Shown here piece after piece: positions 1 to 48,211 of a stretch of DNA of 48,211 nt. Position 1 is the stretch's first letter, and each line of letters opens with the position of its first letter. The stretch comes from Gammaproteobacteria bacterium (GTDB lineage Bacteria > Pseudomonadota > Gammaproteobacteria > DSM-19610): assembly GCA_026197075.1 (NCBI GenBank), contig JAPHQV010000012.1, positions 1-48,211 of the forward strand, in the 5' to 3' direction. The position numbers and the translations under genes are program-made. The notes under the pieces were generated by a model. That model did no database searches. It worked only from the letters and a program-made list of their open reading frames with translations, and had not been told where the DNA came from.

Positions 1-1326
1 AGAGGAGGCAATGGTGTGCCCAAGAAATATTCTTGGGCAGAATTGGTTAGATTGGATGGTGATGATTTAGAGCTGCAATACCGTCATACCCTGGAAAACT
101 TGGGCAAACAGGGCGGCATGTTAGGCACCATCTTCCGCAAGGCGCAAAACAAAATCCAGGACCCCGCCAAGCTGGAACGTTTGATCAAGATGATCGATAA
201 GGAGCAGTGGTCCTCCTTACCGGCGGATGTGAAAGGCGACATCTACGAAGGGCTGTTAGAACGCAATGCGCAGGATGTGAAAGGCGGTGCAGGGCAATAC
301 TTTACCCCGCGCCCGTTAATCCAGGCGATGGTGGAGGTGATGCAACCCAAACCCACCGACACTGTGGCTGATCCCGCCTGTGGTACCGGCGGCTTTTTAT
401 TGGCCGCCCACGATTACATGGCGGCACAGGCCAGCTCCAAAAAAGAACAACGTCATCTCAAAGAACACGCCTTACGCGGTAACGATATTGTCGATAGCGT
501 GGTGCGCTTATGTGCCATGAACCTATACCTGCACGGTATCGGTGGCGATGAATGCCCGATTACCGCCAATGATGCCCTAGCCAAAGAAATGGGTGATGAT
601 CGTGTCGATATGGTCCTGGCCAATCCGCCCTTTGGTAAAAAGAGCTCCATTACCGTCATCAACGGAAAGTCCGGTAAAAAAGAACAGGAAAAGCTGGTCT
701 ATGAGCGCGAAGACTTTTGGGCCACCACTTCCAACAAACAACTCAACTTCGTGCAACATATTGCCAACATGCTCAAGATCGATGGCAAGGCCGCCGTGGT
801 GGTGCCGGATAACGTCCTTTTCGAAGGCGGCGCCGGTGAAACTGTACGTAAAAACCTGCTCGAACGCACCGACCTCCACACGTTACTGCGCCTACCCACC
901 GGCATCTTCTACGCCCAGGGCGTTAAGGCCAACGTCATTTTCTTCGATGCCAAGCCCGCCTCCAAAACCGCCTGGACCAAAAAACTCTGGATCTACGACT
1001 TCCGCACCAATGTGCACATGACCCTCAAGACCAAGCGTTTGGTCAAGAGTGATTTTGATGAGTTTATTGAATGCTTTAAGGCCGGAGACCGCAGCAAGCG
1101 CCGAGAGTCCAAGAAAACAGATCGCTGGAAATCCTTCACTTACGACGAACTCATTACCCGTGACAAAACCACCCTGGATATTTTCTGGCTAAGGGATGAA
1201 TCGCTGGAAGACACCGATAATCTTCCCGCTCCGGCGGTCTTGGCGGCCGAGATTGTCGAACAGCTAGAGGCTGCCCTGGTGGAGTTCAGGAGCGTGGAAG
1301 AAGTGTTAACGGTGGAAAATGAATGA
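1..1326 (+). CDS. hsdM: Type I restriction-modification DNA methylase subunit, 5' end outside window
   Basis: N6-adenine methyltransferase subunit of a type I restriction-modification system; it transfers a methyl group from SAM to adenine when paired with an HsdS specificity subunit. Counting from a GTG at 16, the SAM-binding motif DPACGTGGF is at about residues 119-127, the catalytic NPPF at 203-206, and GQYFTPR just before the methylase core. The frame stays open to base 1, and the text begins partway through the HsdM N-terminal helical domain, so roughly 50-60 residues probably lie upstream; the GTG at 16 is not the likely start. An ATG at 1319 overlaps the stop in the way an hsdS start would, but that frame ends after 28 codons. 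No HsdS body follows. Confidence 0.93.
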   Translation, partial: RGGNGVPKKYSWAELVRLDGDDLELQYRHTLENLGKQGGMLGTIFRKAQNKIQDPAKLERLIKMIDKEQWSSLPADVKGDIYEGLLERNAQDVKGGAGQYFTPRPLIQAMVEVMQPKPTDTVADPACGTGGFLLAAHDYMAAQASSKKEQRHLKEHALRGNDIVDSVVRLCAMNLYLHGIGGDECPITANDALAKEMGDDRVDMVLANPPFGKKSSITVINGKSGKKEQEKLVYEREDFWATTSNKQLNFVQHIANMLKIDGKAAVVVPDNVLFEGGAGETVRKNLLERTDLHTLLRLPTGIFYAQGVKANVIFFDAKPASKTAWTKKLWIYDFRTNVHMTLKTKRLVKSDFDEFIECFKAGDRSKRRESKKTDRWKSFTYDELITRDKTTLDIFWLRDESLEDTDNLPAPAVLAAEIVEQLEAALVEFRSVEEVLTVENE

Positions 1327-1577
1327 TCTGAAGGTTTGTCATTTTCAGATGGAAATTAGGCGGCGGCTGAGGGCCCAACGAGAAGCCCGCTTCAGAACCT
1401 GATGGATTGGATGTAAGTAGTGTGGATGTGGATATCTCAGCGAAGTGCGGAATTCCATAGCCGTCGATCCGGTCACTGCAATCGATTGATTCAGGTATTG
1501 AACAGTAATCCAAAATAATAGTGACTTACGGTTAACCATGAGCATGATATTTATATCGAAATTTCAAATAGTAGGCG
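1327..1577. other. Gap where hsdS would be expected
   Basis: About 250 bases with no convincing gene. The only hsdS-like trace is the ATG overlapping the hsdM stop, whose frame stops near 1403. The 3' half is AT-richer than the flanks and probably contains the promoter for the next gene. I see no target-recognition domain in any frame. Confidence 0.5.
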
Positions 1578-2420
1578 ATGTGGATGGCTGAGTGGTCGCA
1601 GTTGGAGTGCGAAGCGATCGTAAGGGATTACCTGCAGATGTTCATGGATGAAGTGACTGGGCGACCTTATTCCAAGGCCGGGCACAGGCGTGCCTTGCAA
1701 AACCTTCTGAATAACCGTTCAGAAGGTTCAATTGAATACAAACATCAGAATATCAGTGCGATTTTGTTGGAGCTGGGATTTCCCTATGTGCAGGGTTACA
1801 AGCCAGCCTTTAATTACCAGAAGATTCTAAAGAACGTGGTGGCTGACCAATTACGCAACAAGTCAGGCAGCATCGAAGCTGGATTCTCGGCGTTGTCCGA
1901 TGAGATTCCCGTTGTGATAAGAGATATTGACTGGGATGCCGTTTTCGATACGCCACCGGATCGCTTGCCTGATCCTGTTCATGATCAGGTCAGGGAATTC
2001 GCACCGCTCCATTATAATTTTGTCGAACGGGAAATGCGCAATAGACGGCTTGGCGAACTGGGTGAGGGCTTTGTCCTGGAATTAGAACAGCAACGACTGC
2101 AACGGGCGGGGCGTGACGATTTGGCAAGAGAAGTCGAATGGGTGAGCAAGGTCCGTGGCGACGGGGCAGGCTTCGATATTCGCTCGTTTGATGAGCATCG
2201 GGATGAAGAGTTATTCATCGAGGTCAAAACTACTAACTCCGGGAAGTATCAGCCTTTCTTGATCAGCGACAATGAGGTGGCTTTTTCAGAAACCACCGCG
2301 GATCGGTATGCGCTGTATCGGGTATTTGATTTCAGGCGATCCGCCAAGTTGTTCACCCTTCGGGGCGATATCACCCAGCATGTCCACCTCAGGCCGAAAG
2401 TCTACAAGGCATGTTTCTGA
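1578..2420 (+). CDS. DUF3883-type nuclease-like protein
   Basis: 280-residue protein ending in a DUF3883-like domain, a family of the PD-(D/E)XK nuclease fold found in many defence loci. The candidate active-site set is visible: Glu163 (GEGFVLELE), Asp200 (GAGFDI) and Glu215-x-Lys217 (FIEVKTT), followed by a TYPICAL 'F-L-I-S-x-N-E' helix. The first 150 residues are helical and not recognised; they may bind DNA or a partner. A second ATG at 1584 is an equally possible start. It sits between hsdM and a GIY-YIG nuclease gene on the same strand with a 33-base gap, so co-transcription with the latter is likely. Nuclease activity is inferred from the motif, not shown. Confidence 0.72.
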   Translation: MWMAEWSQLECEAIVRDYLQMFMDEVTGRPYSKAGHRRALQNLLNNRSEGSIEYKHQNISAILLELGFPYVQGYKPAFNYQKILKNVVADQLRNKSGSIEAGFSALSDEIPVVIRDIDWDAVFDTPPDRLPDPVHDQVREFAPLHYNFVEREMRNRRLGELGEGFVLELEQQRLQRAGRDDLAREVEWVSKVRGDGAGFDIRSFDEHRDEELFIEVKTTNSGKYQPFLISDNEVAFSETTADRYALYRVFDFRRSAKLFTLRGDITQHVHLRPKVYKACF

Positions 2421-2453
2421 CTATGCAGTAATACTGATCGGAGGGAATATTTG

Positions 2454-3146
2454 ATGCCCCGTGGTAAACGACTGGTAACCCAGCACCTCGAGGATGTTTC
2501 CTGGATGATCCTGCAGAATCATCCGCAACTCGTCAGCAACATGATCAAGCGGCGCGCCGGCGTGTATGCCCTGTACAGGAAGGACAGCCTCTATTATGTG
2601 GGGCTTGCCAGTAATCTGATGGTGCGACTCAAGGCCCACCTTCGTGACCGTCACAACGGGTTATGGGACCGGTTCAGCGTTTACCTCACCCTCCGCGACG
2701 ATCATATCCGTGAGTTGGAATCCCTGCTGTTGCGCATTGTGGCACCGGAGGGGAACAAGCAGCGCGGCACCTTCGTCAAATCACAGAACCTCCATCCCGT
2801 ACTCAATCGGCTGGTCTTCGAGCATGATGCCGATCAAAGAGCCGCGCTCCTCGGTGGGCGGGTGGCGCTGCGTCGCCAGCGAGTCAAGGGCCGCAAGGCC
2901 AGAGGCAAGGGAGCCCTCAAGGGCTTGGTGGACAAGCGCATACCACTCAAGGCTTGGCGTGGCGGCTATGAATACACGGCTTCACTGCGGAAGGACGGCA
3001 CCATCCGCTACGACGGCCAAGTCTACGACAGCCCCAACGCGGCCGCGACCGCTGCCCTGGAAAAGCCCGCTGGTGGTTGGGGCTTCTGGCAATTCAAGGA
3101 CAGAAGCGGCGACTGGGTTCCGCTGCGTAGGCTGAAAGGCCGTTAA
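2454..3146 (+). CDS. GIY-YIG nuclease with RAMA-like C-terminal domain
   Basis: 230-residue protein with an N-terminal GIY-YIG endonuclease domain: GVY at 36-38, YYVG at 47-50, the conserved Arg58 (MVRLKAH) and a Glu in IRELESLL (87-89). A basic linker (about 138-155, rich in Lys and Arg) leads to a C-terminal module at about 168-213 whose pattern (DGxIxYxGxxYxSPxAAA, then GWGFW) resembles RAMA/DUF2924-like modules associated with restriction and methylase proteins. The start at 2454 is preferred because GGAGGG at 2440-2445 is eight bases upstream; the TTG at 2451 is less well placed. With the DUF3883 gene it forms a probable two-nuclease operon. Substrate and role in defence are inference. 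Confidence 0.75.
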   Translation: MPRGKRLVTQHLEDVSWMILQNHPQLVSNMIKRRAGVYALYRKDSLYYVGLASNLMVRLKAHLRDRHNGLWDRFSVYLTLRDDHIRELESLLLRIVAPEGNKQRGTFVKSQNLHPVLNRLVFEHDADQRAALLGGRVALRRQRVKGRKARGKGALKGLVDKRIPLKAWRGGYEYTASLRKDGTIRYDGQVYDSPNAAATAALEKPAGGWGFWQFKDRSGDWVPLRRLKGR

Positions 3147-3180
3147 CCACCTTGGATCGTAGGCCTTGCCTGGATCCTGG

Positions 3181-3215
3181 TTGACAAATAGATATAAAAT
3201 ATTACTATTCGTCAA
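3181..3215 (+). promoter_or_regulatory. Promoter and overlapping palindromic operator of the xre-immA/mazF operon
   Basis: A perfect -35 TTGACA (3181-3186) is followed after 16 bases by TACTAT (3203-3208) as -10. The same bases form an inverted repeat, TTGACAAATAG at 3181-3191 against CTATTCGTCAA at 3205-3215, matching at 10 of 11 positions around a 13-base AT-rich centre. An operator covering both promoter boxes directly upstream of an XRE-type gene suggests autorepression. It also argues against a start at 3166, which would put the promoter inside the gene. Confidence 0.65.
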
Positions 3216-3237
3216 CCCTGTTCTCCGGGACTCGATT

Positions 3238-4422
3238 GTGCTTTCTCATAGAATCAAACAGTTAAGACTTTCTCGTGGCCTGTCCCAGGAAGCCCTCGTC
3301 GCCGAGATGGGCGGTATTGTGACCAAACAGTCCATATCCAAGTATGAGCGCGGCACGGCCACGCCCAGTGCGCTGGTGCTGGTCCAGCTTGCCCGTGTGC
3401 TCGGGGTGAAGTCCTCGGCGCTCTGGGGGGAATCGGCCTGCCGCGTGGAGTTTGTGGCCTATCGCAAGCATTCGGGGCTTGGCAGTCGCGAGCAGGTGCG
3501 GGTGGAAAACCTTGTCCGTCAGGCACTGGAGGAGCGCGTCTGTTTGCAGGAGCGGGTCTACGGTACGCGCGAGGAACTGGATTTTCCCGTGCGTCGTTTT
3601 GCCGTGGCGGCCCTGGAAGATGCCGAACAGGCCGCCCAGAAAATGCGCGAGCTGTGGAACCTGGGTAGCGATCCGATTGGCAACCTGGTGGGTGTCCTGG
3701 AGGATCGACAGGTGCAGGTCATCGAGATCGACGCCCCGGCGAAGTTCGATGGCATCTCGGCGTTTGCGCTCGACGAGGACGGCCGTCACCTGGGTGCCGC
3801 GGTGGTCAGCCGCCGGGGCGTGCCGGGAGATCGCCAGCGCCTGAACCTGGCCCATGAACTGGGGCACACTGTCCTGGAAGTCGCCGAGGTGCTGGACGAG
3901 GAGGCGGCGGCCTTCCGCTTCGCGGGCGCTTTCCTGGCGCCCCGGGATGAATTCATGGAGGAAGTGGGTACGCACCGCCGTCATATCGACCTGGACGAGT
4001 TGGTGTTGCTCAAGCGGAAGTTCGGGATGAGCGTGCAGGCCCTGCTGCGCCGCATGCGGGATCTCGACATCATCCTTGCCACGTACTATCAGCAGTGGTG
4101 CATCGATATCAGTCGTATGGGTTGGCGCCGCAGCGAGCCGGCACCCTTGCCACCGGAAGAACCACAGTGGCTGCGGCGCACGGTGCTGCGTGGCATCGCG
4201 GAAGGCGCCCTGACAGTAGAGGAAGGGAAGACCATGCTGGGGACGAACATGGAAGATGGAGAGCGTCTGGAGGCGATTCAGCGTCGTGCCTTCCTGAAAT
4301 TGCCGATGGAGGAGCGTCGCCGCCTGCTGGCGGCACAGGCCGAAGCGATGGTGGAACACTATGCGCAGGATGCGGCATGGCGGGACGGGCAGGGAGGCGA
4401 CATCCATGAGTTCGACGACTAG
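3238..4422 (+). CDS. XRE-family regulator fused to ImmA/IrrE metallopeptidase
   Basis: 394-residue protein from a GTG at 3238. Residues 1-60 are an XRE helix-turn-helix (LSHRIKQLRLSRGLSQEAL, then SISKYERG). The second half is a COG2856 ImmA/IrrE zinc peptidase: HELGH at 206-210 and a downstream Glu pair at 221-222 as third-ligand candidate, in the typical FAGAFLAP context. ImmA-type proteins cleave or inactivate repressors. Here the peptidase is joined to its own DNA-binding domain, a common antitoxin or stress-regulator architecture. The final 17 bases overlap the mazF start, so the two are probably translationally coupled and this protein is the likely antitoxin or regulator of that toxin. 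The longer frame from 3166 is rejected because the promoter lies within it. Confidence 0.82.
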   Translation: MLSHRIKQLRLSRGLSQEALVAEMGGIVTKQSISKYERGTATPSALVLVQLARVLGVKSSALWGESACRVEFVAYRKHSGLGSREQVRVENLVRQALEERVCLQERVYGTREELDFPVRRFAVAALEDAEQAAQKMRELWNLGSDPIGNLVGVLEDRQVQVIEIDAPAKFDGISAFALDEDGRHLGAAVVSRRGVPGDRQRLNLAHELGHTVLEVAEVLDEEAAAFRFAGAFLAPRDEFMEEVGTHRRHIDLDELVLLKRKFGMSVQALLRRMRDLDIILATYYQQWCIDISRMGWRRSEPAPLPPEEPQWLRRTVLRGIAEGALTVEEGKTMLGTNMEDGERLEAIQRRAFLKLPMEERRRLLAAQAEAMVEHYAQDAAWRDGQGGDIHEFDD

Positions 4423-4765
4423 GCCCCGGCGCGGGGAGATCTGGTGGGTCAACCTCGAACCGACGGTGGGCAGTGAAATCAGAAAAAAGCGCCCCGTGGT
4501 CGTCATTAGTTCTGATGCCATCGGCCGGCTGCCCATCAAGCTCTGCGTGCCAATCACCGGCTGGCAGGACAAGTTCGCCAAAAATATATGGCATGTGCGC
4601 ATCGATCCCGATGCGACCAATAACATCAAGAAGCCCTCCGTCTGCGATGCTTTGCAGACACGTTGCCTCGACCAGGCCCGTTTCATCAATAAGCTGGGAT
4701 GCGTGCCGCCGAGTCTGCTGGATGAAATCACGGCGGCCCTGGCTGCAGTGGTTGAGTTCCAGTGA
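4406..4765 (+). CDS. mazF: MazF/PemK-family mRNA interferase toxin
   Basis: 119-residue MazF/PemK-like protein, a ribosome-independent RNase family that stops growth by cutting mRNA. Diagnostic stretches are RRGEIWWVNLEPTVGSE, then KRPVVVISSD with the conserved Arg, and CDALQTRCLDQARF near the end. The ATG at 4406 is chosen because AGGGAGG at 4391-4397 precedes it by eight bases and the conserved RGEIWWV begins ten residues in; an in-frame ATG at 4361 would add unrelated residues. The start lies inside the 3' end of the XRE-ImmA gene. No classical MazE is present, so the XRE-ImmA protein is the candidate antidote; this is inference from order and overlap. Confidence 0.85.
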   Translation: MSSTTRPRRGEIWWVNLEPTVGSEIRKKRPVVVISSDAIGRLPIKLCVPITGWQDKFAKNIWHVRIDPDATNNIKKPSVCDALQTRCLDQARFINKLGCVPPSLLDEITAALAAVVEFQ

Positions 4766-4890
4766 GCTGCTCTGGCGCGGCGTCATGAAAGGGCACGGCA
4801 TGGATGTATAAGCTCTCCGAGGCGGTTTTCACGATGCCCCAAAGCATGCGAAAAATAATAATATAAAAGTTATTTTATAAAACTTATTAA

Positions 4891-4906
4891 ATAATATAAA
4901 TATTAT
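4891..4906. promoter_or_regulatory. AT-rich palindrome upstream of the mystery protein A gene
   Basis: ATAATAT and ATATTAT form a perfect 7-2-7 palindrome just upstream of the promoter at 4915-4942. The whole stretch 4848-4945 is very AT-rich in an otherwise GC-rich window. The AATAATAT core recurs at 5503 and 5543, so it may be bound by the neighbouring helix-turn-helix protein. Confidence 0.4.
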
Positions 4907-4914
4907 ATTAAACA

Positions 4915-4942
4915 TTGACTATACAAATATAAATGTTATATT
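4915..4942 (+). promoter_or_regulatory. Sigma-70 promoter for the mystery protein A gene
   Basis: TTGACT (4915-4920) and TATATT (4937-4942) are separated by 16 bases, each differing from consensus at one position. The start codon is at 4977, giving a leader of about 28 bases. Confidence 0.6.
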
Positions 4943-4976
4943 CCTGTTCCGTTCATATACAGAATAGGCCACTATC

Positions 4977-5447
4977 ATGCGTCCTGAAGATCGCGCAACA
5001 GCACGCCGACAGCTTGATAAGCGATTGAATTCATGGCGGGAATTGCACAACCAGGTGCGTCCGCCGCGTGGCTGGATCAAAGCCATCCGCGAGGCCCTGG
5101 GCATGACGGCCGCCCAGCTTGCCGAGCGCCTCGGTGTCAGCCAGCCGCGCGTTTTCACGATGGAAAAGGCGGAGGCCACCGGTGCGATCACCCTGGACAG
5201 CCTGGAACGGGCGGCGAATGCCCTGGACTGCCAGCTGGTCTACGCGCTCGTGCCCAGAAAACCGCTCGACCAGCTCGTGCGGGAACGTGCCGAGATCAAA
5301 GCGAAGCAACGCCTGAAGTCCGCCAGCCATACGATGGTGCTGGAAGCGCAGGGTGTGGATGCAGCGGATGAGCGCGAGCAGTTCGAGCACCTTGTGCGAC
5401 AGCTGATCGAAAAAGGCGGCTCGAAACTGTGGGAGGCGGATGCGTGA
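4977..5447 (+). CDS. Mobile mystery protein A (helix-turn-helix regulator)
   Basis: 156-residue protein matching the 'mobile mystery protein A' family: an N-terminal basic stretch, PRGWIKAIREALGMTAAQLA leading into a helix-turn-helix at about 43-63, then ITLDSLERAANALDCQLVYALVP. The family normally precedes a Fic-type 'mobile mystery protein B' and behaves as its regulator or antitoxin; that pairing is family knowledge. Here the stop overlaps a GTG by four bases (GTGA, 5444-5447), as expected for the A-B pair, but B is broken after about 14 codons. It has its own AT-rich promoter. It may still regulate the complete Fic gene 190 bases downstream. Confidence 0.8.
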   Translation: MRPEDRATARRQLDKRLNSWRELHNQVRPPRGWIKAIREALGMTAAQLAERLGVSQPRVFTMEKAEATGAITLDSLERAANALDCQLVYALVPRKPLDQLVRERAEIKAKQRLKSASHTMVLEAQGVDAADEREQFEHLVRQLIEKGGSKLWEADA

Positions 5448-5578
5448 CCGATCATCTGCTGGAACAGGATGACGCATCCACCCCTGCCGTCCGGCAGGCG
5501 GAAATAATATGGATCTTTTATGCCCTCCATATTGTTCATTTGAATAATATGGATTACCATGCGCTTGCATATTATTGA
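5444..5578 (+). pseudogene. 5' stub of mobile mystery protein B (Fic-type)
   Basis: A GTG start overlapping the end of the mystery A gene opens a frame whose first residues, VTDHLLEQDDASTP, resemble the beginning of mobile mystery protein B, where a T-P-L motif introduces the conserved body. After the Pro the similarity ends, the base composition becomes AT-rich, and the frame stops at 5576-5578 after 44 residues. The remaining Fic body is absent. This looks like a deletion that joined the stub to the upstream region of another Fic gene. Identification rests on the start position and a short sequence, so it is moderate. Confidence 0.5.
5503..5576. promoter_or_regulatory. Two tandem inverted-repeat operator candidates
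   Basis: AATAATATGGAT occurs at 5503-5514 and again at 5543-5554. Each is followed by an inverted partner: TCCATATTGTT at 5526-5536 (10 of 11 bases match) and CATATTATT at 5568-5576. The two units are 40 bases apart, about four helical turns, immediately upstream of the Fic gene, which suits cooperative binding on one face of the DNA. The mystery A protein is the nearest candidate binder. Confidence 0.5.
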
Positions 5579-5610
5579 ATGAAACAATAACAATAAATTT
5601 ATAACTTATT

Positions 5611-5632
5611 GGATAATAAAGGGGTTTTATCC
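5611..5632 (+). promoter_or_regulatory. Hairpin enclosing the Fic ribosome binding site
   Basis: GGATAA (5611-5616) can pair with TTATCC (5627-5632), with the AAAGGGG Shine-Dalgarno sequence (5618-5624) in the loop just before the ATG at 5635. It is a short stem, so a regulatory role is only possible. Confidence 0.3.
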
Positions 5633-5634
5633 AC

Positions 5635-6813
5635 ATGCCGCGCAGCGGAAGCTTTCGACGCACCCTCCGGGAATACACCGCCTTTTTCCCGGCCGACTTG
5701 CCCCCGGAGCCACCGATTAACATGGATGGCAGCCTGAGTCTGTTGCTGTCCGATGCCGACCGCGCCCTGGGCGCCATCAACACCATCGCCAGCATCCTGC
5801 CCAACCCCGAATTGCTGGTCGCCATGTTCATCCAGAAAGAGGCGTTGCTCAGTTCCCAGATAGAAGGCACCCAGTCCTCACTGGTGGATGTGCTGGGGGC
5901 GGATGAAGACAACGAACCCACCCAGGACGTGGGCGAGGTGGTCAACTACATCCACGCCATGCGCTATGGCCTGAAGCGTCTGCTCGATGACGAGTTCCCC
6001 ATGTCGCTGCGGCTGATCCGCGAGATCCATGAAATCCTGCTCACCCAGGTGCGCGGCGGGGTATCGGCACTCACCCCCGGCGAGTTTCGCACCAAGCAAA
6101 ACTGGATCGGTGGCGCCAACCTGAGAACCGCGCGCTTCGTGCCGCCACCGCCGCACGAAATGCAGGCCAGCCTGGATAATCTGGAAAAATACCTGCATGC
6201 CGACGACGAATGCCCGGTGCTGGTGCGCTGCGCGCTCATCCACTACCAGTTCGAAACCATCCATCCTTTTAACGATGGCAATGGTCGCCTGGGCCGCCTG
6301 TTGATCACCTTTTATCTGGTTTGGCGCGGTGTGCTCGATGAACCCATGCTTTACATCAGCGCCTACCTCAAGACCCACCAACAGGAATACTACGACCGCC
6401 TGCAACAGGTGCGCACCGATGGCAACTTCGAGTCCTGGGTCAAATTCTTTCTGGAGGGCGTGGTTACGGTGTCCGAACAGGTGGTGCAAACCACCAAGCG
6501 CATCCAGGCCCTGGAGCGGCGCGATACCGACCACATCCTGGCCGGCAACGTCGGCCATGCCGGCGTGTTGCTGCTGCGCAAACTCATGGAACAACCCGTG
6601 ATGCGCGTCAAGGATGTGGAAAAGGCCGTCGGCGTGAGTTACTCCAAGGCCAATAATCTCATCGCTGAGATGGAAGGCTTAGGGATACTCAAGCAAATCA
6701 CTCCCGGCAAGCGCAACCGCAAATTCAAATACGATGAATATGTCAGCATACTGGCCGAAGGCACCGAACCCACGCACCTGACCGGCACCAGAGAACAGGC
6801 CCGAAGCGAATAA
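5635..6813 (+). CDS. Fic-family AMP-transferase with winged-helix tail
   Basis: 392-residue Fic protein that would transfer AMP or a related group to target proteins. The Fic loop HPFNDGNGRLGR is at 210-221 with all catalytic positions present. An inhibitory helix of the (S/T)xxxE(G/N) type is at 73-78 (SSQIEG), placing it with class II, self-inhibited Fic proteins. A winged-helix-like domain covers about 325-380 (VKDVEKAVGVSYSKANNLIAE). Fic genes of this type often lie in type I restriction loci, and the hsdR remnant begins five bases after the stop; the ancestral order was probably hsdM, (hsdS), fic, hsdR. The gene appears intact although the surrounding restriction genes are not. Confidence 0.88.
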   Translation: MPRSGSFRRTLREYTAFFPADLPPEPPINMDGSLSLLLSDADRALGAINTIASILPNPELLVAMFIQKEALLSSQIEGTQSSLVDVLGADEDNEPTQDVGEVVNYIHAMRYGLKRLLDDEFPMSLRLIREIHEILLTQVRGGVSALTPGEFRTKQNWIGGANLRTARFVPPPPHEMQASLDNLEKYLHADDECPVLVRCALIHYQFETIHPFNDGNGRLGRLLITFYLVWRGVLDEPMLYISAYLKTHQQEYYDRLQQVRTDGNFESWVKFFLEGVVTVSEQVVQTTKRIQALERRDTDHILAGNVGHAGVLLLRKLMEQPVMRVKDVEKAVGVSYSKANNLIAEMEGLGILKQITPGKRNRKFKYDEYVSILAEGTEPTHLTGTREQARSE

Positions 6814-6817
6814 GCGG

Positions 6818-7126
6818 ATGGATAGCAAAGACAAAAAAGCTCAGCGAAATGGATATCTGCGACCTGTTCATCACCCCCGCGATCCAGCAGGCGGGCTGGG
6901 ACCCAATGACAACCATTACAGCGTCAGCCATGGCATACAGCAGGGCCTTTCGCGGTATTGAAGATGCAGCCGAAGCACTGGTCACCCAGCCCTACCACGA
7001 AGACATGTCGGGTAAAGGGCCCCGCTACTATCAGGTCGAGGCGATCAACCGCCCCATCGAGGCGGTGGCCAGTGTAAAAGGCGCGTGTTGCTGGTCATGA
7101 CCACCGGCACCGGCAAGACCTACACA
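6818..7126 (+). pseudogene. hsdR: hsdR remnant with deletions and frameshifts
   Basis: Pieces of the type I restriction subunit appear in correct order but different frames. MDSKDKKA starts at 6818. After a frame change, SEMDICDLFITPAIQQAGWD follows from about 6840. Then the original frame carries NDNHYSVSHGIQQGL (about 6900-6950), equivalent to the part after the nuclease EAK motif. Next come GPRYYQVEAINRPIEA (about 7018) and, in a further frame, VLLVMTTGTGKTYT, the Walker A motif, ending near 7126. The nuclease core and the whole helicase after Walker A are lost. A working restriction subunit cannot be produced from this locus. Confidence 0.8.
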
Positions 7127-7164
7127 ATGCCGCGAACTCGTTTCGACCGACCGAGGCCAGCATC

Positions 7165-7842
7165 ATGCTTGCAGATGAGCCTGGCGAGTTCGAGCAGGCA
7201 CGACAGCGTTGCAACATCGCGACGGCTGCTGCGCTGGATTCGCTGGACCGCAAGCCGCTTAAGGAGCGTGATGAGGCCTGTGGAGCCTTGATCGTGTCTC
7301 CATTCGGGGTGCTTGTGATCGAGACCAAAGACATGGCCGGATGGATATTCGGCAGTGAAAAACAGGCGCAATGGAGCCAGAAGCTCTACCGGAAAACCTT
7401 CCGCTTCCAGAATCCATTACGGCAGAACTACAAGCATGTGAAGGCGGTGGAGGAAGTGCTGGGTGTTCCGCCCGGCACGGTGCATTCCGTTGTCGCGTTC
7501 ATGGGTGGTAGTGTATTCAAGACCCCGATGCCTGAAAACGTGACTCATGGCATTGGCTATATCCGGCACATCAAGCGGTTTACCCATCCTGTGTTTACCA
7601 CGGATCAGGTGCAGTCGTTTATTGATGATCTGGAATCAGGCCATCTCAAACCTGGCTTGCAGACGCATCGGGAGCACGTTGCGAACCTGGAAAAGCATGC
7701 TGACCCTGATGCGGATCGCATCTGCCCGGCTTGTGGCAGTGCGATGGTTATCCGGACGGTGCGCCGTGGAGATAAGGCAAGACAGCAATTTTGGGGGTGT
7801 ACCAGTTACCCGAAGTGTCGGGTGATGCAGGACCTCGGATAA
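7165..7842 (+). pseudogene. 5'-truncated NERD nuclease with topoisomerase-type zinc finger
   Basis: From about residue 41 the frame is a clear NERD (nuclease-related) domain: ALIVSPFGVLVIETKDMAGW, then NPLRQNYKHVKAVEE. It ends with a four-Cys topoisomerase-type zinc finger at Cys187, Cys190, Cys212 and Cys218 (ICPAC, then GCTSYPKC). In intact NERD proteins a catalytic Asp (as in x-x-I-D-H) lies just before IVSPFG; here it is replaced by ACGA, and the preceding 40 residues do not look like the family. The E-x-K pair (Glu53, Lys55) remains. The 5' end was probably lost when the hsdR remnant was joined to it. The frame itself is open, so a shortened protein could be made. Confidence 0.68.
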
Positions 7843-7884
7843 AAAGCGCGGATGCGCGGCTAACCGGATAAAGGCAACCACTCC

Positions 7885-8553
7885 ATGTGCGGACGTTTCA
7901 CCCGCTCCAGACCCATAGAGGAATACGCCGAGCATTTTCAGGCGGCGCTCACCCAGGCTTCCTCACCCTCGTACAACGTCTGTCCGTCTGATGACATCCT
8001 GGCCGTGGTCGCCGAGCCCGATCAGTCCCGCCATCTGACCTGGTTCCACTGGGGCCTGGTCCCGTTCTGGTCCCAGGGGCCTGACAGACGTTTTTCCATG
8101 ATCAACGCCCGTGCCGAGACCCTGACGGAGAAACCGGCCTACCGCACAGCCTTTCGCCAGCACCGTTGCCTGGTCGTGGCGGACGGATTCTATGAATGGC
8201 AGGCTACCGGTGATGGCAAGCAGCCCTTCTACATCCGGCTCAAATCCGGGGAGCCCATGGCCATGGCGGGCTTATGGGATCAGTGGGAGGCGAAGGATGG
8301 CAGCCAGAGCATCAGCTCGGCCACCATCATCACGATCACGGCAAACGCTCTGATCCAGTCCATCCACGATCGCATGCCGGTGATCGTTCCGTTGGAAAAC
8401 GCTCAATCCTGGCTCGACCCGGGACTCACCGATACCCGGAAACTCACCGAATACCTGAAACCGATCGATGCCAATGCCCTGGAGGCCTGGCCGGTGTCGC
8501 CGCGGGTGAATTCGCCGACGCACCAGGGGGCGGATTTGATAAGGCCTATATGA
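7885..8553 (+). CDS. yedK: SOS response-associated peptidase / abasic-site shield (SRAP)
   Basis: 222-residue SRAP-family protein (bacterial YedK, eukaryotic HMCES), which forms a covalent crosslink with abasic sites in single-stranded DNA through its N-terminal Cys. Cys2 follows the initiator Met (MCGRFT). The other active-site residues are visible: Asn74 (MINARAET), Glu104 (DGFYEW) and His161 (IHDRMPVI). Length is normal for the family. It lies downstream of nuclease remnants, in its own frame with a 42-base gap. SRAP genes are often carried on mobile or defence regions, so this copy may be part of the island. Confidence 0.93.
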   Translation: MCGRFTRSRPIEEYAEHFQAALTQASSPSYNVCPSDDILAVVAEPDQSRHLTWFHWGLVPFWSQGPDRRFSMINARAETLTEKPAYRTAFRQHRCLVVADGFYEWQATGDGKQPFYIRLKSGEPMAMAGLWDQWEAKDGSQSISSATIITITANALIQSIHDRMPVIVPLENAQSWLDPGLTDTRKLTEYLKPIDANALEAWPVSPRVNSPTHQGADLIRPI

Positions 8554-8566
8554 TGTTGCGATGGTT

Positions 8567-8613
8567 GTTACCCGTAATCCTGATTGGCTGGATGACATCA
8601 GGATACCTGTAAC
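8567..8613. repeat. Nested inverted repeats after yedK
   Basis: GTTAC (8567-8571) and GTAAC (8609-8613) enclose ATCCTGAT (8577-8584) and ATCAGGAT (8597-8604). A third copy of TCCTGAT stands at 8626-8632. There is no T-run after the stem, so a simple terminator is not obvious; it could be a terminator, a recombination site or a protein-binding site. Confidence 0.4.
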
Positions 8614-8692
8614 CAGGTTGTATAGTCCTGATTACATGAATTGCCGCGGGAGAGTTCGACACAATAACCTAATTAAAGAACAGCATGAAACC

Positions 8693-8989
8693 CTAACAGT
8701 CACGACACTGGATATCCGTGTTCTGCGCCGCCTATCTTCGTGCGCGTTTCGGTGACGCCTGGTGCCTGTCTCCCGAGCAATCCCTGCTGCTGCATACCGG
8801 CAACCGGACGGTTCGCGGCGGCAACTGGAGCCCTGATGGCGACGATGGCGACCGTGCGCACCGAGTGTCACCGCCGGTCTGGTCCGCCCGGCCGACCTCG
8901 CCGGACTCCGCAACGATCAGGTCTATATCCGGCGTTCGATGCATGTGCCACCCCGGCGGGAGGCTGTCCGTGACATGCTTTTCTCCTAG
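8693..8989 (+). pseudogene. Two-piece remnant of a second Fic-family gene
   Basis: From about 8718 one frame reads VFCAAYLRARFGDAWCLSP then EQSLLLHTGN, typical of the early part of a long Fic-family protein. From 8873 a different frame reads AGLVRPADLAGLRNDQVYIR then SMHVPPRREAVRDML, which resembles the region after the Fic core in the same family, and stops at 8987-8989. The Fic motif itself and several hundred residues between are missing. The 3' end meets the convergent barrel gene stop. Assignment rests on remembered family sequence. Confidence 0.55.
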
Positions 8990-11900
8990 ATCTTACCGAT
9001 CAGATTCACGAACCAGCCGCGATTATCGTAGGACAGATCGGTAAGGTCATCGGAGAAGTCGGTGAAATTGTAACCCACGCCGATCTTGACGTTGTCGTTG
9101 AGGTGTCGATAGACACCGACGAGTGCGCCGAAATGGCGGTCTTGCGCGGCCCGCACATCCAGCATGCGCCCTTCCAGCAGTAAATCCCATTCGTGTGTCC
9201 AGTGCAGGTCCGCGCGCAGGACATACAAATGCGCGAGACTGTCCTGCCACTGCCCACCCACGCGCGTGTCCTTCAACTCACCCAGACGCAGTCCGTATTT
9301 GCCGCCGACCGACAGCCAGGGTCTGAGATCGTAGATGGCGTCCGCGGACAGCACGTGGCTGCGCTGCGCGTAGTCGGCTAGCTTGTCGTTGCCAGTCAGC
9401 TGATTCGGCGGCGGCAGGGTGTAGAAGTAGGTGTACTTCAGCAGCGCGTTGAGGCGATTGTGGTCGACAGGTCGGAACGCATAGCCGGACACGAACTCGA
9501 CATAGTCACCATCGTAGAAATTGCCCTGTGAACTTTCGGACACCGACAGATTTAGCCGCCCCAGATAGCGCCAGTCCGGGTTGATCTGATAGCCCAGGGT
9601 ATTGCGCAACAGCCAGGTGCGACGATCGCCGGCGGTCGCCTCTTCCCTGCGGTATTCGAGATTGCCCGCGTACTTGACCGCATCGTGGTGATACCCCATT
9701 GAAAGGCCGGCAGCTCGCCGTTTCATGTCGCCGGCCAGCGGATCGGCCAGTTCGCCAGCCTCCAGCTTCACGCCATAGGTCCAGCGATCGTTCGGCGCGA
9801 GATCGACGCCATATGCGTGTGTCAGTCCGCTCGGACCCTCGCCGTGCAGGAAACGTTCCTCGCCGTACACGCTGACACTGTCCGAGAAGCGCGTGCGCCC
9901 GCCGCTGGTGAGACGGCCCTGGCGGCCACGATAGCCGGTATCGGTGCGATCGGTATCCAATTCATAGTTGAGATAGAGGCTGCTCTGATCGTCCAGGGTA
10001 TAGTTGCCGCTGGCCAGGGCTCCCAGGCCGCCGTCGCCGCCCGAAATCTCGCCGGTCAATGCAAAGCGTTTATTGATCTGGCGTGCGCCTCCGATACCGA
10101 GCCGGTCGTTGTCGGAGCGCGTCGCATCCTTGTCGACCGTATTCTGTATAAAGCTGTACACGGACCAATCGGGTTCGTCTTTGACCGGCGCGTCCGGCCG
10201 GTACTCGCCCTTGAGAATGACATCCGTGCGCTGGCCTTCTTCGTTCAGGGTCGGACTGGCGGTCTGCACACTGAGCGTCCGGTCGTCATTGCGTACGCCG
10301 GCGGCGACGGCCCAGTTCTCGGTCAGATGCTGACGCACGTTGACTTCGGCCGCTGTGGTGCTGCGCGTGCCGGCATCCAGTTCATCCGCTTTGAGATTGA
10401 GTGCGGTCGCATCAGTGACATTCCAGTCGACGGCCGCACCCTGCTGGGTGATGCCCTCGCTGCCCGTGATCTGTCCGGGCGCGGAGAATCCGGCCTCGCG
10501 ATCCTGCCAGTAGACTTTTCCCCGTCCCTTGGCGTCCGCCTTCAGCTCCGAGAAATCCACGCCGGCCTCGACGCGGTTGGCATCGGCGTCACCGCCAGGG
10601 GAGGCCGCGCCGTTGAAATTGAAACCGCCGTCCCGCGACAGGTTGCTGCCGCTGCCGGTGCCGTCGGAATTGGCGGTTTCCAGTTTCAGATAAGTGCCGG
10701 GCGTACTGCGCAGAGTCAGATCGGCGCCTTTTAGGGTCTGCTCCATGCCGACGCCTTCCTGACGGTATCCAGTCAGACCGATGCCGACATGGTCGTTCGC
10801 CCAAAACTGCGCACGACCACCGTTGACGAGATCATCCGTTTCGGTAAGGCCCGGAGTGTATTCATAGCTGACCACCAGGAACGCCGGATGACCCGACAGG
10901 GACCCCGTGCGTACCAACGTCGAACTGTCCGCGGTCGAACCCAGCGGCTCGCGCAGCAGGATGCGGCCCTGCAGATAATTCACATCGTAGTCCTGGGCCG
11001 GCGCCAGATAGCGCGTCTCCAGCACCAGGCCGCTGTCGTGGTCGCGCACCTCGATCCAGACGCGCTCCGACCCCAGAGTCACATCCTGGCGCTGGAGGTA
11101 GTACAGTGACCCACCGGTGCCGCGGAATTCGTCGCGGCCGGGCAGACTGCCGGGATCGGCGATAAAACCCTCGAATATTCCGCGCCTTTCACCGAACCCG
11201 GTTGCGTCTTCCGACACCAGCTTTACGCGCGCACCGTACAGACCTCGATTGTACTGCACCAGATCGCTGCCGGTGATGGAAGTCTGGAAATTACCCCACA
11301 TGACCTGCGAATCACCGCGCTCAAGCTTGACGTAGAACTTGCCCTGAGTGGGCGCATCCTCGATCGTCGTGCTGTCGTCGCCATACACCGGATAGTAACG
11401 CTCAGCGTCCAGACGCCGGAGCAGATAACGAGGATCCTTTGACGAGAAGTTGCTGAACAGATCTTCGATCGGCTGCTCGCGCGTATCAGCGGCCGCCGTG
11501 AGCAGATACTTGCCCTTGATCTTGCCTTTGAGGTAGAAGGCCAGGCGACCGTCCACATAAACCTTGTCGGCATAGTGATCGCTGTCGTCGACCGTCACCA
11601 GCTGCGCCGGACCGCTGGTGTCATTGCGACCCAGGGTCAGATCGGCCAGGCCGACGTAGAACCATTGATCATCCGCGATTGAGATATTTCGGGTAAAGCG
11701 CGATTCCCCGCCCTGTACATTGCGAACCCTGACGTCCACATTATGCGGACCGACTGGCAGGATCTGGCGCACTGCGAACCGGCCTTCGGCATCGACCGGC
11801 ACGGGCATGTCCATGAAGTGTACCGTGTCGCCGGCCCGCAGACCGGTGCCACTCGCGGTAACCGCTGCGCCGCGCACCGGTATGTTGTGCAGAGCAAGGC

Positions 11901-12645
11901 TGTTCTCACCGTAGCCGGCCAGCAGCGGGTCACCTTGCTCCGCTTTGACCGCGCTCGCATCCGTATAGTCCGTGCGCGTCACGGCCAGCGGTTTCGCTTG
12001 GGTTTCGTCGAAATGACCCTGTGCATCGTAGACACGCAGCAGGTACCGATAGGATGCGGAACCCTCGAGTGGGGGAGTCCAGGCCGCCGCTTCGCCCAGT
12101 TCGACCGGCACTACCGCGACCGGGGTCTGCTGCGTGCTCGTGTCGCCCGTGAAGATGCGGACCTCGGCGCGCTTCACCCACGCCGCGTAGTTGCTGTAGG
12201 CCATGAATTGCACCGGCTTGCCGAGCGTGGCGCGATGCGGCGTCGCGTGGGCATTCAACCAGGGCGTCTGTTCACCGCCGTCATAACGGATCTGAATATC
12301 CGCCCGTGCCAGGGCGATATCGGTGCAGCGCTGCGCATCGGCCGCGTTGCGCGGATCTGTCTCGGCGGTGGGTTCGCCATCGACACTGACTCGAAATGCC
12401 GGTGCAATTCCTGTGTCGGCCGCCATGCATGCACCAGATTCAAGCGCATGATCTGTAACGGTTTCGCTGTTTGCCGGTAGCGCCTGCGGCCGCACTCGGC
12501 TGTTGGCGATGGATTTACCGGATTCCTCGGGCAGTTGGCAACGGTTGCCCGTGTGATCGCAGTGCTGATCACCGTCCACGGGCGTGGCGTGCAGCGAGCC
12601 GATGAGGCTGAGTCCAATGATCAGGCCAGGCAGCGTCTTGTTCAT
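8986..12645 (-). CDS. Predicted large outer-membrane beta-barrel protein
   Basis: 1219-residue protein with a signal peptide (MNKTLPGLIIGLSLIGSLHA). Two Ig-like or carboxypeptidase-regulatory-like segments lie around residues 120-310. The rest, from about 320, is rich in alternating beta strands, Asp/Asn-Gly turns and Tyr/Arg girdle patterns, as in outer-membrane barrels, ending in DNRGWFVNLIGKI. It is not recognisably a TonB receptor: no plug motif is seen. The ATG at 12645 overlaps the stop of the upstream repeat-protein gene by four bases (ATGA), and a GGGGGGAAG sequence precedes it. The pair is therefore translationally coupled, and the barrel is probably an anchor or export partner for the repeat protein. 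That role is inference. Confidence 0.75.
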   Translation of the reverse strand: MNKTLPGLIIGLSLIGSLHATPVDGDQHCDHTGNRCQLPEESGKSIANSRVRPQALPANSETVTDHALESGACMAADTGIAPAFRVSVDGEPTAETDPRNAADAQRCTDIALARADIQIRYDGGEQTPWLNAHATPHRATLGKPVQFMAYSNYAAWVKRAEVRIFTGDTSTQQTPVAVVPVELGEAAAWTPPLEGSASYRYLLRVYDAQGHFDETQAKPLAVTRTDYTDASAVKAEQGDPLLAGYGENSLALHNIPVRGAAVTASGTGLRAGDTVHFMDMPVPVDAEGRFAVRQILPVGPHNVDVRVRNVQGGESRFTRNISIADDQWFYVGLADLTLGRNDTSGPAQLVTVDDSDHYADKVYVDGRLAFYLKGKIKGKYLLTAAADTREQPIEDLFSNFSSKDPRYLLRRLDAERYYPVYGDDSTTIEDAPTQGKFYVKLERGDSQVMWGNFQTSITGSDLVQYNRGLYGARVKLVSEDATGFGERRGIFEGFIADPGSLPGRDEFRGTGGSLYYLQRQDVTLGSERVWIEVRDHDSGLVLETRYLAPAQDYDVNYLQGRILLREPLGSTADSSTLVRTGSLSGHPAFLVVSYEYTPGLTETDDLVNGGRAQFWANDHVGIGLTGYRQEGVGMEQTLKGADLTLRSTPGTYLKLETANSDGTGSGSNLSRDGGFNFNGAASPGGDADANRVEAGVDFSELKADAKGRGKVYWQDREAGFSAPGQITGSEGITQQGAAVDWNVTDATALNLKADELDAGTRSTTAAEVNVRQHLTENWAVAAGVRNDDRTLSVQTASPTLNEEGQRTDVILKGEYRPDAPVKDEPDWSVYSFIQNTVDKDATRSDNDRLGIGGARQINKRFALTGEISGGDGGLGALASGNYTLDDQSSLYLNYELDTDRTDTGYRGRQGRLTSGGRTRFSDSVSVYGEERFLHGEGPSGLTHAYGVDLAPNDRWTYGVKLEAGELADPLAGDMKRRAAGLSMGYHHDAVKYAGNLEYRREEATAGDRRTWLLRNTLGYQINPDWRYLGRLNLSVSESSQGNFYDGDYVEFVSGYAFRPVDHNRLNALLKYTYFYTLPPPNQLTGNDKLADYAQRSHVLSADAIYDLRPWLSVGGKYGLRLGELKDTRVGGQWQDSLAHLYVLRADLHWTHEWDLLLEGRMLDVRAAQDRHFGALVGVYRHLNDNVKIGVGYNFTDFSDDLTDLSYDNRGWFVNLIGKI

Positions 12646-15600
12646 CGGTTGCTTCCCCCCGGCTGATCGACCACATGGGTTTCGGTTTCGATCATCAGCG
12701 GGTAACAGCAGTCCGATTCTCCCCACAGCTGCCGGAATCGCTTGCTTACGATATCGATTCGCTCGTCCGCGAGCCCGGTTCGGGCCGTGCCGGAGTGTTG
12801 ATAGCCGATACGCAGTACTGAAGGCTGCTGTTTCAGGAGGTCGACTACACGATCGACCTGCGCCTCCCACTCGGGCCGAAGATCCGTGCTGTCGTCTGCG
12901 AAGGCCGCCGCGGTGAGATCCAGGCGGACCACTCGATGGATTGCCGCACCGAAGTCAAGACGGGTCAGTTTGCCGCGGGTGACGCGTACGACTCGCGGGT
13001 TCTCGGTGGTGACTCGATATCCGGATGGTAGCGAGCGCTCATCCAGCTTCATGATGAAATTGGCGCCGCGGTCTTCGTTGGGCACATCGGCACAGGCGAC
13101 ATGGAAACGGCCGTGTTCATCGGTGGTCACCAGCAGACCGCGCACGGTCACCACTCGCACGCCGGCGATACCCGGCTCGCCCTGATCCTGATAGCCGTTG
13201 GCATTGCGGTCATCGAACACCTTGCCGATGATGTCGGAGCAATCGAAGGTCGGATCAGGCACCACACGCACAGTCGCCGTTCCGATATTCGATACCGTCG
13301 CCCCAACCAGGTTGTTCATCACCCAAGCCTGGTTGACATAGTCGCCCTCGCTGACGCCGGAGCCTACCACCAGCACAAGTTTCACTACGCGTTCCTGCGC
13401 AGGGGAAAAGCTGAGATTCGGCCAGGTCAGACTGCGGCCGTTGATCTGCGGTTCAACCGGAACACCATCCAGCAGTGCCGTACCGACCTTGTATTTGAAG
13501 CCGGGCGGGATCTGATCGTACAGATCCATATTCGGAATGGTTGCGCTCAGATTGTTGAGCATGCGAATCGTGTAGGGCACAAGATCGCCGCGCACGACAT
13601 TCACCGACGGAGTGGATTTGATGAGCGTGATGGCGCCATCGGTAACTGGGTCGAGCGGGACGTGATTGTTCAGCACGTCCGCCGAAGTGCCCGGCGTGAG
13701 CACGAAGGACAGGTAGTACTGCGTGCTGGCAGCCGTCGCCGCGAACATCGCGGAGTTGACCGGACAGGTCGCCGGATCATGGATCGGCGCGGCCGCGGCT
13801 GGCGCATTCGCACCCGCATGCACCAGCGCGGGATCGGGTGCGGCACCGACTGTCGGCGTGTTGGTGCAGACCGGTATGATGGCCGAACCACCCGGAATGT
13901 ACCCGGCCGGCTCGACGACGGTCAGCGTGTAGGTACCCGCAGGTGCGGTGGCCAGCAACAGATACTGATACAGACCGTCTGCGCCGGTGGTCTGCACCTG
14001 ATTGGTGGAGCCGCCGATCAGGTGCAGGGCCGGATCGAAACCCGCAGGTCCGTTCAGCGTGACCACTGCACCGGGAACCGGCGCACGCGTCAGCGCGTCA
14101 TAGACGACGCCGGAGGGATCGACCGGCAGGCTCTGATTGAGCACGTTGGCGCCGCCGGCCAGGGTAAGATTGCGGATGGTGCCGTAGCTGAAGTCGACAC
14201 CCGGCTCGGTGGAAATCGGTGTACCGTAGACATAACCGCCGTTCGGGTGTCGGAATCTGATTTCATAGCCGGCACCGGGAATCAGTCCTGTGAAATCGTA
14301 GTTGCCGCCGGCAGCTGTGCTGGTGCTGGCGATCAGCGTGTAGCCGCTGTTGTCGAGCGGATCGGCACGCTGGATAATTTCCACGGTCCAGCCGGCCTCA
14401 CCGGTTCCATCGTTGTCGAGGCGGTCGTGATTGGTATCCAGCCAGACCTTGCCCGAAACATCCGCGGTGGTGGCGGTTGATTCCCCGAAGTTATAACCGG
14501 TGCCCGTCGCGCCGGCCGATGGGAACAGAATGCCGGAGAAGACATCGTTGCCGGCGCTGCCGCCGAGTGTGCCCAGGGTATCGAGACCATCGGCATTGCC
14601 GGCCGGCTGGGTCTCGGTCAGGGTGTACCCCGATCCGTTCGGGCGCGGAAGATCGCTAAATCGATAGGCACCACCCGCATCAGTGGTTGCGACAAGGCTG
14701 ATCGCATTGCCGTCGATGTCGGTTCCGGACAGGGTCACGATTACGCCTGGGATACCGGGTTCCGCGGCGTCTTTCACGCCGTCATTGCTGAGATCGTTGT
14801 AAACGAAACCGGACAGGCTGCCGCCTCGTTCGCCGAAGTCGTAGCCGGCGGCGATATCGGTTGCGGCCAGAACTACACCGCTGATGATGTCGTTACCGAG
14901 CATGCCCCCAGCGCTGCCAACGCTGTCCAGACCATCCAGCCACGCGGCCGGTTGGGTTTCTGTCACGGTATACCCGGAGCCATTGCTGGCCGGTAGACCA
15001 GTGATGAGATAGTCACCATTACTGTCGGTGAGACCGGTACGGTTGACCGGGTTGCCGCCGGCATCGGTGCCGGTCACGCTGATGGTTACATTTGGAATGC
15101 CGACCTCGCCCGGATCGCGCATGCCGTCGTTGTTGGAATCGACAAAGACACTTCCGGCGAGCCCGGCGCTGCGTTCGGCGAACAGATAACCCGTTCCGGT
15201 ATCGCCGGAGGCGACCGTGATGGCACTGATCTGGTCGTTGGCGACCGTTCCGCCGAGGGTGCCGGCTGTGTCATCGCCGTCGACATAGATCGGGGGTTGA
15301 GATTCGGTCAGTGCATAAGTGCCGGGGCGCAGACCGGCGAAGCTGTAGGTGCCGTCGGCCGCCGTGGTGGTATTCGTGCTGACGGCGTTGCCGAGATCAT
15401 CGGTACCGGTCAGATCGATTGTCACCCCTCCGATACCGGGTTCACCGGCGTCGAGCGCGCCATTGTTATCGTTGTCGTTGAAGACAGTGCCGGACAGCGA
15501 CGCCGCCTGCAGTTCGCCAAAGTTGTATTCGATCGCGGCATCGCCGGCACTCAGTACCAGATCGGCGATGACATTTCCGTAATCGATCGACGCCGGCACG

Positions 15601-18600
15601 TTGTCAGGCGTACCGGCCGAGGTCGCGCCCGTGCCCGCTGCCGCGCGCCCGGGCAGCCAGCCAGTTGGCGCCGTTTCCGTCAGCGTGTAAGTTCCTGGGC
15701 GCAGGCTGGTGAAGCTGTAGCTGCCGTCGGCTCCGCTGGTGGCCGTCGTGCTGACCGGATCGCCGAGGTCATCGGTGCCACTCAGGGTGATGGTCACGCC
15801 GTTCACACCGGTGGCCTCGCCTCCGTCGCGCACGCCGTCGTTGTCTGTGTCATGCCAGACATACCCGCTGATGCCGGTGCCCGGAAGTTCGCCGAACAGA
15901 AATCCCGTGAGTGCAGTGTTACCCGCCAGGGCAATGGAAGTGATGACGTCGGTGGTCTTGCTGTTGGCGATCACCGCCGAACCGTCGTAATCCTGTCCGT
16001 CGTAGAATCCGGCCGGCTGGGTCTCGGTCAGGGTGTAGCCGCCTGCGTCGGCCGGCGACAGATTGTTGATAGTGAAGGCGCCGCTGGCATTGGTGGTTGC
16101 GGTGCGGCTGACCGGATTACCATAGGCGTCGGTGCCGGTCAGGGTGACGGTGACGCCCTGGATGCCGGTTTCGCCGCCCTGCTGCGTGCCGTTGTCGTTG
16201 AGATCGCGATAGACAATGCCGGCGATGCTGGAGCGCTGTACATTCACGCTGCCGCACTGTGTGACGCTGTTGCCGGAGATCGGGTCGGTCTGGTCGGTCG
16301 TCGCGGTTCCGCAGTTGGTGTAGCTAGCCGCATAGGTGTTCACCCGTACCGGCACTGTAATGGTCGCCACCCGGGTGGATTCCAGCAGACCCAGATTACA
16401 GGTCAGAACCTGACCGGCGACGCCGCAGGTCCCCGAGGCCGGCGCGGTGTTGGTATTGCTCCAGGACGGTGTGGCGCCATGGAACACCATGCCTGCGGGC
16501 AGGGTGTCAGTCACCGTCGTGGTGTCGCTGTCGCCCGGCCCGTTGTTGGTGACCGTGAGCGTCCAGTCGAACGGTTCGCGCAACTGCACCGTCGCCTGCG
16601 ATGCCACCTTGGTCATGGACAGGTCGACGCGCTTCTTGAAGGTCGTTGATTCGCCTTCGGTATCGTTGGCGGCCTGGATGTCGGTCTCGTTGGCGGCGAT
16701 GCCGGCGCTGTTGTTGTGAATGTCGCCGGCGGCATCCGGAGCGGTGATCACCTGGAAATCCAGATAGCGCGTGGTGGTTGCGGTGGCGGGTAGATCCGCC
16801 AGATTACAGTTCATGGTAAGGGTGGCAGGTCCCGTGACGTCGGTATTGAGGTTGTCGCACAGGGAGCTGCCGGAGACCACGGAGCAATCATCACCGGCAT
16901 TGGCCTTGTCGCACAGGAAGCGGACGGTCTTGCTCGCCTTCGGTGCCATTGTGTCGCTGAGCACCACGCCTGTCGCGAGCGACGGTCCCTGGTTGGTGAC
17001 ATCAATGCGGTAGGTGATGATGTTGTTGGACTCGAAGCCCGGGCGCGGATCATAACCGCCCGGATCGACCAGATCCGTCTTGTTCACCAACAGATCCAGC
17101 GCCGACGGCAGGATGGTGAGCGACGCGCTTTGCTGATCGTTGCTGTTGTCGCGATCGGTAGTGGTAGTGCTCGATACAGTTGCTGTATTCGGGAGCGTGC
17201 GTGTCGGCTCGCCACTCATCCAGTTGGGACGGATCACGACCGTGATGGTTTCGGTCTGGCCGTTGATAAGATTGCCGATACTGCAGTCCAGTGTCTCGGT
17301 ACCGGCATTGAAACCCGCACAGCTGCCCTGCGTCGGCGTGGCCGAGATGAAGGTGTAGCCGGTGTCGCCGCCCGGCGTGGTGAATACGTCACTGACCTGC
17401 ACGTTCTGTGAAGTCGATGGACCGTTGTTGCGCACGGTTATGACATAGGTCGCATTGGTGCCGGCCTGCACAGATCCAGGAGTCACCGTCTTGGTGACCA
17501 ATTGCAAATCGGCTACCGGTTCGACTGTCACATTGGCGGTCGCCGAGTTGTTGCCGCGGTCAGGATCGCCCAGCACCGTGGAATTAACGCTTGCGGTATT
17601 GGTCAGGCTGCCGTCGAACAGGGGCCGGTCGACCAGAACCGTGAACACGACCGTTTCGCCGTTGAGCATGTTCTGCCCGCCCAGCATGGTGCAGGTCACT
17701 GTCCCGTTGCCGGCGTTGGTGCTGCAGGAGAACTTGCCGCCGGAGTCGTCACTGACACTGATGGCGGTGCCGCCCGCGCCACTGACGAAGCCGGGAACGG
17801 TATCGGTCACCACGACACCGGATACGGTGTCCGGCCCGTTGTTGGTCACGGTCAGCGTGTAGGTCACGCGGTCCTCGATATCGGCCAGGGTCGTGTTCAG
17901 ATCCGGCGTGGTCGCGGACTTGGCGATCTGCAGATCGGCCTGCTGCGCGGTACTGGTCGATGTGCGCGTGACACAGTCATTACTGACCACACCATCGGGT
18001 TGTCCGCCGGCATCGCTGGCGCAGGCGGTGTTGCTGAGGCTGCCGGCGTTCAGCGCCAGCGTGGTAATGGTCAGCACACTGGTCTGCTGACCAGACGCGA
18101 GTGCGGCGCCACTGTAGGTACAGGTGACGGTTTCGGGCGATCCGGCCGCGCCGCAGGACCAATTGGTTCCGCTGAACGACTGGTAGGTTTCGTCCAGACT
18201 GAGCGTGTCGGTGACGGTGATGACGCCGGTCGTGGTCTGCGGCCCGTTGTTTCGCACGCGGATGGTACTGGTCAGGTTGGCGCCTTGCGCCACCGGGTTC
18301 GGCGACTTGGTCTTGGTGACGGAGAGATCGGCTCCATCGGGCACGATGTTGAAATTGACACTGCCGGAATCGTTGCCGGTGATCGGATCAACCGTGGTCG
18401 ATGCGATGTCCGCTGTATTGGTGAAGCTACCGCTCGCCGGCGCGGTGGCCTGAATGCTGATGTTGTCGGTCGCACCGACAGCATAGCTGGCGCGGGTGCA
18501 GGTCACGGTCTGACCGGCTACGCCGCAGCTCCAGCCGACACCATTGGCGGTGACGACCGTGAAGCCCGCTGGCAGCGTATCGCTTACGCTGACATTGCTG

Positions 18601-19532
18601 GCCGCAAAAGGACCCAGGTTGCGCGGCAACAGCGTGAAGGTCGCGGTCGCCCCGCCGATCACCGGTGCGCTGACCTGCTTGGTAATGGCGAGGTCGGTGC
18701 CGATGGTGACTGTGGTGTCTTCGGTGGTGGTATTGTTGTTGGGATCGGGATCACCGGTTGTCGCCGTCACCGTCACCGCATTGGTGATGTTGCCCGTCAC
18801 CGCACCGGTCACTTTGCCGACCAGGGTGATGATCGGCGCCACTGCGCCGTTGGCCAGCGTCGCACGGGTACAGGTCACTGTCTGGCCGCTGTTGCCGCAA
18901 CTCCAGCCGCTGCCGCTCGCTGACTGGTAGGTCATGGCGGCGGGCAAGGTATCGGTCACTATCAGCGAACTGGATGCGTTCGGGCCGGCGTTGGACACGA
19001 CAATGTCGTAGCTGACTAGACCCGCCGCCGCCACTGGATCGGGTGAATCGGTCTTGGTGACCGACAGATCCGCACCGTCATTTACCGTGGTGTTCTGGGT
19101 AAGCGTGTTGTTGCCGACGCTGCCGTCGCTTGGCGTGGCATCCGCGGTCGCTGTCACGCCAATGGTGCCCGGGGTAGCCGCGGTGGTGCTGACCACCACA
19201 TCGACTACCCGGATGTCGGCCGGCGCGGGTCCGATGGAGCCGACGAGATCCCCGAAGCTGCAGGTCACGGTGCCCGGGGTGCCGCCGTCATGACTGCAGC
19301 CGGGATCGCCGCTGACCGAGGCGAAAGTCGTGGTCGCAGGTAACGGGACCGACAGTACCACGGACGGCGCGGTATCGGGGTCGCCGTTCTCGACGGTGAT
19401 GGTGTAGGTGATCTCGCCACCGCGTACCGCGGGGTCCGGCGTATCGACAAGCTGGGAAATCTGGACATCAATGGCGAGCGCCTGACCGGCGAACACCAAT
19501 GCGGTCAGCGCGAGCGCGAGCAATCTACCCAT
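12642..19532 (-). CDS. Giant secreted repeat protein: DUF11 and SdrD-B-like domains with OmpA-like C-terminus
   Basis: 2296-residue protein with a cleavable signal peptide (MGRLLALALTALVFAGQALA). Residues from about 21 to 1095 hold eight DUF11-type repeats of 110-150 residues, starting near 21, 150, 278, 397, 531, 672, 809 and 967; most open with a DLxxTK motif and contain NNGP and VTDTLP. From about 1099 come six SdrD-B-like repeats of roughly 115 residues (near 1099, 1220, 1344, 1457, 1571, 1689), each with a D-x-N-D/N-G calcium-loop pattern and a TLTETQP-like strand. A carboxypeptidase-regulatory-like unit (1807), another DUF11-like unit (1964) and a final SdrD-B-like unit (2097) follow. 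The last 100 residues resemble an OmpA-like peptidoglycan-binding fold (DDSTDLRPEWEAQVDRVVDL). A surface adhesin or sheath role is likely. Confidence 0.85.
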   Translation of the reverse strand: MGRLLALALTALVFAGQALAIDVQISQLVDTPDPAVRGGEITYTITVENGDPDTAPSVVLSVPLPATTTFASVSGDPGCSHDGGTPGTVTCSFGDLVGSIGPAPADIRVVDVVVSTTAATPGTIGVTATADATPSDGSVGNNTLTQNTTVNDGADLSVTKTDSPDPVAAAGLVSYDIVVSNAGPNASSSLIVTDTLPAAMTYQSASGSGWSCGNSGQTVTCTRATLANGAVAPIITLVGKVTGAVTGNITNAVTVTATTGDPDPNNNTTTEDTTVTIGTDLAITKQVSAPVIGGATATFTLLPRNLGPFAASNVSVSDTLPAGFTVVTANGVGWSCGVAGQTVTCTRASYAVGATDNISIQATAPASGSFTNTADIASTTVDPITGNDSGSVNFNIVPDGADLSVTKTKSPNPVAQGANLTSTIRVRNNGPQTTTGVITVTDTLSLDETYQSFSGTNWSCGAAGSPETVTCTYSGAALASGQQTSVLTITTLALNAGSLSNTACASDAGGQPDGVVSNDCVTRTSTSTAQQADLQIAKSATTPDLNTTLADIEDRVTYTLTVTNNGPDTVSGVVVTDTVPGFVSGAGGTAISVSDDSGGKFSCSTNAGNGTVTCTMLGGQNMLNGETVVFTVLVDRPLFDGSLTNTASVNSTVLGDPDRGNNSATANVTVEPVADLQLVTKTVTPGSVQAGTNATYVITVRNNGPSTSQNVQVSDVFTTPGGDTGYTFISATPTQGSCAGFNAGTETLDCSIGNLINGQTETITVVIRPNWMSGEPTRTLPNTATVSSTTTTDRDNSNDQQSASLTILPSALDLLVNKTDLVDPGGYDPRPGFESNNIITYRIDVTNQGPSLATGVVLSDTMAPKASKTVRFLCDKANAGDDCSVVSGSSLCDNLNTDVTGPATLTMNCNLADLPATATTTRYLDFQVITAPDAAGDIHNNSAGIAANETDIQAANDTEGESTTFKKRVDLSMTKVASQATVQLREPFDWTLTVTNNGPGDSDTTTVTDTLPAGMVFHGATPSWSNTNTAPASGTCGVAGQVLTCNLGLLESTRVATITVPVRVNTYAASYTNCGTATTDQTDPISGNSVTQCGSVNVQRSSIAGIVYRDLNDNGTQQGGETGIQGVTVTLTGTDAYGNPVSRTATTNASGAFTINNLSPADAGGYTLTETQPAGFYDGQDYDGSAVIANSKTTDVITSIALAGNTALTGFLFGELPGTGISGYVWHDTDNDGVRDGGEATGVNGVTITLSGTDDLGDPVSTTATSGADGSYSFTSLRPGTYTLTETAPTGWLPGRAAAGTGATSAGTPDNVPASIDYGNVIADLVLSAGDAAIEYNFGELQAASLSGTVFNDNDNNGALDAGEPGIGGVTIDLTGTDDLGNAVSTNTTTAADGTYSFAGLRPGTYALTESQPPIYVDGDDTAGTLGGTVANDQISAITVASGDTGTGYLFAERSAGLAGSVFVDSNNDGMRDPGEVGIPNVTISVTGTDAGGNPVNRTGLTDSNGDYLITGLPASNGSGYTVTETQPAAWLDGLDSVGSAGGMLGNDIISGVVLAATDIAAGYDFGERGGSLSGFVYNDLSNDGVKDAAEPGIPGVIVTLSGTDIDGNAISLVATTDAGGAYRFSDLPRPNGSGYTLTETQPAGNADGLDTLGTLGGSAGNDVFSGILFPSAGATGTGYNFGESTATTADVSGKVWLDTNHDRLDNDGTGEAGWTVEIIQRADPLDNSGYTLIASTSTAAGGNYDFTGLIPGAGYEIRFRHPNGGYVYGTPISTEPGVDFSYGTIRNLTLAGGANVLNQSLPVDPSGVVYDALTRAPVPGAVVTLNGPAGFDPALHLIGGSTNQVQTTGADGLYQYLLLATAPAGTYTLTVVEPAGYIPGGSAIIPVCTNTPTVGAAPDPALVHAGANAPAAAAPIHDPATCPVNSAMFAATAASTQYYLSFVLTPGTSADVLNNHVPLDPVTDGAITLIKSTPSVNVVRGDLVPYTIRMLNNLSATIPNMDLYDQIPPGFKYKVGTALLDGVPVEPQINGRSLTWPNLSFSPAQERVVKLVLVVGSGVSEGDYVNQAWVMNNLVGATVSNIGTATVRVVPDPTFDCSDIIGKVFDDRNANGYQDQGEPGIAGVRVVTVRGLLVTTDEHGRFHVACADVPNEDRGANFIMKLDERSLPSGYRVTTENPRVVRVTRGKLTRLDFGAAIHRVVRLDLTAAAFADDSTDLRPEWEAQVDRVVDLLKQQPSVLRIGYQHSGTARTGLADERIDIVSKRFRQLWGESDCCYPLMIETETHVVDQPGGSNR

Positions 19533-19986
19533 GGGGCCTGCTTTCCTTCTTTATTGGGTTTGTCCGTGCCTGCCGTCCGCCATGATTCTGTCGTTCTAAG
19601 CAGCAGCGGCGTCAAAAAGGCCACAGAAAACTGCCCACTGCCCACTCGTGGCGTATCTGGGAGGCCTCGATCAACCATGCTTGCAATATTGATGCCGCAC
19701 AATCTGGGGGCTAAGCAAGGGATTCGTTGTCGCCGCGCTGGTTACCGAGGTTGTTTCCGGAGCAGGCGGTAGACGGGGTCCTGCCGGTCATGGGGTTTAC
19801 GGACATTCACCCGAACTGCAGCTGTGAAGAATGGTGGATTTCCATACCACGATAGCCGGAGGAGAGGCCGAACATCTCCCCCAACTGCCAGTCAACTGCT
19901 AATTCGGAAAGAATTAGCAGTTCAGTATCAAGTCGAATGAAAGAAGCAGGCAATCCTCTAAGGTGGCCGTGAGAAATCTCAGATCC
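19533..19986. other. Intergenic region upstream of the repeat-protein gene
   Basis: No gene is supported here. Immediately upstream of the repeat-protein start, AAGGAAAG (read on the minus strand) is a suitable ribosome binding site about nine bases from the ATG. A minus-strand TTGACG lies near 19582-19587, but no good -10 partner is visible. The only other clear structure is the hairpin at 19894-19922. Confidence 0.4.
19894..19922. repeat. Perfect 12-bp inverted repeat with 5-base loop
   Basis: AACTGCTAATTC (19894-19905) and GAATTAGCAGTT (19911-19922) are exact reverse complements around GGAAA. There is no T-run on either side. It could be a transcription terminator for nearby genes, part of a decayed element, or a binding site. 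Confidence 0.5.
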
Positions 19987-20052
19987 GTCATTCTCGCGTA
20001 TGCGGGAATCCATAGCGTCAAACACCTGGATGCCCGCCTTCGCGGGCTGATA
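19987..20052. repeat. REP-like palindromic repeat pair
   Basis: Two inverted REP-type units: GTCATTCTCGCGTATGCGGG from 19987 and GGATGCCCGCCTTCGCGGGC from 20028. The layout is that of the common intergenic GTCATTCCCGCG...GCGGGAATCCA family. The second unit extends into a longer block shared with 22090-22178. Confidence 0.65.
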
Positions 20053-20164
20053 AACAGGACCGCATCATCATCCGCAATCGGGATCCATGCCGGTGTTTTA
20101 TGCGATGTCGCGGCTGGCCTGCGTAACTGCCTGGAACACCATCCCCAGCCAGGCACGACAATAG

Positions 20165-20190
20165 GCATCAAATGATGTATTCTTTGATGC
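20165..20190. promoter_or_regulatory. vapBC operator
   Basis: GCATCAAA (20165-20172) and TTTGATGC (20183-20190) form a perfect inverted repeat with a 10-base spacer, 24 bases before the vapB start. VapBC complexes classically repress their own operon through such sites. The sequence between the arms contains a second partial palindrome, ATCAAATGAT. Confidence 0.6.
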
Positions 20191-20214
20191 ATCTGAACTG
20201 AATGAGGTGCTCCC

Positions 20215-20412
20215 ATGCGCACGACCCTGAATATCGATGACCAGTTGCTGGACGAGGCCCAGCGTATTACCGGCATGACTGAAAAGGCCGCCCTGGTGCG
20301 GGAGGGGCTGCGCGCCTTGATCGAGCGCGAGAGCGCCCGGCGGCTGGCGCGGCTGGGTGGCAGTGAACCGCAGTTGGAGTCCGTGCCCCGTCGGCAGTCC
20401 GATCCCGCATGA
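20215..20412 (+). CDS. vapB: VapB-type antitoxin
   Basis: 65-residue antitoxin of the VapB family with a ribbon-helix-helix-like N-terminus (MRTTLNIDDQLLDEAQRITG) and a loose, Arg-rich and Pro-containing C-terminal tail that would wrap the toxin. GAGG at 20205-20208 (in aatGAGGtg) precedes the ATG. Its stop overlaps the vapC start by four bases (ATGA). An operator palindrome lies just upstream, so the pair is probably autoregulated. Confidence 0.87.
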   Translation: MRTTLNIDDQLLDEAQRITGMTEKAALVREGLRALIERESARRLARLGGSEPQLESVPRRQSDPA

Positions 20413-20777
20413 TCCTGGTCGATACCTCGGTGTGGGTCGACCACCTGCGCGCCGGTGATGCGGCGCTGTGGGCGTTGCTGAACCGCAGCCAGGTGCTGAT
20501 GCACCCCTTTGTGCTCGGTGAACTGGCCTGCGGCAACCTGCGCAACCGAGACGAGGTGCTGCGGCTGCTCAAGGACCTGCCGCAGGCGCCGGTCGCCAGC
20601 GATGAAGAAGTGCTGTTCTTTATTGAACGCAACGCGCTGATGGGTCGGGGCATCGGCTATGTGGACGCGCACTTGCTGGCCGCCGTGACCCTGGATGGCT
20701 CGACGCGCCTGTGGACACGGGACAAGCGCCTGCGGTCGGTGGCCGAGGCCCTGGAGTTGGCGTACGGTGAGGATTGA
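20409..20777 (+). CDS. vapC: VapC-type PIN-domain ribonuclease toxin
   Basis: 122-residue PIN-domain RNase that acts on specific RNAs when released from VapB. The acidic metal-binding residues are present: Asp5 (ILVDTS), Glu38 (VLGELACG), Asp86 (GYVDAHLLA) and Asp105 (LWTRDKRL). Start overlaps vapB through ATGA. The gene ends 36 bases from the stop of a convergent Fic gene. Full length and intact active site suggest it is functional. Confidence 0.92.
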   Translation: MILVDTSVWVDHLRAGDAALWALLNRSQVLMHPFVLGELACGNLRNRDEVLRLLKDLPQAPVASDEEVLFFIERNALMGRGIGYVDAHLLAAVTLDGSTRLWTRDKRLRSVAEALELAYGED

Positions 20778-20813
20778 CTGGCCGGTGCTGACGTCGCAGC
20801 CTGTAGCCTTGCG

Positions 20814-21911
20814 CTAGCGCACCAGCGAGTAACTCGTACTCCGTCCGCCACCCGCATCCTTACGCAGCGCGCCACGCTCGATGAGGTCGAGGATATCCCG
20901 GTACGCGGTGTCCTGTGAGCACTTGACCAGCTTGGCATATTTGGAACTGGTGAGCTTGCCCTCGAAGCCGTCCAGCACGCGGTTCAGCACCTTGATCTGG
21001 CGTTCGTTCAAAGGCGCTTTTGCGAACCGCTCCCAGAACCGGGCCTTGTCCAGCACGGCAGCCAGGGTTTCTCCGGCGCCCTCGATGGCGCGCAACAGGC
21101 AATCCAGGAACCATTCCAGCCAGGCCGTCACCTCCAGCTCTCCCTTTTGCGTCGTTTCAAGCAGACGATAATAGGTATCGCGCTCGCGGCGGATCTGGGT
21201 CGAGAGGCTGTAGAAACGCTGGCCGGTGTGCTCGGATCGGGCGAGCGCCATATCGGCGATGGCGCGGGCAATGCGCCCATTGCCGTCATCGAAGGGATGC
21301 ACCGTGACGAACCAGAGGTGCGCGAGTCCCGCCCGGAGCAGCGGGTCCGTGTCATCCGACGTCTCGAACCAGCGCAGCAAGCACGCCATCTCCCCTGCAA
21401 CCCGCGCGGCGGGTGGTGCCTCGTAATGGACCCTTTCCTTTCCGATGGGTCCGGAGATGACCTGCATGGGGCCCGTGTGGTCGTCGCGCCATGCCCCGAC
21501 CCGGACCCGGGTCATGCCGCTGTAGCCGGTCGGGAAGAGGGCGGCATGCCACGCGCACAGCCGCGCTTCGGTCAACGGCTGCTCGCATGCGCCTGTCGCG
21601 TCCAGCATCATCTCAACCACGCCTTCCACGTGGCGATCGGCCGTCACCAGGCCCCCAAGCTCGAGTCCGAGCCGTCGGGCCAGGGAGGAGCGCACTTGCT
21701 CGCGCTCCAGCACCTCGCCCTCGATCTCGCTGGACTTGATGACGTCTTCGGTCAGGGTGCGCAGATGGGCCTCGCTGCGCAGGTCAAAGCCCAGGGATTC
21801 CATCTTGCCCAGCAGGCGCCCCTGCTCACGGGATACCTGCGCGAGTCGCTTCGCGAGCCGGGTTTCGTCCCACCGGAAATTGGGCCAGTCCGTTTGTTCC
21901 CAGATGTACAT
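20814..21911 (-). CDS. Fic-family protein with DUF4172 N-terminus and winged-helix C-terminus
   Basis: 365-residue Fic protein. The N-terminus MYIWEQTDWPNFRWD is the DUF4172 signature. The inhibitory motif SSEIEG is at 60-65 and the complete Fic loop HPFDDGNGR at 205-213. The last 55 residues (SSKYAKLVKCSQDTAYRDIL, then a basic Ser-Tyr wing) look like a winged helix, so the protein may bind DNA. The ATG at 21911 is chosen over an upstream in-frame codon because the family begins MYIW and GGAG stands ten bases before it. Inverted-repeat half-sites overlap its ribosome binding site and upstream region, suggesting autoregulation. Confidence 0.88.
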   Translation of the reverse strand: MYIWEQTDWPNFRWDETRLAKRLAQVSREQGRLLGKMESLGFDLRSEAHLRTLTEDVIKSSEIEGEVLEREQVRSSLARRLGLELGGLVTADRHVEGVVEMMLDATGACEQPLTEARLCAWHAALFPTGYSGMTRVRVGAWRDDHTGPMQVISGPIGKERVHYEAPPAARVAGEMACLLRWFETSDDTDPLLRAGLAHLWFVTVHPFDDGNGRIARAIADMALARSEHTGQRFYSLSTQIRRERDTYYRLLETTQKGELEVTAWLEWFLDCLLRAIEGAGETLAAVLDKARFWERFAKAPLNERQIKVLNRVLDGFEGKLTSSKYAKLVKCSQDTAYRDILDLIERGALRKDAGGGRSTSYSLVR

Positions 21912-21917
21912 GGTGGT

Positions 21918-22017
21918 TATTCTCCGCACACTATGCGGAGAATATAGCCCGGTAACTCCGCCCGGGCAAGCTTTTTATCCGCATGATATGCGGAGAATAG
22001 GTGGCTTATTCTCCGCG
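21918..22017 (-). promoter_or_regulatory. Operator array upstream of the second Fic gene
   Basis: TATTCTCCGCA (21918-21928) and TGCGGAGAATA (21934-21944) are perfect inverted partners with a 5-base spacer. A third copy, TGCGGAGAATA, is at 21989-21999, itself in a shorter palindrome with TCCGCAT at 21978-21984. A fourth, TATTCTCCGCG, is at 22007-22017. Four copies of an 11-base half-site within 100 bases, nearest one over the Fic ribosome binding site, indicate repressor binding. Confidence 0.6.
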
Positions 22018-22089
22018 TTGGAAGGCGCTGTGTCGGCTCCCTGCACAGAAGACCGACAGGATACCCGTGTGGCCTCGCCAGCCCGTCCA

Positions 22090-22178
22090 CTTGGATGCCC
22101 GCCTTCGCGGGCATGACAAACAGGGCTGCATTATCCTGGAACACCATCCCCACAAATACCCAGGGCAAAGCCAGGCGT
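22090..22178. repeat. REP-like unit with extended shared block
   Basis: GGATGCCCGCCTTCGCGGGC from 22092 matches the unit at 20028. Past it, CCTGGAACACCATCCCCA recurs at both sites (20130 and 22136), as does CCAGGC. The repeated unit is therefore about 90-130 bases, longer than a simple REP. Confidence 0.6.
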
Positions 22179-22224
22179 AATGGTTCATATTTGCAGAACT
22201 ATCGTTCAGCAAATATGAACCATT
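22179..22224. repeat. Perfect 16-bp inverted repeat / 46-base hairpin
   Basis: AATGGTTCATATTTGC (22179-22194) and GCAAATATGAACCATT (22209-22224) are exact reverse complements. Inside, GAAC and GTTC can pair across an A-A mismatch around a TATC loop, so nearly the whole 46 bases folds into one stem. It ends 27 bases before the S4/pseudouridine-synthase-like gene, in its likely 5' leader. Confidence 0.65.
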
Positions 22225-22251
22225 GTAACCGGAGCGCCAAGAGCCACGACC

Positions 22252-22962
22252 ATGCCTGAACCAACCCGCTTGTCCAAACGCCTGATCGAACTCTTTGGTT
22301 GCTCCCGTCGCGAGGCCGAGTGCTATATCGAGGGTGGCTGGGTGCTGGTCGATGGCGAGGTTGTGGAGGCGCCACAATTCAAGGTGCTGGATCAGCATGT
22401 TGAATTGCTTCCTGACGCCGTCCCGACTGCGCCCGAACCGGTCACCCTGCTGTTGCACCTGGATGCCGACCATACCCTGGAATCGCTACTGCCGCGGCTC
22501 GGTACCGACAACCACTGGCCCGATGACCATTCCGGTATTCGTCCCCTGAAGCGCCATTTCTCACGCTTGTCGGTGTACATGCCGCTGCCGGTGGGCGCGA
22601 GCGGCTTGCAGGTGGTGACCCAGGACTGGCGTGTCGAGCGCAAGCTGAAGGAAAACCAGGGTACGCTCGAGCAGGAGTATATCGTCGATGTGGACGGGGA
22701 GATGCAAGCCGAAGGTCTCAAGCGCCTCAACCAGGGCTTCCGGTATCGCGGGAGGCCAGTTCCCGCGTGCAAGGTAAGCTGGCAGAACGAATTCCGTTTG
22801 CGTTTCGCCGTGAAAAACCCCCAGCCCGGCCAGATCGAGCATCAATGTGAAAGTGTCGGCCTCCAGGTGCGCGCAATCAAGCGCCTGCGTATCGGCGGTG
22901 TATCCATGTCAAAACTGCAGCCTGGACAATGGCGTTATCTGGCCCCTAAGGAGCGTTTCTAG
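22252..22962 (+). CDS. RsuA/RluF-like pseudouridine synthase family protein lacking the catalytic Asp
   Basis: 236-residue protein with an N-terminal S4 RNA-binding domain (LSKRLIELFGCSRREAECYI) and a RsuA/RluF-type catalytic-fold domain. In active enzymes the motif R-L-D-x-x-T-S-G-L supplies the nucleophilic Asp; here the aligned stretch is PLPVGASGL, with Pro113 in place of Asp. The rest of the fold (LEQEYIVDVDGEM, KVSWQNEFRLRF, then IKRLRIGGVSM) is preserved and undamaged. I believe related gammaproteobacterial proteins share this loss, so it may be an RNA-binding, non-catalytic family, but that is memory. A strong hairpin precedes the gene. Confidence 0.78.
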   Translation: MPEPTRLSKRLIELFGCSRREAECYIEGGWVLVDGEVVEAPQFKVLDQHVELLPDAVPTAPEPVTLLLHLDADHTLESLLPRLGTDNHWPDDHSGIRPLKRHFSRLSVYMPLPVGASGLQVVTQDWRVERKLKENQGTLEQEYIVDVDGEMQAEGLKRLNQGFRYRGRPVPACKVSWQNEFRLRFAVKNPQPGQIEHQCESVGLQVRAIKRLRIGGVSMSKLQPGQWRYLAPKERF

Positions 22963-22978
22963 GGGACCTCTGATCAAT

Positions 22979-23049
22979 TCGTCATGCCGGCGTATGCCGG
23001 CATCCATGCATCTGATTCCTCTGGATTCCGGCATGCGCCGGAATGACGA
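22979..23049. repeat. REP-like inverted pair
   Basis: Outer arms TCGTCAT (22979-22985) and ATGACGA (23043-23049) enclose two palindromic cores, GCCGGCGTATGCCGGC and TTCCGGCATGCGCCGGAA. The two units face each other like the pair at 19987-20052, with GCCGGC in place of CCCGCG. Confidence 0.65.
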
Positions 23050-23097
23050 GACTCGACTGTAGCCATAAATAATGACTCGTCAGTAAGGATTGTATTT

Positions 23098-23574
23098 ATG
23101 TTGAATAACGATGTACTGCGCAGCCTGCGTTATATGCTCGATCTCGGTAACCCGCAGATGGTCGACATTTTCAGCCTGGGCGACGCGCAGATCGGGCTAT
23201 CCGAAATCACGGCCTTTCTGAAGAAGGAAGATGAAGAGGGCTACGCACCCTGCAGTGATGAGGCACTGGCGCAGTTTCTCGATGGACTGGTGTATTCCCG
23301 GCGCGGCAAGGACGAAAGCCGTCCTGTGTACTCCTTCAAGCCGCCGATGACCAACAACCTGGTGCTGAAGAAGTTGCGGGTGGCGTTCGAGCTGAAGGAC
23401 GACGATATGCACGCCATCATGCAGAGTGTCGAATGCCCTGTCTCGAAGCCGGAATTGAGCGCCCTGTTCCGCAAGCCCGGCCACAGCAACTACCGTGCCT
23501 GCGGGGACCAGTTTCTGCGCAACTTCCTGAAAGGCCTTACGCAACGCGTTCGTGGCCAGCATCCCTGGCGCTGA
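23098..23574 (+). CDS. yehS: DUF1456 family protein (YehS-like)
   Basis: 158-residue protein made of two DUF1456 repeats. The first begins NNDVLRSLRYMLDLGNPQMV and continues ITAFLKKEDEEGY; the second begins NNLVLKKLRVAFELKDDDM and continues LSALFRKPGHSNYRACGDQF. Each repeat ends in a Leu-rich helix (FLDGLVYSRRGK, FLRNFLKGLTQRVRG). Function is not known for the family. Length and both repeats match YehS. TAAGGA upstream serves as ribosome binding site. It stands alone after a REP-like pair. Confidence 0.9.
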   Translation: MLNNDVLRSLRYMLDLGNPQMVDIFSLGDAQIGLSEITAFLKKEDEEGYAPCSDEALAQFLDGLVYSRRGKDESRPVYSFKPPMTNNLVLKKLRVAFELKDDDMHAIMQSVECPVSKPELSALFRKPGHSNYRACGDQFLRNFLKGLTQRVRGQHPWR

Positions 23575-23741
23575 TCAAGGCTCTCATCGCGGGTGAGAAG
23601 AGTGCGCCAGTAACCGCACGAGGCGGTTTCCACGAAGCCGCAACGCATGTGCAATAAAATAATATAGTCGAGTTAATGAGGCCGGTTTCTTCACCAACCC
23701 CGATCTATACTCACCCATATACTTCTTTGCGGGATGATGAA

Positions 23742-25049
23742 ATGGGGCAAGGGACCTTGCTGGCACATGGCCTGGGATTCGTGCCCGGTCGTGCGCGCGG
23801 GGTGCTGCGCCGATCCGTAACGAATCCAGACAGCGATATCCTGTTGTTGACGCAGGACCAACTGGGTTCCGTCTCTGTTTTGCCCGCCGGGATCCTCCTC
23901 CTCGATGGTGCACCCTTCTCCCATGCGGCGATCGGCCTGCTTGGCCTGGGCGTCCCGACCCTGATCCTGCCCGGCGCGCAGGCCGTTGCCCTGCGGGAGG
24001 GCGTGGAGGTCCTGCTGGATGGCGGCAACGGCCGGTTGTGGCTGGCGACCGGGCTGGAAACGGTCGGGCCGCCGCTGCCGGCGCCACCAGTCGGCGGGGA
24101 TGTCGTGAGCCGCGACGGGGTGGCGGTCTCCCTGCGCGCCAGTGTGCGCAGTGTGGCGGCCGCGCAGTGGGCACGGGCGCAGGGTTCGGCCGCCATCGGT
24201 CTGGTGCGCACGGAATTCCTGGAACCGGCCGGGGGACGTGCGCCCGATGCGGACTTTTACCATCATGCCTTCACCAGTCTCTGTGAATCGGCGGCTCCGC
24301 TGGAGGTGACCTTCCGGCTGCTGGATATCGCCAGCGACAAGCTGCCCGCCTGGCTGCCGGTCACGCCTGCCATGCGCAGTCCATTGGGCTTGCAGGGGAT
24401 TCGCCTGTTCGGAAGCGGTCCGGTGGCACGGGTGGTCGATGGGCAGCTGACGGCCATCGGCGGCTTGTCCGACGTGGGGCGCGTGCGCATCCTCCTGCCC
24501 TATCTGACGCGATACGAGGAGGTGCACTACTGGGTGGAACGGATACGCAAGCGTCTGCCGTCCGCGGTGCCGATCGGCGCCATGGTCGAGACCCCGGCCG
24601 GGGCCCTCGACCTGGAGCGTTGGTTCGAGTGGGTCGATTTCATCGCCATCGGCTGCAACGATCTCATGCAGTGCCTGTTCGCCGCCGATCGCGATCGCGG
24701 TGAGCTATGCGCCTATCTCGATCCCTACGCCCCATTGCTCTACCGCTTCTTCGCCCACATGGCCCGGTGCGCCGGTGCGCGTTTGTCCGAAGTGCAGCTG
24801 TGCGGGGTGCTGCCGCAGCTGGAAGGCGTGCTGCCGCTACTGCTGGGCCTGGGCTACCGGGCCTTTTCAGTGGATGCCGGACAGATTCCCTGGCTGGCGC
24901 GGACCGTTCGCGCGACGTCCGTCATGGAAGCCGCCGACCTGGCACGGGCGGTTTGCGCGGCGAAGGAAACTGCCGAGGTGCTTGCGCTGTTGCGCCGGCC
25001 TGCCACGCATGCCGGTCCCTTTCTGGATGGCGGTGTTCACTGGCACTGA
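23742..25049 (+). CDS. PtsI-like PEP-utilising enzyme without HPr-binding domain
   Basis: 435-residue protein with a phosphohistidine swivel domain (His61 in GAPFSHAAIGLLGLGVP) and a PEP-binding barrel resembling enzyme I of the sugar phosphotransferase system. Barrel landmarks are GLVRTEFL, FRLLDIASDK, GAMVETPAG, FIAIGCNDLMQ and the active-site Cys in LCGVLPQ. Enzyme I is about 575 residues; here the N-terminal segment and the helical HPr-binding insert are missing, so it probably transfers phosphate between PEP and a different partner, or acts as a standalone PEP enzyme. The ATG at 23742 follows GGGATGATGAA; the upstream ATG at 23676 adds residues unlike the family. No HPr or EII gene is nearby. 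Confidence 0.75.
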   Translation: MGQGTLLAHGLGFVPGRARGVLRRSVTNPDSDILLLTQDQLGSVSVLPAGILLLDGAPFSHAAIGLLGLGVPTLILPGAQAVALREGVEVLLDGGNGRLWLATGLETVGPPLPAPPVGGDVVSRDGVAVSLRASVRSVAAAQWARAQGSAAIGLVRTEFLEPAGGRAPDADFYHHAFTSLCESAAPLEVTFRLLDIASDKLPAWLPVTPAMRSPLGLQGIRLFGSGPVARVVDGQLTAIGGLSDVGRVRILLPYLTRYEEVHYWVERIRKRLPSAVPIGAMVETPAGALDLERWFEWVDFIAIGCNDLMQCLFAADRDRGELCAYLDPYAPLLYRFFAHMARCAGARLSEVQLCGVLPQLEGVLPLLLGLGYRAFSVDAGQIPWLARTVRATSVMEAADLARAVCAAKETAEVLALLRRPATHAGPFLDGGVHWH

Positions 25050-25235
25050 GGCAACCGCAATCCTGGTGGCGTGGAACAGGGGCCTGTCCAGGGTCGCGGA
25101 ACCGGCCGATTTCCGTAGCGTCTACGACCAGCTGCCCTTTCCCTCCCCGGGTTTGCTGATGAATAGCGGGCATTCCCCCGGCAGGCTGCTATCATGCGCC
25201 ATTGCCGCCTGCTCCCGCCCGGAACCCCCTTCCCC

Positions 25236-26618
25236 ATGAATACCGATTTCAGCTCCCTGCCGCTACCGCCCGAGCTACTGACCAACCTCGACACCCTCGG
25301 CTATACGGCGATGACCCCGATCCAGGCCCAGGCCCTGCCGCCCGTGCTGGCGGGTCGTGACCTGCTGGCCCAGGCCCAGACCGGCAGCGGCAAGACCGCG
25401 GCCTTCGGCATCGGCCTGCTGGCGCGGCTCAACCCGCGCCTGTTCGGGGTGCAGGCGCTGGTGCTGTGTCCCACCCGCGAGCTGGCCGACCAGGTGACGC
25501 AGGAACTGCGCCGGTTGGCGCGCGCCACTCCCAACATCAAGCTGGTGAGCCTGGTGGGCGGCACGCCCATCGGACCGCAGCTGGCCACGCTCGAACATGG
25601 CGCCCATGTGGTGGTCGGCACGCCGGGGCGGGTGTTGCAGCATATCGAGCGTGGCAGCCTGCCGGCGCAGCATCTGGTCACGCTGGTGCTGGACGAGGCC
25701 GATCGCATGCTGGACATGGGCTTCAGCGACGAGATCGACGCCATCATCGCCGCGCTGCCGAGCGCGCGCCAGACGCTGCTGTTCTCCGCCACCTATCCCG
25801 AGGCCATCGAGGCGATGTGCGGCCACGTGCTGCGTGACCCGGCCACGGTGCGTGTCGAGGCCGAGGCGGGACAGGCGCTGCGGATCACCCAGCGCTTCTA
25901 CGAGGTGAACAAGGGCCAGCGCACCCGCGCCCTGGTCGGGCTGCTGGTGGAATACCGGCCCCAGTCCTGCATCGTGTTCTGCAATACCAAGCAGCAGACC
26001 ACGGAGCTGGCGGAGGAGCTGGCGGCGCTGGGCCTCTACGCCCGCGCCCTCAACGGCGATCTGGAACAGCGCGAGCGCGATCGGGTGCTGGCGCAGTTCG
26101 CCAACGGCAGCACGGCGATCCTCGTGGCCACCGATGTGGCGGCGCGCGGCATCGACATCAAGGAACTGGACCTGGTGATCAATTACGAGCTGCCGCACGA
26201 TCCGGAAATCCATGTGCATCGCATCGGCCGCACCGGTCGCGCCGGTGAGAAGGGCGTGGCGCTGTCACTGTTCCTCGCCAGCGAGGCGCCGCGCGTCGTC
26301 GCCATCGAGTCCTATACCGGCGAGAAGCTCGAATACGGCACCGTGAAACTGGTGGACGACCTGGCCGGCATGAGCCTGAAGCCGCTGATGGTGACCTTGC
26401 AGATCGACGCCGGCCGCAAGGACAAGGTGCGACCCGGTGATATCGTCGGCGCCCTCACCGGCGCCGGCGGCATCCCCGCCAAGCAGCTGGGCCGCATCGC
26501 GGTGTTCGACCAGCATGCCTACGTCGCCGTCGAACGGCCGGTCGCCCGGCAGGCCCTGCAGGCCCTCAGCGAGGGCAAGGTGAAGGGGCGCCGCTTCAAG
26601 GCGCGGCGGCTGCACTGA
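25236..26618 (+). CDS. dbpA: ATP-dependent RNA helicase DbpA
   Basis: 460-residue DEAD-box helicase that acts in maturation of the large ribosomal subunit, recruited to hairpin 92 of 23S rRNA. Motifs in order: Q-motif (YTAMTPIQAQALP), Walker A (AQTGSGKT), PTRELADQV, TPGRVL, DEAD (VLDEADRML), SAT, then the second RecA domain with ARGIDI and HRIGRTGRAG. The C-terminal 75 residues (KVRPGDIVGALTGAGGIP, then AVFDQHAYVAV) are the DbpA-specific RNA-binding domain. The ATG at 25236 gives the usual family length; the frame from 25194 adds unconserved residues. Confidence 0.95.
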   Translation: MNTDFSSLPLPPELLTNLDTLGYTAMTPIQAQALPPVLAGRDLLAQAQTGSGKTAAFGIGLLARLNPRLFGVQALVLCPTRELADQVTQELRRLARATPNIKLVSLVGGTPIGPQLATLEHGAHVVVGTPGRVLQHIERGSLPAQHLVTLVLDEADRMLDMGFSDEIDAIIAALPSARQTLLFSATYPEAIEAMCGHVLRDPATVRVEAEAGQALRITQRFYEVNKGQRTRALVGLLVEYRPQSCIVFCNTKQQTTELAEELAALGLYARALNGDLEQRERDRVLAQFANGSTAILVATDVAARGIDIKELDLVINYELPHDPEIHVHRIGRTGRAGEKGVALSLFLASEAPRVVAIESYTGEKLEYGTVKLVDDLAGMSLKPLMVTLQIDAGRKDKVRPGDIVGALTGAGGIPAKQLGRIAVFDQHAYVAVERPVARQALQALSEGKVKGRRFKARRLH

Positions 26619-26703
26619 AACGGCGGTGCTGTAGTCCATGGATGACTCGCTACGCTCGCCCTTCGGGCCGCCCCTGCGGGCGTTCAACGCGCTGCGCGCT
26701 TTT

Positions 26704-26726
26704 GTCCCGCCTTCGCGGGAATGACG
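26704..26726. repeat. REP-like half unit
   Basis: GTCCCGCCTTCGCGGGAATG plus ACG matches the palindromic family seen at 20.0, 22.1, 23.0 and 30.3 kb. It lies between dbpA and the convergent fghA gene. The preceding 60 bases (26640-26703) are also rich in short GC palindromes, including GCCCTTCGGGCCG. Confidence 0.6.
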
Positions 26727-26736
26727 TTCCTTTGTG

Positions 26737-27573
26737 TCAGCCGGCCATGGCCCGCGCATGAAATGCCAGGTGTTCCCCGATGAAGGTGGCGATGAAGTGG
26801 TAGCTGTGGTCATAGCCGTCCTGCATCCGCAGGGTGAGCGGGAGACCGCGCGCGGTACAGGCCGCCTGCAGGTGTTGCGGGTACAGTTGCTCGACCAGGA
26901 ATTCATCGGCGCTGCCCTGGTCGACCAGGGCGGGCGGCAGCCCGGCACCGGCCTCCACCAGGCAGGTGGCGTCCCAGGTTTCCCAGGCGCTGCGGTCCTC
27001 GCCGAGATAGGCGCCGAAACAACCCTGCCCCCAGGGGCTGAGCACCGGGTTGCAGATGGGGGCGAAGGCGGATACCGAGGCATACATGCCGGGGTTTTTC
27101 AGGGCGCAAACGAGCGCGCCATGGCCACCCATGGAGTGGCCGCTGATGGCGCGCCTGCCGGGGATCACGGGGAATTCCGCCTCGACCAGCGCGGGTAGTT
27201 CGCGGGTGACGTAGTCGTACATCCGGTAGTGCGTCGCCCAGGGCGGTTGGGTGGCGTTGACGTAGAACCCCGCGCCCTTGCCCAGGTCGTAGCGCTCGGG
27301 CACGTCCGGCACGTCCTCGCCGCGCGGGCTGGTGTCGGGCATGACCAGAATCAGCCCCAGTTCGGCGCAGTAGCGCTGCGCGCCGGCCTTCACGCGCACA
27401 TTGTCGTCGGTGCAGGTGAGCCCCGACAGCCAGTACACCACCGGCAGCGGCTGTGTCGCGGCCTGTGGCGGCAGGTAGATCGAGAAGGTCATGGTGCAAT
27501 GGCAGCTGGTGGATGCGTGTTCCCAGCGTTCGAGCCAGCCGCCGAACTCCTTGGTGCGTTCGATTTGTTTCAT
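26737..27573 (-). CDS. fghA: S-formylglutathione hydrolase
   Basis: 278-residue serine esterase that hydrolyses S-formylglutathione to formate and glutathione, the second step of glutathione-dependent formaldehyde oxidation. Ser147 lies in the nucleophile elbow ([11 protein letters not shown]); the catalytic Asp is in [10 protein letters not shown] and His in YDHSYHFI. The signature GLTCTDDN near residue 51 is present. The ATG at 27573 is preferred to a GTG two codons upstream because GAGGTG, overlapping the upstream stop, sits just before it. It follows frmA directly, so the two form an operon. Confidence 0.95.
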
Positions 27574-27580
27574 TCCCACC

Positions 27581-28690
27581 TCAGAAGATGATGACCGAGC
27601 GGATGCTCTTGCCTTCGTGCATCAGGTCGAAGGCACGATTGATGTCCTCCAGCGGCATGGTATGGGTAACCAGCCTGTCCAGCTCGATCTTGCCGGCCAG
27701 GTAATTGTCCACGTAGCCCGGCAGCTGGGTGCGCCCTTTGACGCCGCCGAAGGCGGTGCCTTTCCAGGTGCGGCCCACCACCAGGTTGAAGGGCCGGGTG
27801 CATATCTCCTGGCCGGCACCGGCGACGCCGATCACGGTGGAGACGCCCCAGCCCATGTGGGTGCATTCGAGGGCATCCCGCATGACGTTCACATTGCCGA
27901 TGCATTCGAAGGAGTAATCGACCCCGCCCTGGGTCAGGTCGCGGATGTATTCGACCAGCGATCCGTTCATCTCCCCGGGGTTGATGAAGTCGGTCGCGCC
28001 CAGGGCCCTGGCCATTTCGAACTTGTCCGGATTCAAGTCGATGGCGAGGATGCGGCTGGCCTTGGCCATCACCGCGCCCTGGATGCAGGACAGGCCGATG
28101 CCGCCGAGGCCGAACACGGCGACCGTGGAGCCGGGCTCCACCTTGGCGGTGTTCAGCACCGCGCCGATGCCGGTGGTGACGCCACAGCCGAGCAGGCAGA
28201 CCTTGTCGAGGGGGGCCGCCGGATTGATTTTGGCGAGGGCGATCTCCGGCACCACGGTGTATTCGGCGAAGGTCGAGCAGCCCATGTAGTGGAAGATCGG
28301 CTTGCCGCCCTTCGAGAAGCGGCGGGTGCCGTCGGGCATGTAACCGGTCCATACGGTGGCGGCGATGGACTGGCACAGGTTGGTCTTGGGCGAGGCGCAG
28401 TACTCGCAGTGGCCGCACTCGGGGATGTAGAGCGGGATCACGTGGTCGCCCGGCTTCAGGGTCTTCACCCCCGGCCCGCACTCGAGCACGATGCAGCCGC
28501 CCTCGTGGCCGAGGATGCAGGGGAAGGCGCCTTCCGGGTCGTCGCCCGACAGGGTGAAGGCGTCGGTGTGGCAGACACCGCTGGCCACCACCTGCAGCAG
28601 CACCTCGCCCTCGCGCGGGCCTTCCACGTCCACTTCCTCGATCGACAACGGTTTTCTGGGTTCCCAGGCGACGGCGGCACGTGCTTTCAT
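27581..28690 (-). CDS. frmA: S-(hydroxymethyl)glutathione dehydrogenase / class III alcohol dehydrogenase
   Basis: 369-residue zinc- and NAD-dependent dehydrogenase that oxidises S-hydroxymethylglutathione, the first step in glutathione-linked formaldehyde detoxification. Catalytic zinc ligands are in SGVCHTDAF and LGHEGG; the structural zinc loop carries four Cys ([16 protein letters not shown]). The nucleotide-binding motif [10 protein letters not shown] is present. The ATG at 28690 is preceded by AAGGAG and gives the normal length. It is first in the frmA-fghA operon and divergent from the exonuclease gene. A minus-strand TATACT at 28745-28740 is a possible -10. No frmR repressor gene is in the window. 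Confidence 0.96.
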
Positions 28691-28847
28691 GGTCAGGCTC
28701 CTTGGGGGATCAATCGCGAACGCGGATCGGTAGGAGGGGAGTATACCTGCCACTGCAAGCGGACCAAACGATCGCCATGTTTTCCCGAAAAGGTGCTTGT
28801 TTTCTGGTACATTGTCACCTTTAAGACGAGCAGCAGCAGGGCAAGGC

Positions 28848-29732
28848 ATGGCGACCAATCAGGCGTGCATCGATCAACTGACCGCGAGCGGCGACTACCG
28901 GATCATCCGGCGCCTGGAGCCCGTGGACCGGTATCATGCGGACAGCGGAGCCGAGAAGCACATCGGACTCTACCTCGACACCGAGTGCACGGGCCTGGAC
29001 CCGGAGATCGAGAAGGTCATCGAACTGGCCCTGGTGCCGTTCGAGTACGATGCCGAGGGCCGGATCTACCGCGTCCTGCCGGCCTACAACGCCTTCCAGG
29101 ATCCCGGCCGCCCCATCCCGCCCTTCATCACCCGCCTCACCGGCATCACCGATGCCATGGTGGCCGGGCAGGCCATCGATCCCGACGCGGTGGGGCGCCT
29201 GCTGGAACAGGCCGAGCTGGTCATTGCCCACAATGCCCGCTTCGACCGTCCCTTCGCGGAACAAATCCATCCCGGCTTCGAGGGGCTTTCCTGGGCCTGT
29301 TCCATCGCGGATGTGAACTGGAACGAGGAAGGTTTCGAGGGAGTGAAGCTGGATTACCTGGCGTACAAGCACGGCTTTTTCTATGAAGGCCACCGGGCCA
29401 CCATCGACTGCCAGGCGGGTATCGAGCTGCTGAGCCAGACCCTGCCCAGCGGGACACGGGTGTTGAAGCGGCTGCTGGACAATGCCGGACGCACCGAGGT
29501 GCGCTTGTGGGCCGTCAAGGCGCCCTTCGAAATGAAGGATGTCCTGAAGGCGCGCGGCTATCGCTGGTCACCGGGCGGCGAGGGGATCCTGAAGGCCTGG
29601 TACAAGGACCTGCCGGAGGGGGAAGCGGACGCGGAGCTGCTCTACCTCAACCAGGAGGTCTACCCGCGTGCGGTGGGCGTGCTGCCCATGGACCGGTTCG
29701 ATGCGAAGACGCGCTATTCGAAACGCGTGTGA
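28848..29732 (+). CDS. DnaQ-like DEDDh 3'-5' exonuclease
   Basis: 294-residue protein with an exonuclease domain of the DEDD family. Motif I is [12 protein letters not shown], motif [14 protein letters not shown], and motif [17 protein letters not shown] with the His and Asp four residues apart, so it is DEDDh. The C-terminal 90 residues ([20 protein letters not shown], then a Trp-rich stretch) are an extra domain seen in some DnaQ-like proteins of unknown role. The ATG at 28848 is used; the longer frame from 28797 lies in the divergent promoter region. It is probably co-transcribed with the DUF2058 gene 21 bases on. Confidence 0.85.
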
Positions 29733-29753
29733 TGGAGCGGCGAGGTACAGGCT

Positions 29754-30293
29754 ATGGCGAATTCCTTCGGTGATCAGTTTCTCAAGGCCGGCCTGGTGAA
29801 CAAGGCCCGGCTCAATGAAGCGCAGAAGTCGAAAAGCAAACAGCAGAAACAGAAACAAAAGCAGAAGATCGAAGTGAACGACGAGGCCGCGGAGGCCGCC
29901 CGGCGGGCCGCGGCGGAGAAGGTGGCGCGTGACCGCGAACTCAATCGCCAGCAAAAGGAAGAGGCCGCGCGCAAGGCCGCGCAGGCGCAGGTTCGCCAGC
30001 TGGTTGAATCGAATCGCGTGTCCTGCGAAGGCGGGGAGGTGGATTATCACTTCCAGGATGGCACGCTGATCCGCAAGCTCTTCGTCACGGAAGAAGTCCG
30101 CGGCAAACTGGCGCGGGGTCAGCTTGCCATCGCGAGGTTCGATGACGGCTACGCGGTGATCCCCCTGGCCGTGGCGGAAAAGATCCTGCTGCGCGATGAA
30201 GCCAGTATCGTCAGCACGCCATCCGGGCAGCAGGAAAGCGGGGAAGACGATCCCTACGCGGACTACAAGGTACCCGACGATCTGATGTGGTAG
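29754..30293 (+). CDS. yaiL: DUF2058 family protein (YaiL-like)
   Basis: 179-residue DUF2058 protein, sometimes labelled nucleoprotein or polynucleotide-associated. The start MANSFGDQFLKAGLVNKARL is characteristic. It is followed by a highly charged Lys/Gln/Glu-rich coiled coil at about 23-85 and a compact C-terminal domain (CEGGEVDYHFQDGTLIRKLF, then GYAVIPLAVAEKILLRDE). GGAG and GAGG sequences precede the start. No enzymatic residues are evident; function is not established. Confidence 0.88.
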   Translation: MANSFGDQFLKAGLVNKARLNEAQKSKSKQQKQKQKQKIEVNDEAAEAARRAAAEKVARDRELNRQQKEEAARKAAQAQVRQLVESNRVSCEGGEVDYHFQDGTLIRKLFVTEEVRGKLARGQLAIARFDDGYAVIPLAVAEKILLRDEASIVSTPSGQQESGEDDPYADYKVPDDLMW

Positions 30294-30328
30294 GTATCGG
30301 TCAGGGGAAGGCCAGACCAGGCCTCACC

Positions 30329-30354
30329 GTCATGCCGGCGAATGCCGGTATCCA
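30329..30354. repeat. REP-like half unit
   Basis: GTCATGCCGGCGAATGCCGG then TATCCA; same family as the pairs at 20.0 and 23.0 kb. It lies in the gap between the DUF2058 and yaeQ genes. Confidence 0.6.
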
Positions 30355-30389
30355 TGTGGAAACACTTGCACCTCTATTGAGCATCCCTG

Positions 30390-30932
30390 ATGGCCCTTTC
30401 CGCGACCACGTACAAGGTTGAACTCGAACTCAGCGATCTGGATCGCGGGATCTACGAAAGCCCGCGCTTTACCCTGGCGCGCCACCCTTCCGAAACCGCC
30501 GAACGACTGGTGGTGCGCATCCTGGCCTACGCGCTGTGGTACGACGCACAGCTGAGCTTCGGCCGTGGCCTGTCCGAGAGCAATGACCCCGCCCTGTCGG
30601 TTTCCAGTCTCGATGGCCGCTTGCTGCACTGGATCGAGGTCGGGCAGCCCGACGCGGAGCGCCTGGTGCGCCATGGGCGCAAGGCCGAGCGCATCTCCCT
30701 GCTGGCCTACGGCAACCTGCGCGTATGGGCGCCGAAGCTGCTTCCCCTGGTGGAAGGCGTGCCGAACCTCGAGATCGTCGCGGTCGACCCGGCCGCGCTG
30801 GAAGACCTGGCGCAGGAACTGCCCCGTAACCTGCGCTGGGGCGTGATGATCAGCGAGAACAGCCTGTTCGTCACCGATGAGCGGGGGCAGCACGAGGTAC
30901 CGTTGACCTGGCTGCGCGGAACGCGCGGCTGA
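30390..30932 (+). CDS. yaeQ: YaeQ family protein
   Basis: 180-residue YaeQ protein. Recognisable stretches are YKVELELSDLDRGIYES, ERLVVRILAYALWY, FGRGLSESNDPAL and WIEVGQPDAERLVRHGRKAE. The fold is a variant of the PD-(D/E)XK nuclease fold, with E-x-Q in place of E-x-K (WIEVGQ), so activity is unproven. Length equals E. coli YaeQ. It ends four bases from the convergent protease gene. Confidence 0.93.
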   Translation: MALSATTYKVELELSDLDRGIYESPRFTLARHPSETAERLVVRILAYALWYDAQLSFGRGLSESNDPALSVSSLDGRLLHWIEVGQPDAERLVRHGRKAERISLLAYGNLRVWAPKLLPLVEGVPNLEIVAVDPAALEDLAQELPRNLRWGVMISENSLFVTDERGQHEVPLTWLRGTRG

Positions 30933-30935
30933 GGA

Positions 30936-32075
30936 TCAGGGACGGGCGGGCAGGTAACGACCCCATTCCTCGTACAGCATCTCCACGGGAATCGCCATAC
31001 CGAAGCCCTGCATCATGGCGGAGGATTGGGACATCTTCATGGTGTTGATGCCGATCACTTCACCGGCCTCGTTGATCAGCGGCCCGCCGCTGTTGCCGGG
31101 CAGGATCTGTGTGTCGGTGACGATGTAGTCCCTTCCCAGGCGGGTGATGATGCCCGACGTGACCGAGTCACGCATGCCCAGCGGACTGCCGATGGCATAC
31201 ACCTTTTCCCCTTGCCGCAGTGCCCCGGACTGCCCGGCCTTGAGACTGGGGGTGACCTCGCCCTCGATCTTCAACAGCGCCAGGTCATGCTTCGTGCTGA
31301 CGTGCAGCAGGTTGGCCTGCAGGACCGTATCGTCCTTGAGATAGACCTTGAAGGTTCTCGCCACGCCCGCCAGGCTGGATTTCCAGTTGATGTCCGCCAG
31401 TTGTTTTTCCACCGCGCGCAGGGTCTCCTGGTAACGGGCCAGCTCGCGGTCATAATGGGATTTTCGGCTCTGGTAACGCGCCGTGTATTGATCGTATTCG
31501 CGCTGCAGTTCGACCCGGTAGCGGCTGTTCCTGGGTTCGTTGTCCAGCTGATCGCGCAGCCGCCGCAGGTCGGCATCCAGGAGAGCGAGATTCTTGCGTT
31601 CCTCGTCGAAGGAAACGCCGGCCTCGTCCAGGCTTTGCTTGCGGTCTTCCAGCTGCTGTTGCGCCGTGCGCCATTGATTGGTGTCACCGGGGCGCACCAC
31701 GTGGCGGTTGGTGACGATGTGTCCCGCATCGCTGATGAAGAAGCCCGAGCCGCTGCCGGCGACGGTTTCCACCGCGACCACCGCCTGGGTCAGGTGGGTG
31801 ATGAGTGAATCGGTGCCGTACCTGCCTTCCAGGCGGTCGCGCAAGGTGTTAGCTTCGCCGCTGTCTCCGGCCGCCGCCGCGGGCGCGGCCGTGCTGCCCG
31901 GGCTTTCGCTGCCGTTGCCTTCCTGGCGCTGGGGACGCAGGTGTTCCGGCAGGGTGTCGCCGAAATGCCAGCGACCCTCCGCATCCTGCCATTTATGGAT
32001 CTCCGCGGTGCCGATGGTGCCATGCAGCGACAGCAGGAAGCCGAGCAGCCAGGCGCTGGGTTGCAAGAGTCTCAT
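30936..32075 (-). CDS. Periplasmic trypsin-like protease with DUF4124 and coiled-coil insert
   Basis: 379-residue exported protein. After a signal peptide comes a DUF4124-like segment (EIHKWQDAEGRWHFGDTLP, about 25-45), then a Pro/Ala/Ser linker, then a trypsin-like protease fold. The catalytic triad is His125 (VTNRHVV), Asp264 (KHDLALLKI) and Ser329 (PGNSGGPL). Between His and Asp lies an insert of about 95 residues (134-230), rich in Glu, Arg, Gln and Leu, which reads as a long coiled coil. There is no PDZ domain, unlike DegP. Periplasmic quality control or envelope stress is a reasonable guess. Confidence 0.82.
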   Translation of the reverse strand: MRLLQPSAWLLGFLLSLHGTIGTAEIHKWQDAEGRWHFGDTLPEHLRPQRQEGNGSESPGSTAAPAAAAGDSGEANTLRDRLEGRYGTDSLITHLTQAVVAVETVAGSGSGFFISDAGHIVTNRHVVRPGDTNQWRTAQQQLEDRKQSLDEAGVSFDEERKNLALLDADLRRLRDQLDNEPRNSRYRVELQREYDQYTARYQSRKSHYDRELARYQETLRAVEKQLADINWKSSLAGVARTFKVYLKDDTVLQANLLHVSTKHDLALLKIEGEVTPSLKAGQSGALRQGEKVYAIGSPLGMRDSVTSGIITRLGRDYIVTDTQILPGNSGGPLINEAGEVIGINTMKMSQSSAMMQGFGMAIPVEMLYEEWGRYLPARP

Positions 32076-32183
32076 ATCATTATTCCCCGTTCGCGAGCAT
32101 CCGGATATCGCTCGGCACGATCATACTACCCTCCCGGGGCGTGTGGATTCCAATGGCGGTGCCGTCTGGGGGACAATGGTCCC

Positions 32184-32852
32184 ATGTCCTCCCCGCTTTC
32201 ATGCCCGTTGTGCGCAGGTGCCGCCGCCGAATTCTGCGCGGACCGGCGCCGTCGCTTCTATCGCTGTGACAGGTGCGAATTGGTCTTTGCCGATCCCGCC
32301 AGCCATCTCGACACGGAGGGGGAGAAGGCGGTTTATGACCTGCATTGCAACGACCCCGCTGATGCCCGTTACCGGACCTTCCTGGCGCGGCTGTCCGAAC
32401 CCTTGTGTGAACGGCTGACGCCGGGCATGCAGGGGCTGGACTACGGCTGCGGGCCGGGCCCCACCCTGGGCCTGATGCTGCGCGAGGCCGGCATGCTCAT
32501 GTGTGAATACGACCCCGTCTATCGACCAGACGAGACGGTCCTGCAACGCCAGTATGATTTTGTCACCTGCACGGAAGTGGTGGAGCATTTCCGTGACCCG
32601 GGCGCGGACTGGCCCCGGTTGGCGCGCCTGGTGCGTCCCGGTGGCTGGCTGGGGGTCATGACCTGGCTGATGGACTCCGCGCATGCGCGGGCCTTTCACA
32701 CCTGGGGATACAAGGGTGATCCCACCCACGTGGCGTTCTACAGCCCCGCGACCCTGGAGTGGTTGGGGCGGGAACTGGGATTCGAGGTATGGCGGCTCGA
32801 CGAGCGGGTGATATTGATGCGCCGCACAACCGGCGCACAGGGCGCCGGCTGA
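32184..32852 (+). CDS. Class I SAM-dependent methyltransferase with N-terminal zinc ribbon
   Basis: 222-residue methyltransferase. It opens with a four-Cys ribbon (CPLC near 7-10 and CDRC near 28-31), followed by a Rossmann-type SAM-binding domain with LDYGCGPGPTLGLML, an acidic residue in CEYDP, and CTEVVEHF. The substrate is not predictable; similar proteins modify small molecules, tRNA or proteins. The ATG at 32184 is preceded by GGGGGA. The longer frame from 31941 is antisense to the protease gene and is rejected. Confidence 0.82.
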   Translation: MSSPLSCPLCAGAAAEFCADRRRRFYRCDRCELVFADPASHLDTEGEKAVYDLHCNDPADARYRTFLARLSEPLCERLTPGMQGLDYGCGPGPTLGLMLREAGMLMCEYDPVYRPDETVLQRQYDFVTCTEVVEHFRDPGADWPRLARLVRPGGWLGVMTWLMDSAHARAFHTWGYKGDPTHVAFYSPATLEWLGRELGFEVWRLDERVILMRRTTGAQGAG

Positions 32853-32866
32853 CGGGTATTTTCCGA

Positions 32867-33376
32867 CTACATGGCGCCGCCCATTTCCAGGTCGGCGCGC
32901 ACGGCCTCCAGACCGGCGCGGGCGCACTTCTCATCGGTCTCTCCGCTGGGTGCGCCGCTGACGCCAATGCCCCCCATGATGTTGCCGGCGATGTTGATGG
33001 GCACGCCACCGGCGCTGATGACCAGCGAATCGAGCTTGGGCACACCGTAGGCGCCACCGAAACGTCCTTCCAGTTCCGAGGTGGGACTATTGAAGGCCAT
33101 GGCGGTGTGGGCCTTCTTCTGGCTGAGCGGCAGGGTGATGTCCATGGCCAGCACATCGCGCAGCACCGCCTGGGCATGGCCGCCCCGGTCCACCACGGTG
33201 ACGGCGATCTGCACTCCTTCCTTGCGGCAGGCCGTGACCGTGGCCTGGGCGATGCGCAGGGCGGTTTCCATGCTCAGGCGCTTGATGTTGTAGGTCATGG
33301 GCTCTTCGGCCTGCACGGGCTGGAGCAGCAGGGCCGCGGCCAGGCCGGCCGCGAGGGGCAGTAACTTCCGCTTCAT
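32867..33376 (-). CDS. Exported GlcG/HbpS-type protein
   Basis: 169-residue protein with a signal peptide (MKRKLLPLAAGLAAALLLQP, cleavage near QAEE) and a single GlcG/HbpS-like domain. Landmarks are LRIAQATVTACRKEGVQ, VDRGGHAQAVLRD and GGVPINIAGNIMGGIGVSG. Family members bind haem or small ligands; some act as redox sensors outside the cell. AGGAGG is eight bases before the ATG. Confidence 0.85.
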   Translation of the reverse strand: MKRKLLPLAAGLAAALLLQPVQAEEPMTYNIKRLSMETALRIAQATVTACRKEGVQIAVTVVDRGGHAQAVLRDVLAMDITLPLSQKKAHTAMAFNSPTSELEGRFGGAYGVPKLDSLVISAGGVPINIAGNIMGGIGVSGAPSGETDEKCARAGLEAVRADLEMGGAM

Positions 33377-33667
33377 GGGGGGAACCTCCTGTGGATGGTA
33401 GGGACATGCAATCCATACTTAGAGCGTAGTTATAGCACATGGTTCAAAAACCAAGCAGGCTCATGGAGTTAGTGCTGGCATGCGGGAGGCGATAAGGTCT
33501 GGGCCCGTATGGGCGGACACGGTTGGCGCCGGGACAGCGCTGCCGTTGCCTGTTCCTGGCGGGCCGCGGACGAGAAGGCGGCCACTGACCGGTCATTTCC
33601 CTGCCCCGGCAAGAGCTTGTGCGCCACTCCCGCGTACGGGCCTTAATCATCTATAAGTCATTGATTA

Positions 33668-33681
33668 TTGACATATATCAA
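33668..33681 (+). promoter_or_regulatory. FNR/ANR-like box
   Basis: TTGACATATATCAA matches the FNR consensus TTGAT-N4-ATCAA at nine of ten positions. TATAAG at 33720-33725 is the likely -10, placing the box about 58 bases upstream of the predicted start of transcription, near the usual class I activating position. A second near-match, TTGATCATAATCAT, lies at 33763-33776, downstream of that start. Confidence 0.6.
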
Positions 33682-33734
33682 TATGTATTGCAGATATTGC
33701 AATGGGGTTTTTCGGGTGCTATAAGATCGTCCGA

Positions 33735-33758
33735 TCATGTGATTAAAGGATCACATGA
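33735..33758 (+). promoter_or_regulatory. Palindromic operator at the cytochrome transcription start
   Basis: TCATGTGAT (33735-33743) and ATCACATGA (33750-33758) are perfect inverted repeats with a 6-base spacer, just downstream of the -10. Position and symmetry suit a repressor; the TetR protein encoded 2.2 kb downstream is one candidate. Confidence 0.5.
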
Positions 33759-33793
33759 GCTATTGATCATAATCATATCTGGAGATGCCCCCT

Positions 33794-34396
33794 ATGCCCC
33801 TGAAGTCCTCTATGAAGATTGTCAGCCTCGGTGTCGCGGCCGTCCTGGGCGCAGCCCTGTTGGTTGGCACACAGGCCCTGGCCGAGCAGCCGGTACCGGC
33901 CCAGCAGCAGATGCAGAAGATGCTGCAGATGTACAAGCCGGAGTTGCGCGAGAAGGTGATGGCGCTGTCACCGGAAACGCGCCAACAACTCATGCAGATG
34001 CTGAGCATCCACACCAATCGCAGTAACAAGGCCACCTTCCGCCAGGTGATGCAAGAGGTGATGTCCGACTACCAGGCCATCAGCGTCGGCATCGCCACCG
34101 ACAACGGTGAAATGGCCGCCGACGCCGCCCGGCGCCTGGCCGGGCACCGCCTGCCCAAGGGCGGGCTGTATCCGTACTTCTCCCTGGAGAACATCAACGA
34201 CACGGACATGGGCATCCTGCCGGCCATGAACGCGGCGGTGGAGGGCACGGCCCTGAAATTGGCCGAGGCCGCCGATCGCGGCGACATGGCGGAGGCCGCG
34301 GGCCGACTCAGCGAGATCATGGTGGCCTGTGTCGGCTGTCACCAGAAGTTCCGCGGCCAGCCCGGCGTCTCCAAGATGCTGCTCGGCGCCGATTGA
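33794..34396 (+). CDS. Periplasmic monohaem c-type cytochrome, cytochrome c'-like
   Basis: 200-residue exported protein, signal peptide ending near Ala-Leu-Ala30. The mature part is strongly helical and carries a single C-terminal haem-binding motif, CVGCH at 179-183, as in cytochrome c' and related four-helix-bundle cytochromes. It is longer than typical cytochrome c' (about 130 residues), with an extra Met/Gln-rich helical N-terminus. The ATG at 33794 is preferred to one at 33785 because GGAG lies ten bases upstream. FNR-like sites upstream suggest induction under low oxygen. NO binding or electron transfer is possible; neither is shown. Confidence 0.78.
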   Translation: MPLKSSMKIVSLGVAAVLGAALLVGTQALAEQPVPAQQQMQKMLQMYKPELREKVMALSPETRQQLMQMLSIHTNRSNKATFRQVMQEVMSDYQAISVGIATDNGEMAADAARRLAGHRLPKGGLYPYFSLENINDTDMGILPAMNAAVEGTALKLAEAADRGDMAEAAGRLSEIMVACVGCHQKFRGQPGVSKMLLGAD

Positions 34397-34438
34397 TCAT
34401 GACCACGCAGATGGTTTGACCACCAGAGGATGACAGAC

Positions 34439-35578
34439 ATGAAAAGAGCGATTGCATTTGCAGCAGCCGGTACCGCACTGGGCCTGTCTCCGGCGGCCTT
34501 CGCCACCGACGGGGACCAGATGCTGGGCGTCACGGCGACCCAATGGGGACGCGCGGGGGCCGTCGTGGCCATGCCCGAGGATGCCGGCACCGTACTGACC
34601 AACCCGGCGGCGCTGGCCAACCTGGATATCGAGGAGGTCCGGGTGGACCTGGGCTTCGGCTTCCTGAACCCGCCGCGCAAGGCCAACGGCGTGGACAGTG
34701 ATTCCGATCTCTACCTCATCCCCTCGGGAGCGATGGCCCTGCGCGTGAACCCGCGCCTGGTGTTCGGTTTGGGCATGGCCGGCCTGTCGGGCATGGGCGT
34801 CGACTTCGACGACATCGCGCCCCTGCCGGGCAACCAGGCCGTGGTCACCACCAAGCAGTTCTACAAGATCGCCCCGGGTTTCGGCTTCCGGGTCAACGAC
34901 AAGCTGAGCCTGGGTGCCGCCTTCAACCTGGACTACCAGAGTCTGGCGATCCACAACAGCATGTTCACCCTGCCGCAGACCCAGGTCTACGGTTGGGGCG
35001 CTACCCTGGGCCTGACCTATGACCTCAACGACAAGGTACGACTGGGGGCTTCCTACGTCACCAAGCAGGCGATGGGGGAGTTCGAATGGAACACGACTGC
35101 TGGCAGGTATGTTCTGGACATGGATGCGCCCGCCACGCTCACGGTGGGCGTCGCGCTGACCCCCATGCCGGGCCTGGTGATCGAGGCCGACATCAAGCAG
35201 ATCTGGTTCTCCGATGTGCTCGATCGCGAAGCCTTCACCACACCGGGGGGAGCCGGCACCATGAACTTCGGCTGGGATGACCAGACGGTGTTCGCCATCG
35301 GCGTGACCAAACAGGTCAATCCCAAGACCCAGGTGCGGGTAGGGTACAACTACGGCGAAAGTCCCATCGGTCCCGAGGACGTAGCCAACAACATCGGTTC
35401 CCTGGCCGTGACCGAGCATCATCTTGCACTGGGCGCCACCCGTCAGATCGGCCAGAAGGTGTTCGGCTCGCTGTCCTATGTACATGCCTTCAAGAACGAT
35501 GTGGTCAGTACGGATGGCAACACCAGGATCGAACTGGAGCAGAACATCGTGAATCTTCAGGTTACCTACAAATTCTGA
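34439..35578 (+). CDS. OmpP1/FadL-family outer-membrane transport protein
   Basis: 379-residue outer-membrane protein with signal peptide (MKRAIAFAAAGTALGLSPAA, cleavage after FA). FadL-family landmarks are the early ATQWGRAGAVVAMPEDAG and TNPAALANL segment (the N-terminal plug) and a C-terminal series of amphipathic strands ending in VTYKF, with the terminal Phe used for barrel assembly. FadL proteins carry hydrophobic compounds across the outer membrane. The start at 34439 is 8 bases after AGAGGA. It follows the cytochrome gene by 42 bases and precedes the DUF2892 gene by 15, so these form an operon. Confidence 0.86.
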   Translation: MKRAIAFAAAGTALGLSPAAFATDGDQMLGVTATQWGRAGAVVAMPEDAGTVLTNPAALANLDIEEVRVDLGFGFLNPPRKANGVDSDSDLYLIPSGAMALRVNPRLVFGLGMAGLSGMGVDFDDIAPLPGNQAVVTTKQFYKIAPGFGFRVNDKLSLGAAFNLDYQSLAIHNSMFTLPQTQVYGWGATLGLTYDLNDKVRLGASYVTKQAMGEFEWNTTAGRYVLDMDAPATLTVGVALTPMPGLVIEADIKQIWFSDVLDREAFTTPGGAGTMNFGWDDQTVFAIGVTKQVNPKTQVRVGYNYGESPIGPEDVANNIGSLAVTEHHLALGATRQIGQKVFGSLSYVHAFKNDVVSTDGNTRIELEQNIVNLQVTYKF

Positions 35579-35593
35579 CCAGGAGGACTACCC

Positions 35594-35797
35594 ATGACAG
35601 TCGACAACATCGTGCATATCTTCGCCGGCATTGCCATCCTCGCCGGTGTGGCCTTGAGCCAGTTCGTACATCCCAACTGGATCTGGCTGGTGGTCTTCGT
35701 AGGTGCCAACCTGCTCCAGAGTGGCTTCACTCGATTCTGCCCGCTCGCCTTCATGCTGAAGAAGAGCGGCGTGCGTGAGGGGGATTGCTGCTCGTGA
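35594..35797 (+). CDS. DUF2892 small inner-membrane protein
   Basis: 67-residue protein with two membrane segments (IVHIFAGIAILAGVALSQF and WIWLVVFVGANLLQSGFTRF) followed by CPLAFMLKKSG, the DUF2892/YgaP-tail signature. Such proteins often accompany rhodanese or sulfur-handling genes; the function is unknown. AGGAGG stands eight bases before the ATG. A terminator follows at 35816, so this is probably the last gene of the cytochrome operon. Confidence 0.85.
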   Translation: MTVDNIVHIFAGIAILAGVALSQFVHPNWIWLVVFVGANLLQSGFTRFCPLAFMLKKSGVREGDCCS

Positions 35798-35815
35798 CCT
35801 GAATGCAGTACTTCG

Positions 35816-35848
35816 TGTGCCGGGCGGTGTCGCCCGGCACTTCTTTCT
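35816..35848 (+). terminator. Rho-independent terminator
   Basis: GTGCCGGGCG (35816-35825) and CGCCCGGCAC (35830-35839) form a perfect 10-bp stem with a GTGT loop, followed by TTCTTTCTC. It separates the cytochrome-porin operon from the TetR gene. Confidence 0.8.
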
Positions 35849-35923
35849 CGATCCTGGTCAGTCTGCTAGAGTAATGCGGTCGCTGGTCCAGATCCGGGGC
35901 GGCCGGAACACAAGGGAGCAGGC

Positions 35924-36547
35924 GTGGACAACCCCAAACGGCGCACGCGCAAGACCGCCGAGGTGCGGCGCCATGACATCATCATCGCGGCAATGGAGAT
36001 GCTGCGCACCGAGAGCGTCTCCCGCCTGACGACGCGCGAACTGGCCAAGGCAGTTGGCATCGCCCAACCCACCCTGTTCCTGCACTTCGGCAACAAGACC
36101 CAGGTGCTGCTGGCCCTGGTGGACCATGTCCAGGAGCAGCTGCAGCAGGGGTTACGCAGCCAGAACCTGCAGCAGTTCACCCCGCTGGAGCGACTGCGCA
36201 TGGTGATCCGCTTCCATCTGAAATTCATCCAGCAACAGCCAGGCATCCCCCGCCTGCTGTTCTCCGAAGAGATCCAGACCGGTGATCCGGTCTTGCGCGA
36301 GCGCATCCATGGGCTGATCGGTTTCTTCCTGGAGTTCCTCGGCGCCCAGATACGTGAAGGGCAGCAGCGCGGCGAGTTGCGTGCCGATCTCGATCCGCAG
36401 CAGTCCGCCTGCCTGTTGATCGCCTCGGTGCAGGGTCTGGCCTTTCGCTGGATCCTGTCCGAGTTCCGCTTCGTGCTGGAGGAACAGGCCGAGCTGATGA
36501 TCTCCACCTTCCTCGATGGCTGGCGCCCGCGCAACGGCGGTGCTTGA
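35924..36547 (+). CDS. TetR/AcrR-family transcriptional regulator
   Basis: 207-residue regulator starting with GTG, GGGAG just upstream. The helix-turn-helix covers about residues 15-60 (RRHDIIIAAMEMLRTES, then TTRELAKAVGIAQPTLFLHF). The helical ligand-binding domain follows and ends in a conserved-looking dimer helix. It is 30 bases from nnrS on the same strand and very probably controls it; the inducer is unknown but a nitrosative signal would fit. Confidence 0.9.
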   Translation: MDNPKRRTRKTAEVRRHDIIIAAMEMLRTESVSRLTTRELAKAVGIAQPTLFLHFGNKTQVLLALVDHVQEQLQQGLRSQNLQQFTPLERLRMVIRFHLKFIQQQPGIPRLLFSEEIQTGDPVLRERIHGLIGFFLEFLGAQIREGQQRGELRADLDPQQSACLLIASVQGLAFRWILSEFRFVLEEQAELMISTFLDGWRPRNGGA

Positions 36548-36577
36548 GGTCTCCGCGCCAGGGTACGGCAAGGCAGC

Positions 36578-37756
36578 ATGAGCTTGCGGGCGCTCACGGC
36601 GGAACCCTACCGTATCCTGCTGACATTCGGCACGCTGCAGCTGCTGGCGACCCTGGGTGTCTGGAGCCTGGAGCTGATTGACCGCCGCTACGGCCTGTGG
36701 CTGCCCATGGCGTCAGGCGTGACGCCCGGCAACGTCCATGGCCTGCTGATGCTCTACGGGGTGTTTCCCTTCTTCATCTTCGGCTTCCTGATGACCACCT
36801 ATCCCCGCTGGCTGGACGCACCGGCCCTGCGGCCTATCCAGTACCTGCCAGCGGCCCTGCTGCTGGGCGCCGGGGCGCTGTTGTTGTATGGGGGGCTGTA
36901 CGTCCGGACTTCGCTGCTGGCCGTCGGGGTGCTGACCTTGTTCGGCGGCTACCTGTGGGCCTGGTGGGGCTTGTGGCAGACGCAGGCCTACGGCCGCATT
37001 CGCGGCCGGTGGTACGAGCGTTACCTGAATATCGCCCTGGCGCTGGGGGCGGGTGGCATCGTCCTGTTGCTGGCGGCGCTACAGGGCCACCCGCAGCTGT
37101 GGCCAGTGCTGCGCAGCCTTGGCCTGTGGGGGTTCCTGATCCCCATCCTGGTGACCATGAGCCACCGCATGCTGCCGTTCCTCACCAGCTGCGTGGCCGG
37201 GACAGATCCGGTCGATCAGCCACGCGGCGGGCTGCATGTCATGCTTGTGCTGGTCGTGCTGCATGGGCTGCTGGAACTGGCGGGACAACTGCGTTGGCTA
37301 TGGCTGGTGGACTTGCCGCTGGCGCTCATCGCCGCCTATCACCTGCATTGCTGGGCCTTTGCCCGCTGCCTGCGGAACCGGCTGCTGGCCATGTTCCATG
37401 TATCCTTCGCCTGGTTTGTGATCGCCATGTTGTTCTACGGCGCCAGCAGCCTCCAGTGGTTCCTGGGGCGGCCCGATGGCCTGGTGCGCGCGCCGCTGCA
37501 TGCCCTGGGCATCGGTTTTGCGCTGGGCATGACCATGGCGATGGGCACGCGCATCGCGCGGGTGCATATCGGCCTGGCGCCGGTGGCCACGGCGCCGGTC
37601 TGGGCGGCATTCTGGACGCTGAACCTGGCCGCGCTGTTGCGTATCCTCGCGGAGATATTCCCGCAGGCAGGGCTCAGCCCATGGGCCGGGGTGCTGCTCG
37701 TCATGGCACTGCTGGCCTGGGCCGCGCATGGCCTGCCCTTGCTCCTGAAACGTTGA
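36578..37756 (+). CDS. nnrS: NnrS family membrane protein
   Basis: 392-residue polytopic protein with about 12 hydrophobic segments, matching NnrS, a haem- and copper-containing membrane protein that lessens damage from nitric oxide and iron-nitrosyl stress. Landmarks are EPYRILLTFGTLQLL, the NVHGLLMLYGVFPFFIFGFL segment with its conserved His, and SHRMLPFLTS. His residues in membrane segments (NVHG, MSHR, PLHALG) are candidate metal ligands. It follows the TetR gene closely. The upstream cytochrome gene has FNR-type control, so a low-oxygen or NO response region is suggested. Confidence 0.9.
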   Translation: MSLRALTAEPYRILLTFGTLQLLATLGVWSLELIDRRYGLWLPMASGVTPGNVHGLLMLYGVFPFFIFGFLMTTYPRWLDAPALRPIQYLPAALLLGAGALLLYGGLYVRTSLLAVGVLTLFGGYLWAWWGLWQTQAYGRIRGRWYERYLNIALALGAGGIVLLLAALQGHPQLWPVLRSLGLWGFLIPILVTMSHRMLPFLTSCVAGTDPVDQPRGGLHVMLVLVVLHGLLELAGQLRWLWLVDLPLALIAAYHLHCWAFARCLRNRLLAMFHVSFAWFVIAMLFYGASSLQWFLGRPDGLVRAPLHALGIGFALGMTMAMGTRIARVHIGLAPVATAPVWAAFWTLNLAALLRILAEIFPQAGLSPWAGVLLVMALLAWAAHGLPLLLKR

Positions 37757-37884
37757 GGGACGGTCGCGACGTCGCCAGCGGTTGTCACGCAATTGCGCCG
37801 CGCTCTTCCTGCTCGTCACCTGCATAGCCAATCTCTGCTATATACAAGGAGAGGCCCCTGTTCACTGAACGAGGAGGGAGTGCC

Positions 37885-38400
37885 ATGAAAAGGCTATATT
37901 TCCTTGCGCAAGATGTGGAAAGTACCCGTCGCATCGTGGATGACCTGTTGCTGCACCATGTGAGTGAGCGCCATATCCACGTGCTGGCGTCCGATGAGCA
38001 GGCCGTGATCGATGCGGATCTTCCCGAGGCAAGCCTGCTGCAGGAGTCGGATTTCATTCCCGCCATGGAACGCGGCCTGGCCCTGGGTGGCGCCACCGGT
38101 GCCCTGGTGGGCGTGACGGCCCTGGTGTTTCCCGGTCTCGGACTCGCCTTCGGGGGTGGCGCGATACTCGGGGCGACCATGGCCGGTGCGGGGGTGGGAG
38201 CCTGGGCCTCCAGCATGATCGGCCTGTCCGCCCCCAGTTCGCGACTCAAGGCCTTCGAGGACGCGATCCGGGACGGTCAGATCCTGGTGATCGTGGATGT
38301 CTCCAAAAAGTCCGAACAGGCCGTGATCGACCTGATCACCCAGCATCATCCCGGGGTCAAGGTGGAAGGGACGGAAGCGACGGTGCCGGCCTTTCCCTGA
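37885..38400 (+). CDS. DUF1269-like / general-stress-type small membrane-associated protein
   Basis: 171-residue protein. An N-terminal alpha/beta part (LYFLAQDVESTRRIVDDLLL) is followed by a long Gly/Ala-rich hydrophobic hairpin at about 68-115 (GGATGALVGVTALVFPGLGL, then GAILGATMAGAGVG), then DAIRDGQILVIVDV. The layout is that of DUF1269 or GsiB/17M-like stress proteins. Function is unknown. A strong ribosome binding site (GAGGAGGGAG) precedes the ATG. It ends six bases from a convergent gene. Confidence 0.72.
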   Translation: MKRLYFLAQDVESTRRIVDDLLLHHVSERHIHVLASDEQAVIDADLPEASLLQESDFIPAMERGLALGGATGALVGVTALVFPGLGLAFGGGAILGATMAGAGVGAWASSMIGLSAPSSRLKAFEDAIRDGQILVIVDVSKKSEQAVIDLITQHHPGVKVEGTEATVPAFP

Positions 38401-38406
38401 TCGGGA

Positions 38407-38772
38407 TCATTCCCCTGCCAGGGCGGCCCGGGCCTCGCCGGTCTCCCGATCGATCTCCAGTTCCACTTCGCAGTACTCGCGATTCTCATCGACAGGGGTG
38501 GGATCATCGGCGCAGGAGCAGCCGGATACGATGCTGCTGTAGAAAATCCCGGCGCGTACCCGCAGCCTGTCGGACTCCTCGGTGACGCGCAGGACCATGA
38601 CCTCCAGGTTGGCGTCGAGACTGGTGCTGCCGCTGCTGAGGCCTTGCTGCAGGGGCAGGACGTCGGCACCCAGCTGCGCGATTTCTTCCTTCAAGGTGGG
38701 TTCGAATGCGCCACTGCCCCAGGCGGAAAGGCTGCGGCTGAGGACAGCCGTTTTCGACTGTGTATCCATCAT
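38407..38772 (-). CDS. Conserved hypothetical protein with CSC motif
   Basis: 121-residue protein, not assigned a function. Visible features: LPLQQGLSSGS, a beta-rich centre (LEVMVLRVTEESDRLRVRAG), then FYSSIVSGCSCADDPTP with paired Cys and acidic residues, and CEVELEIDRETGEA. I recall this as a small conserved gammaproteobacterial protein. The start is uncertain: ATGATG at 38772-38767 gives the family-like beginning MDTQSKTAVLSRSL, while a GTG at 38808 would add 12 residues. No ribosome binding site is convincing. Confidence 0.68.
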   Translation of the reverse strand: MMDTQSKTAVLSRSLSAWGSGAFEPTLKEEIAQLGADVLPLQQGLSSGSTSLDANLEVMVLRVTEESDRLRVRAGIFYSSIVSGCSCADDPTPVDENREYCEVELEIDRETGEARAALAGE

Positions 38773-38887
38773 GCGGGTGAATTCATTGTTGGGGTTTCCA
38801 CCGGTCACGGCCTGTTTCTGCTGGCACCAGTCTAGTCGGCTGCTCGAGGGATGGCCAGTCGAATGGGGCGCTGGTCGATGGGTTCGG

Positions 38888-39856
38888 TCAGTTCAACCTG
38901 GTGTCCTGGTTGGCGGCCATGCGTGATCCCACGCGGCGAGAATGTTTGGCGGTATAGCAGGCCAGGTCTGCCTCCATCATGAAATCATGCATGGTGTGGC
39001 TGGATCCCCCCGGGATCATGGCTACGCCGATGCTGACGCCGAGACGATAGTGGCGTTCCTTCCAGCGGAATTCGCTGTTGCGGAGCGCCAGGCGTAGTTC
39101 CTCCGCTCGCTGCAGGGCCATCTGGTAGGGGCAGTGCTCGAGCAGAAGCCCGAACTCGTCACCACCGATGCGCGCCAGCGTGTCGCGTTCGCGCACCGTG
39201 CTCTTGAAGACATTGGCGACCTGGCGCAAGGCGGCATCACCGGCCAGGTGCCCGGCGGAATCATTGACCATCTTGAAACCGTCGAGGTCCAGGTACAGCA
39301 GCGCGTGGATTTCACCTTCTCGCAAATGTTCCACGCATTGTGTCAGACGACGCTCGAATTCGCCGCGATTGAGCAGGCGCGTCAGGTGATCACGGGTAGC
39401 GCGTTCCTTGAGCTTTTGCACCGCGGCGTGGTGCTGGGTGGCATCGTGCAGCACGATGGCGCTTCCGATATGCCGGCCCGTCTCGTCATGCAGGGGGATG
39501 GCCGAAGCTTCGATGGGGATTTCGCGTCCGTCGGCCAGCACCAGTGCGTCATATTGGAGCGGGTGTCCTGTCCCGCGCTGCAGGAGTCTCTCCAGTGGAG
39601 CACTCAGCGCTTGCCCGGTTTCACCATCCCGTAGCCGCAGGCAATGGCCGAGCGGGAGTCCCAGGGCATGCTCGGCGTGGCAGGCGAGCAGACGCCGTGC
39701 CGCCGGGTTCAGGTAATGCACACACCCCGCGGGGTCGACGACGACCACCCCCTCGCTCAGTGCCTTGAGCAGGTTTGCGGTGATGCCCTGCAGGGGGGTG
39801 GGGGTGGGGTTGGTGCTGGAGATGGGACTGATGGGTACTGGCAAGTTTCCATTCAT
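38888..39856 (-). CDS. PAS-GGDEF diguanylate cyclase
   Basis: 322 residues. A PAS domain at about 26-140 (LLKALSEGVVVVDPAGCVHY, then GREIPIEASAIPLHDETG) senses an unknown signal. A GGDEF domain follows, with the intact catalytic motif GGDEF (238-242, counted from the codon at 39877) and an inhibitory I-site RxxD (229-232) five residues before it. It therefore probably makes cyclic di-GMP with product feedback. The ATG at 39856 is chosen because AGGAG is six bases upstream; the codon at 39877 is in the leader. No membrane segment or signal peptide is present, so it is cytoplasmic. Confidence 0.92.
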   Translation of the reverse strand: MNGNLPVPISPISSTNPTPTPLQGITANLLKALSEGVVVVDPAGCVHYLNPAARRLLACHAEHALGLPLGHCLRLRDGETGQALSAPLERLLQRGTGHPLQYDALVLADGREIPIEASAIPLHDETGRHIGSAIVLHDATQHHAAVQKLKERATRDHLTRLLNRGEFERRLTQCVEHLREGEIHALLYLDLDGFKMVNDSAGHLAGDAALRQVANVFKSTVRERDTLARIGGDEFGLLLEHCPYQMALQRAEELRLALRNSEFRWKERHYRLGVSIGVAMIPGGSSHTMHDFMMEADLACYTAKHSRRVGSRMAANQDTRLN

Positions 39857-40114
39857 GAACGGCTCCTGATGCTTCACGCGCTTGTGCCTGCAAGGGAAGG
39901 GAGCAAGATCGGTGCCAGGCAGGAGGTTTTCCCGGGGAGACGATGCAAGCCCTGGTTTTGATGACGAAATTACGGATGCCCGGTGGGAGGGTGGGCACAG
40001 TGCCGGGCGGCACCGTCTGTCACCTGCTGGCTACAGCAAAGCAGGGACTTTCATGCAAGGTCTTGTAGAACCGGCCTTTCCATTGTTGCCCATCGACGAC
40101 AGACGAAATGGGCA

Positions 40115-40495
40115 TCACTCCGGTAGCGGCGTGTCTTCGTGGGATTCCAGTCGACGGGCCAGTTCGTCGGCGACCGTTTCCAGCACCTGGGGGCGGATGA
40201 CCTCGGCATGGCAATGGTATGTATAGAACTGGCAGGGGATGGGGGTGTGGAGCGCACTGCGGTGTCCGGCCTCGAAGTGGAGCCAGGCCATGATGGGGAT
40301 ATCGTTGAGGCTGTTGTCCACCACGATCCAGGTTTCTTCATCCAGGATGATGTCCAGGTGGCGCAGCATGGGCAGGGGGATGCGCAACGGGCAACCGAGA
40401 CGGTGCAGGGCGATCCTGACGCGGTTGTACAGGGCGGCATCCATTTCGATGTCCGCGCTGCTGTAGCGTGGCAGGTCAGCCAGATCGTAGAGCAT
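40115..40495 (-). CDS. Conserved hypothetical protein downstream of the aldolase gene
   Basis: 126 residues, family not named. It begins MLYDLADLPRYSSADIEMDA and contains LRHLDIILDEETWIVVDNSL, IMAWLHFEAGHR and a C-terminal His/Cys-containing stretch (FYTYHCHAEVI). No signal peptide or membrane segment is seen. It is 33 bases downstream of the fba-Dabb gene on the same strand, so the two are probably in one operon and may share a pathway. The 258 bases between it and the PAS-GGDEF gene hold nothing I can support. Confidence 0.72.
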   Translation of the reverse strand: MLYDLADLPRYSSADIEMDAALYNRVRIALHRLGCPLRIPLPMLRHLDIILDEETWIVVDNSLNDIPIMAWLHFEAGHRSALHTPIPCQFYTYHCHAEVIRPQVLETVADELARRLESHEDTPLPE

Positions 40496-40528
40496 GGCGT
40501 AACTCCCTGGCAGGGACCGGGCCCCGGC

Positions 40529-41725
40529 CTATACGCCCGCCGGTGGATCCTCCACGGCGAGGTAGTCGATACTGACGCGGTCGTCTGCCACCGGGCGGAA
40601 ACGGGTGTCGGCGAAGGCACGGTGCGCCGGATGATCGCGGTAGTTCGGGATCACGGCCTCGCTGGCGAAGCGCACCAGCCAGCAATGACGATACCGGGCA
40701 TCCGCCGCGACGGCATCACCGGTGAACACCCGCCGCACGCCGGGGATGGCGCTGAGGACCTTGCGCCCTTCCTGCATCATGTCCGCCACCCCGGCCTCGC
40801 CGGCCTCACTCAGGTTGTAGACGATCAGGTGTGCCACCTCGCGCCAGGGGCGCGCCTCGGCCAGCACCGCGTCCGCGCGGCCGGACCCGCCCCACAGCTC
40901 GATGCAGCGTTCGACCTCGGCGGCGATGGCCGCGCGCACACCCTTCACCAGGCCGGTGTAGCCGGCGCGCGGGTCGCTGTCGGCATTGGCGCGCATGCGC
41001 GCGGCGGCGGCATCGGCCAGGGCGGTGTAGTAGTTGATCTTGGTGACGCCGCGTTCGATCAGGGCGCGGAACTGGGCGTCGCTCAGGCCGGTGCCGCCGT
41101 GGATGACCAGGGGGATGCCGAGCCGTTCGTTGATGGCCGCCAGGCGCTCCAGGTCCAGGCGCGGTTCGCCGGCCATGCGGCCATGCACCGTACCGATGGA
41201 CACGGCCAGGAAATCCACGCCGCTGCGTTCCACGTACTCGGCGGCTTCCTCCGGTGAGGTATAGATCACTTCGCCGGGATGCTTCTCGGCATCCTCGCCC
41301 TCGACCCCGGCCACGTAGCCCAGTTCGCCTTCCACCGGCACCGCGCAGCCATGGGCCATGTCGACCACCGCGCGGGTACGGGCGATATTCTCCTCGAAGG
41401 GATGGGTGGAGGCATCCACCATGACGCCGGTGCAGCCGAGGTTGATGCCGCGGATGGCGGATTCCAGGCTGGCGCCATGGTCGAGGTGGATGGCGACCGG
41501 GATGCGCGTGCGCCGCGCCGCCGCCACGGTGGCGGCCATGGCCAGTTCGAAGTCGTAGTACTCGAAATGGGACTCGGCCAGGCTCAGGATGATGGGGGCC
41601 TGCTGCCGTTCGGCGGCATCGATGATGGCCTCCAGGAAGTCCAGGCTGACCAGGTCGAAGCCGCCCACCGCGTACTGGTGGTGGTAGGCGTGCTCCAGCA
41701 TGTCCCGCATGTTGACCAGCGCCAT
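40529..41725 (-). CDS. fba: Class II fructose-bisphosphate-type aldolase fused to a Dabb domain
   Basis: 398 residues. The first 285 form a zinc-dependent class II aldolase barrel of the ketose-bisphosphate family: HLDHG (80-84) with the zinc-binding His and catalytic Asp, VDAST, EGELGYVAGVE, GTVHG (zinc His181) and VIHGGTGLS (His209). Residues about 294-391 are a separate domain resembling the stress-responsive A/B-barrel (Dabb): VAHLIVYNL, IPGVRRVFTG, FASEAVIPNYRDHPAHRAF. Usual aldolases end near 285-350 without it. The aldolase would act in glycolysis or the Calvin cycle; the role of the Dabb part is unknown. The start is followed by MRDMLEHAYHHQYAVGGFD, normal for the family. Confidence 0.88.
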   Translation of the reverse strand: MALVNMRDMLEHAYHHQYAVGGFDLVSLDFLEAIIDAAERQQAPIILSLAESHFEYYDFELAMAATVAAARRTRIPVAIHLDHGASLESAIRGINLGCTGVMVDASTHPFEENIARTRAVVDMAHGCAVPVEGELGYVAGVEGEDAEKHPGEVIYTSPEEAAEYVERSGVDFLAVSIGTVHGRMAGEPRLDLERLAAINERLGIPLVIHGGTGLSDAQFRALIERGVTKINYYTALADAAAARMRANADSDPRAGYTGLVKGVRAAIAAEVERCIELWGGSGRADAVLAEARPWREVAHLIVYNLSEAGEAGVADMMQEGRKVLSAIPGVRRVFTGDAVAADARYRHCWLVRFASEAVIPNYRDHPAHRAFADTRFRPVADDRVSIDYLAVEDPPAGV

Positions 41726-41737
41726 GGTCGTGCTTCC

Positions 41738-41837
41738 TGCTTGGTGATGGTGGCGAACAGTACCGGCAGCTTCTCCGGCAGTTTCTGCACGTTGTCGATG
41801 ATAGTGTAGTTATTTATACCGAAGATGCCCTTGGCGA
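41738..41837 (-). pseudogene. C-terminal fragment of a CbbO/NorD-like von Willebrand protein
   Basis: The minus strand from 41837 reads GFAKGIFGINNYTIIDNVQK then LPEKLPVLFATITK, which resembles the extreme C-terminus of NorD/CbbO-type VWA proteins, where a glycine-tyrosine strand is followed by L-P-x-x-L-P and a short helix. Nothing of the rest of such a protein is found upstream, and the fragment has no stop of its own before entering the aldolase start region. It begins exactly at the stop of the hypothetical gene at 41843. CbbO occurs in Calvin-cycle gene clusters, which often also hold an aldolase. Confidence 0.45.
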
Positions 41838-41842
41838 AGCCG

Positions 41843-42157
41843 TCACTTGGTTTCGCCGTCAGTTTCGGCTTCGCCACCCCACCCGGTCGCCTTGGCACGA
41901 GCAATGGCTTCGTCATGAATTCGTTGATGGCGCTCACGCAGGTCCGGTGGCAAGTGGCTGACCATGCAACTGTACTTATCCCACTCCTGGTTGACCTTTT
42001 GCAGCAAGGCATCGATCCTGCCGAGATTCCATCCCTCGCAGGTTTCCGTTTCCGGGATAATCCCGAACACCCAGGCATCGCGAATGATCTTGCCAATGGT
42101 GGTCATGCCGCCATTTATTTCCTTGTCGAGGCCAACGTAGTGCTTCGATTTATCCAT
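41843..42157 (-). CDS. Conserved hypothetical protein
   Basis: 104 residues. It begins MDKSKHYVGLDKEINGGMTT and continues IGKIIRDAWVFGIIPETETC, EGWNLGRIDALLQKVNQEWD and LPPDLRERHQRIHDEAI. I recognise it as a conserved small cytoplasmic protein in related bacteria but know no function. The C-terminal ten residues (EAETDGETK) are poorly conserved in appearance and end at the junction with the CbbO/NorD-like fragment, so the tail may have been altered by rearrangement. Confidence 0.75.
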   Translation of the reverse strand: MDKSKHYVGLDKEINGGMTTIGKIIRDAWVFGIIPETETCEGWNLGRIDALLQKVNQEWDKYSCMVSHLPPDLRERHQRIHDEAIARAKATGWGGEAETDGETK

Positions 42158-42197
42158 GGTGCATCCTTCTTTGAAATTAACGCGTAAGCGCAGCTCT

Positions 42198-42496
42198 ACA
42201 GTGTCGATGAACGGGCAAGCTGCGGTAGATCGATGCTTTCTCGCACCGACCAGAGTAAGAGGAGTACAGATGAGCTATACGCAGACTATCCAGGAGGAAC
42301 GATACCAGATTTACGCGCTCAAGAAAGCCGGTCATATTCTGACGGAGATTGCCAAGGTCGTTGGGCGTGATCCGGGAACTGCCGCAACTTCCTCGCGGGG
42401 CGCACCCGCCTGGGGGGTGTTCCAGCTCTTGGCCATAGTCTGCTTCTTGGTGGTAACTGTAGGACTGCAGCGTAACGAGTTGCTATCCAACACTGT
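42198..42496 (+). mobile_element. Decayed IS30-family insertion sequence
   Basis: An ATG at 42270 opens MSYTQTIQEERYQIYALKKA then GHILTEIAKVVGRDP, the helix-turn-helix start of an IS30-family transposase, which breaks off after about 36 residues and continues in unrelated sequence. Imperfect terminal inverted repeats are visible: ACAGTGT at 42198-42204 followed by GATGAAC and GCTGCGGT, against ACACTGT at 42490-42496 whose reverse strand continues GGATAGCAAC and GCTGCAGT. The element is about 300 bases instead of about 1.1 kb, so most of the transposase is deleted and it cannot move alone. Confidence 0.6.
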
Positions 42497-42518
42497 GTGT
42501 GGGCTGACGCATTTACCG

Positions 42519-43454
42519 CTACTGGCCCCGTTCGGCTGATCCGCACAGCCGTTGCCGGGCCTGGTCACGGTCCACTTCCTGTCCCGAGGGCAGCGGAGCG
42601 GCGGGGTCGAACACCCAGGCCACCAGGTCCTGGTGGGTTTGCGCGGCGCCCGTGTAGCGGGTGAGCATGTGATAACCCCGTGGATAAAGGGCCATGCGCC
42701 AGGTACCCTGCGCAGGGTCGGGCATGCGCGCCAGCAGTTCGCAGACCGGTTCGGGCGGAATCACCTGGTCCTGCTCCCCATAAAGCAGCAGGGCCGGGCC
42801 CGGGAGGCGTGGCGCGGCCTGGAGTGCCGCGTCCATCAGGCGGGCAAGGCCATCGAGGGTATCCATGCGGTGGCGCTTGAGTACCAGCGGGTCCAGGCGC
42901 AGGCTGCGGATCACCGCCGGATCGTCGGTGGGTCGGATGCCCAGGTAGCGGGCGGCGCGGTTACCAATGGCCAGGCCGGGCGTGATCCGTGCCAGCAGGC
43001 GCAGGCCCTGGCGCTGGTACCAGGGCATGGTCTTCCGTGCCCAGATGGCCGGGGCGATGAGGGCCACTCCATCCACGGGCGGCGGCGGTTGCTCCGCCAT
43101 GGCCAGCAGGGCAACGGCCCCGCCCATGCTCTTGCCGATCAGATAGAAGGGGCTGTCCGGGTAGCGCTGGCGCAATAGTCGCGCCAGGGTGCGTGCGTCT
43201 GCCACCATGGGGGCATGGCCCGCCCAACGGCCGGCCCCGGCCGTGGCTCCGAAGCCACGCTGGTCATAGGCATAGAGGGCGATGCCGGCGTCTGCAAAGC
43301 TCTCGGCCAGGGGCTGGAAGGAACCCGCATAGTCGCCGAAGCCGTGCAGGGCGAGAACCACCGCCCGTGGCGTTCCCTGCGGTCCCCAGTGAGAAAGCGG
43401 TAAGCGGTAACCGTCGTCGGTCAGGACGTGGTCCGCCGCCAGACGTGCCTTCAA
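42519..43454 (-). CDS. Alpha/beta hydrolase, monoglyceride lipase or lysophospholipase type
   Basis: 311-residue serine hydrolase of the Hydrolase_4 group. Landmarks: VVLALHGFGDYAGSFQPLAE with the oxyanion HG, YDQRGFGAT, the nucleophile elbow IGKSMGGAVAL, and a catalytic Asp in LLLYGEQDQVIPPE with His in PRGYHMLTR. Cytoplasmic, no signal peptide. No ATG precedes the conserved start, so a TTG at 43454-43452 is proposed; it overlaps the stop of the upstream small gene (TTGA), implying coupling. The longer frame from 43778 would run through the small gene and is rejected. Confidence 0.83.
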   Translation of the reverse strand: MKARLAADHVLTDDGYRLPLSHWGPQGTPRAVVLALHGFGDYAGSFQPLAESFADAGIALYAYDQRGFGATAGAGRWAGHAPMVADARTLARLLRQRYPDSPFYLIGKSMGGAVALLAMAEQPPPPVDGVALIAPAIWARKTMPWYQRQGLRLLARITPGLAIGNRAARYLGIRPTDDPAVIRSLRLDPLVLKRHRMDTLDGLARLMDAALQAAPRLPGPALLLYGEQDQVIPPEPVCELLARMPDPAQGTWRMALYPRGYHMLTRYTGAAQTHQDLVAWVFDPAAPLPSGQEVDRDQARQRLCGSAERGQ

Positions 43455-43678
43455 TGGTGAAATTGCAGCAATCCCTTGAGTTTCGCGTTGCCGATCACAT
43501 GCAGTACGACGCCGACCGTGAAAAAGAAGAAGGCGGTGGCCGCGAGACTGGCCTTCATGATGCCGCTGTCTTCGCCAACTCCTGCATAGGTAAATGCGCC
43601 AACGGCGCAACCGGCCGCGGCCAGGTAGCAGAGCAGGGCGATGGTGAAGGTGATTTTCTGGCTCAGGGTTCTGGTCAT
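43451..43678 (-). CDS. Small membrane protein with two hydrophobic segments
   Basis: 75 residues with two membrane segments (FTIALLCYLAAAGCAVGAFT and ASLAATAFFFFTVGVVLHVI) and a short basic ends-in-His tail. No family recognised. It is first in a two-gene unit with the hydrolase, whose start overlaps its stop. Confidence 0.65.
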   Translation of the reverse strand: MTRTLSQKITFTIALLCYLAAAGCAVGAFTYAGVGEDSGIMKASLAATAFFFFTVGVVLHVIGNAKLKGLLQFHH

Positions 43679-44037
43679 GGAAGGACTCCGTTGCGCCTCG
43701 TGGAAGCGAAGATCGGGGCCATTCTAGCAGTTCGGGACAGAACAATTGCTGCTGGTGTTGAGGCGGGGAATTTGGCACACTGGCACGGTCTGCAGAGATG
43801 CCAATTCCGGGTTGATATTTATAGAATTCATATGGTTATTGCGGGTGCGCCAGGTTACGGGCGCGGCCGACGAATCCAAAAAGGCTCCCTTGCGGGGCCT
43901 TTTTTGATTCGCAGGGAACACCGGTGGCGAGCTCGGGAGAGCGACTATCCTTACGGTTCATGTGCCCGTCACGGGGCGCGTACGGTTTTTTCACATCTCA
44001 ATTCACCCCTTGACGGGAGCGATGGTGCCAACAGCCA
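43679..44037 (+). promoter_or_regulatory. Leader and promoter region of the decarboxylase gene
   Basis: About 360 bases between divergent genes. It contains a strong terminator-like hairpin at 43871-43911 although no plus-strand gene lies upstream. An Arg-rich frame from an ATG at 43831 runs through to 44041, ending in TGA that overlaps the decarboxylase ATG. A second GC stem, GCCC at 43963-43966 with GGGC near 43974, is followed by TACGGTTTTTT. Together this suggests an attenuated leader, but no promoter could be fixed. Confidence 0.4.
43871..43911. terminator. Long bidirectional terminator-like hairpin
   Basis: CGAATC (43871-43876) pairs with GATTCG (43906-43911), and AAAAAGGC (43878-43885) with GCCTTTTT (43897-43904), capped by CCC-TTGC-GGG. 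With its A-run and T-run it can act in both directions. Confidence 0.7.
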
Positions 44038-45201
44038 ATGAATAAGTCACAGCTACGCAGACATTTCAGCGATGTAGAGTGGGCCCGTATCCGTGCACTG
44101 GCGGATACCCAGCAGACCCCCTTCCTGGTGGTGCATCTGGATACGGTGCGCGCCAAGTACCAGGAGCTGCGGGAAGGCTTCCCGACCGCGAAGATCTACT
44201 ACGCGGTCAAGGCCAACCCGGCACCGGAGGTACTCAACCTGCTGGCGGGCCTGGGTTGCTGCTTCGATATCGCTTCGCGTTATGAGCTGGACCTGGTGAT
44301 GGGCCTGGGCGTGACGCCGGACCGCATCAGCTATGGCAACACCATCAAGAAGGCGGTGGACGTGCGCTATGCCTATGAGAAGGGCGTGCGGGTGTTTGCC
44401 AGTGATTCGGAAATGGATGTGCGCCGCATCGCGCGCGAGGCACCGGGTGCCCACCTGCACATCCGCGTGCTCACCGAGGGCACGGAAACCGCCGACTGGC
44501 CGCTGTCGCGCAAGTTCGGCTGCCAACAGGAAATGGTGGTGGATATGATCCTGCTGGCCCGCGACCTCGGCCTGGACCCTGCCGGGATCTCCTTCCATGT
44601 GGGTTCCCAGCAACGCGACCTCGGGGCCTGGGACGCGGCGCTGGCCAAGGTGAAATTCATCTTCGACAAGCTGGAATCCCATGGTGTGAAGCTGCGCCAG
44701 ATCAACATGGGCGGTGGCTTCCCGGCTCACTATGTCAACCGTACCCACGAGATCCCCCATTACTGCCAGGAGATCACCCGCTTCCTGCAGGAGGATTTCG
44801 GCGACGAGATGCCGGAGATCATGCTGGAGCCGGGCCGTTCCCTGGTGGGCGAGTCGGGGGTGATCGTCAGCGAGGTGGTGCTGATTTCCCGCAAGTCCCG
44901 CTACGGTCTGCACCGTTGGGTATACACCGACATCGGCGTGTTCGGTGGTCTGATCGAGACCCTGGGGGAGTCCATCAAGTACCCCATCTTCACCGAGCGC
45001 CAGGGCAAGCCGGAGGAAGCGGTGTTGTCAGGGCCTACCTGCGACAGCATGGACATCATGTACGAAGACAACAAGGTGCCCCTGCCCCTGTCCCTGGAGG
45101 AAGGCGACCGCCTGTACTGGTTGTCCACCGGCGCCTATACCACCAGCTACAGTTCCATTGCCTTCAACGGTTTTCCGCCGCTCAAGGCCTATTTCGTGTA
45201 G
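44038..45201 (+). CDS. Ornithine/lysine-type decarboxylase, alanine-racemase fold
   Basis: 387-residue PLP-dependent decarboxylase of fold type III, the group that includes eukaryotic-type ornithine decarboxylase and bacterial ornithine/lysine decarboxylases. PLP-binding Lys58 is in YYAVKANP; the phosphate-binding Gly loop is in MGGGFP and the family segment EPGRSLVGESG is present. GPTCDSMD near the C-terminus carries the active-site Cys and Asp contributed across the dimer. It would make putrescine (or cadaverine) as the first step of the polyamine pathway completed by the convergent speD-speE genes. No close ribosome binding site precedes the ATG. Ornithine against lysine preference cannot be settled from sequence reading. 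Confidence 0.92.
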   Translation: MNKSQLRRHFSDVEWARIRALADTQQTPFLVVHLDTVRAKYQELREGFPTAKIYYAVKANPAPEVLNLLAGLGCCFDIASRYELDLVMGLGVTPDRISYGNTIKKAVDVRYAYEKGVRVFASDSEMDVRRIAREAPGAHLHIRVLTEGTETADWPLSRKFGCQQEMVVDMILLARDLGLDPAGISFHVGSQQRDLGAWDAALAKVKFIFDKLESHGVKLRQINMGGGFPAHYVNRTHEIPHYCQEITRFLQEDFGDEMPEIMLEPGRSLVGESGVIVSEVVLISRKSRYGLHRWVYTDIGVFGGLIETLGESIKYPIFTERQGKPEEAVLSGPTCDSMDIMYEDNKVPLPLSLEEGDRLYWLSTGAYTTSYSSIAFNGFPPLKAYFV

Positions 45202-45207
45202 GGCGGC

Positions 45208-45229
45208 TTGTCGGGCTTCAGCCCGACAA
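45208..45229. terminator. Bidirectional hairpin between convergent genes
   Basis: TTGTCGGGC (45208-45216) and GCCCGACAA (45221-45229) form a perfect 9-bp stem with a TTCA loop between the ends of the decarboxylase and speE genes. There is no long T-run, but the position suits a shared terminator. Confidence 0.7.
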
Positions 45230-45235
45230 TGAAGA

Positions 45236-46090
45236 TTACACCGTCGCCAGCGCCTCCATCACATACTGCGGCAGCGCGAAGCTGGCGACGTGGATTTCCG
45301 GATTGTAATAGCGGGTCTTGACCCCGCTGGCCTCGAAACGTTGGCGCAGGCTGGCGGCGGTGTTCTGGCGCAGGGTCTCGTCATCCGTCGCCCAGACAAA
45401 GCACATGATCCCGCCGATGTAGGTGGGTACCGAGGCGCTGTAGAAATGCACGTCCTGGTAGAGGGGCTTGAGGCGCTTCTTCGAGGTGACCACTTCGCTC
45501 AACTGCATGAAGGCCACGCCGTTCTGGGCCACCATGATCCCGCCTTCGTTCAGGCACTTCTTCTCCGCGGCATAGAAATCCTTGGTGAACAGGGCCTCGC
45601 CGGGCCCGAAGGGATCGGTGGAATCGGAGATGATGACGTCGAACTTGTCCTGGCAGTTGCGCACGAATTCGGCACCATCGTTGATGACGATGTGGGCGCG
45701 GGGATCCTGGTAGGCACCGTCGGAATGGCGCGGCAGGAATTTGGTGCACAGGTCGATGACCGCCTGGTCGATCTCCACCTGGGTCACGGATTCGATGTTC
45801 GGGTGCTTCAGTACCTCGCGCAGGATGCCGCCGTCGCCACCACCGATGATCAGTACCTTGCGGGGGGCAGGGTGGGCGAACAGGGGCACATGCACCATCA
45901 TTTCGTGGTAGATGAACTCATCGCGCTCGGTGGTCTGGATGATGCCATCCAGGGCCATCACCCGTCCGAAGGAATCATTGCGGAAAATGATCAGTTCCTG
46001 GTGCTCGGTTTCGCTCTGAAACAGCACTTCGTCCTTCTTGAAGCACTGGGAATAATCGGAGTAGAGGTTTTCCTGGAAAAGATCAGCCAT
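45236..46090 (-). CDS. speE: Spermidine synthase
   Basis: 284 residues. Transfers an aminopropyl group from decarboxylated SAM to putrescine. Landmarks: LYSDYSQCFKKDEVLFQSET, MALDGIIQTTERDEFIYHEM, the SAM-binding LIIGGGDGGILREVLKHP, and the catalytic-site DSTDPFGPGEAL. Normal length. Its start overlaps the speD end by eight bases, so the pair is translationally coupled, with GAGGA upstream of the ATG. It uses putrescine that the convergent decarboxylase could supply. Confidence 0.96.
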   Translation of the reverse strand: MADLFQENLYSDYSQCFKKDEVLFQSETEHQELIIFRNDSFGRVMALDGIIQTTERDEFIYHEMMVHVPLFAHPAPRKVLIIGGGDGGILREVLKHPNIESVTQVEIDQAVIDLCTKFLPRHSDGAYQDPRAHIVINDGAEFVRNCQDKFDVIISDSTDPFGPGEALFTKDFYAAEKKCLNEGGIMVAQNGVAFMQLSEVVTSKKRLKPLYQDVHFYSASVPTYIGGIMCFVWATDDETLRQNTAASLRQRFEASGVKTRYYNPEIHVASFALPQYVMEALATV

Positions 46091-46571
46091 TCTGAATGCG
46101 TCCTCGCATGAGTTCCTGGATGTCCGACCGCGCGGGGCGGAAGGCCTGTTCGAATATGGGGAGAGATTCTACCGGATTTGCGTTGCCACACATAAATACA
46201 TCGAAGGCGGCATAGCCATATTCCGGCCAGGTGTGCACGCTGATGTGGGACTCCGCCAGCACCGCCACCCCGGAAATGCCGCCGTTGGGTGAGAAATGGT
46301 GCAGATGGATGTGCAGCAGGGTGGCGCCGCAGCGCTCCACGGCCTGGCGCAGGGTGGTCTCCATGAGCGCCAGGTCGTCGATGCCCGTGGCGCCCCACAG
46401 GTCGAGAATGAAATGGCTGCCGGCGAACTGGACCCCATCGCGACGGATGAAGTGATCCTGGGCGGGCGCGGCGCATTCCTGTTGGAAGGTCGGCCAGGGT
46501 CCGTGGCCCGCGGTTTCGCTGTCGGCCGGTTCGTGTATTGCCAGCCGGACGGCCTGCTTTCCTTTCGCCAT
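46083..46571 (-). CDS. speD: S-adenosylmethionine decarboxylase proenzyme
   Basis: 162 residues. Pyruvoyl enzyme that makes decarboxylated SAM for SpeE. Self-cleavage would occur between Glu107 and Ser108 (AESHISVHTWPE), Ser108 becoming the pyruvoyl group; His113 and Cys128 (MCGN) are the other processing and catalytic residues at the expected spacing. The N-terminal 50 residues are longer than in minimal bacterial SpeD. AGGAGG lies six bases from the second ATG (46571) of an ATGATG pair, so that start is preferred to 46574. First gene of the speD-speE operon. Confidence 0.94.
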   Translation of the reverse strand: MAKGKQAVRLAIHEPADSETAGHGPWPTFQQECAAPAQDHFIRRDGVQFAGSHFILDLWGATGIDDLALMETTLRQAVERCGATLLHIHLHHFSPNGGISGVAVLAESHISVHTWPEYGYAAFDVFMCGNANPVESLPIFEQAFRPARSDIQELMRGRIQNG

Positions 46572-46869
46572 CATGCTCCTCCTGTTGTGGATGGATGAGC
46601 GGGCCGCACACTGTAGGCATGCGGCCCCCGGGTTTCAAGGGGAGCACGGTAGTTCGCAACAGCGTAGAACATTTTCCCAAAATTGCGCGGCGTTCGTCGC
46701 GGATCTTCAGGCATTACCCATAATTGCTGTTTTTACAGCTGGTTGGGGCCGCGTCTCGGCACGCGCATTGAAATGCGGGAGGGGTTGGGGGAGAATGCCT
46801 AGCTTGCCTTGCAGCGCCGTGCGCTGCCGTGGTTCCTGGCGCCCCTCAGTGCATGAACCCACCCGTTAT

Positions 46870-46984
46870 GGTGACCTGTGCCGGTCCCCTCGCGACGACA
46901 GACTGTGAACCCCGTCAGGCCCGGAAGGGAGCAGCGGCAGCAGTGGACTCGGGCGCCGGGGTGTGGCTGGTGCAGGTTGCCACC
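46870..46984 (+). ncRNA. ffs: Signal recognition particle RNA (4.5S RNA)
   Basis: The core CAGGCCCGGAAGGGAGCAGC with its conserved GGAA tetraloop and symmetric internal loop is unmistakable for bacterial SRP RNA domain IV, followed by GCCGGGGTGTGGCTGG. The 5' end GGTGACCTG pairs with the 3' end CAGGTTGCCACC to close the long hairpin. It binds Ffh to target nascent membrane and secreted proteins. Location directly before dnaX is a frequent arrangement in gammaproteobacteria such as Pseudomonas. Exact ends are estimated to within a few bases. Confidence 0.93.
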
Positions 46985-47079
46985 TATTCCTCCCCGGGCC
47001 GCTGGCTTGGGTATAATCCCCGCTCAGCATGTTACCCTGACGGCAACGGCCGACGGGGCCGGTTCGAGAGCAGACGGCG

Positions 47080-48211
47080 ATGAGTTACCAGGTTCTGGCG
47101 CGCAAATGGCGCCCGCGCAACTTCCATGAAATGGTGGGGCAGGAACATGTCCTGCGCGCCCTGGTGAACGCCCTGGACAACGACCGCCTGCACCACGCCT
47201 ACCTGTTCACCGGCACCCGCGGCGTGGGCAAGACCACCATCGCCCGTATCCTGGCCAAATCCCTCAATTGCGACAAGGGCGTCACCTCCGAGCCCTGCGG
47301 TGTCTGCTCCGCCTGCACCGAGATCGACGCCGGCCGCTTCGTGGACCTGATCGAGGTGGACGCCGCCTCGCGCACCAAGGTGGACGAGACCCGCGAGCTG
47401 CTGGAGAACGTGCAGTACGCGCCCAGCCGCGGCCGCTACAAGGTCTACCTCATCGACGAAGTGCACATGTTCTCCAACCACAGCTTCAACGCCCTGTTGA
47501 AGACCCTGGAGGAGCCACCGCCGCACGTGAAGTTTCTGCTGGCCACCACCGACCCGCAGAAGCTGCCGGTGACCATCCTGTCGCGCTGCCTGCAATTCAA
47601 CCTCAAGCGCCTGCCCCTGGACCGCATCACCGCGCACCTCGAAGACATCCTTGGGCGTGAGACCCTCGCGGCCGAGGCGCCGGCCCTGAAACTGCTGGGC
47701 CGCGCCGCCGACGGCAGCATGCGCGATGCCCTCAGCCTGCTCGACCAGGCCATCGCCTACGGCGGCGGCGCGGTGCACGAGGCGGAGGTGCGCGCCATGC
47801 TGGGCACCCTGGAGCACGATCATGTATTGCGCCTGCTGCGTGCCCTGGCGGCGAATGACGCGGCCGCGGTGCTGGCGGCGGTGGAACAGGCCGCCCAGCA
47901 GGTGCCGGATTTCGCCGGCCTGCTGGCCGAGTTGCTGACCCTGCTGCAGCAGGTGGCCCTGGCCCAGGCGGTGCCCGAGGCCCTGGACGAGAGCCTGGAC
48001 CACCGCGAGGCGGTGCTGGAGCTGGCCCGGGCCCTGGCGCCCGAGGACGTGCAGCTCTACTACCAGATCGGCCTCATCGGCCGCCGCGACCTGCCCCTGG
48101 CCCCGGACGCGCGTGGTGGCCTGGAAATGGTGCTGCTGCGCATGCTGGCCTTCCGTCCGGCGGCCGGCGCGCAACCGGCCGCGCCCGCGGGCAGTGCGCC
48201 GGCGGCGGCTG
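47080..48211 (+). CDS. dnaX: DNA polymerase III gamma/tau subunit, 3' end outside window
   Basis: 377 codons of the clamp-loader ATPase gene, open at the right edge. MSYQVLARKWRPRNFHEMVG is the typical start. Walker A is GTRGVGKT (45-52), the four zinc-binding Cys are 64, 73, 76 and 79, and Walker B is LIDEVHMF. LLKTLEEPP and TILSRCLQF are also standard. The Ala/Pro-rich linker begins just at the window end. Whether a programmed frameshift yields gamma cannot be seen here because that region is missing. Confidence 0.97.
   Translation, partial: MSYQVLARKWRPRNFHEMVGQEHVLRALVNALDNDRLHHAYLFTGTRGVGKTTIARILAKSLNCDKGVTSEPCGVCSACTEIDAGRFVDLIEVDAASRTKVDETRELLENVQYAPSRGRYKVYLIDEVHMFSNHSFNALLKTLEEPPPHVKFLLATTDPQKLPVTILSRCLQFNLKRLPLDRITAHLEDILGRETLAAEAPALKLLGRAADGSMRDALSLLDQAIAYGGGAVHEAEVRAMLGTLEHDHVLRLLRALAANDAAAVLAAVEQAAQQVPDFAGLLAELLTLLQQVALAQAVPEALDESLDHREAVLELARALAPEDVQLYYQIGLIGRRDLPLAPDARGGLEMVLLRMLAFRPAAGAQPAAPAGSAPAAA

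Follow-up and report, generated by a model that had tools for sequence, protein, structure and literature searches.

The window analysed here is the whole 48,211-nucleotide stretch of a contig assigned to Gammaproteobacteria bacterium. Two genes on its minus strand, here called A and B, encode a giant repeat protein and a large predicted barrel protein:

12642-19532, minus strand: gene A, 2296-aa fibre protein (ORF translation, Pfam)
8986-12645, minus strand: gene B, 1219-aa predicted outer-membrane barrel protein (ORF translation, AlphaFold2 model)
12642-12645, minus strand: ATGA overlap of the A stop and the B start (read from sequence)

The TGA stop of A occupies 12644-12642 and the ATG of B begins at 12645, which bears out an earlier note on this DNA that had described the stop of A as overlapping the start of B; directly 5' of this ATG stands GGGGGGAAG, plausibly the ribosome site for B. 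We took B from the ATG at 12645; the mechanical ORF opens earlier, at GTG 12870, and is longer because that start lies within A. A simple scan found no terminator 3' of B. Signal peptides of A and of B were judged by eye; that of A, at approximately residues 1-20, is of the ordinary type.

Domain architecture of the two proteins

Protein A consists of two long repeat arrays and a conserved C-terminal module:

16233-19463, minus strand: DUF11 (CLIPPER) array of A, approximately residues 24-1100 (Pfam)
14478-16238, minus strand: SdrD_B-like array of A, approximately residues 1099-1685 (Pfam)
12645-14144, minus strand: conserved C-terminal module of A, residues about 1797-2296 (relatives' coverage, model)
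12645-12938, minus strand: degenerate OmpA-like end of A, residues about 2199-2296 (alignment, model, profile)

Pfam places DUF11 in nine stretches of A (E 5e-132, 433 bits against a curated cut-off of 24.6) and SdrD_B in seven (E 9e-83), in agreement with the eight or more and six or more repeats, respectively, counted in the earlier note. Tandem DUF11 above the cut-off in an exported protein is the criterion for a DUF11/CLIPPER fibrillar adhesin, and A has this makeup; no adhesive tip domain was recognised in it by Pfam or NCBIfam. According to two reports, DUF11 is the isopeptide domain CLIPPER, a proven stalk domain in a Gram-negative fibrillar adhesin (PMC12617251), and surface hook filaments of Litorilinea are built from giant DUF11 chains (PMC13319060). 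A simple motif search of A found a Lys-Asp-Asn pattern in four repeats (residues 155, 280, 402 and 533 onward) that resembles the isopeptide triad and is read as candidate bonds only, and Cys pairs 9-12 residues apart recur within the repeats. Many of the repeats are probably locked by isopeptide and disulfide bonds, and the two patterns together make it likely that A folds and is oxidised in the periplasm before or during export.

The repeats vary among relatives of A, being covered in about 30% of them, and lengths range over 2000-6200 aa (up to 6195 aa, in an 18.6 kb Sulfitobacter plasmid gene); the C-terminal module, unlike the repeats, is conserved where B occurs. Most positions in the last ~450 residues are covered in 96-100% of relatives, and residues 2077-2196 carry 71-86% majority residues. 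The last 340 residues were modelled (pLDDT 88.6) as a CLIPPER-like, an SdrD_B-like and an OmpA-like domain, the first of which superposes on 9ifr with Z 12.8 and rmsd 3.0 over 120 aligned residues.

The very end of A is modelled as strand-helix-strand-helix-strand, and by profile it weakly resembles the OmpA domains found in relatives of B (36 columns at 80% probability). The OmpA-like end named in the earlier note thus holds as a fold, but there is no Pfam match to OmpA (PF00691) at this position. The peptidoglycan-binding GHTD / LSxxRA motif is absent from the A end and is not conserved in 39 aligned sequences; the end is predicted to be OmpA-like by fold only, and not a peptidoglycan-binding OmpA domain. 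The further proposal that this end holds the fibre at peptidoglycan loses its support because these motifs are lacking throughout the family; the pegs appear to lie on B or on a third gene instead.

Protein B divides into an N-terminal pair of Ig-like domains and a barrel region with two inserts:

11677-12297, minus strand: N-terminal pair of Ig-like (beta-sandwich) domains of B, residues 117-323 (model)
8989-11667, minus strand: barrel region of B, residues 327-1219, about 38-40 predicted strands (model)
11335-11484, minus strand: barrel insert 1, residues 388-437, YGDDST..EDAPT (conservation; low-confidence in the model)
10885-11124, minus strand: barrel insert 2, residues 508-587 (conservation; low-confidence in the model)
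8989-9024, minus strand: C-terminal beta-signal of B, NRGWFVNLIGKI (alignment; Gly and Asn invariant among relatives)

In an AlphaFold2 model built from 63 sequences (mean pLDDT 74.6, pTM 0.58), 42 strand runs of at least seven residues follow residue 323, or about 38-40 when the inserts are set aside. Hydrophobic alternation in the strands is 2.32, against 1.24 ± 0.14 in shuffles, and the C-terminus matches the BAM beta-signal. Amphipathic strands with a C-terminal beta-signal mark an outer-membrane beta-barrel, and B, which combines the two, is predicted to be such a barrel of about 38-40 strands; the barrel with Ig-like domains proposed earlier is what the model returns. If B is an ordinary outer-membrane barrel, its N-terminus must be periplasmic, and its Ig-like domains are expected in that compartment. 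The two inserts, which sit among the first barrel strands, are the best-conserved yet worst-modelled regions of B: conservation is 0.78 for residues 388-437 and 0.70 for residues 508-587, against 0.58 for most of the barrel, at a pLDDT of about 48. Together they may form a gate, with insert 2 a candidate plug or gate.

Pfam and NCBIfam give no notable match for B, PF00691 being absent too, and neither a search of the PDB with the B profile nor phmmer returned a relative of solved structure. Foldseek and VIA matches are a mixture of usher, TonB receptors, SprA and SlpA, each covering only parts of B; these partial matches leave its descent unsettled, and we claim no fold family for it.

Recurrence, natural fusions and OmpA arrangements

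At least 577 candidates in the genome collection encode a relative of B. We examined the best 80, and in all 76 loci with enough upstream sequence an A-like gene lies directly upstream of B (worst E 9e-78); loci L020, L027 and L028, which start near a contig edge, are outside the 76. The overlap of the two genes measures 4 nt in 40 of these loci and 1 nt in 26, 66 of the 76 together. In a phylum survey of 398 genomes, B was found in 57 and the C-terminal module of A in 53, with 52 genomes in common by a hand tally from two lists; the module occurs without B in one genome, and B without the module in five. Distances of A and B co-vary (Mantel r 0.82, 0 of 2000 permutations), a correlation that the shared ancestry of linked genes also yields. 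A and B are a genuine, recurrent gene pair. The earlier note had suggested a genome survey for the coupled pair and had named two outcomes that would speak against its proposal, a barrel predicted as non-membrane and families usually found apart, and neither came about; the 76 of 76 loci, the 52 shared genomes of 398 and the natural fusions described below place the families together, and B is a predicted outer-membrane barrel.

Relatives of B also occur on 22 plasmid records, on 20 of them over most of the length of B, under the names TonB-dependent receptor, OmpA family protein or hypothetical protein. The annotated plasmid records that were examined have a DUF11 or SdrD_B gene upstream of the B relative; at L006 the upstream gene is labelled hypothetical and contains DUF11 repeats by profile. 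Among 20 genomes of the window's family, B is present in the window's genome only, and this patchy distribution suggests horizontal transfer or loss. One Microbulbifer genome has two A-B pairs about 16 kb apart (L055/L056 and L057/L058), apparently a tandem duplication. In some loci the genes upstream of A encode response regulators, GGDEF or kinase proteins, including two-component ones, and in Eleftheria a regulator/FecR/CHASE2 set; such regulators fit regulated surface structures. Genes for type II or any other secretion system do not regularly accompany the pair.

The two proteins also exist as one chain. At L091 a single open frame of 4480 aa comprises A, three OmpA domains and B; the lack of a signal peptide at its junction speaks against an overlooked stop. 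Other one-chain versions, in which a single open frame of some 1540-2420 aa contains both matches, occur in about 28 of the 52 shared genomes, about half, and in several families, again tallied by hand; by domain scans their order is DUF11-like, SdrD_B-like, OmpA, Ig and barrel in L093, L095, L102, L108 and L109, and OmpA was not detected in other members of this group. A DUF11-like gene of about 400-440 aa lies just upstream of the one-chain version in L093, L094 and L096, where a second repeat protein may accompany the fusion. Since the fusions join the C-terminus of A to the N-terminus of B, the end of A and the start of B would share the periplasm.

Domain scans distinguish four arrangements: A and B alone (the window and others), A followed by a B that carries OmpA, A and B followed by OmpA as a third gene (L103, L099 and the Vibrio record L005), and one chain. 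Scored with a profile built from these same relatives, 70 of the 80 B proteins start with 1-3 OmpA domains, most of them with wall-binding motifs. A separate OmpA-domain gene lies directly downstream of or near B in L005, L103, L099 and L104, and at L040 the OmpA gene is found on the upstream side of A. In most relatives the putative peptidoglycan pegs are OmpA domains carried by B or encoded by a third gene; the window's pair has none and, lacking the peg of most relatives, may work differently.

Comparison with known systems

The closest parallels to A are long repeat adhesins. Acinetobacter silvestris B9T28_05395 is likewise a long exported protein with tandem isopeptide-type Ig repeats and an OmpA-like end, and a partner barrel is not seen in the accessible part of its description; the OmpA-like end of A, in contrast, lacks the peptidoglycan motif, and A bears SdrD_B repeats (PMC12617251). 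GhlA of Litorilinea and GhpA of Aureispira are, like A, single giant chains of Ig-like repeats, and theirs form surface filaments; their hosts belong to other phyla, GhlA has no signal peptide, and the part of the description available does not show an A/B gene pair (PMC13319060).

Comparisons for B are less direct. FimD, like predicted B, is a large barrel with an insert among its strands, and it passes Ig-like subunits; it is also the best VIA-align match to residues 243-837 of the B model, tied with others (Z 16.9, rmsd 13.3, 364 aligned). B differs from FimD in having no profile similarity, more strands and no chaperone gene, and the usher domain PF00577 was matched neither in B nor in the genome, while the E. 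coli control was positive. SprA, the T9SS translocon, is a very large single-chain barrel among the Foldseek matches of B, but TM-scores are 0.22 and below, a T9SS gene context is not seen and SprA comes from another phylum; SprA_N (PF14349) gave no match, yet the control genomes were silent too. Deinococcus SlpA resembles B's relatives in joining an N-terminal wall-binding domain to a large C-terminal barrel, and OmpM is a peptidoglycan-tethered barrel of the same layout; B's relatives differ from both in having OmpA and Ig domains, not SLH and coiled coil, and a constant partner fibre gene.

Several assignments were tried and rejected. The Plug (PF07715) and receptor barrel (PF00593) of TonB-dependent receptors are unmatched in B and seven relatives, and plasmid matches H4, H5, H7, H8, H9, H11 and H14 bear the TonB-dependent receptor name without domain support. 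An ordinary OmpA protein does not describe the window's B, from which PF00691 is absent. Autotransporter, POTRA and TPS domains are likewise unmatched in B and the seven relatives, YadA_anchor reaching only E 0.03-0.05 in two relatives of B. The earlier note had set the pair apart from type V secretion, seeing no such motif; the absence of a domain match stands, but the contrast is weaker than it was drawn, because in one-chain versions the repeat part is N-terminal to the barrel as in classical autotransporters. This type V order holds for the fused relatives, with OmpA and Ig in between; the window has two genes. By the tests made, A-B does not belong to the type V, usher or TonB-receptor families; it would work as a fibrillar adhesin does, with an anchor or pore of its own.

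A proposed fibre on an outer-membrane platform, and its alternatives

We lean, by a little, towards a surface-fibre system in which A is retained on B by its C-terminal module and B is an outer-membrane platform and probable conduit. Both proteins would cross the inner membrane via Sec, and BAM would insert B into the outer membrane as an exceptionally large single-chain barrel with its two Ig-like domains in the periplasm. The C-terminal module of A would stay at the periplasmic face and dock on B, while the variable repeats would extend outside, most likely through the lumen of B, with the two conserved inserts as a possible gate. The periplasm is unlikely to have room for repeats as long as 6195 aa, so the simplest path leads the N-terminus outward through B and leaves the module inside. 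The complex of most relatives would be pegged to peptidoglycan by OmpA domains that B carries or that a neighbouring gene encodes; the window's copy would have to manage with B alone or with an OmpA protein encoded elsewhere. The system would act in adhesion. A bolder version, which we hold tentatively and consider rather doubtful, sees B as a translocon made from one chain. With about 38-40 strands it would match or exceed SprA in size, let the Ig domains of the giant fibre through after they have folded and been covalently locked, and hold the fibre's C-terminal module; it would be an undescribed outer-membrane secretion type in two-gene, three-gene or one-chain form.

B might instead be an outer-membrane/peptidoglycan anchor only, comparable to SlpA and OmpM, with A leaving the cell otherwise, for instance by type II secretion, and attaching from outside. 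OmpA plus barrel is a tether architecture, found in the 70 B proteins with OmpA domains; SlpA / S-layer barrels of Deinococcus are among the Foldseek matches, and the ordinary signal peptide of A agrees with such a route. We nevertheless judge this unlikely: the repeat part of the one-chain polypeptides starts in the periplasm beside OmpA, which does not fit attachment from outside, and secretion genes, type II or other, are not regular neighbours. We give little credence to A as a long, unexposed periplasmic scaffold that bridges wall and outer membrane and is held in the membrane by B. Its OmpA-like fold, its contiguity with peptidoglycan-binding OmpA domains in the L091 fusion and its having a signal peptide only speak for such a scaffold, but highly variable repeats and lengths of 2000-6200 aa suit exposure rather than a fixed gap, and the stalk domains are known from surface adhesins. 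Equally improbable in our estimate is that the pair is a classical type V autotransporter split in two, with a barrel too diverged to be recognised. The one-chain versions do follow type Va order, with signal peptide, passenger-like repeats and C-terminal barrel; against this stand about 38-40 strands and not 12, the OmpA and two Ig domains between passenger and barrel, and the finding that neither B nor its relatives match Autotransporter, POTRA or TPS, or YadA-anchor at a significant level.

On the surface-fibre reading, the pair, sometimes fused and recurring in hundreds of genomes, may represent a mode of giant-fibre display or secretion not yet described; we found no description of it in the open-access literature, and one may exist. 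Such a widespread, mis-annotated pair would provide giant Gram-negative adhesins with isopeptide stalks with an outer-membrane partner of their own and would show how these adhesins come to be displayed. If B is a conduit, it would offer proteins a translocation path that belongs to none of the named secretion types, and it would rank among the largest barrels formed by a single chain.

Beside the pair, the window at 16-8553 is mostly of lower GC (0.50-0.60) and looks like a mobile or defence island, with genes for an N6 DNA methylase, a NO VEIN C-terminal protein, RAMA/GIY-YIG, an HTH and ImmA/IrrE-type peptidase protein, NERD, SRAP, mobile mystery protein A and a Fic protein. Across the pair from this region, at 20814-21929, lies a gene for another Fic protein, which combines DUF4172 and Fic.
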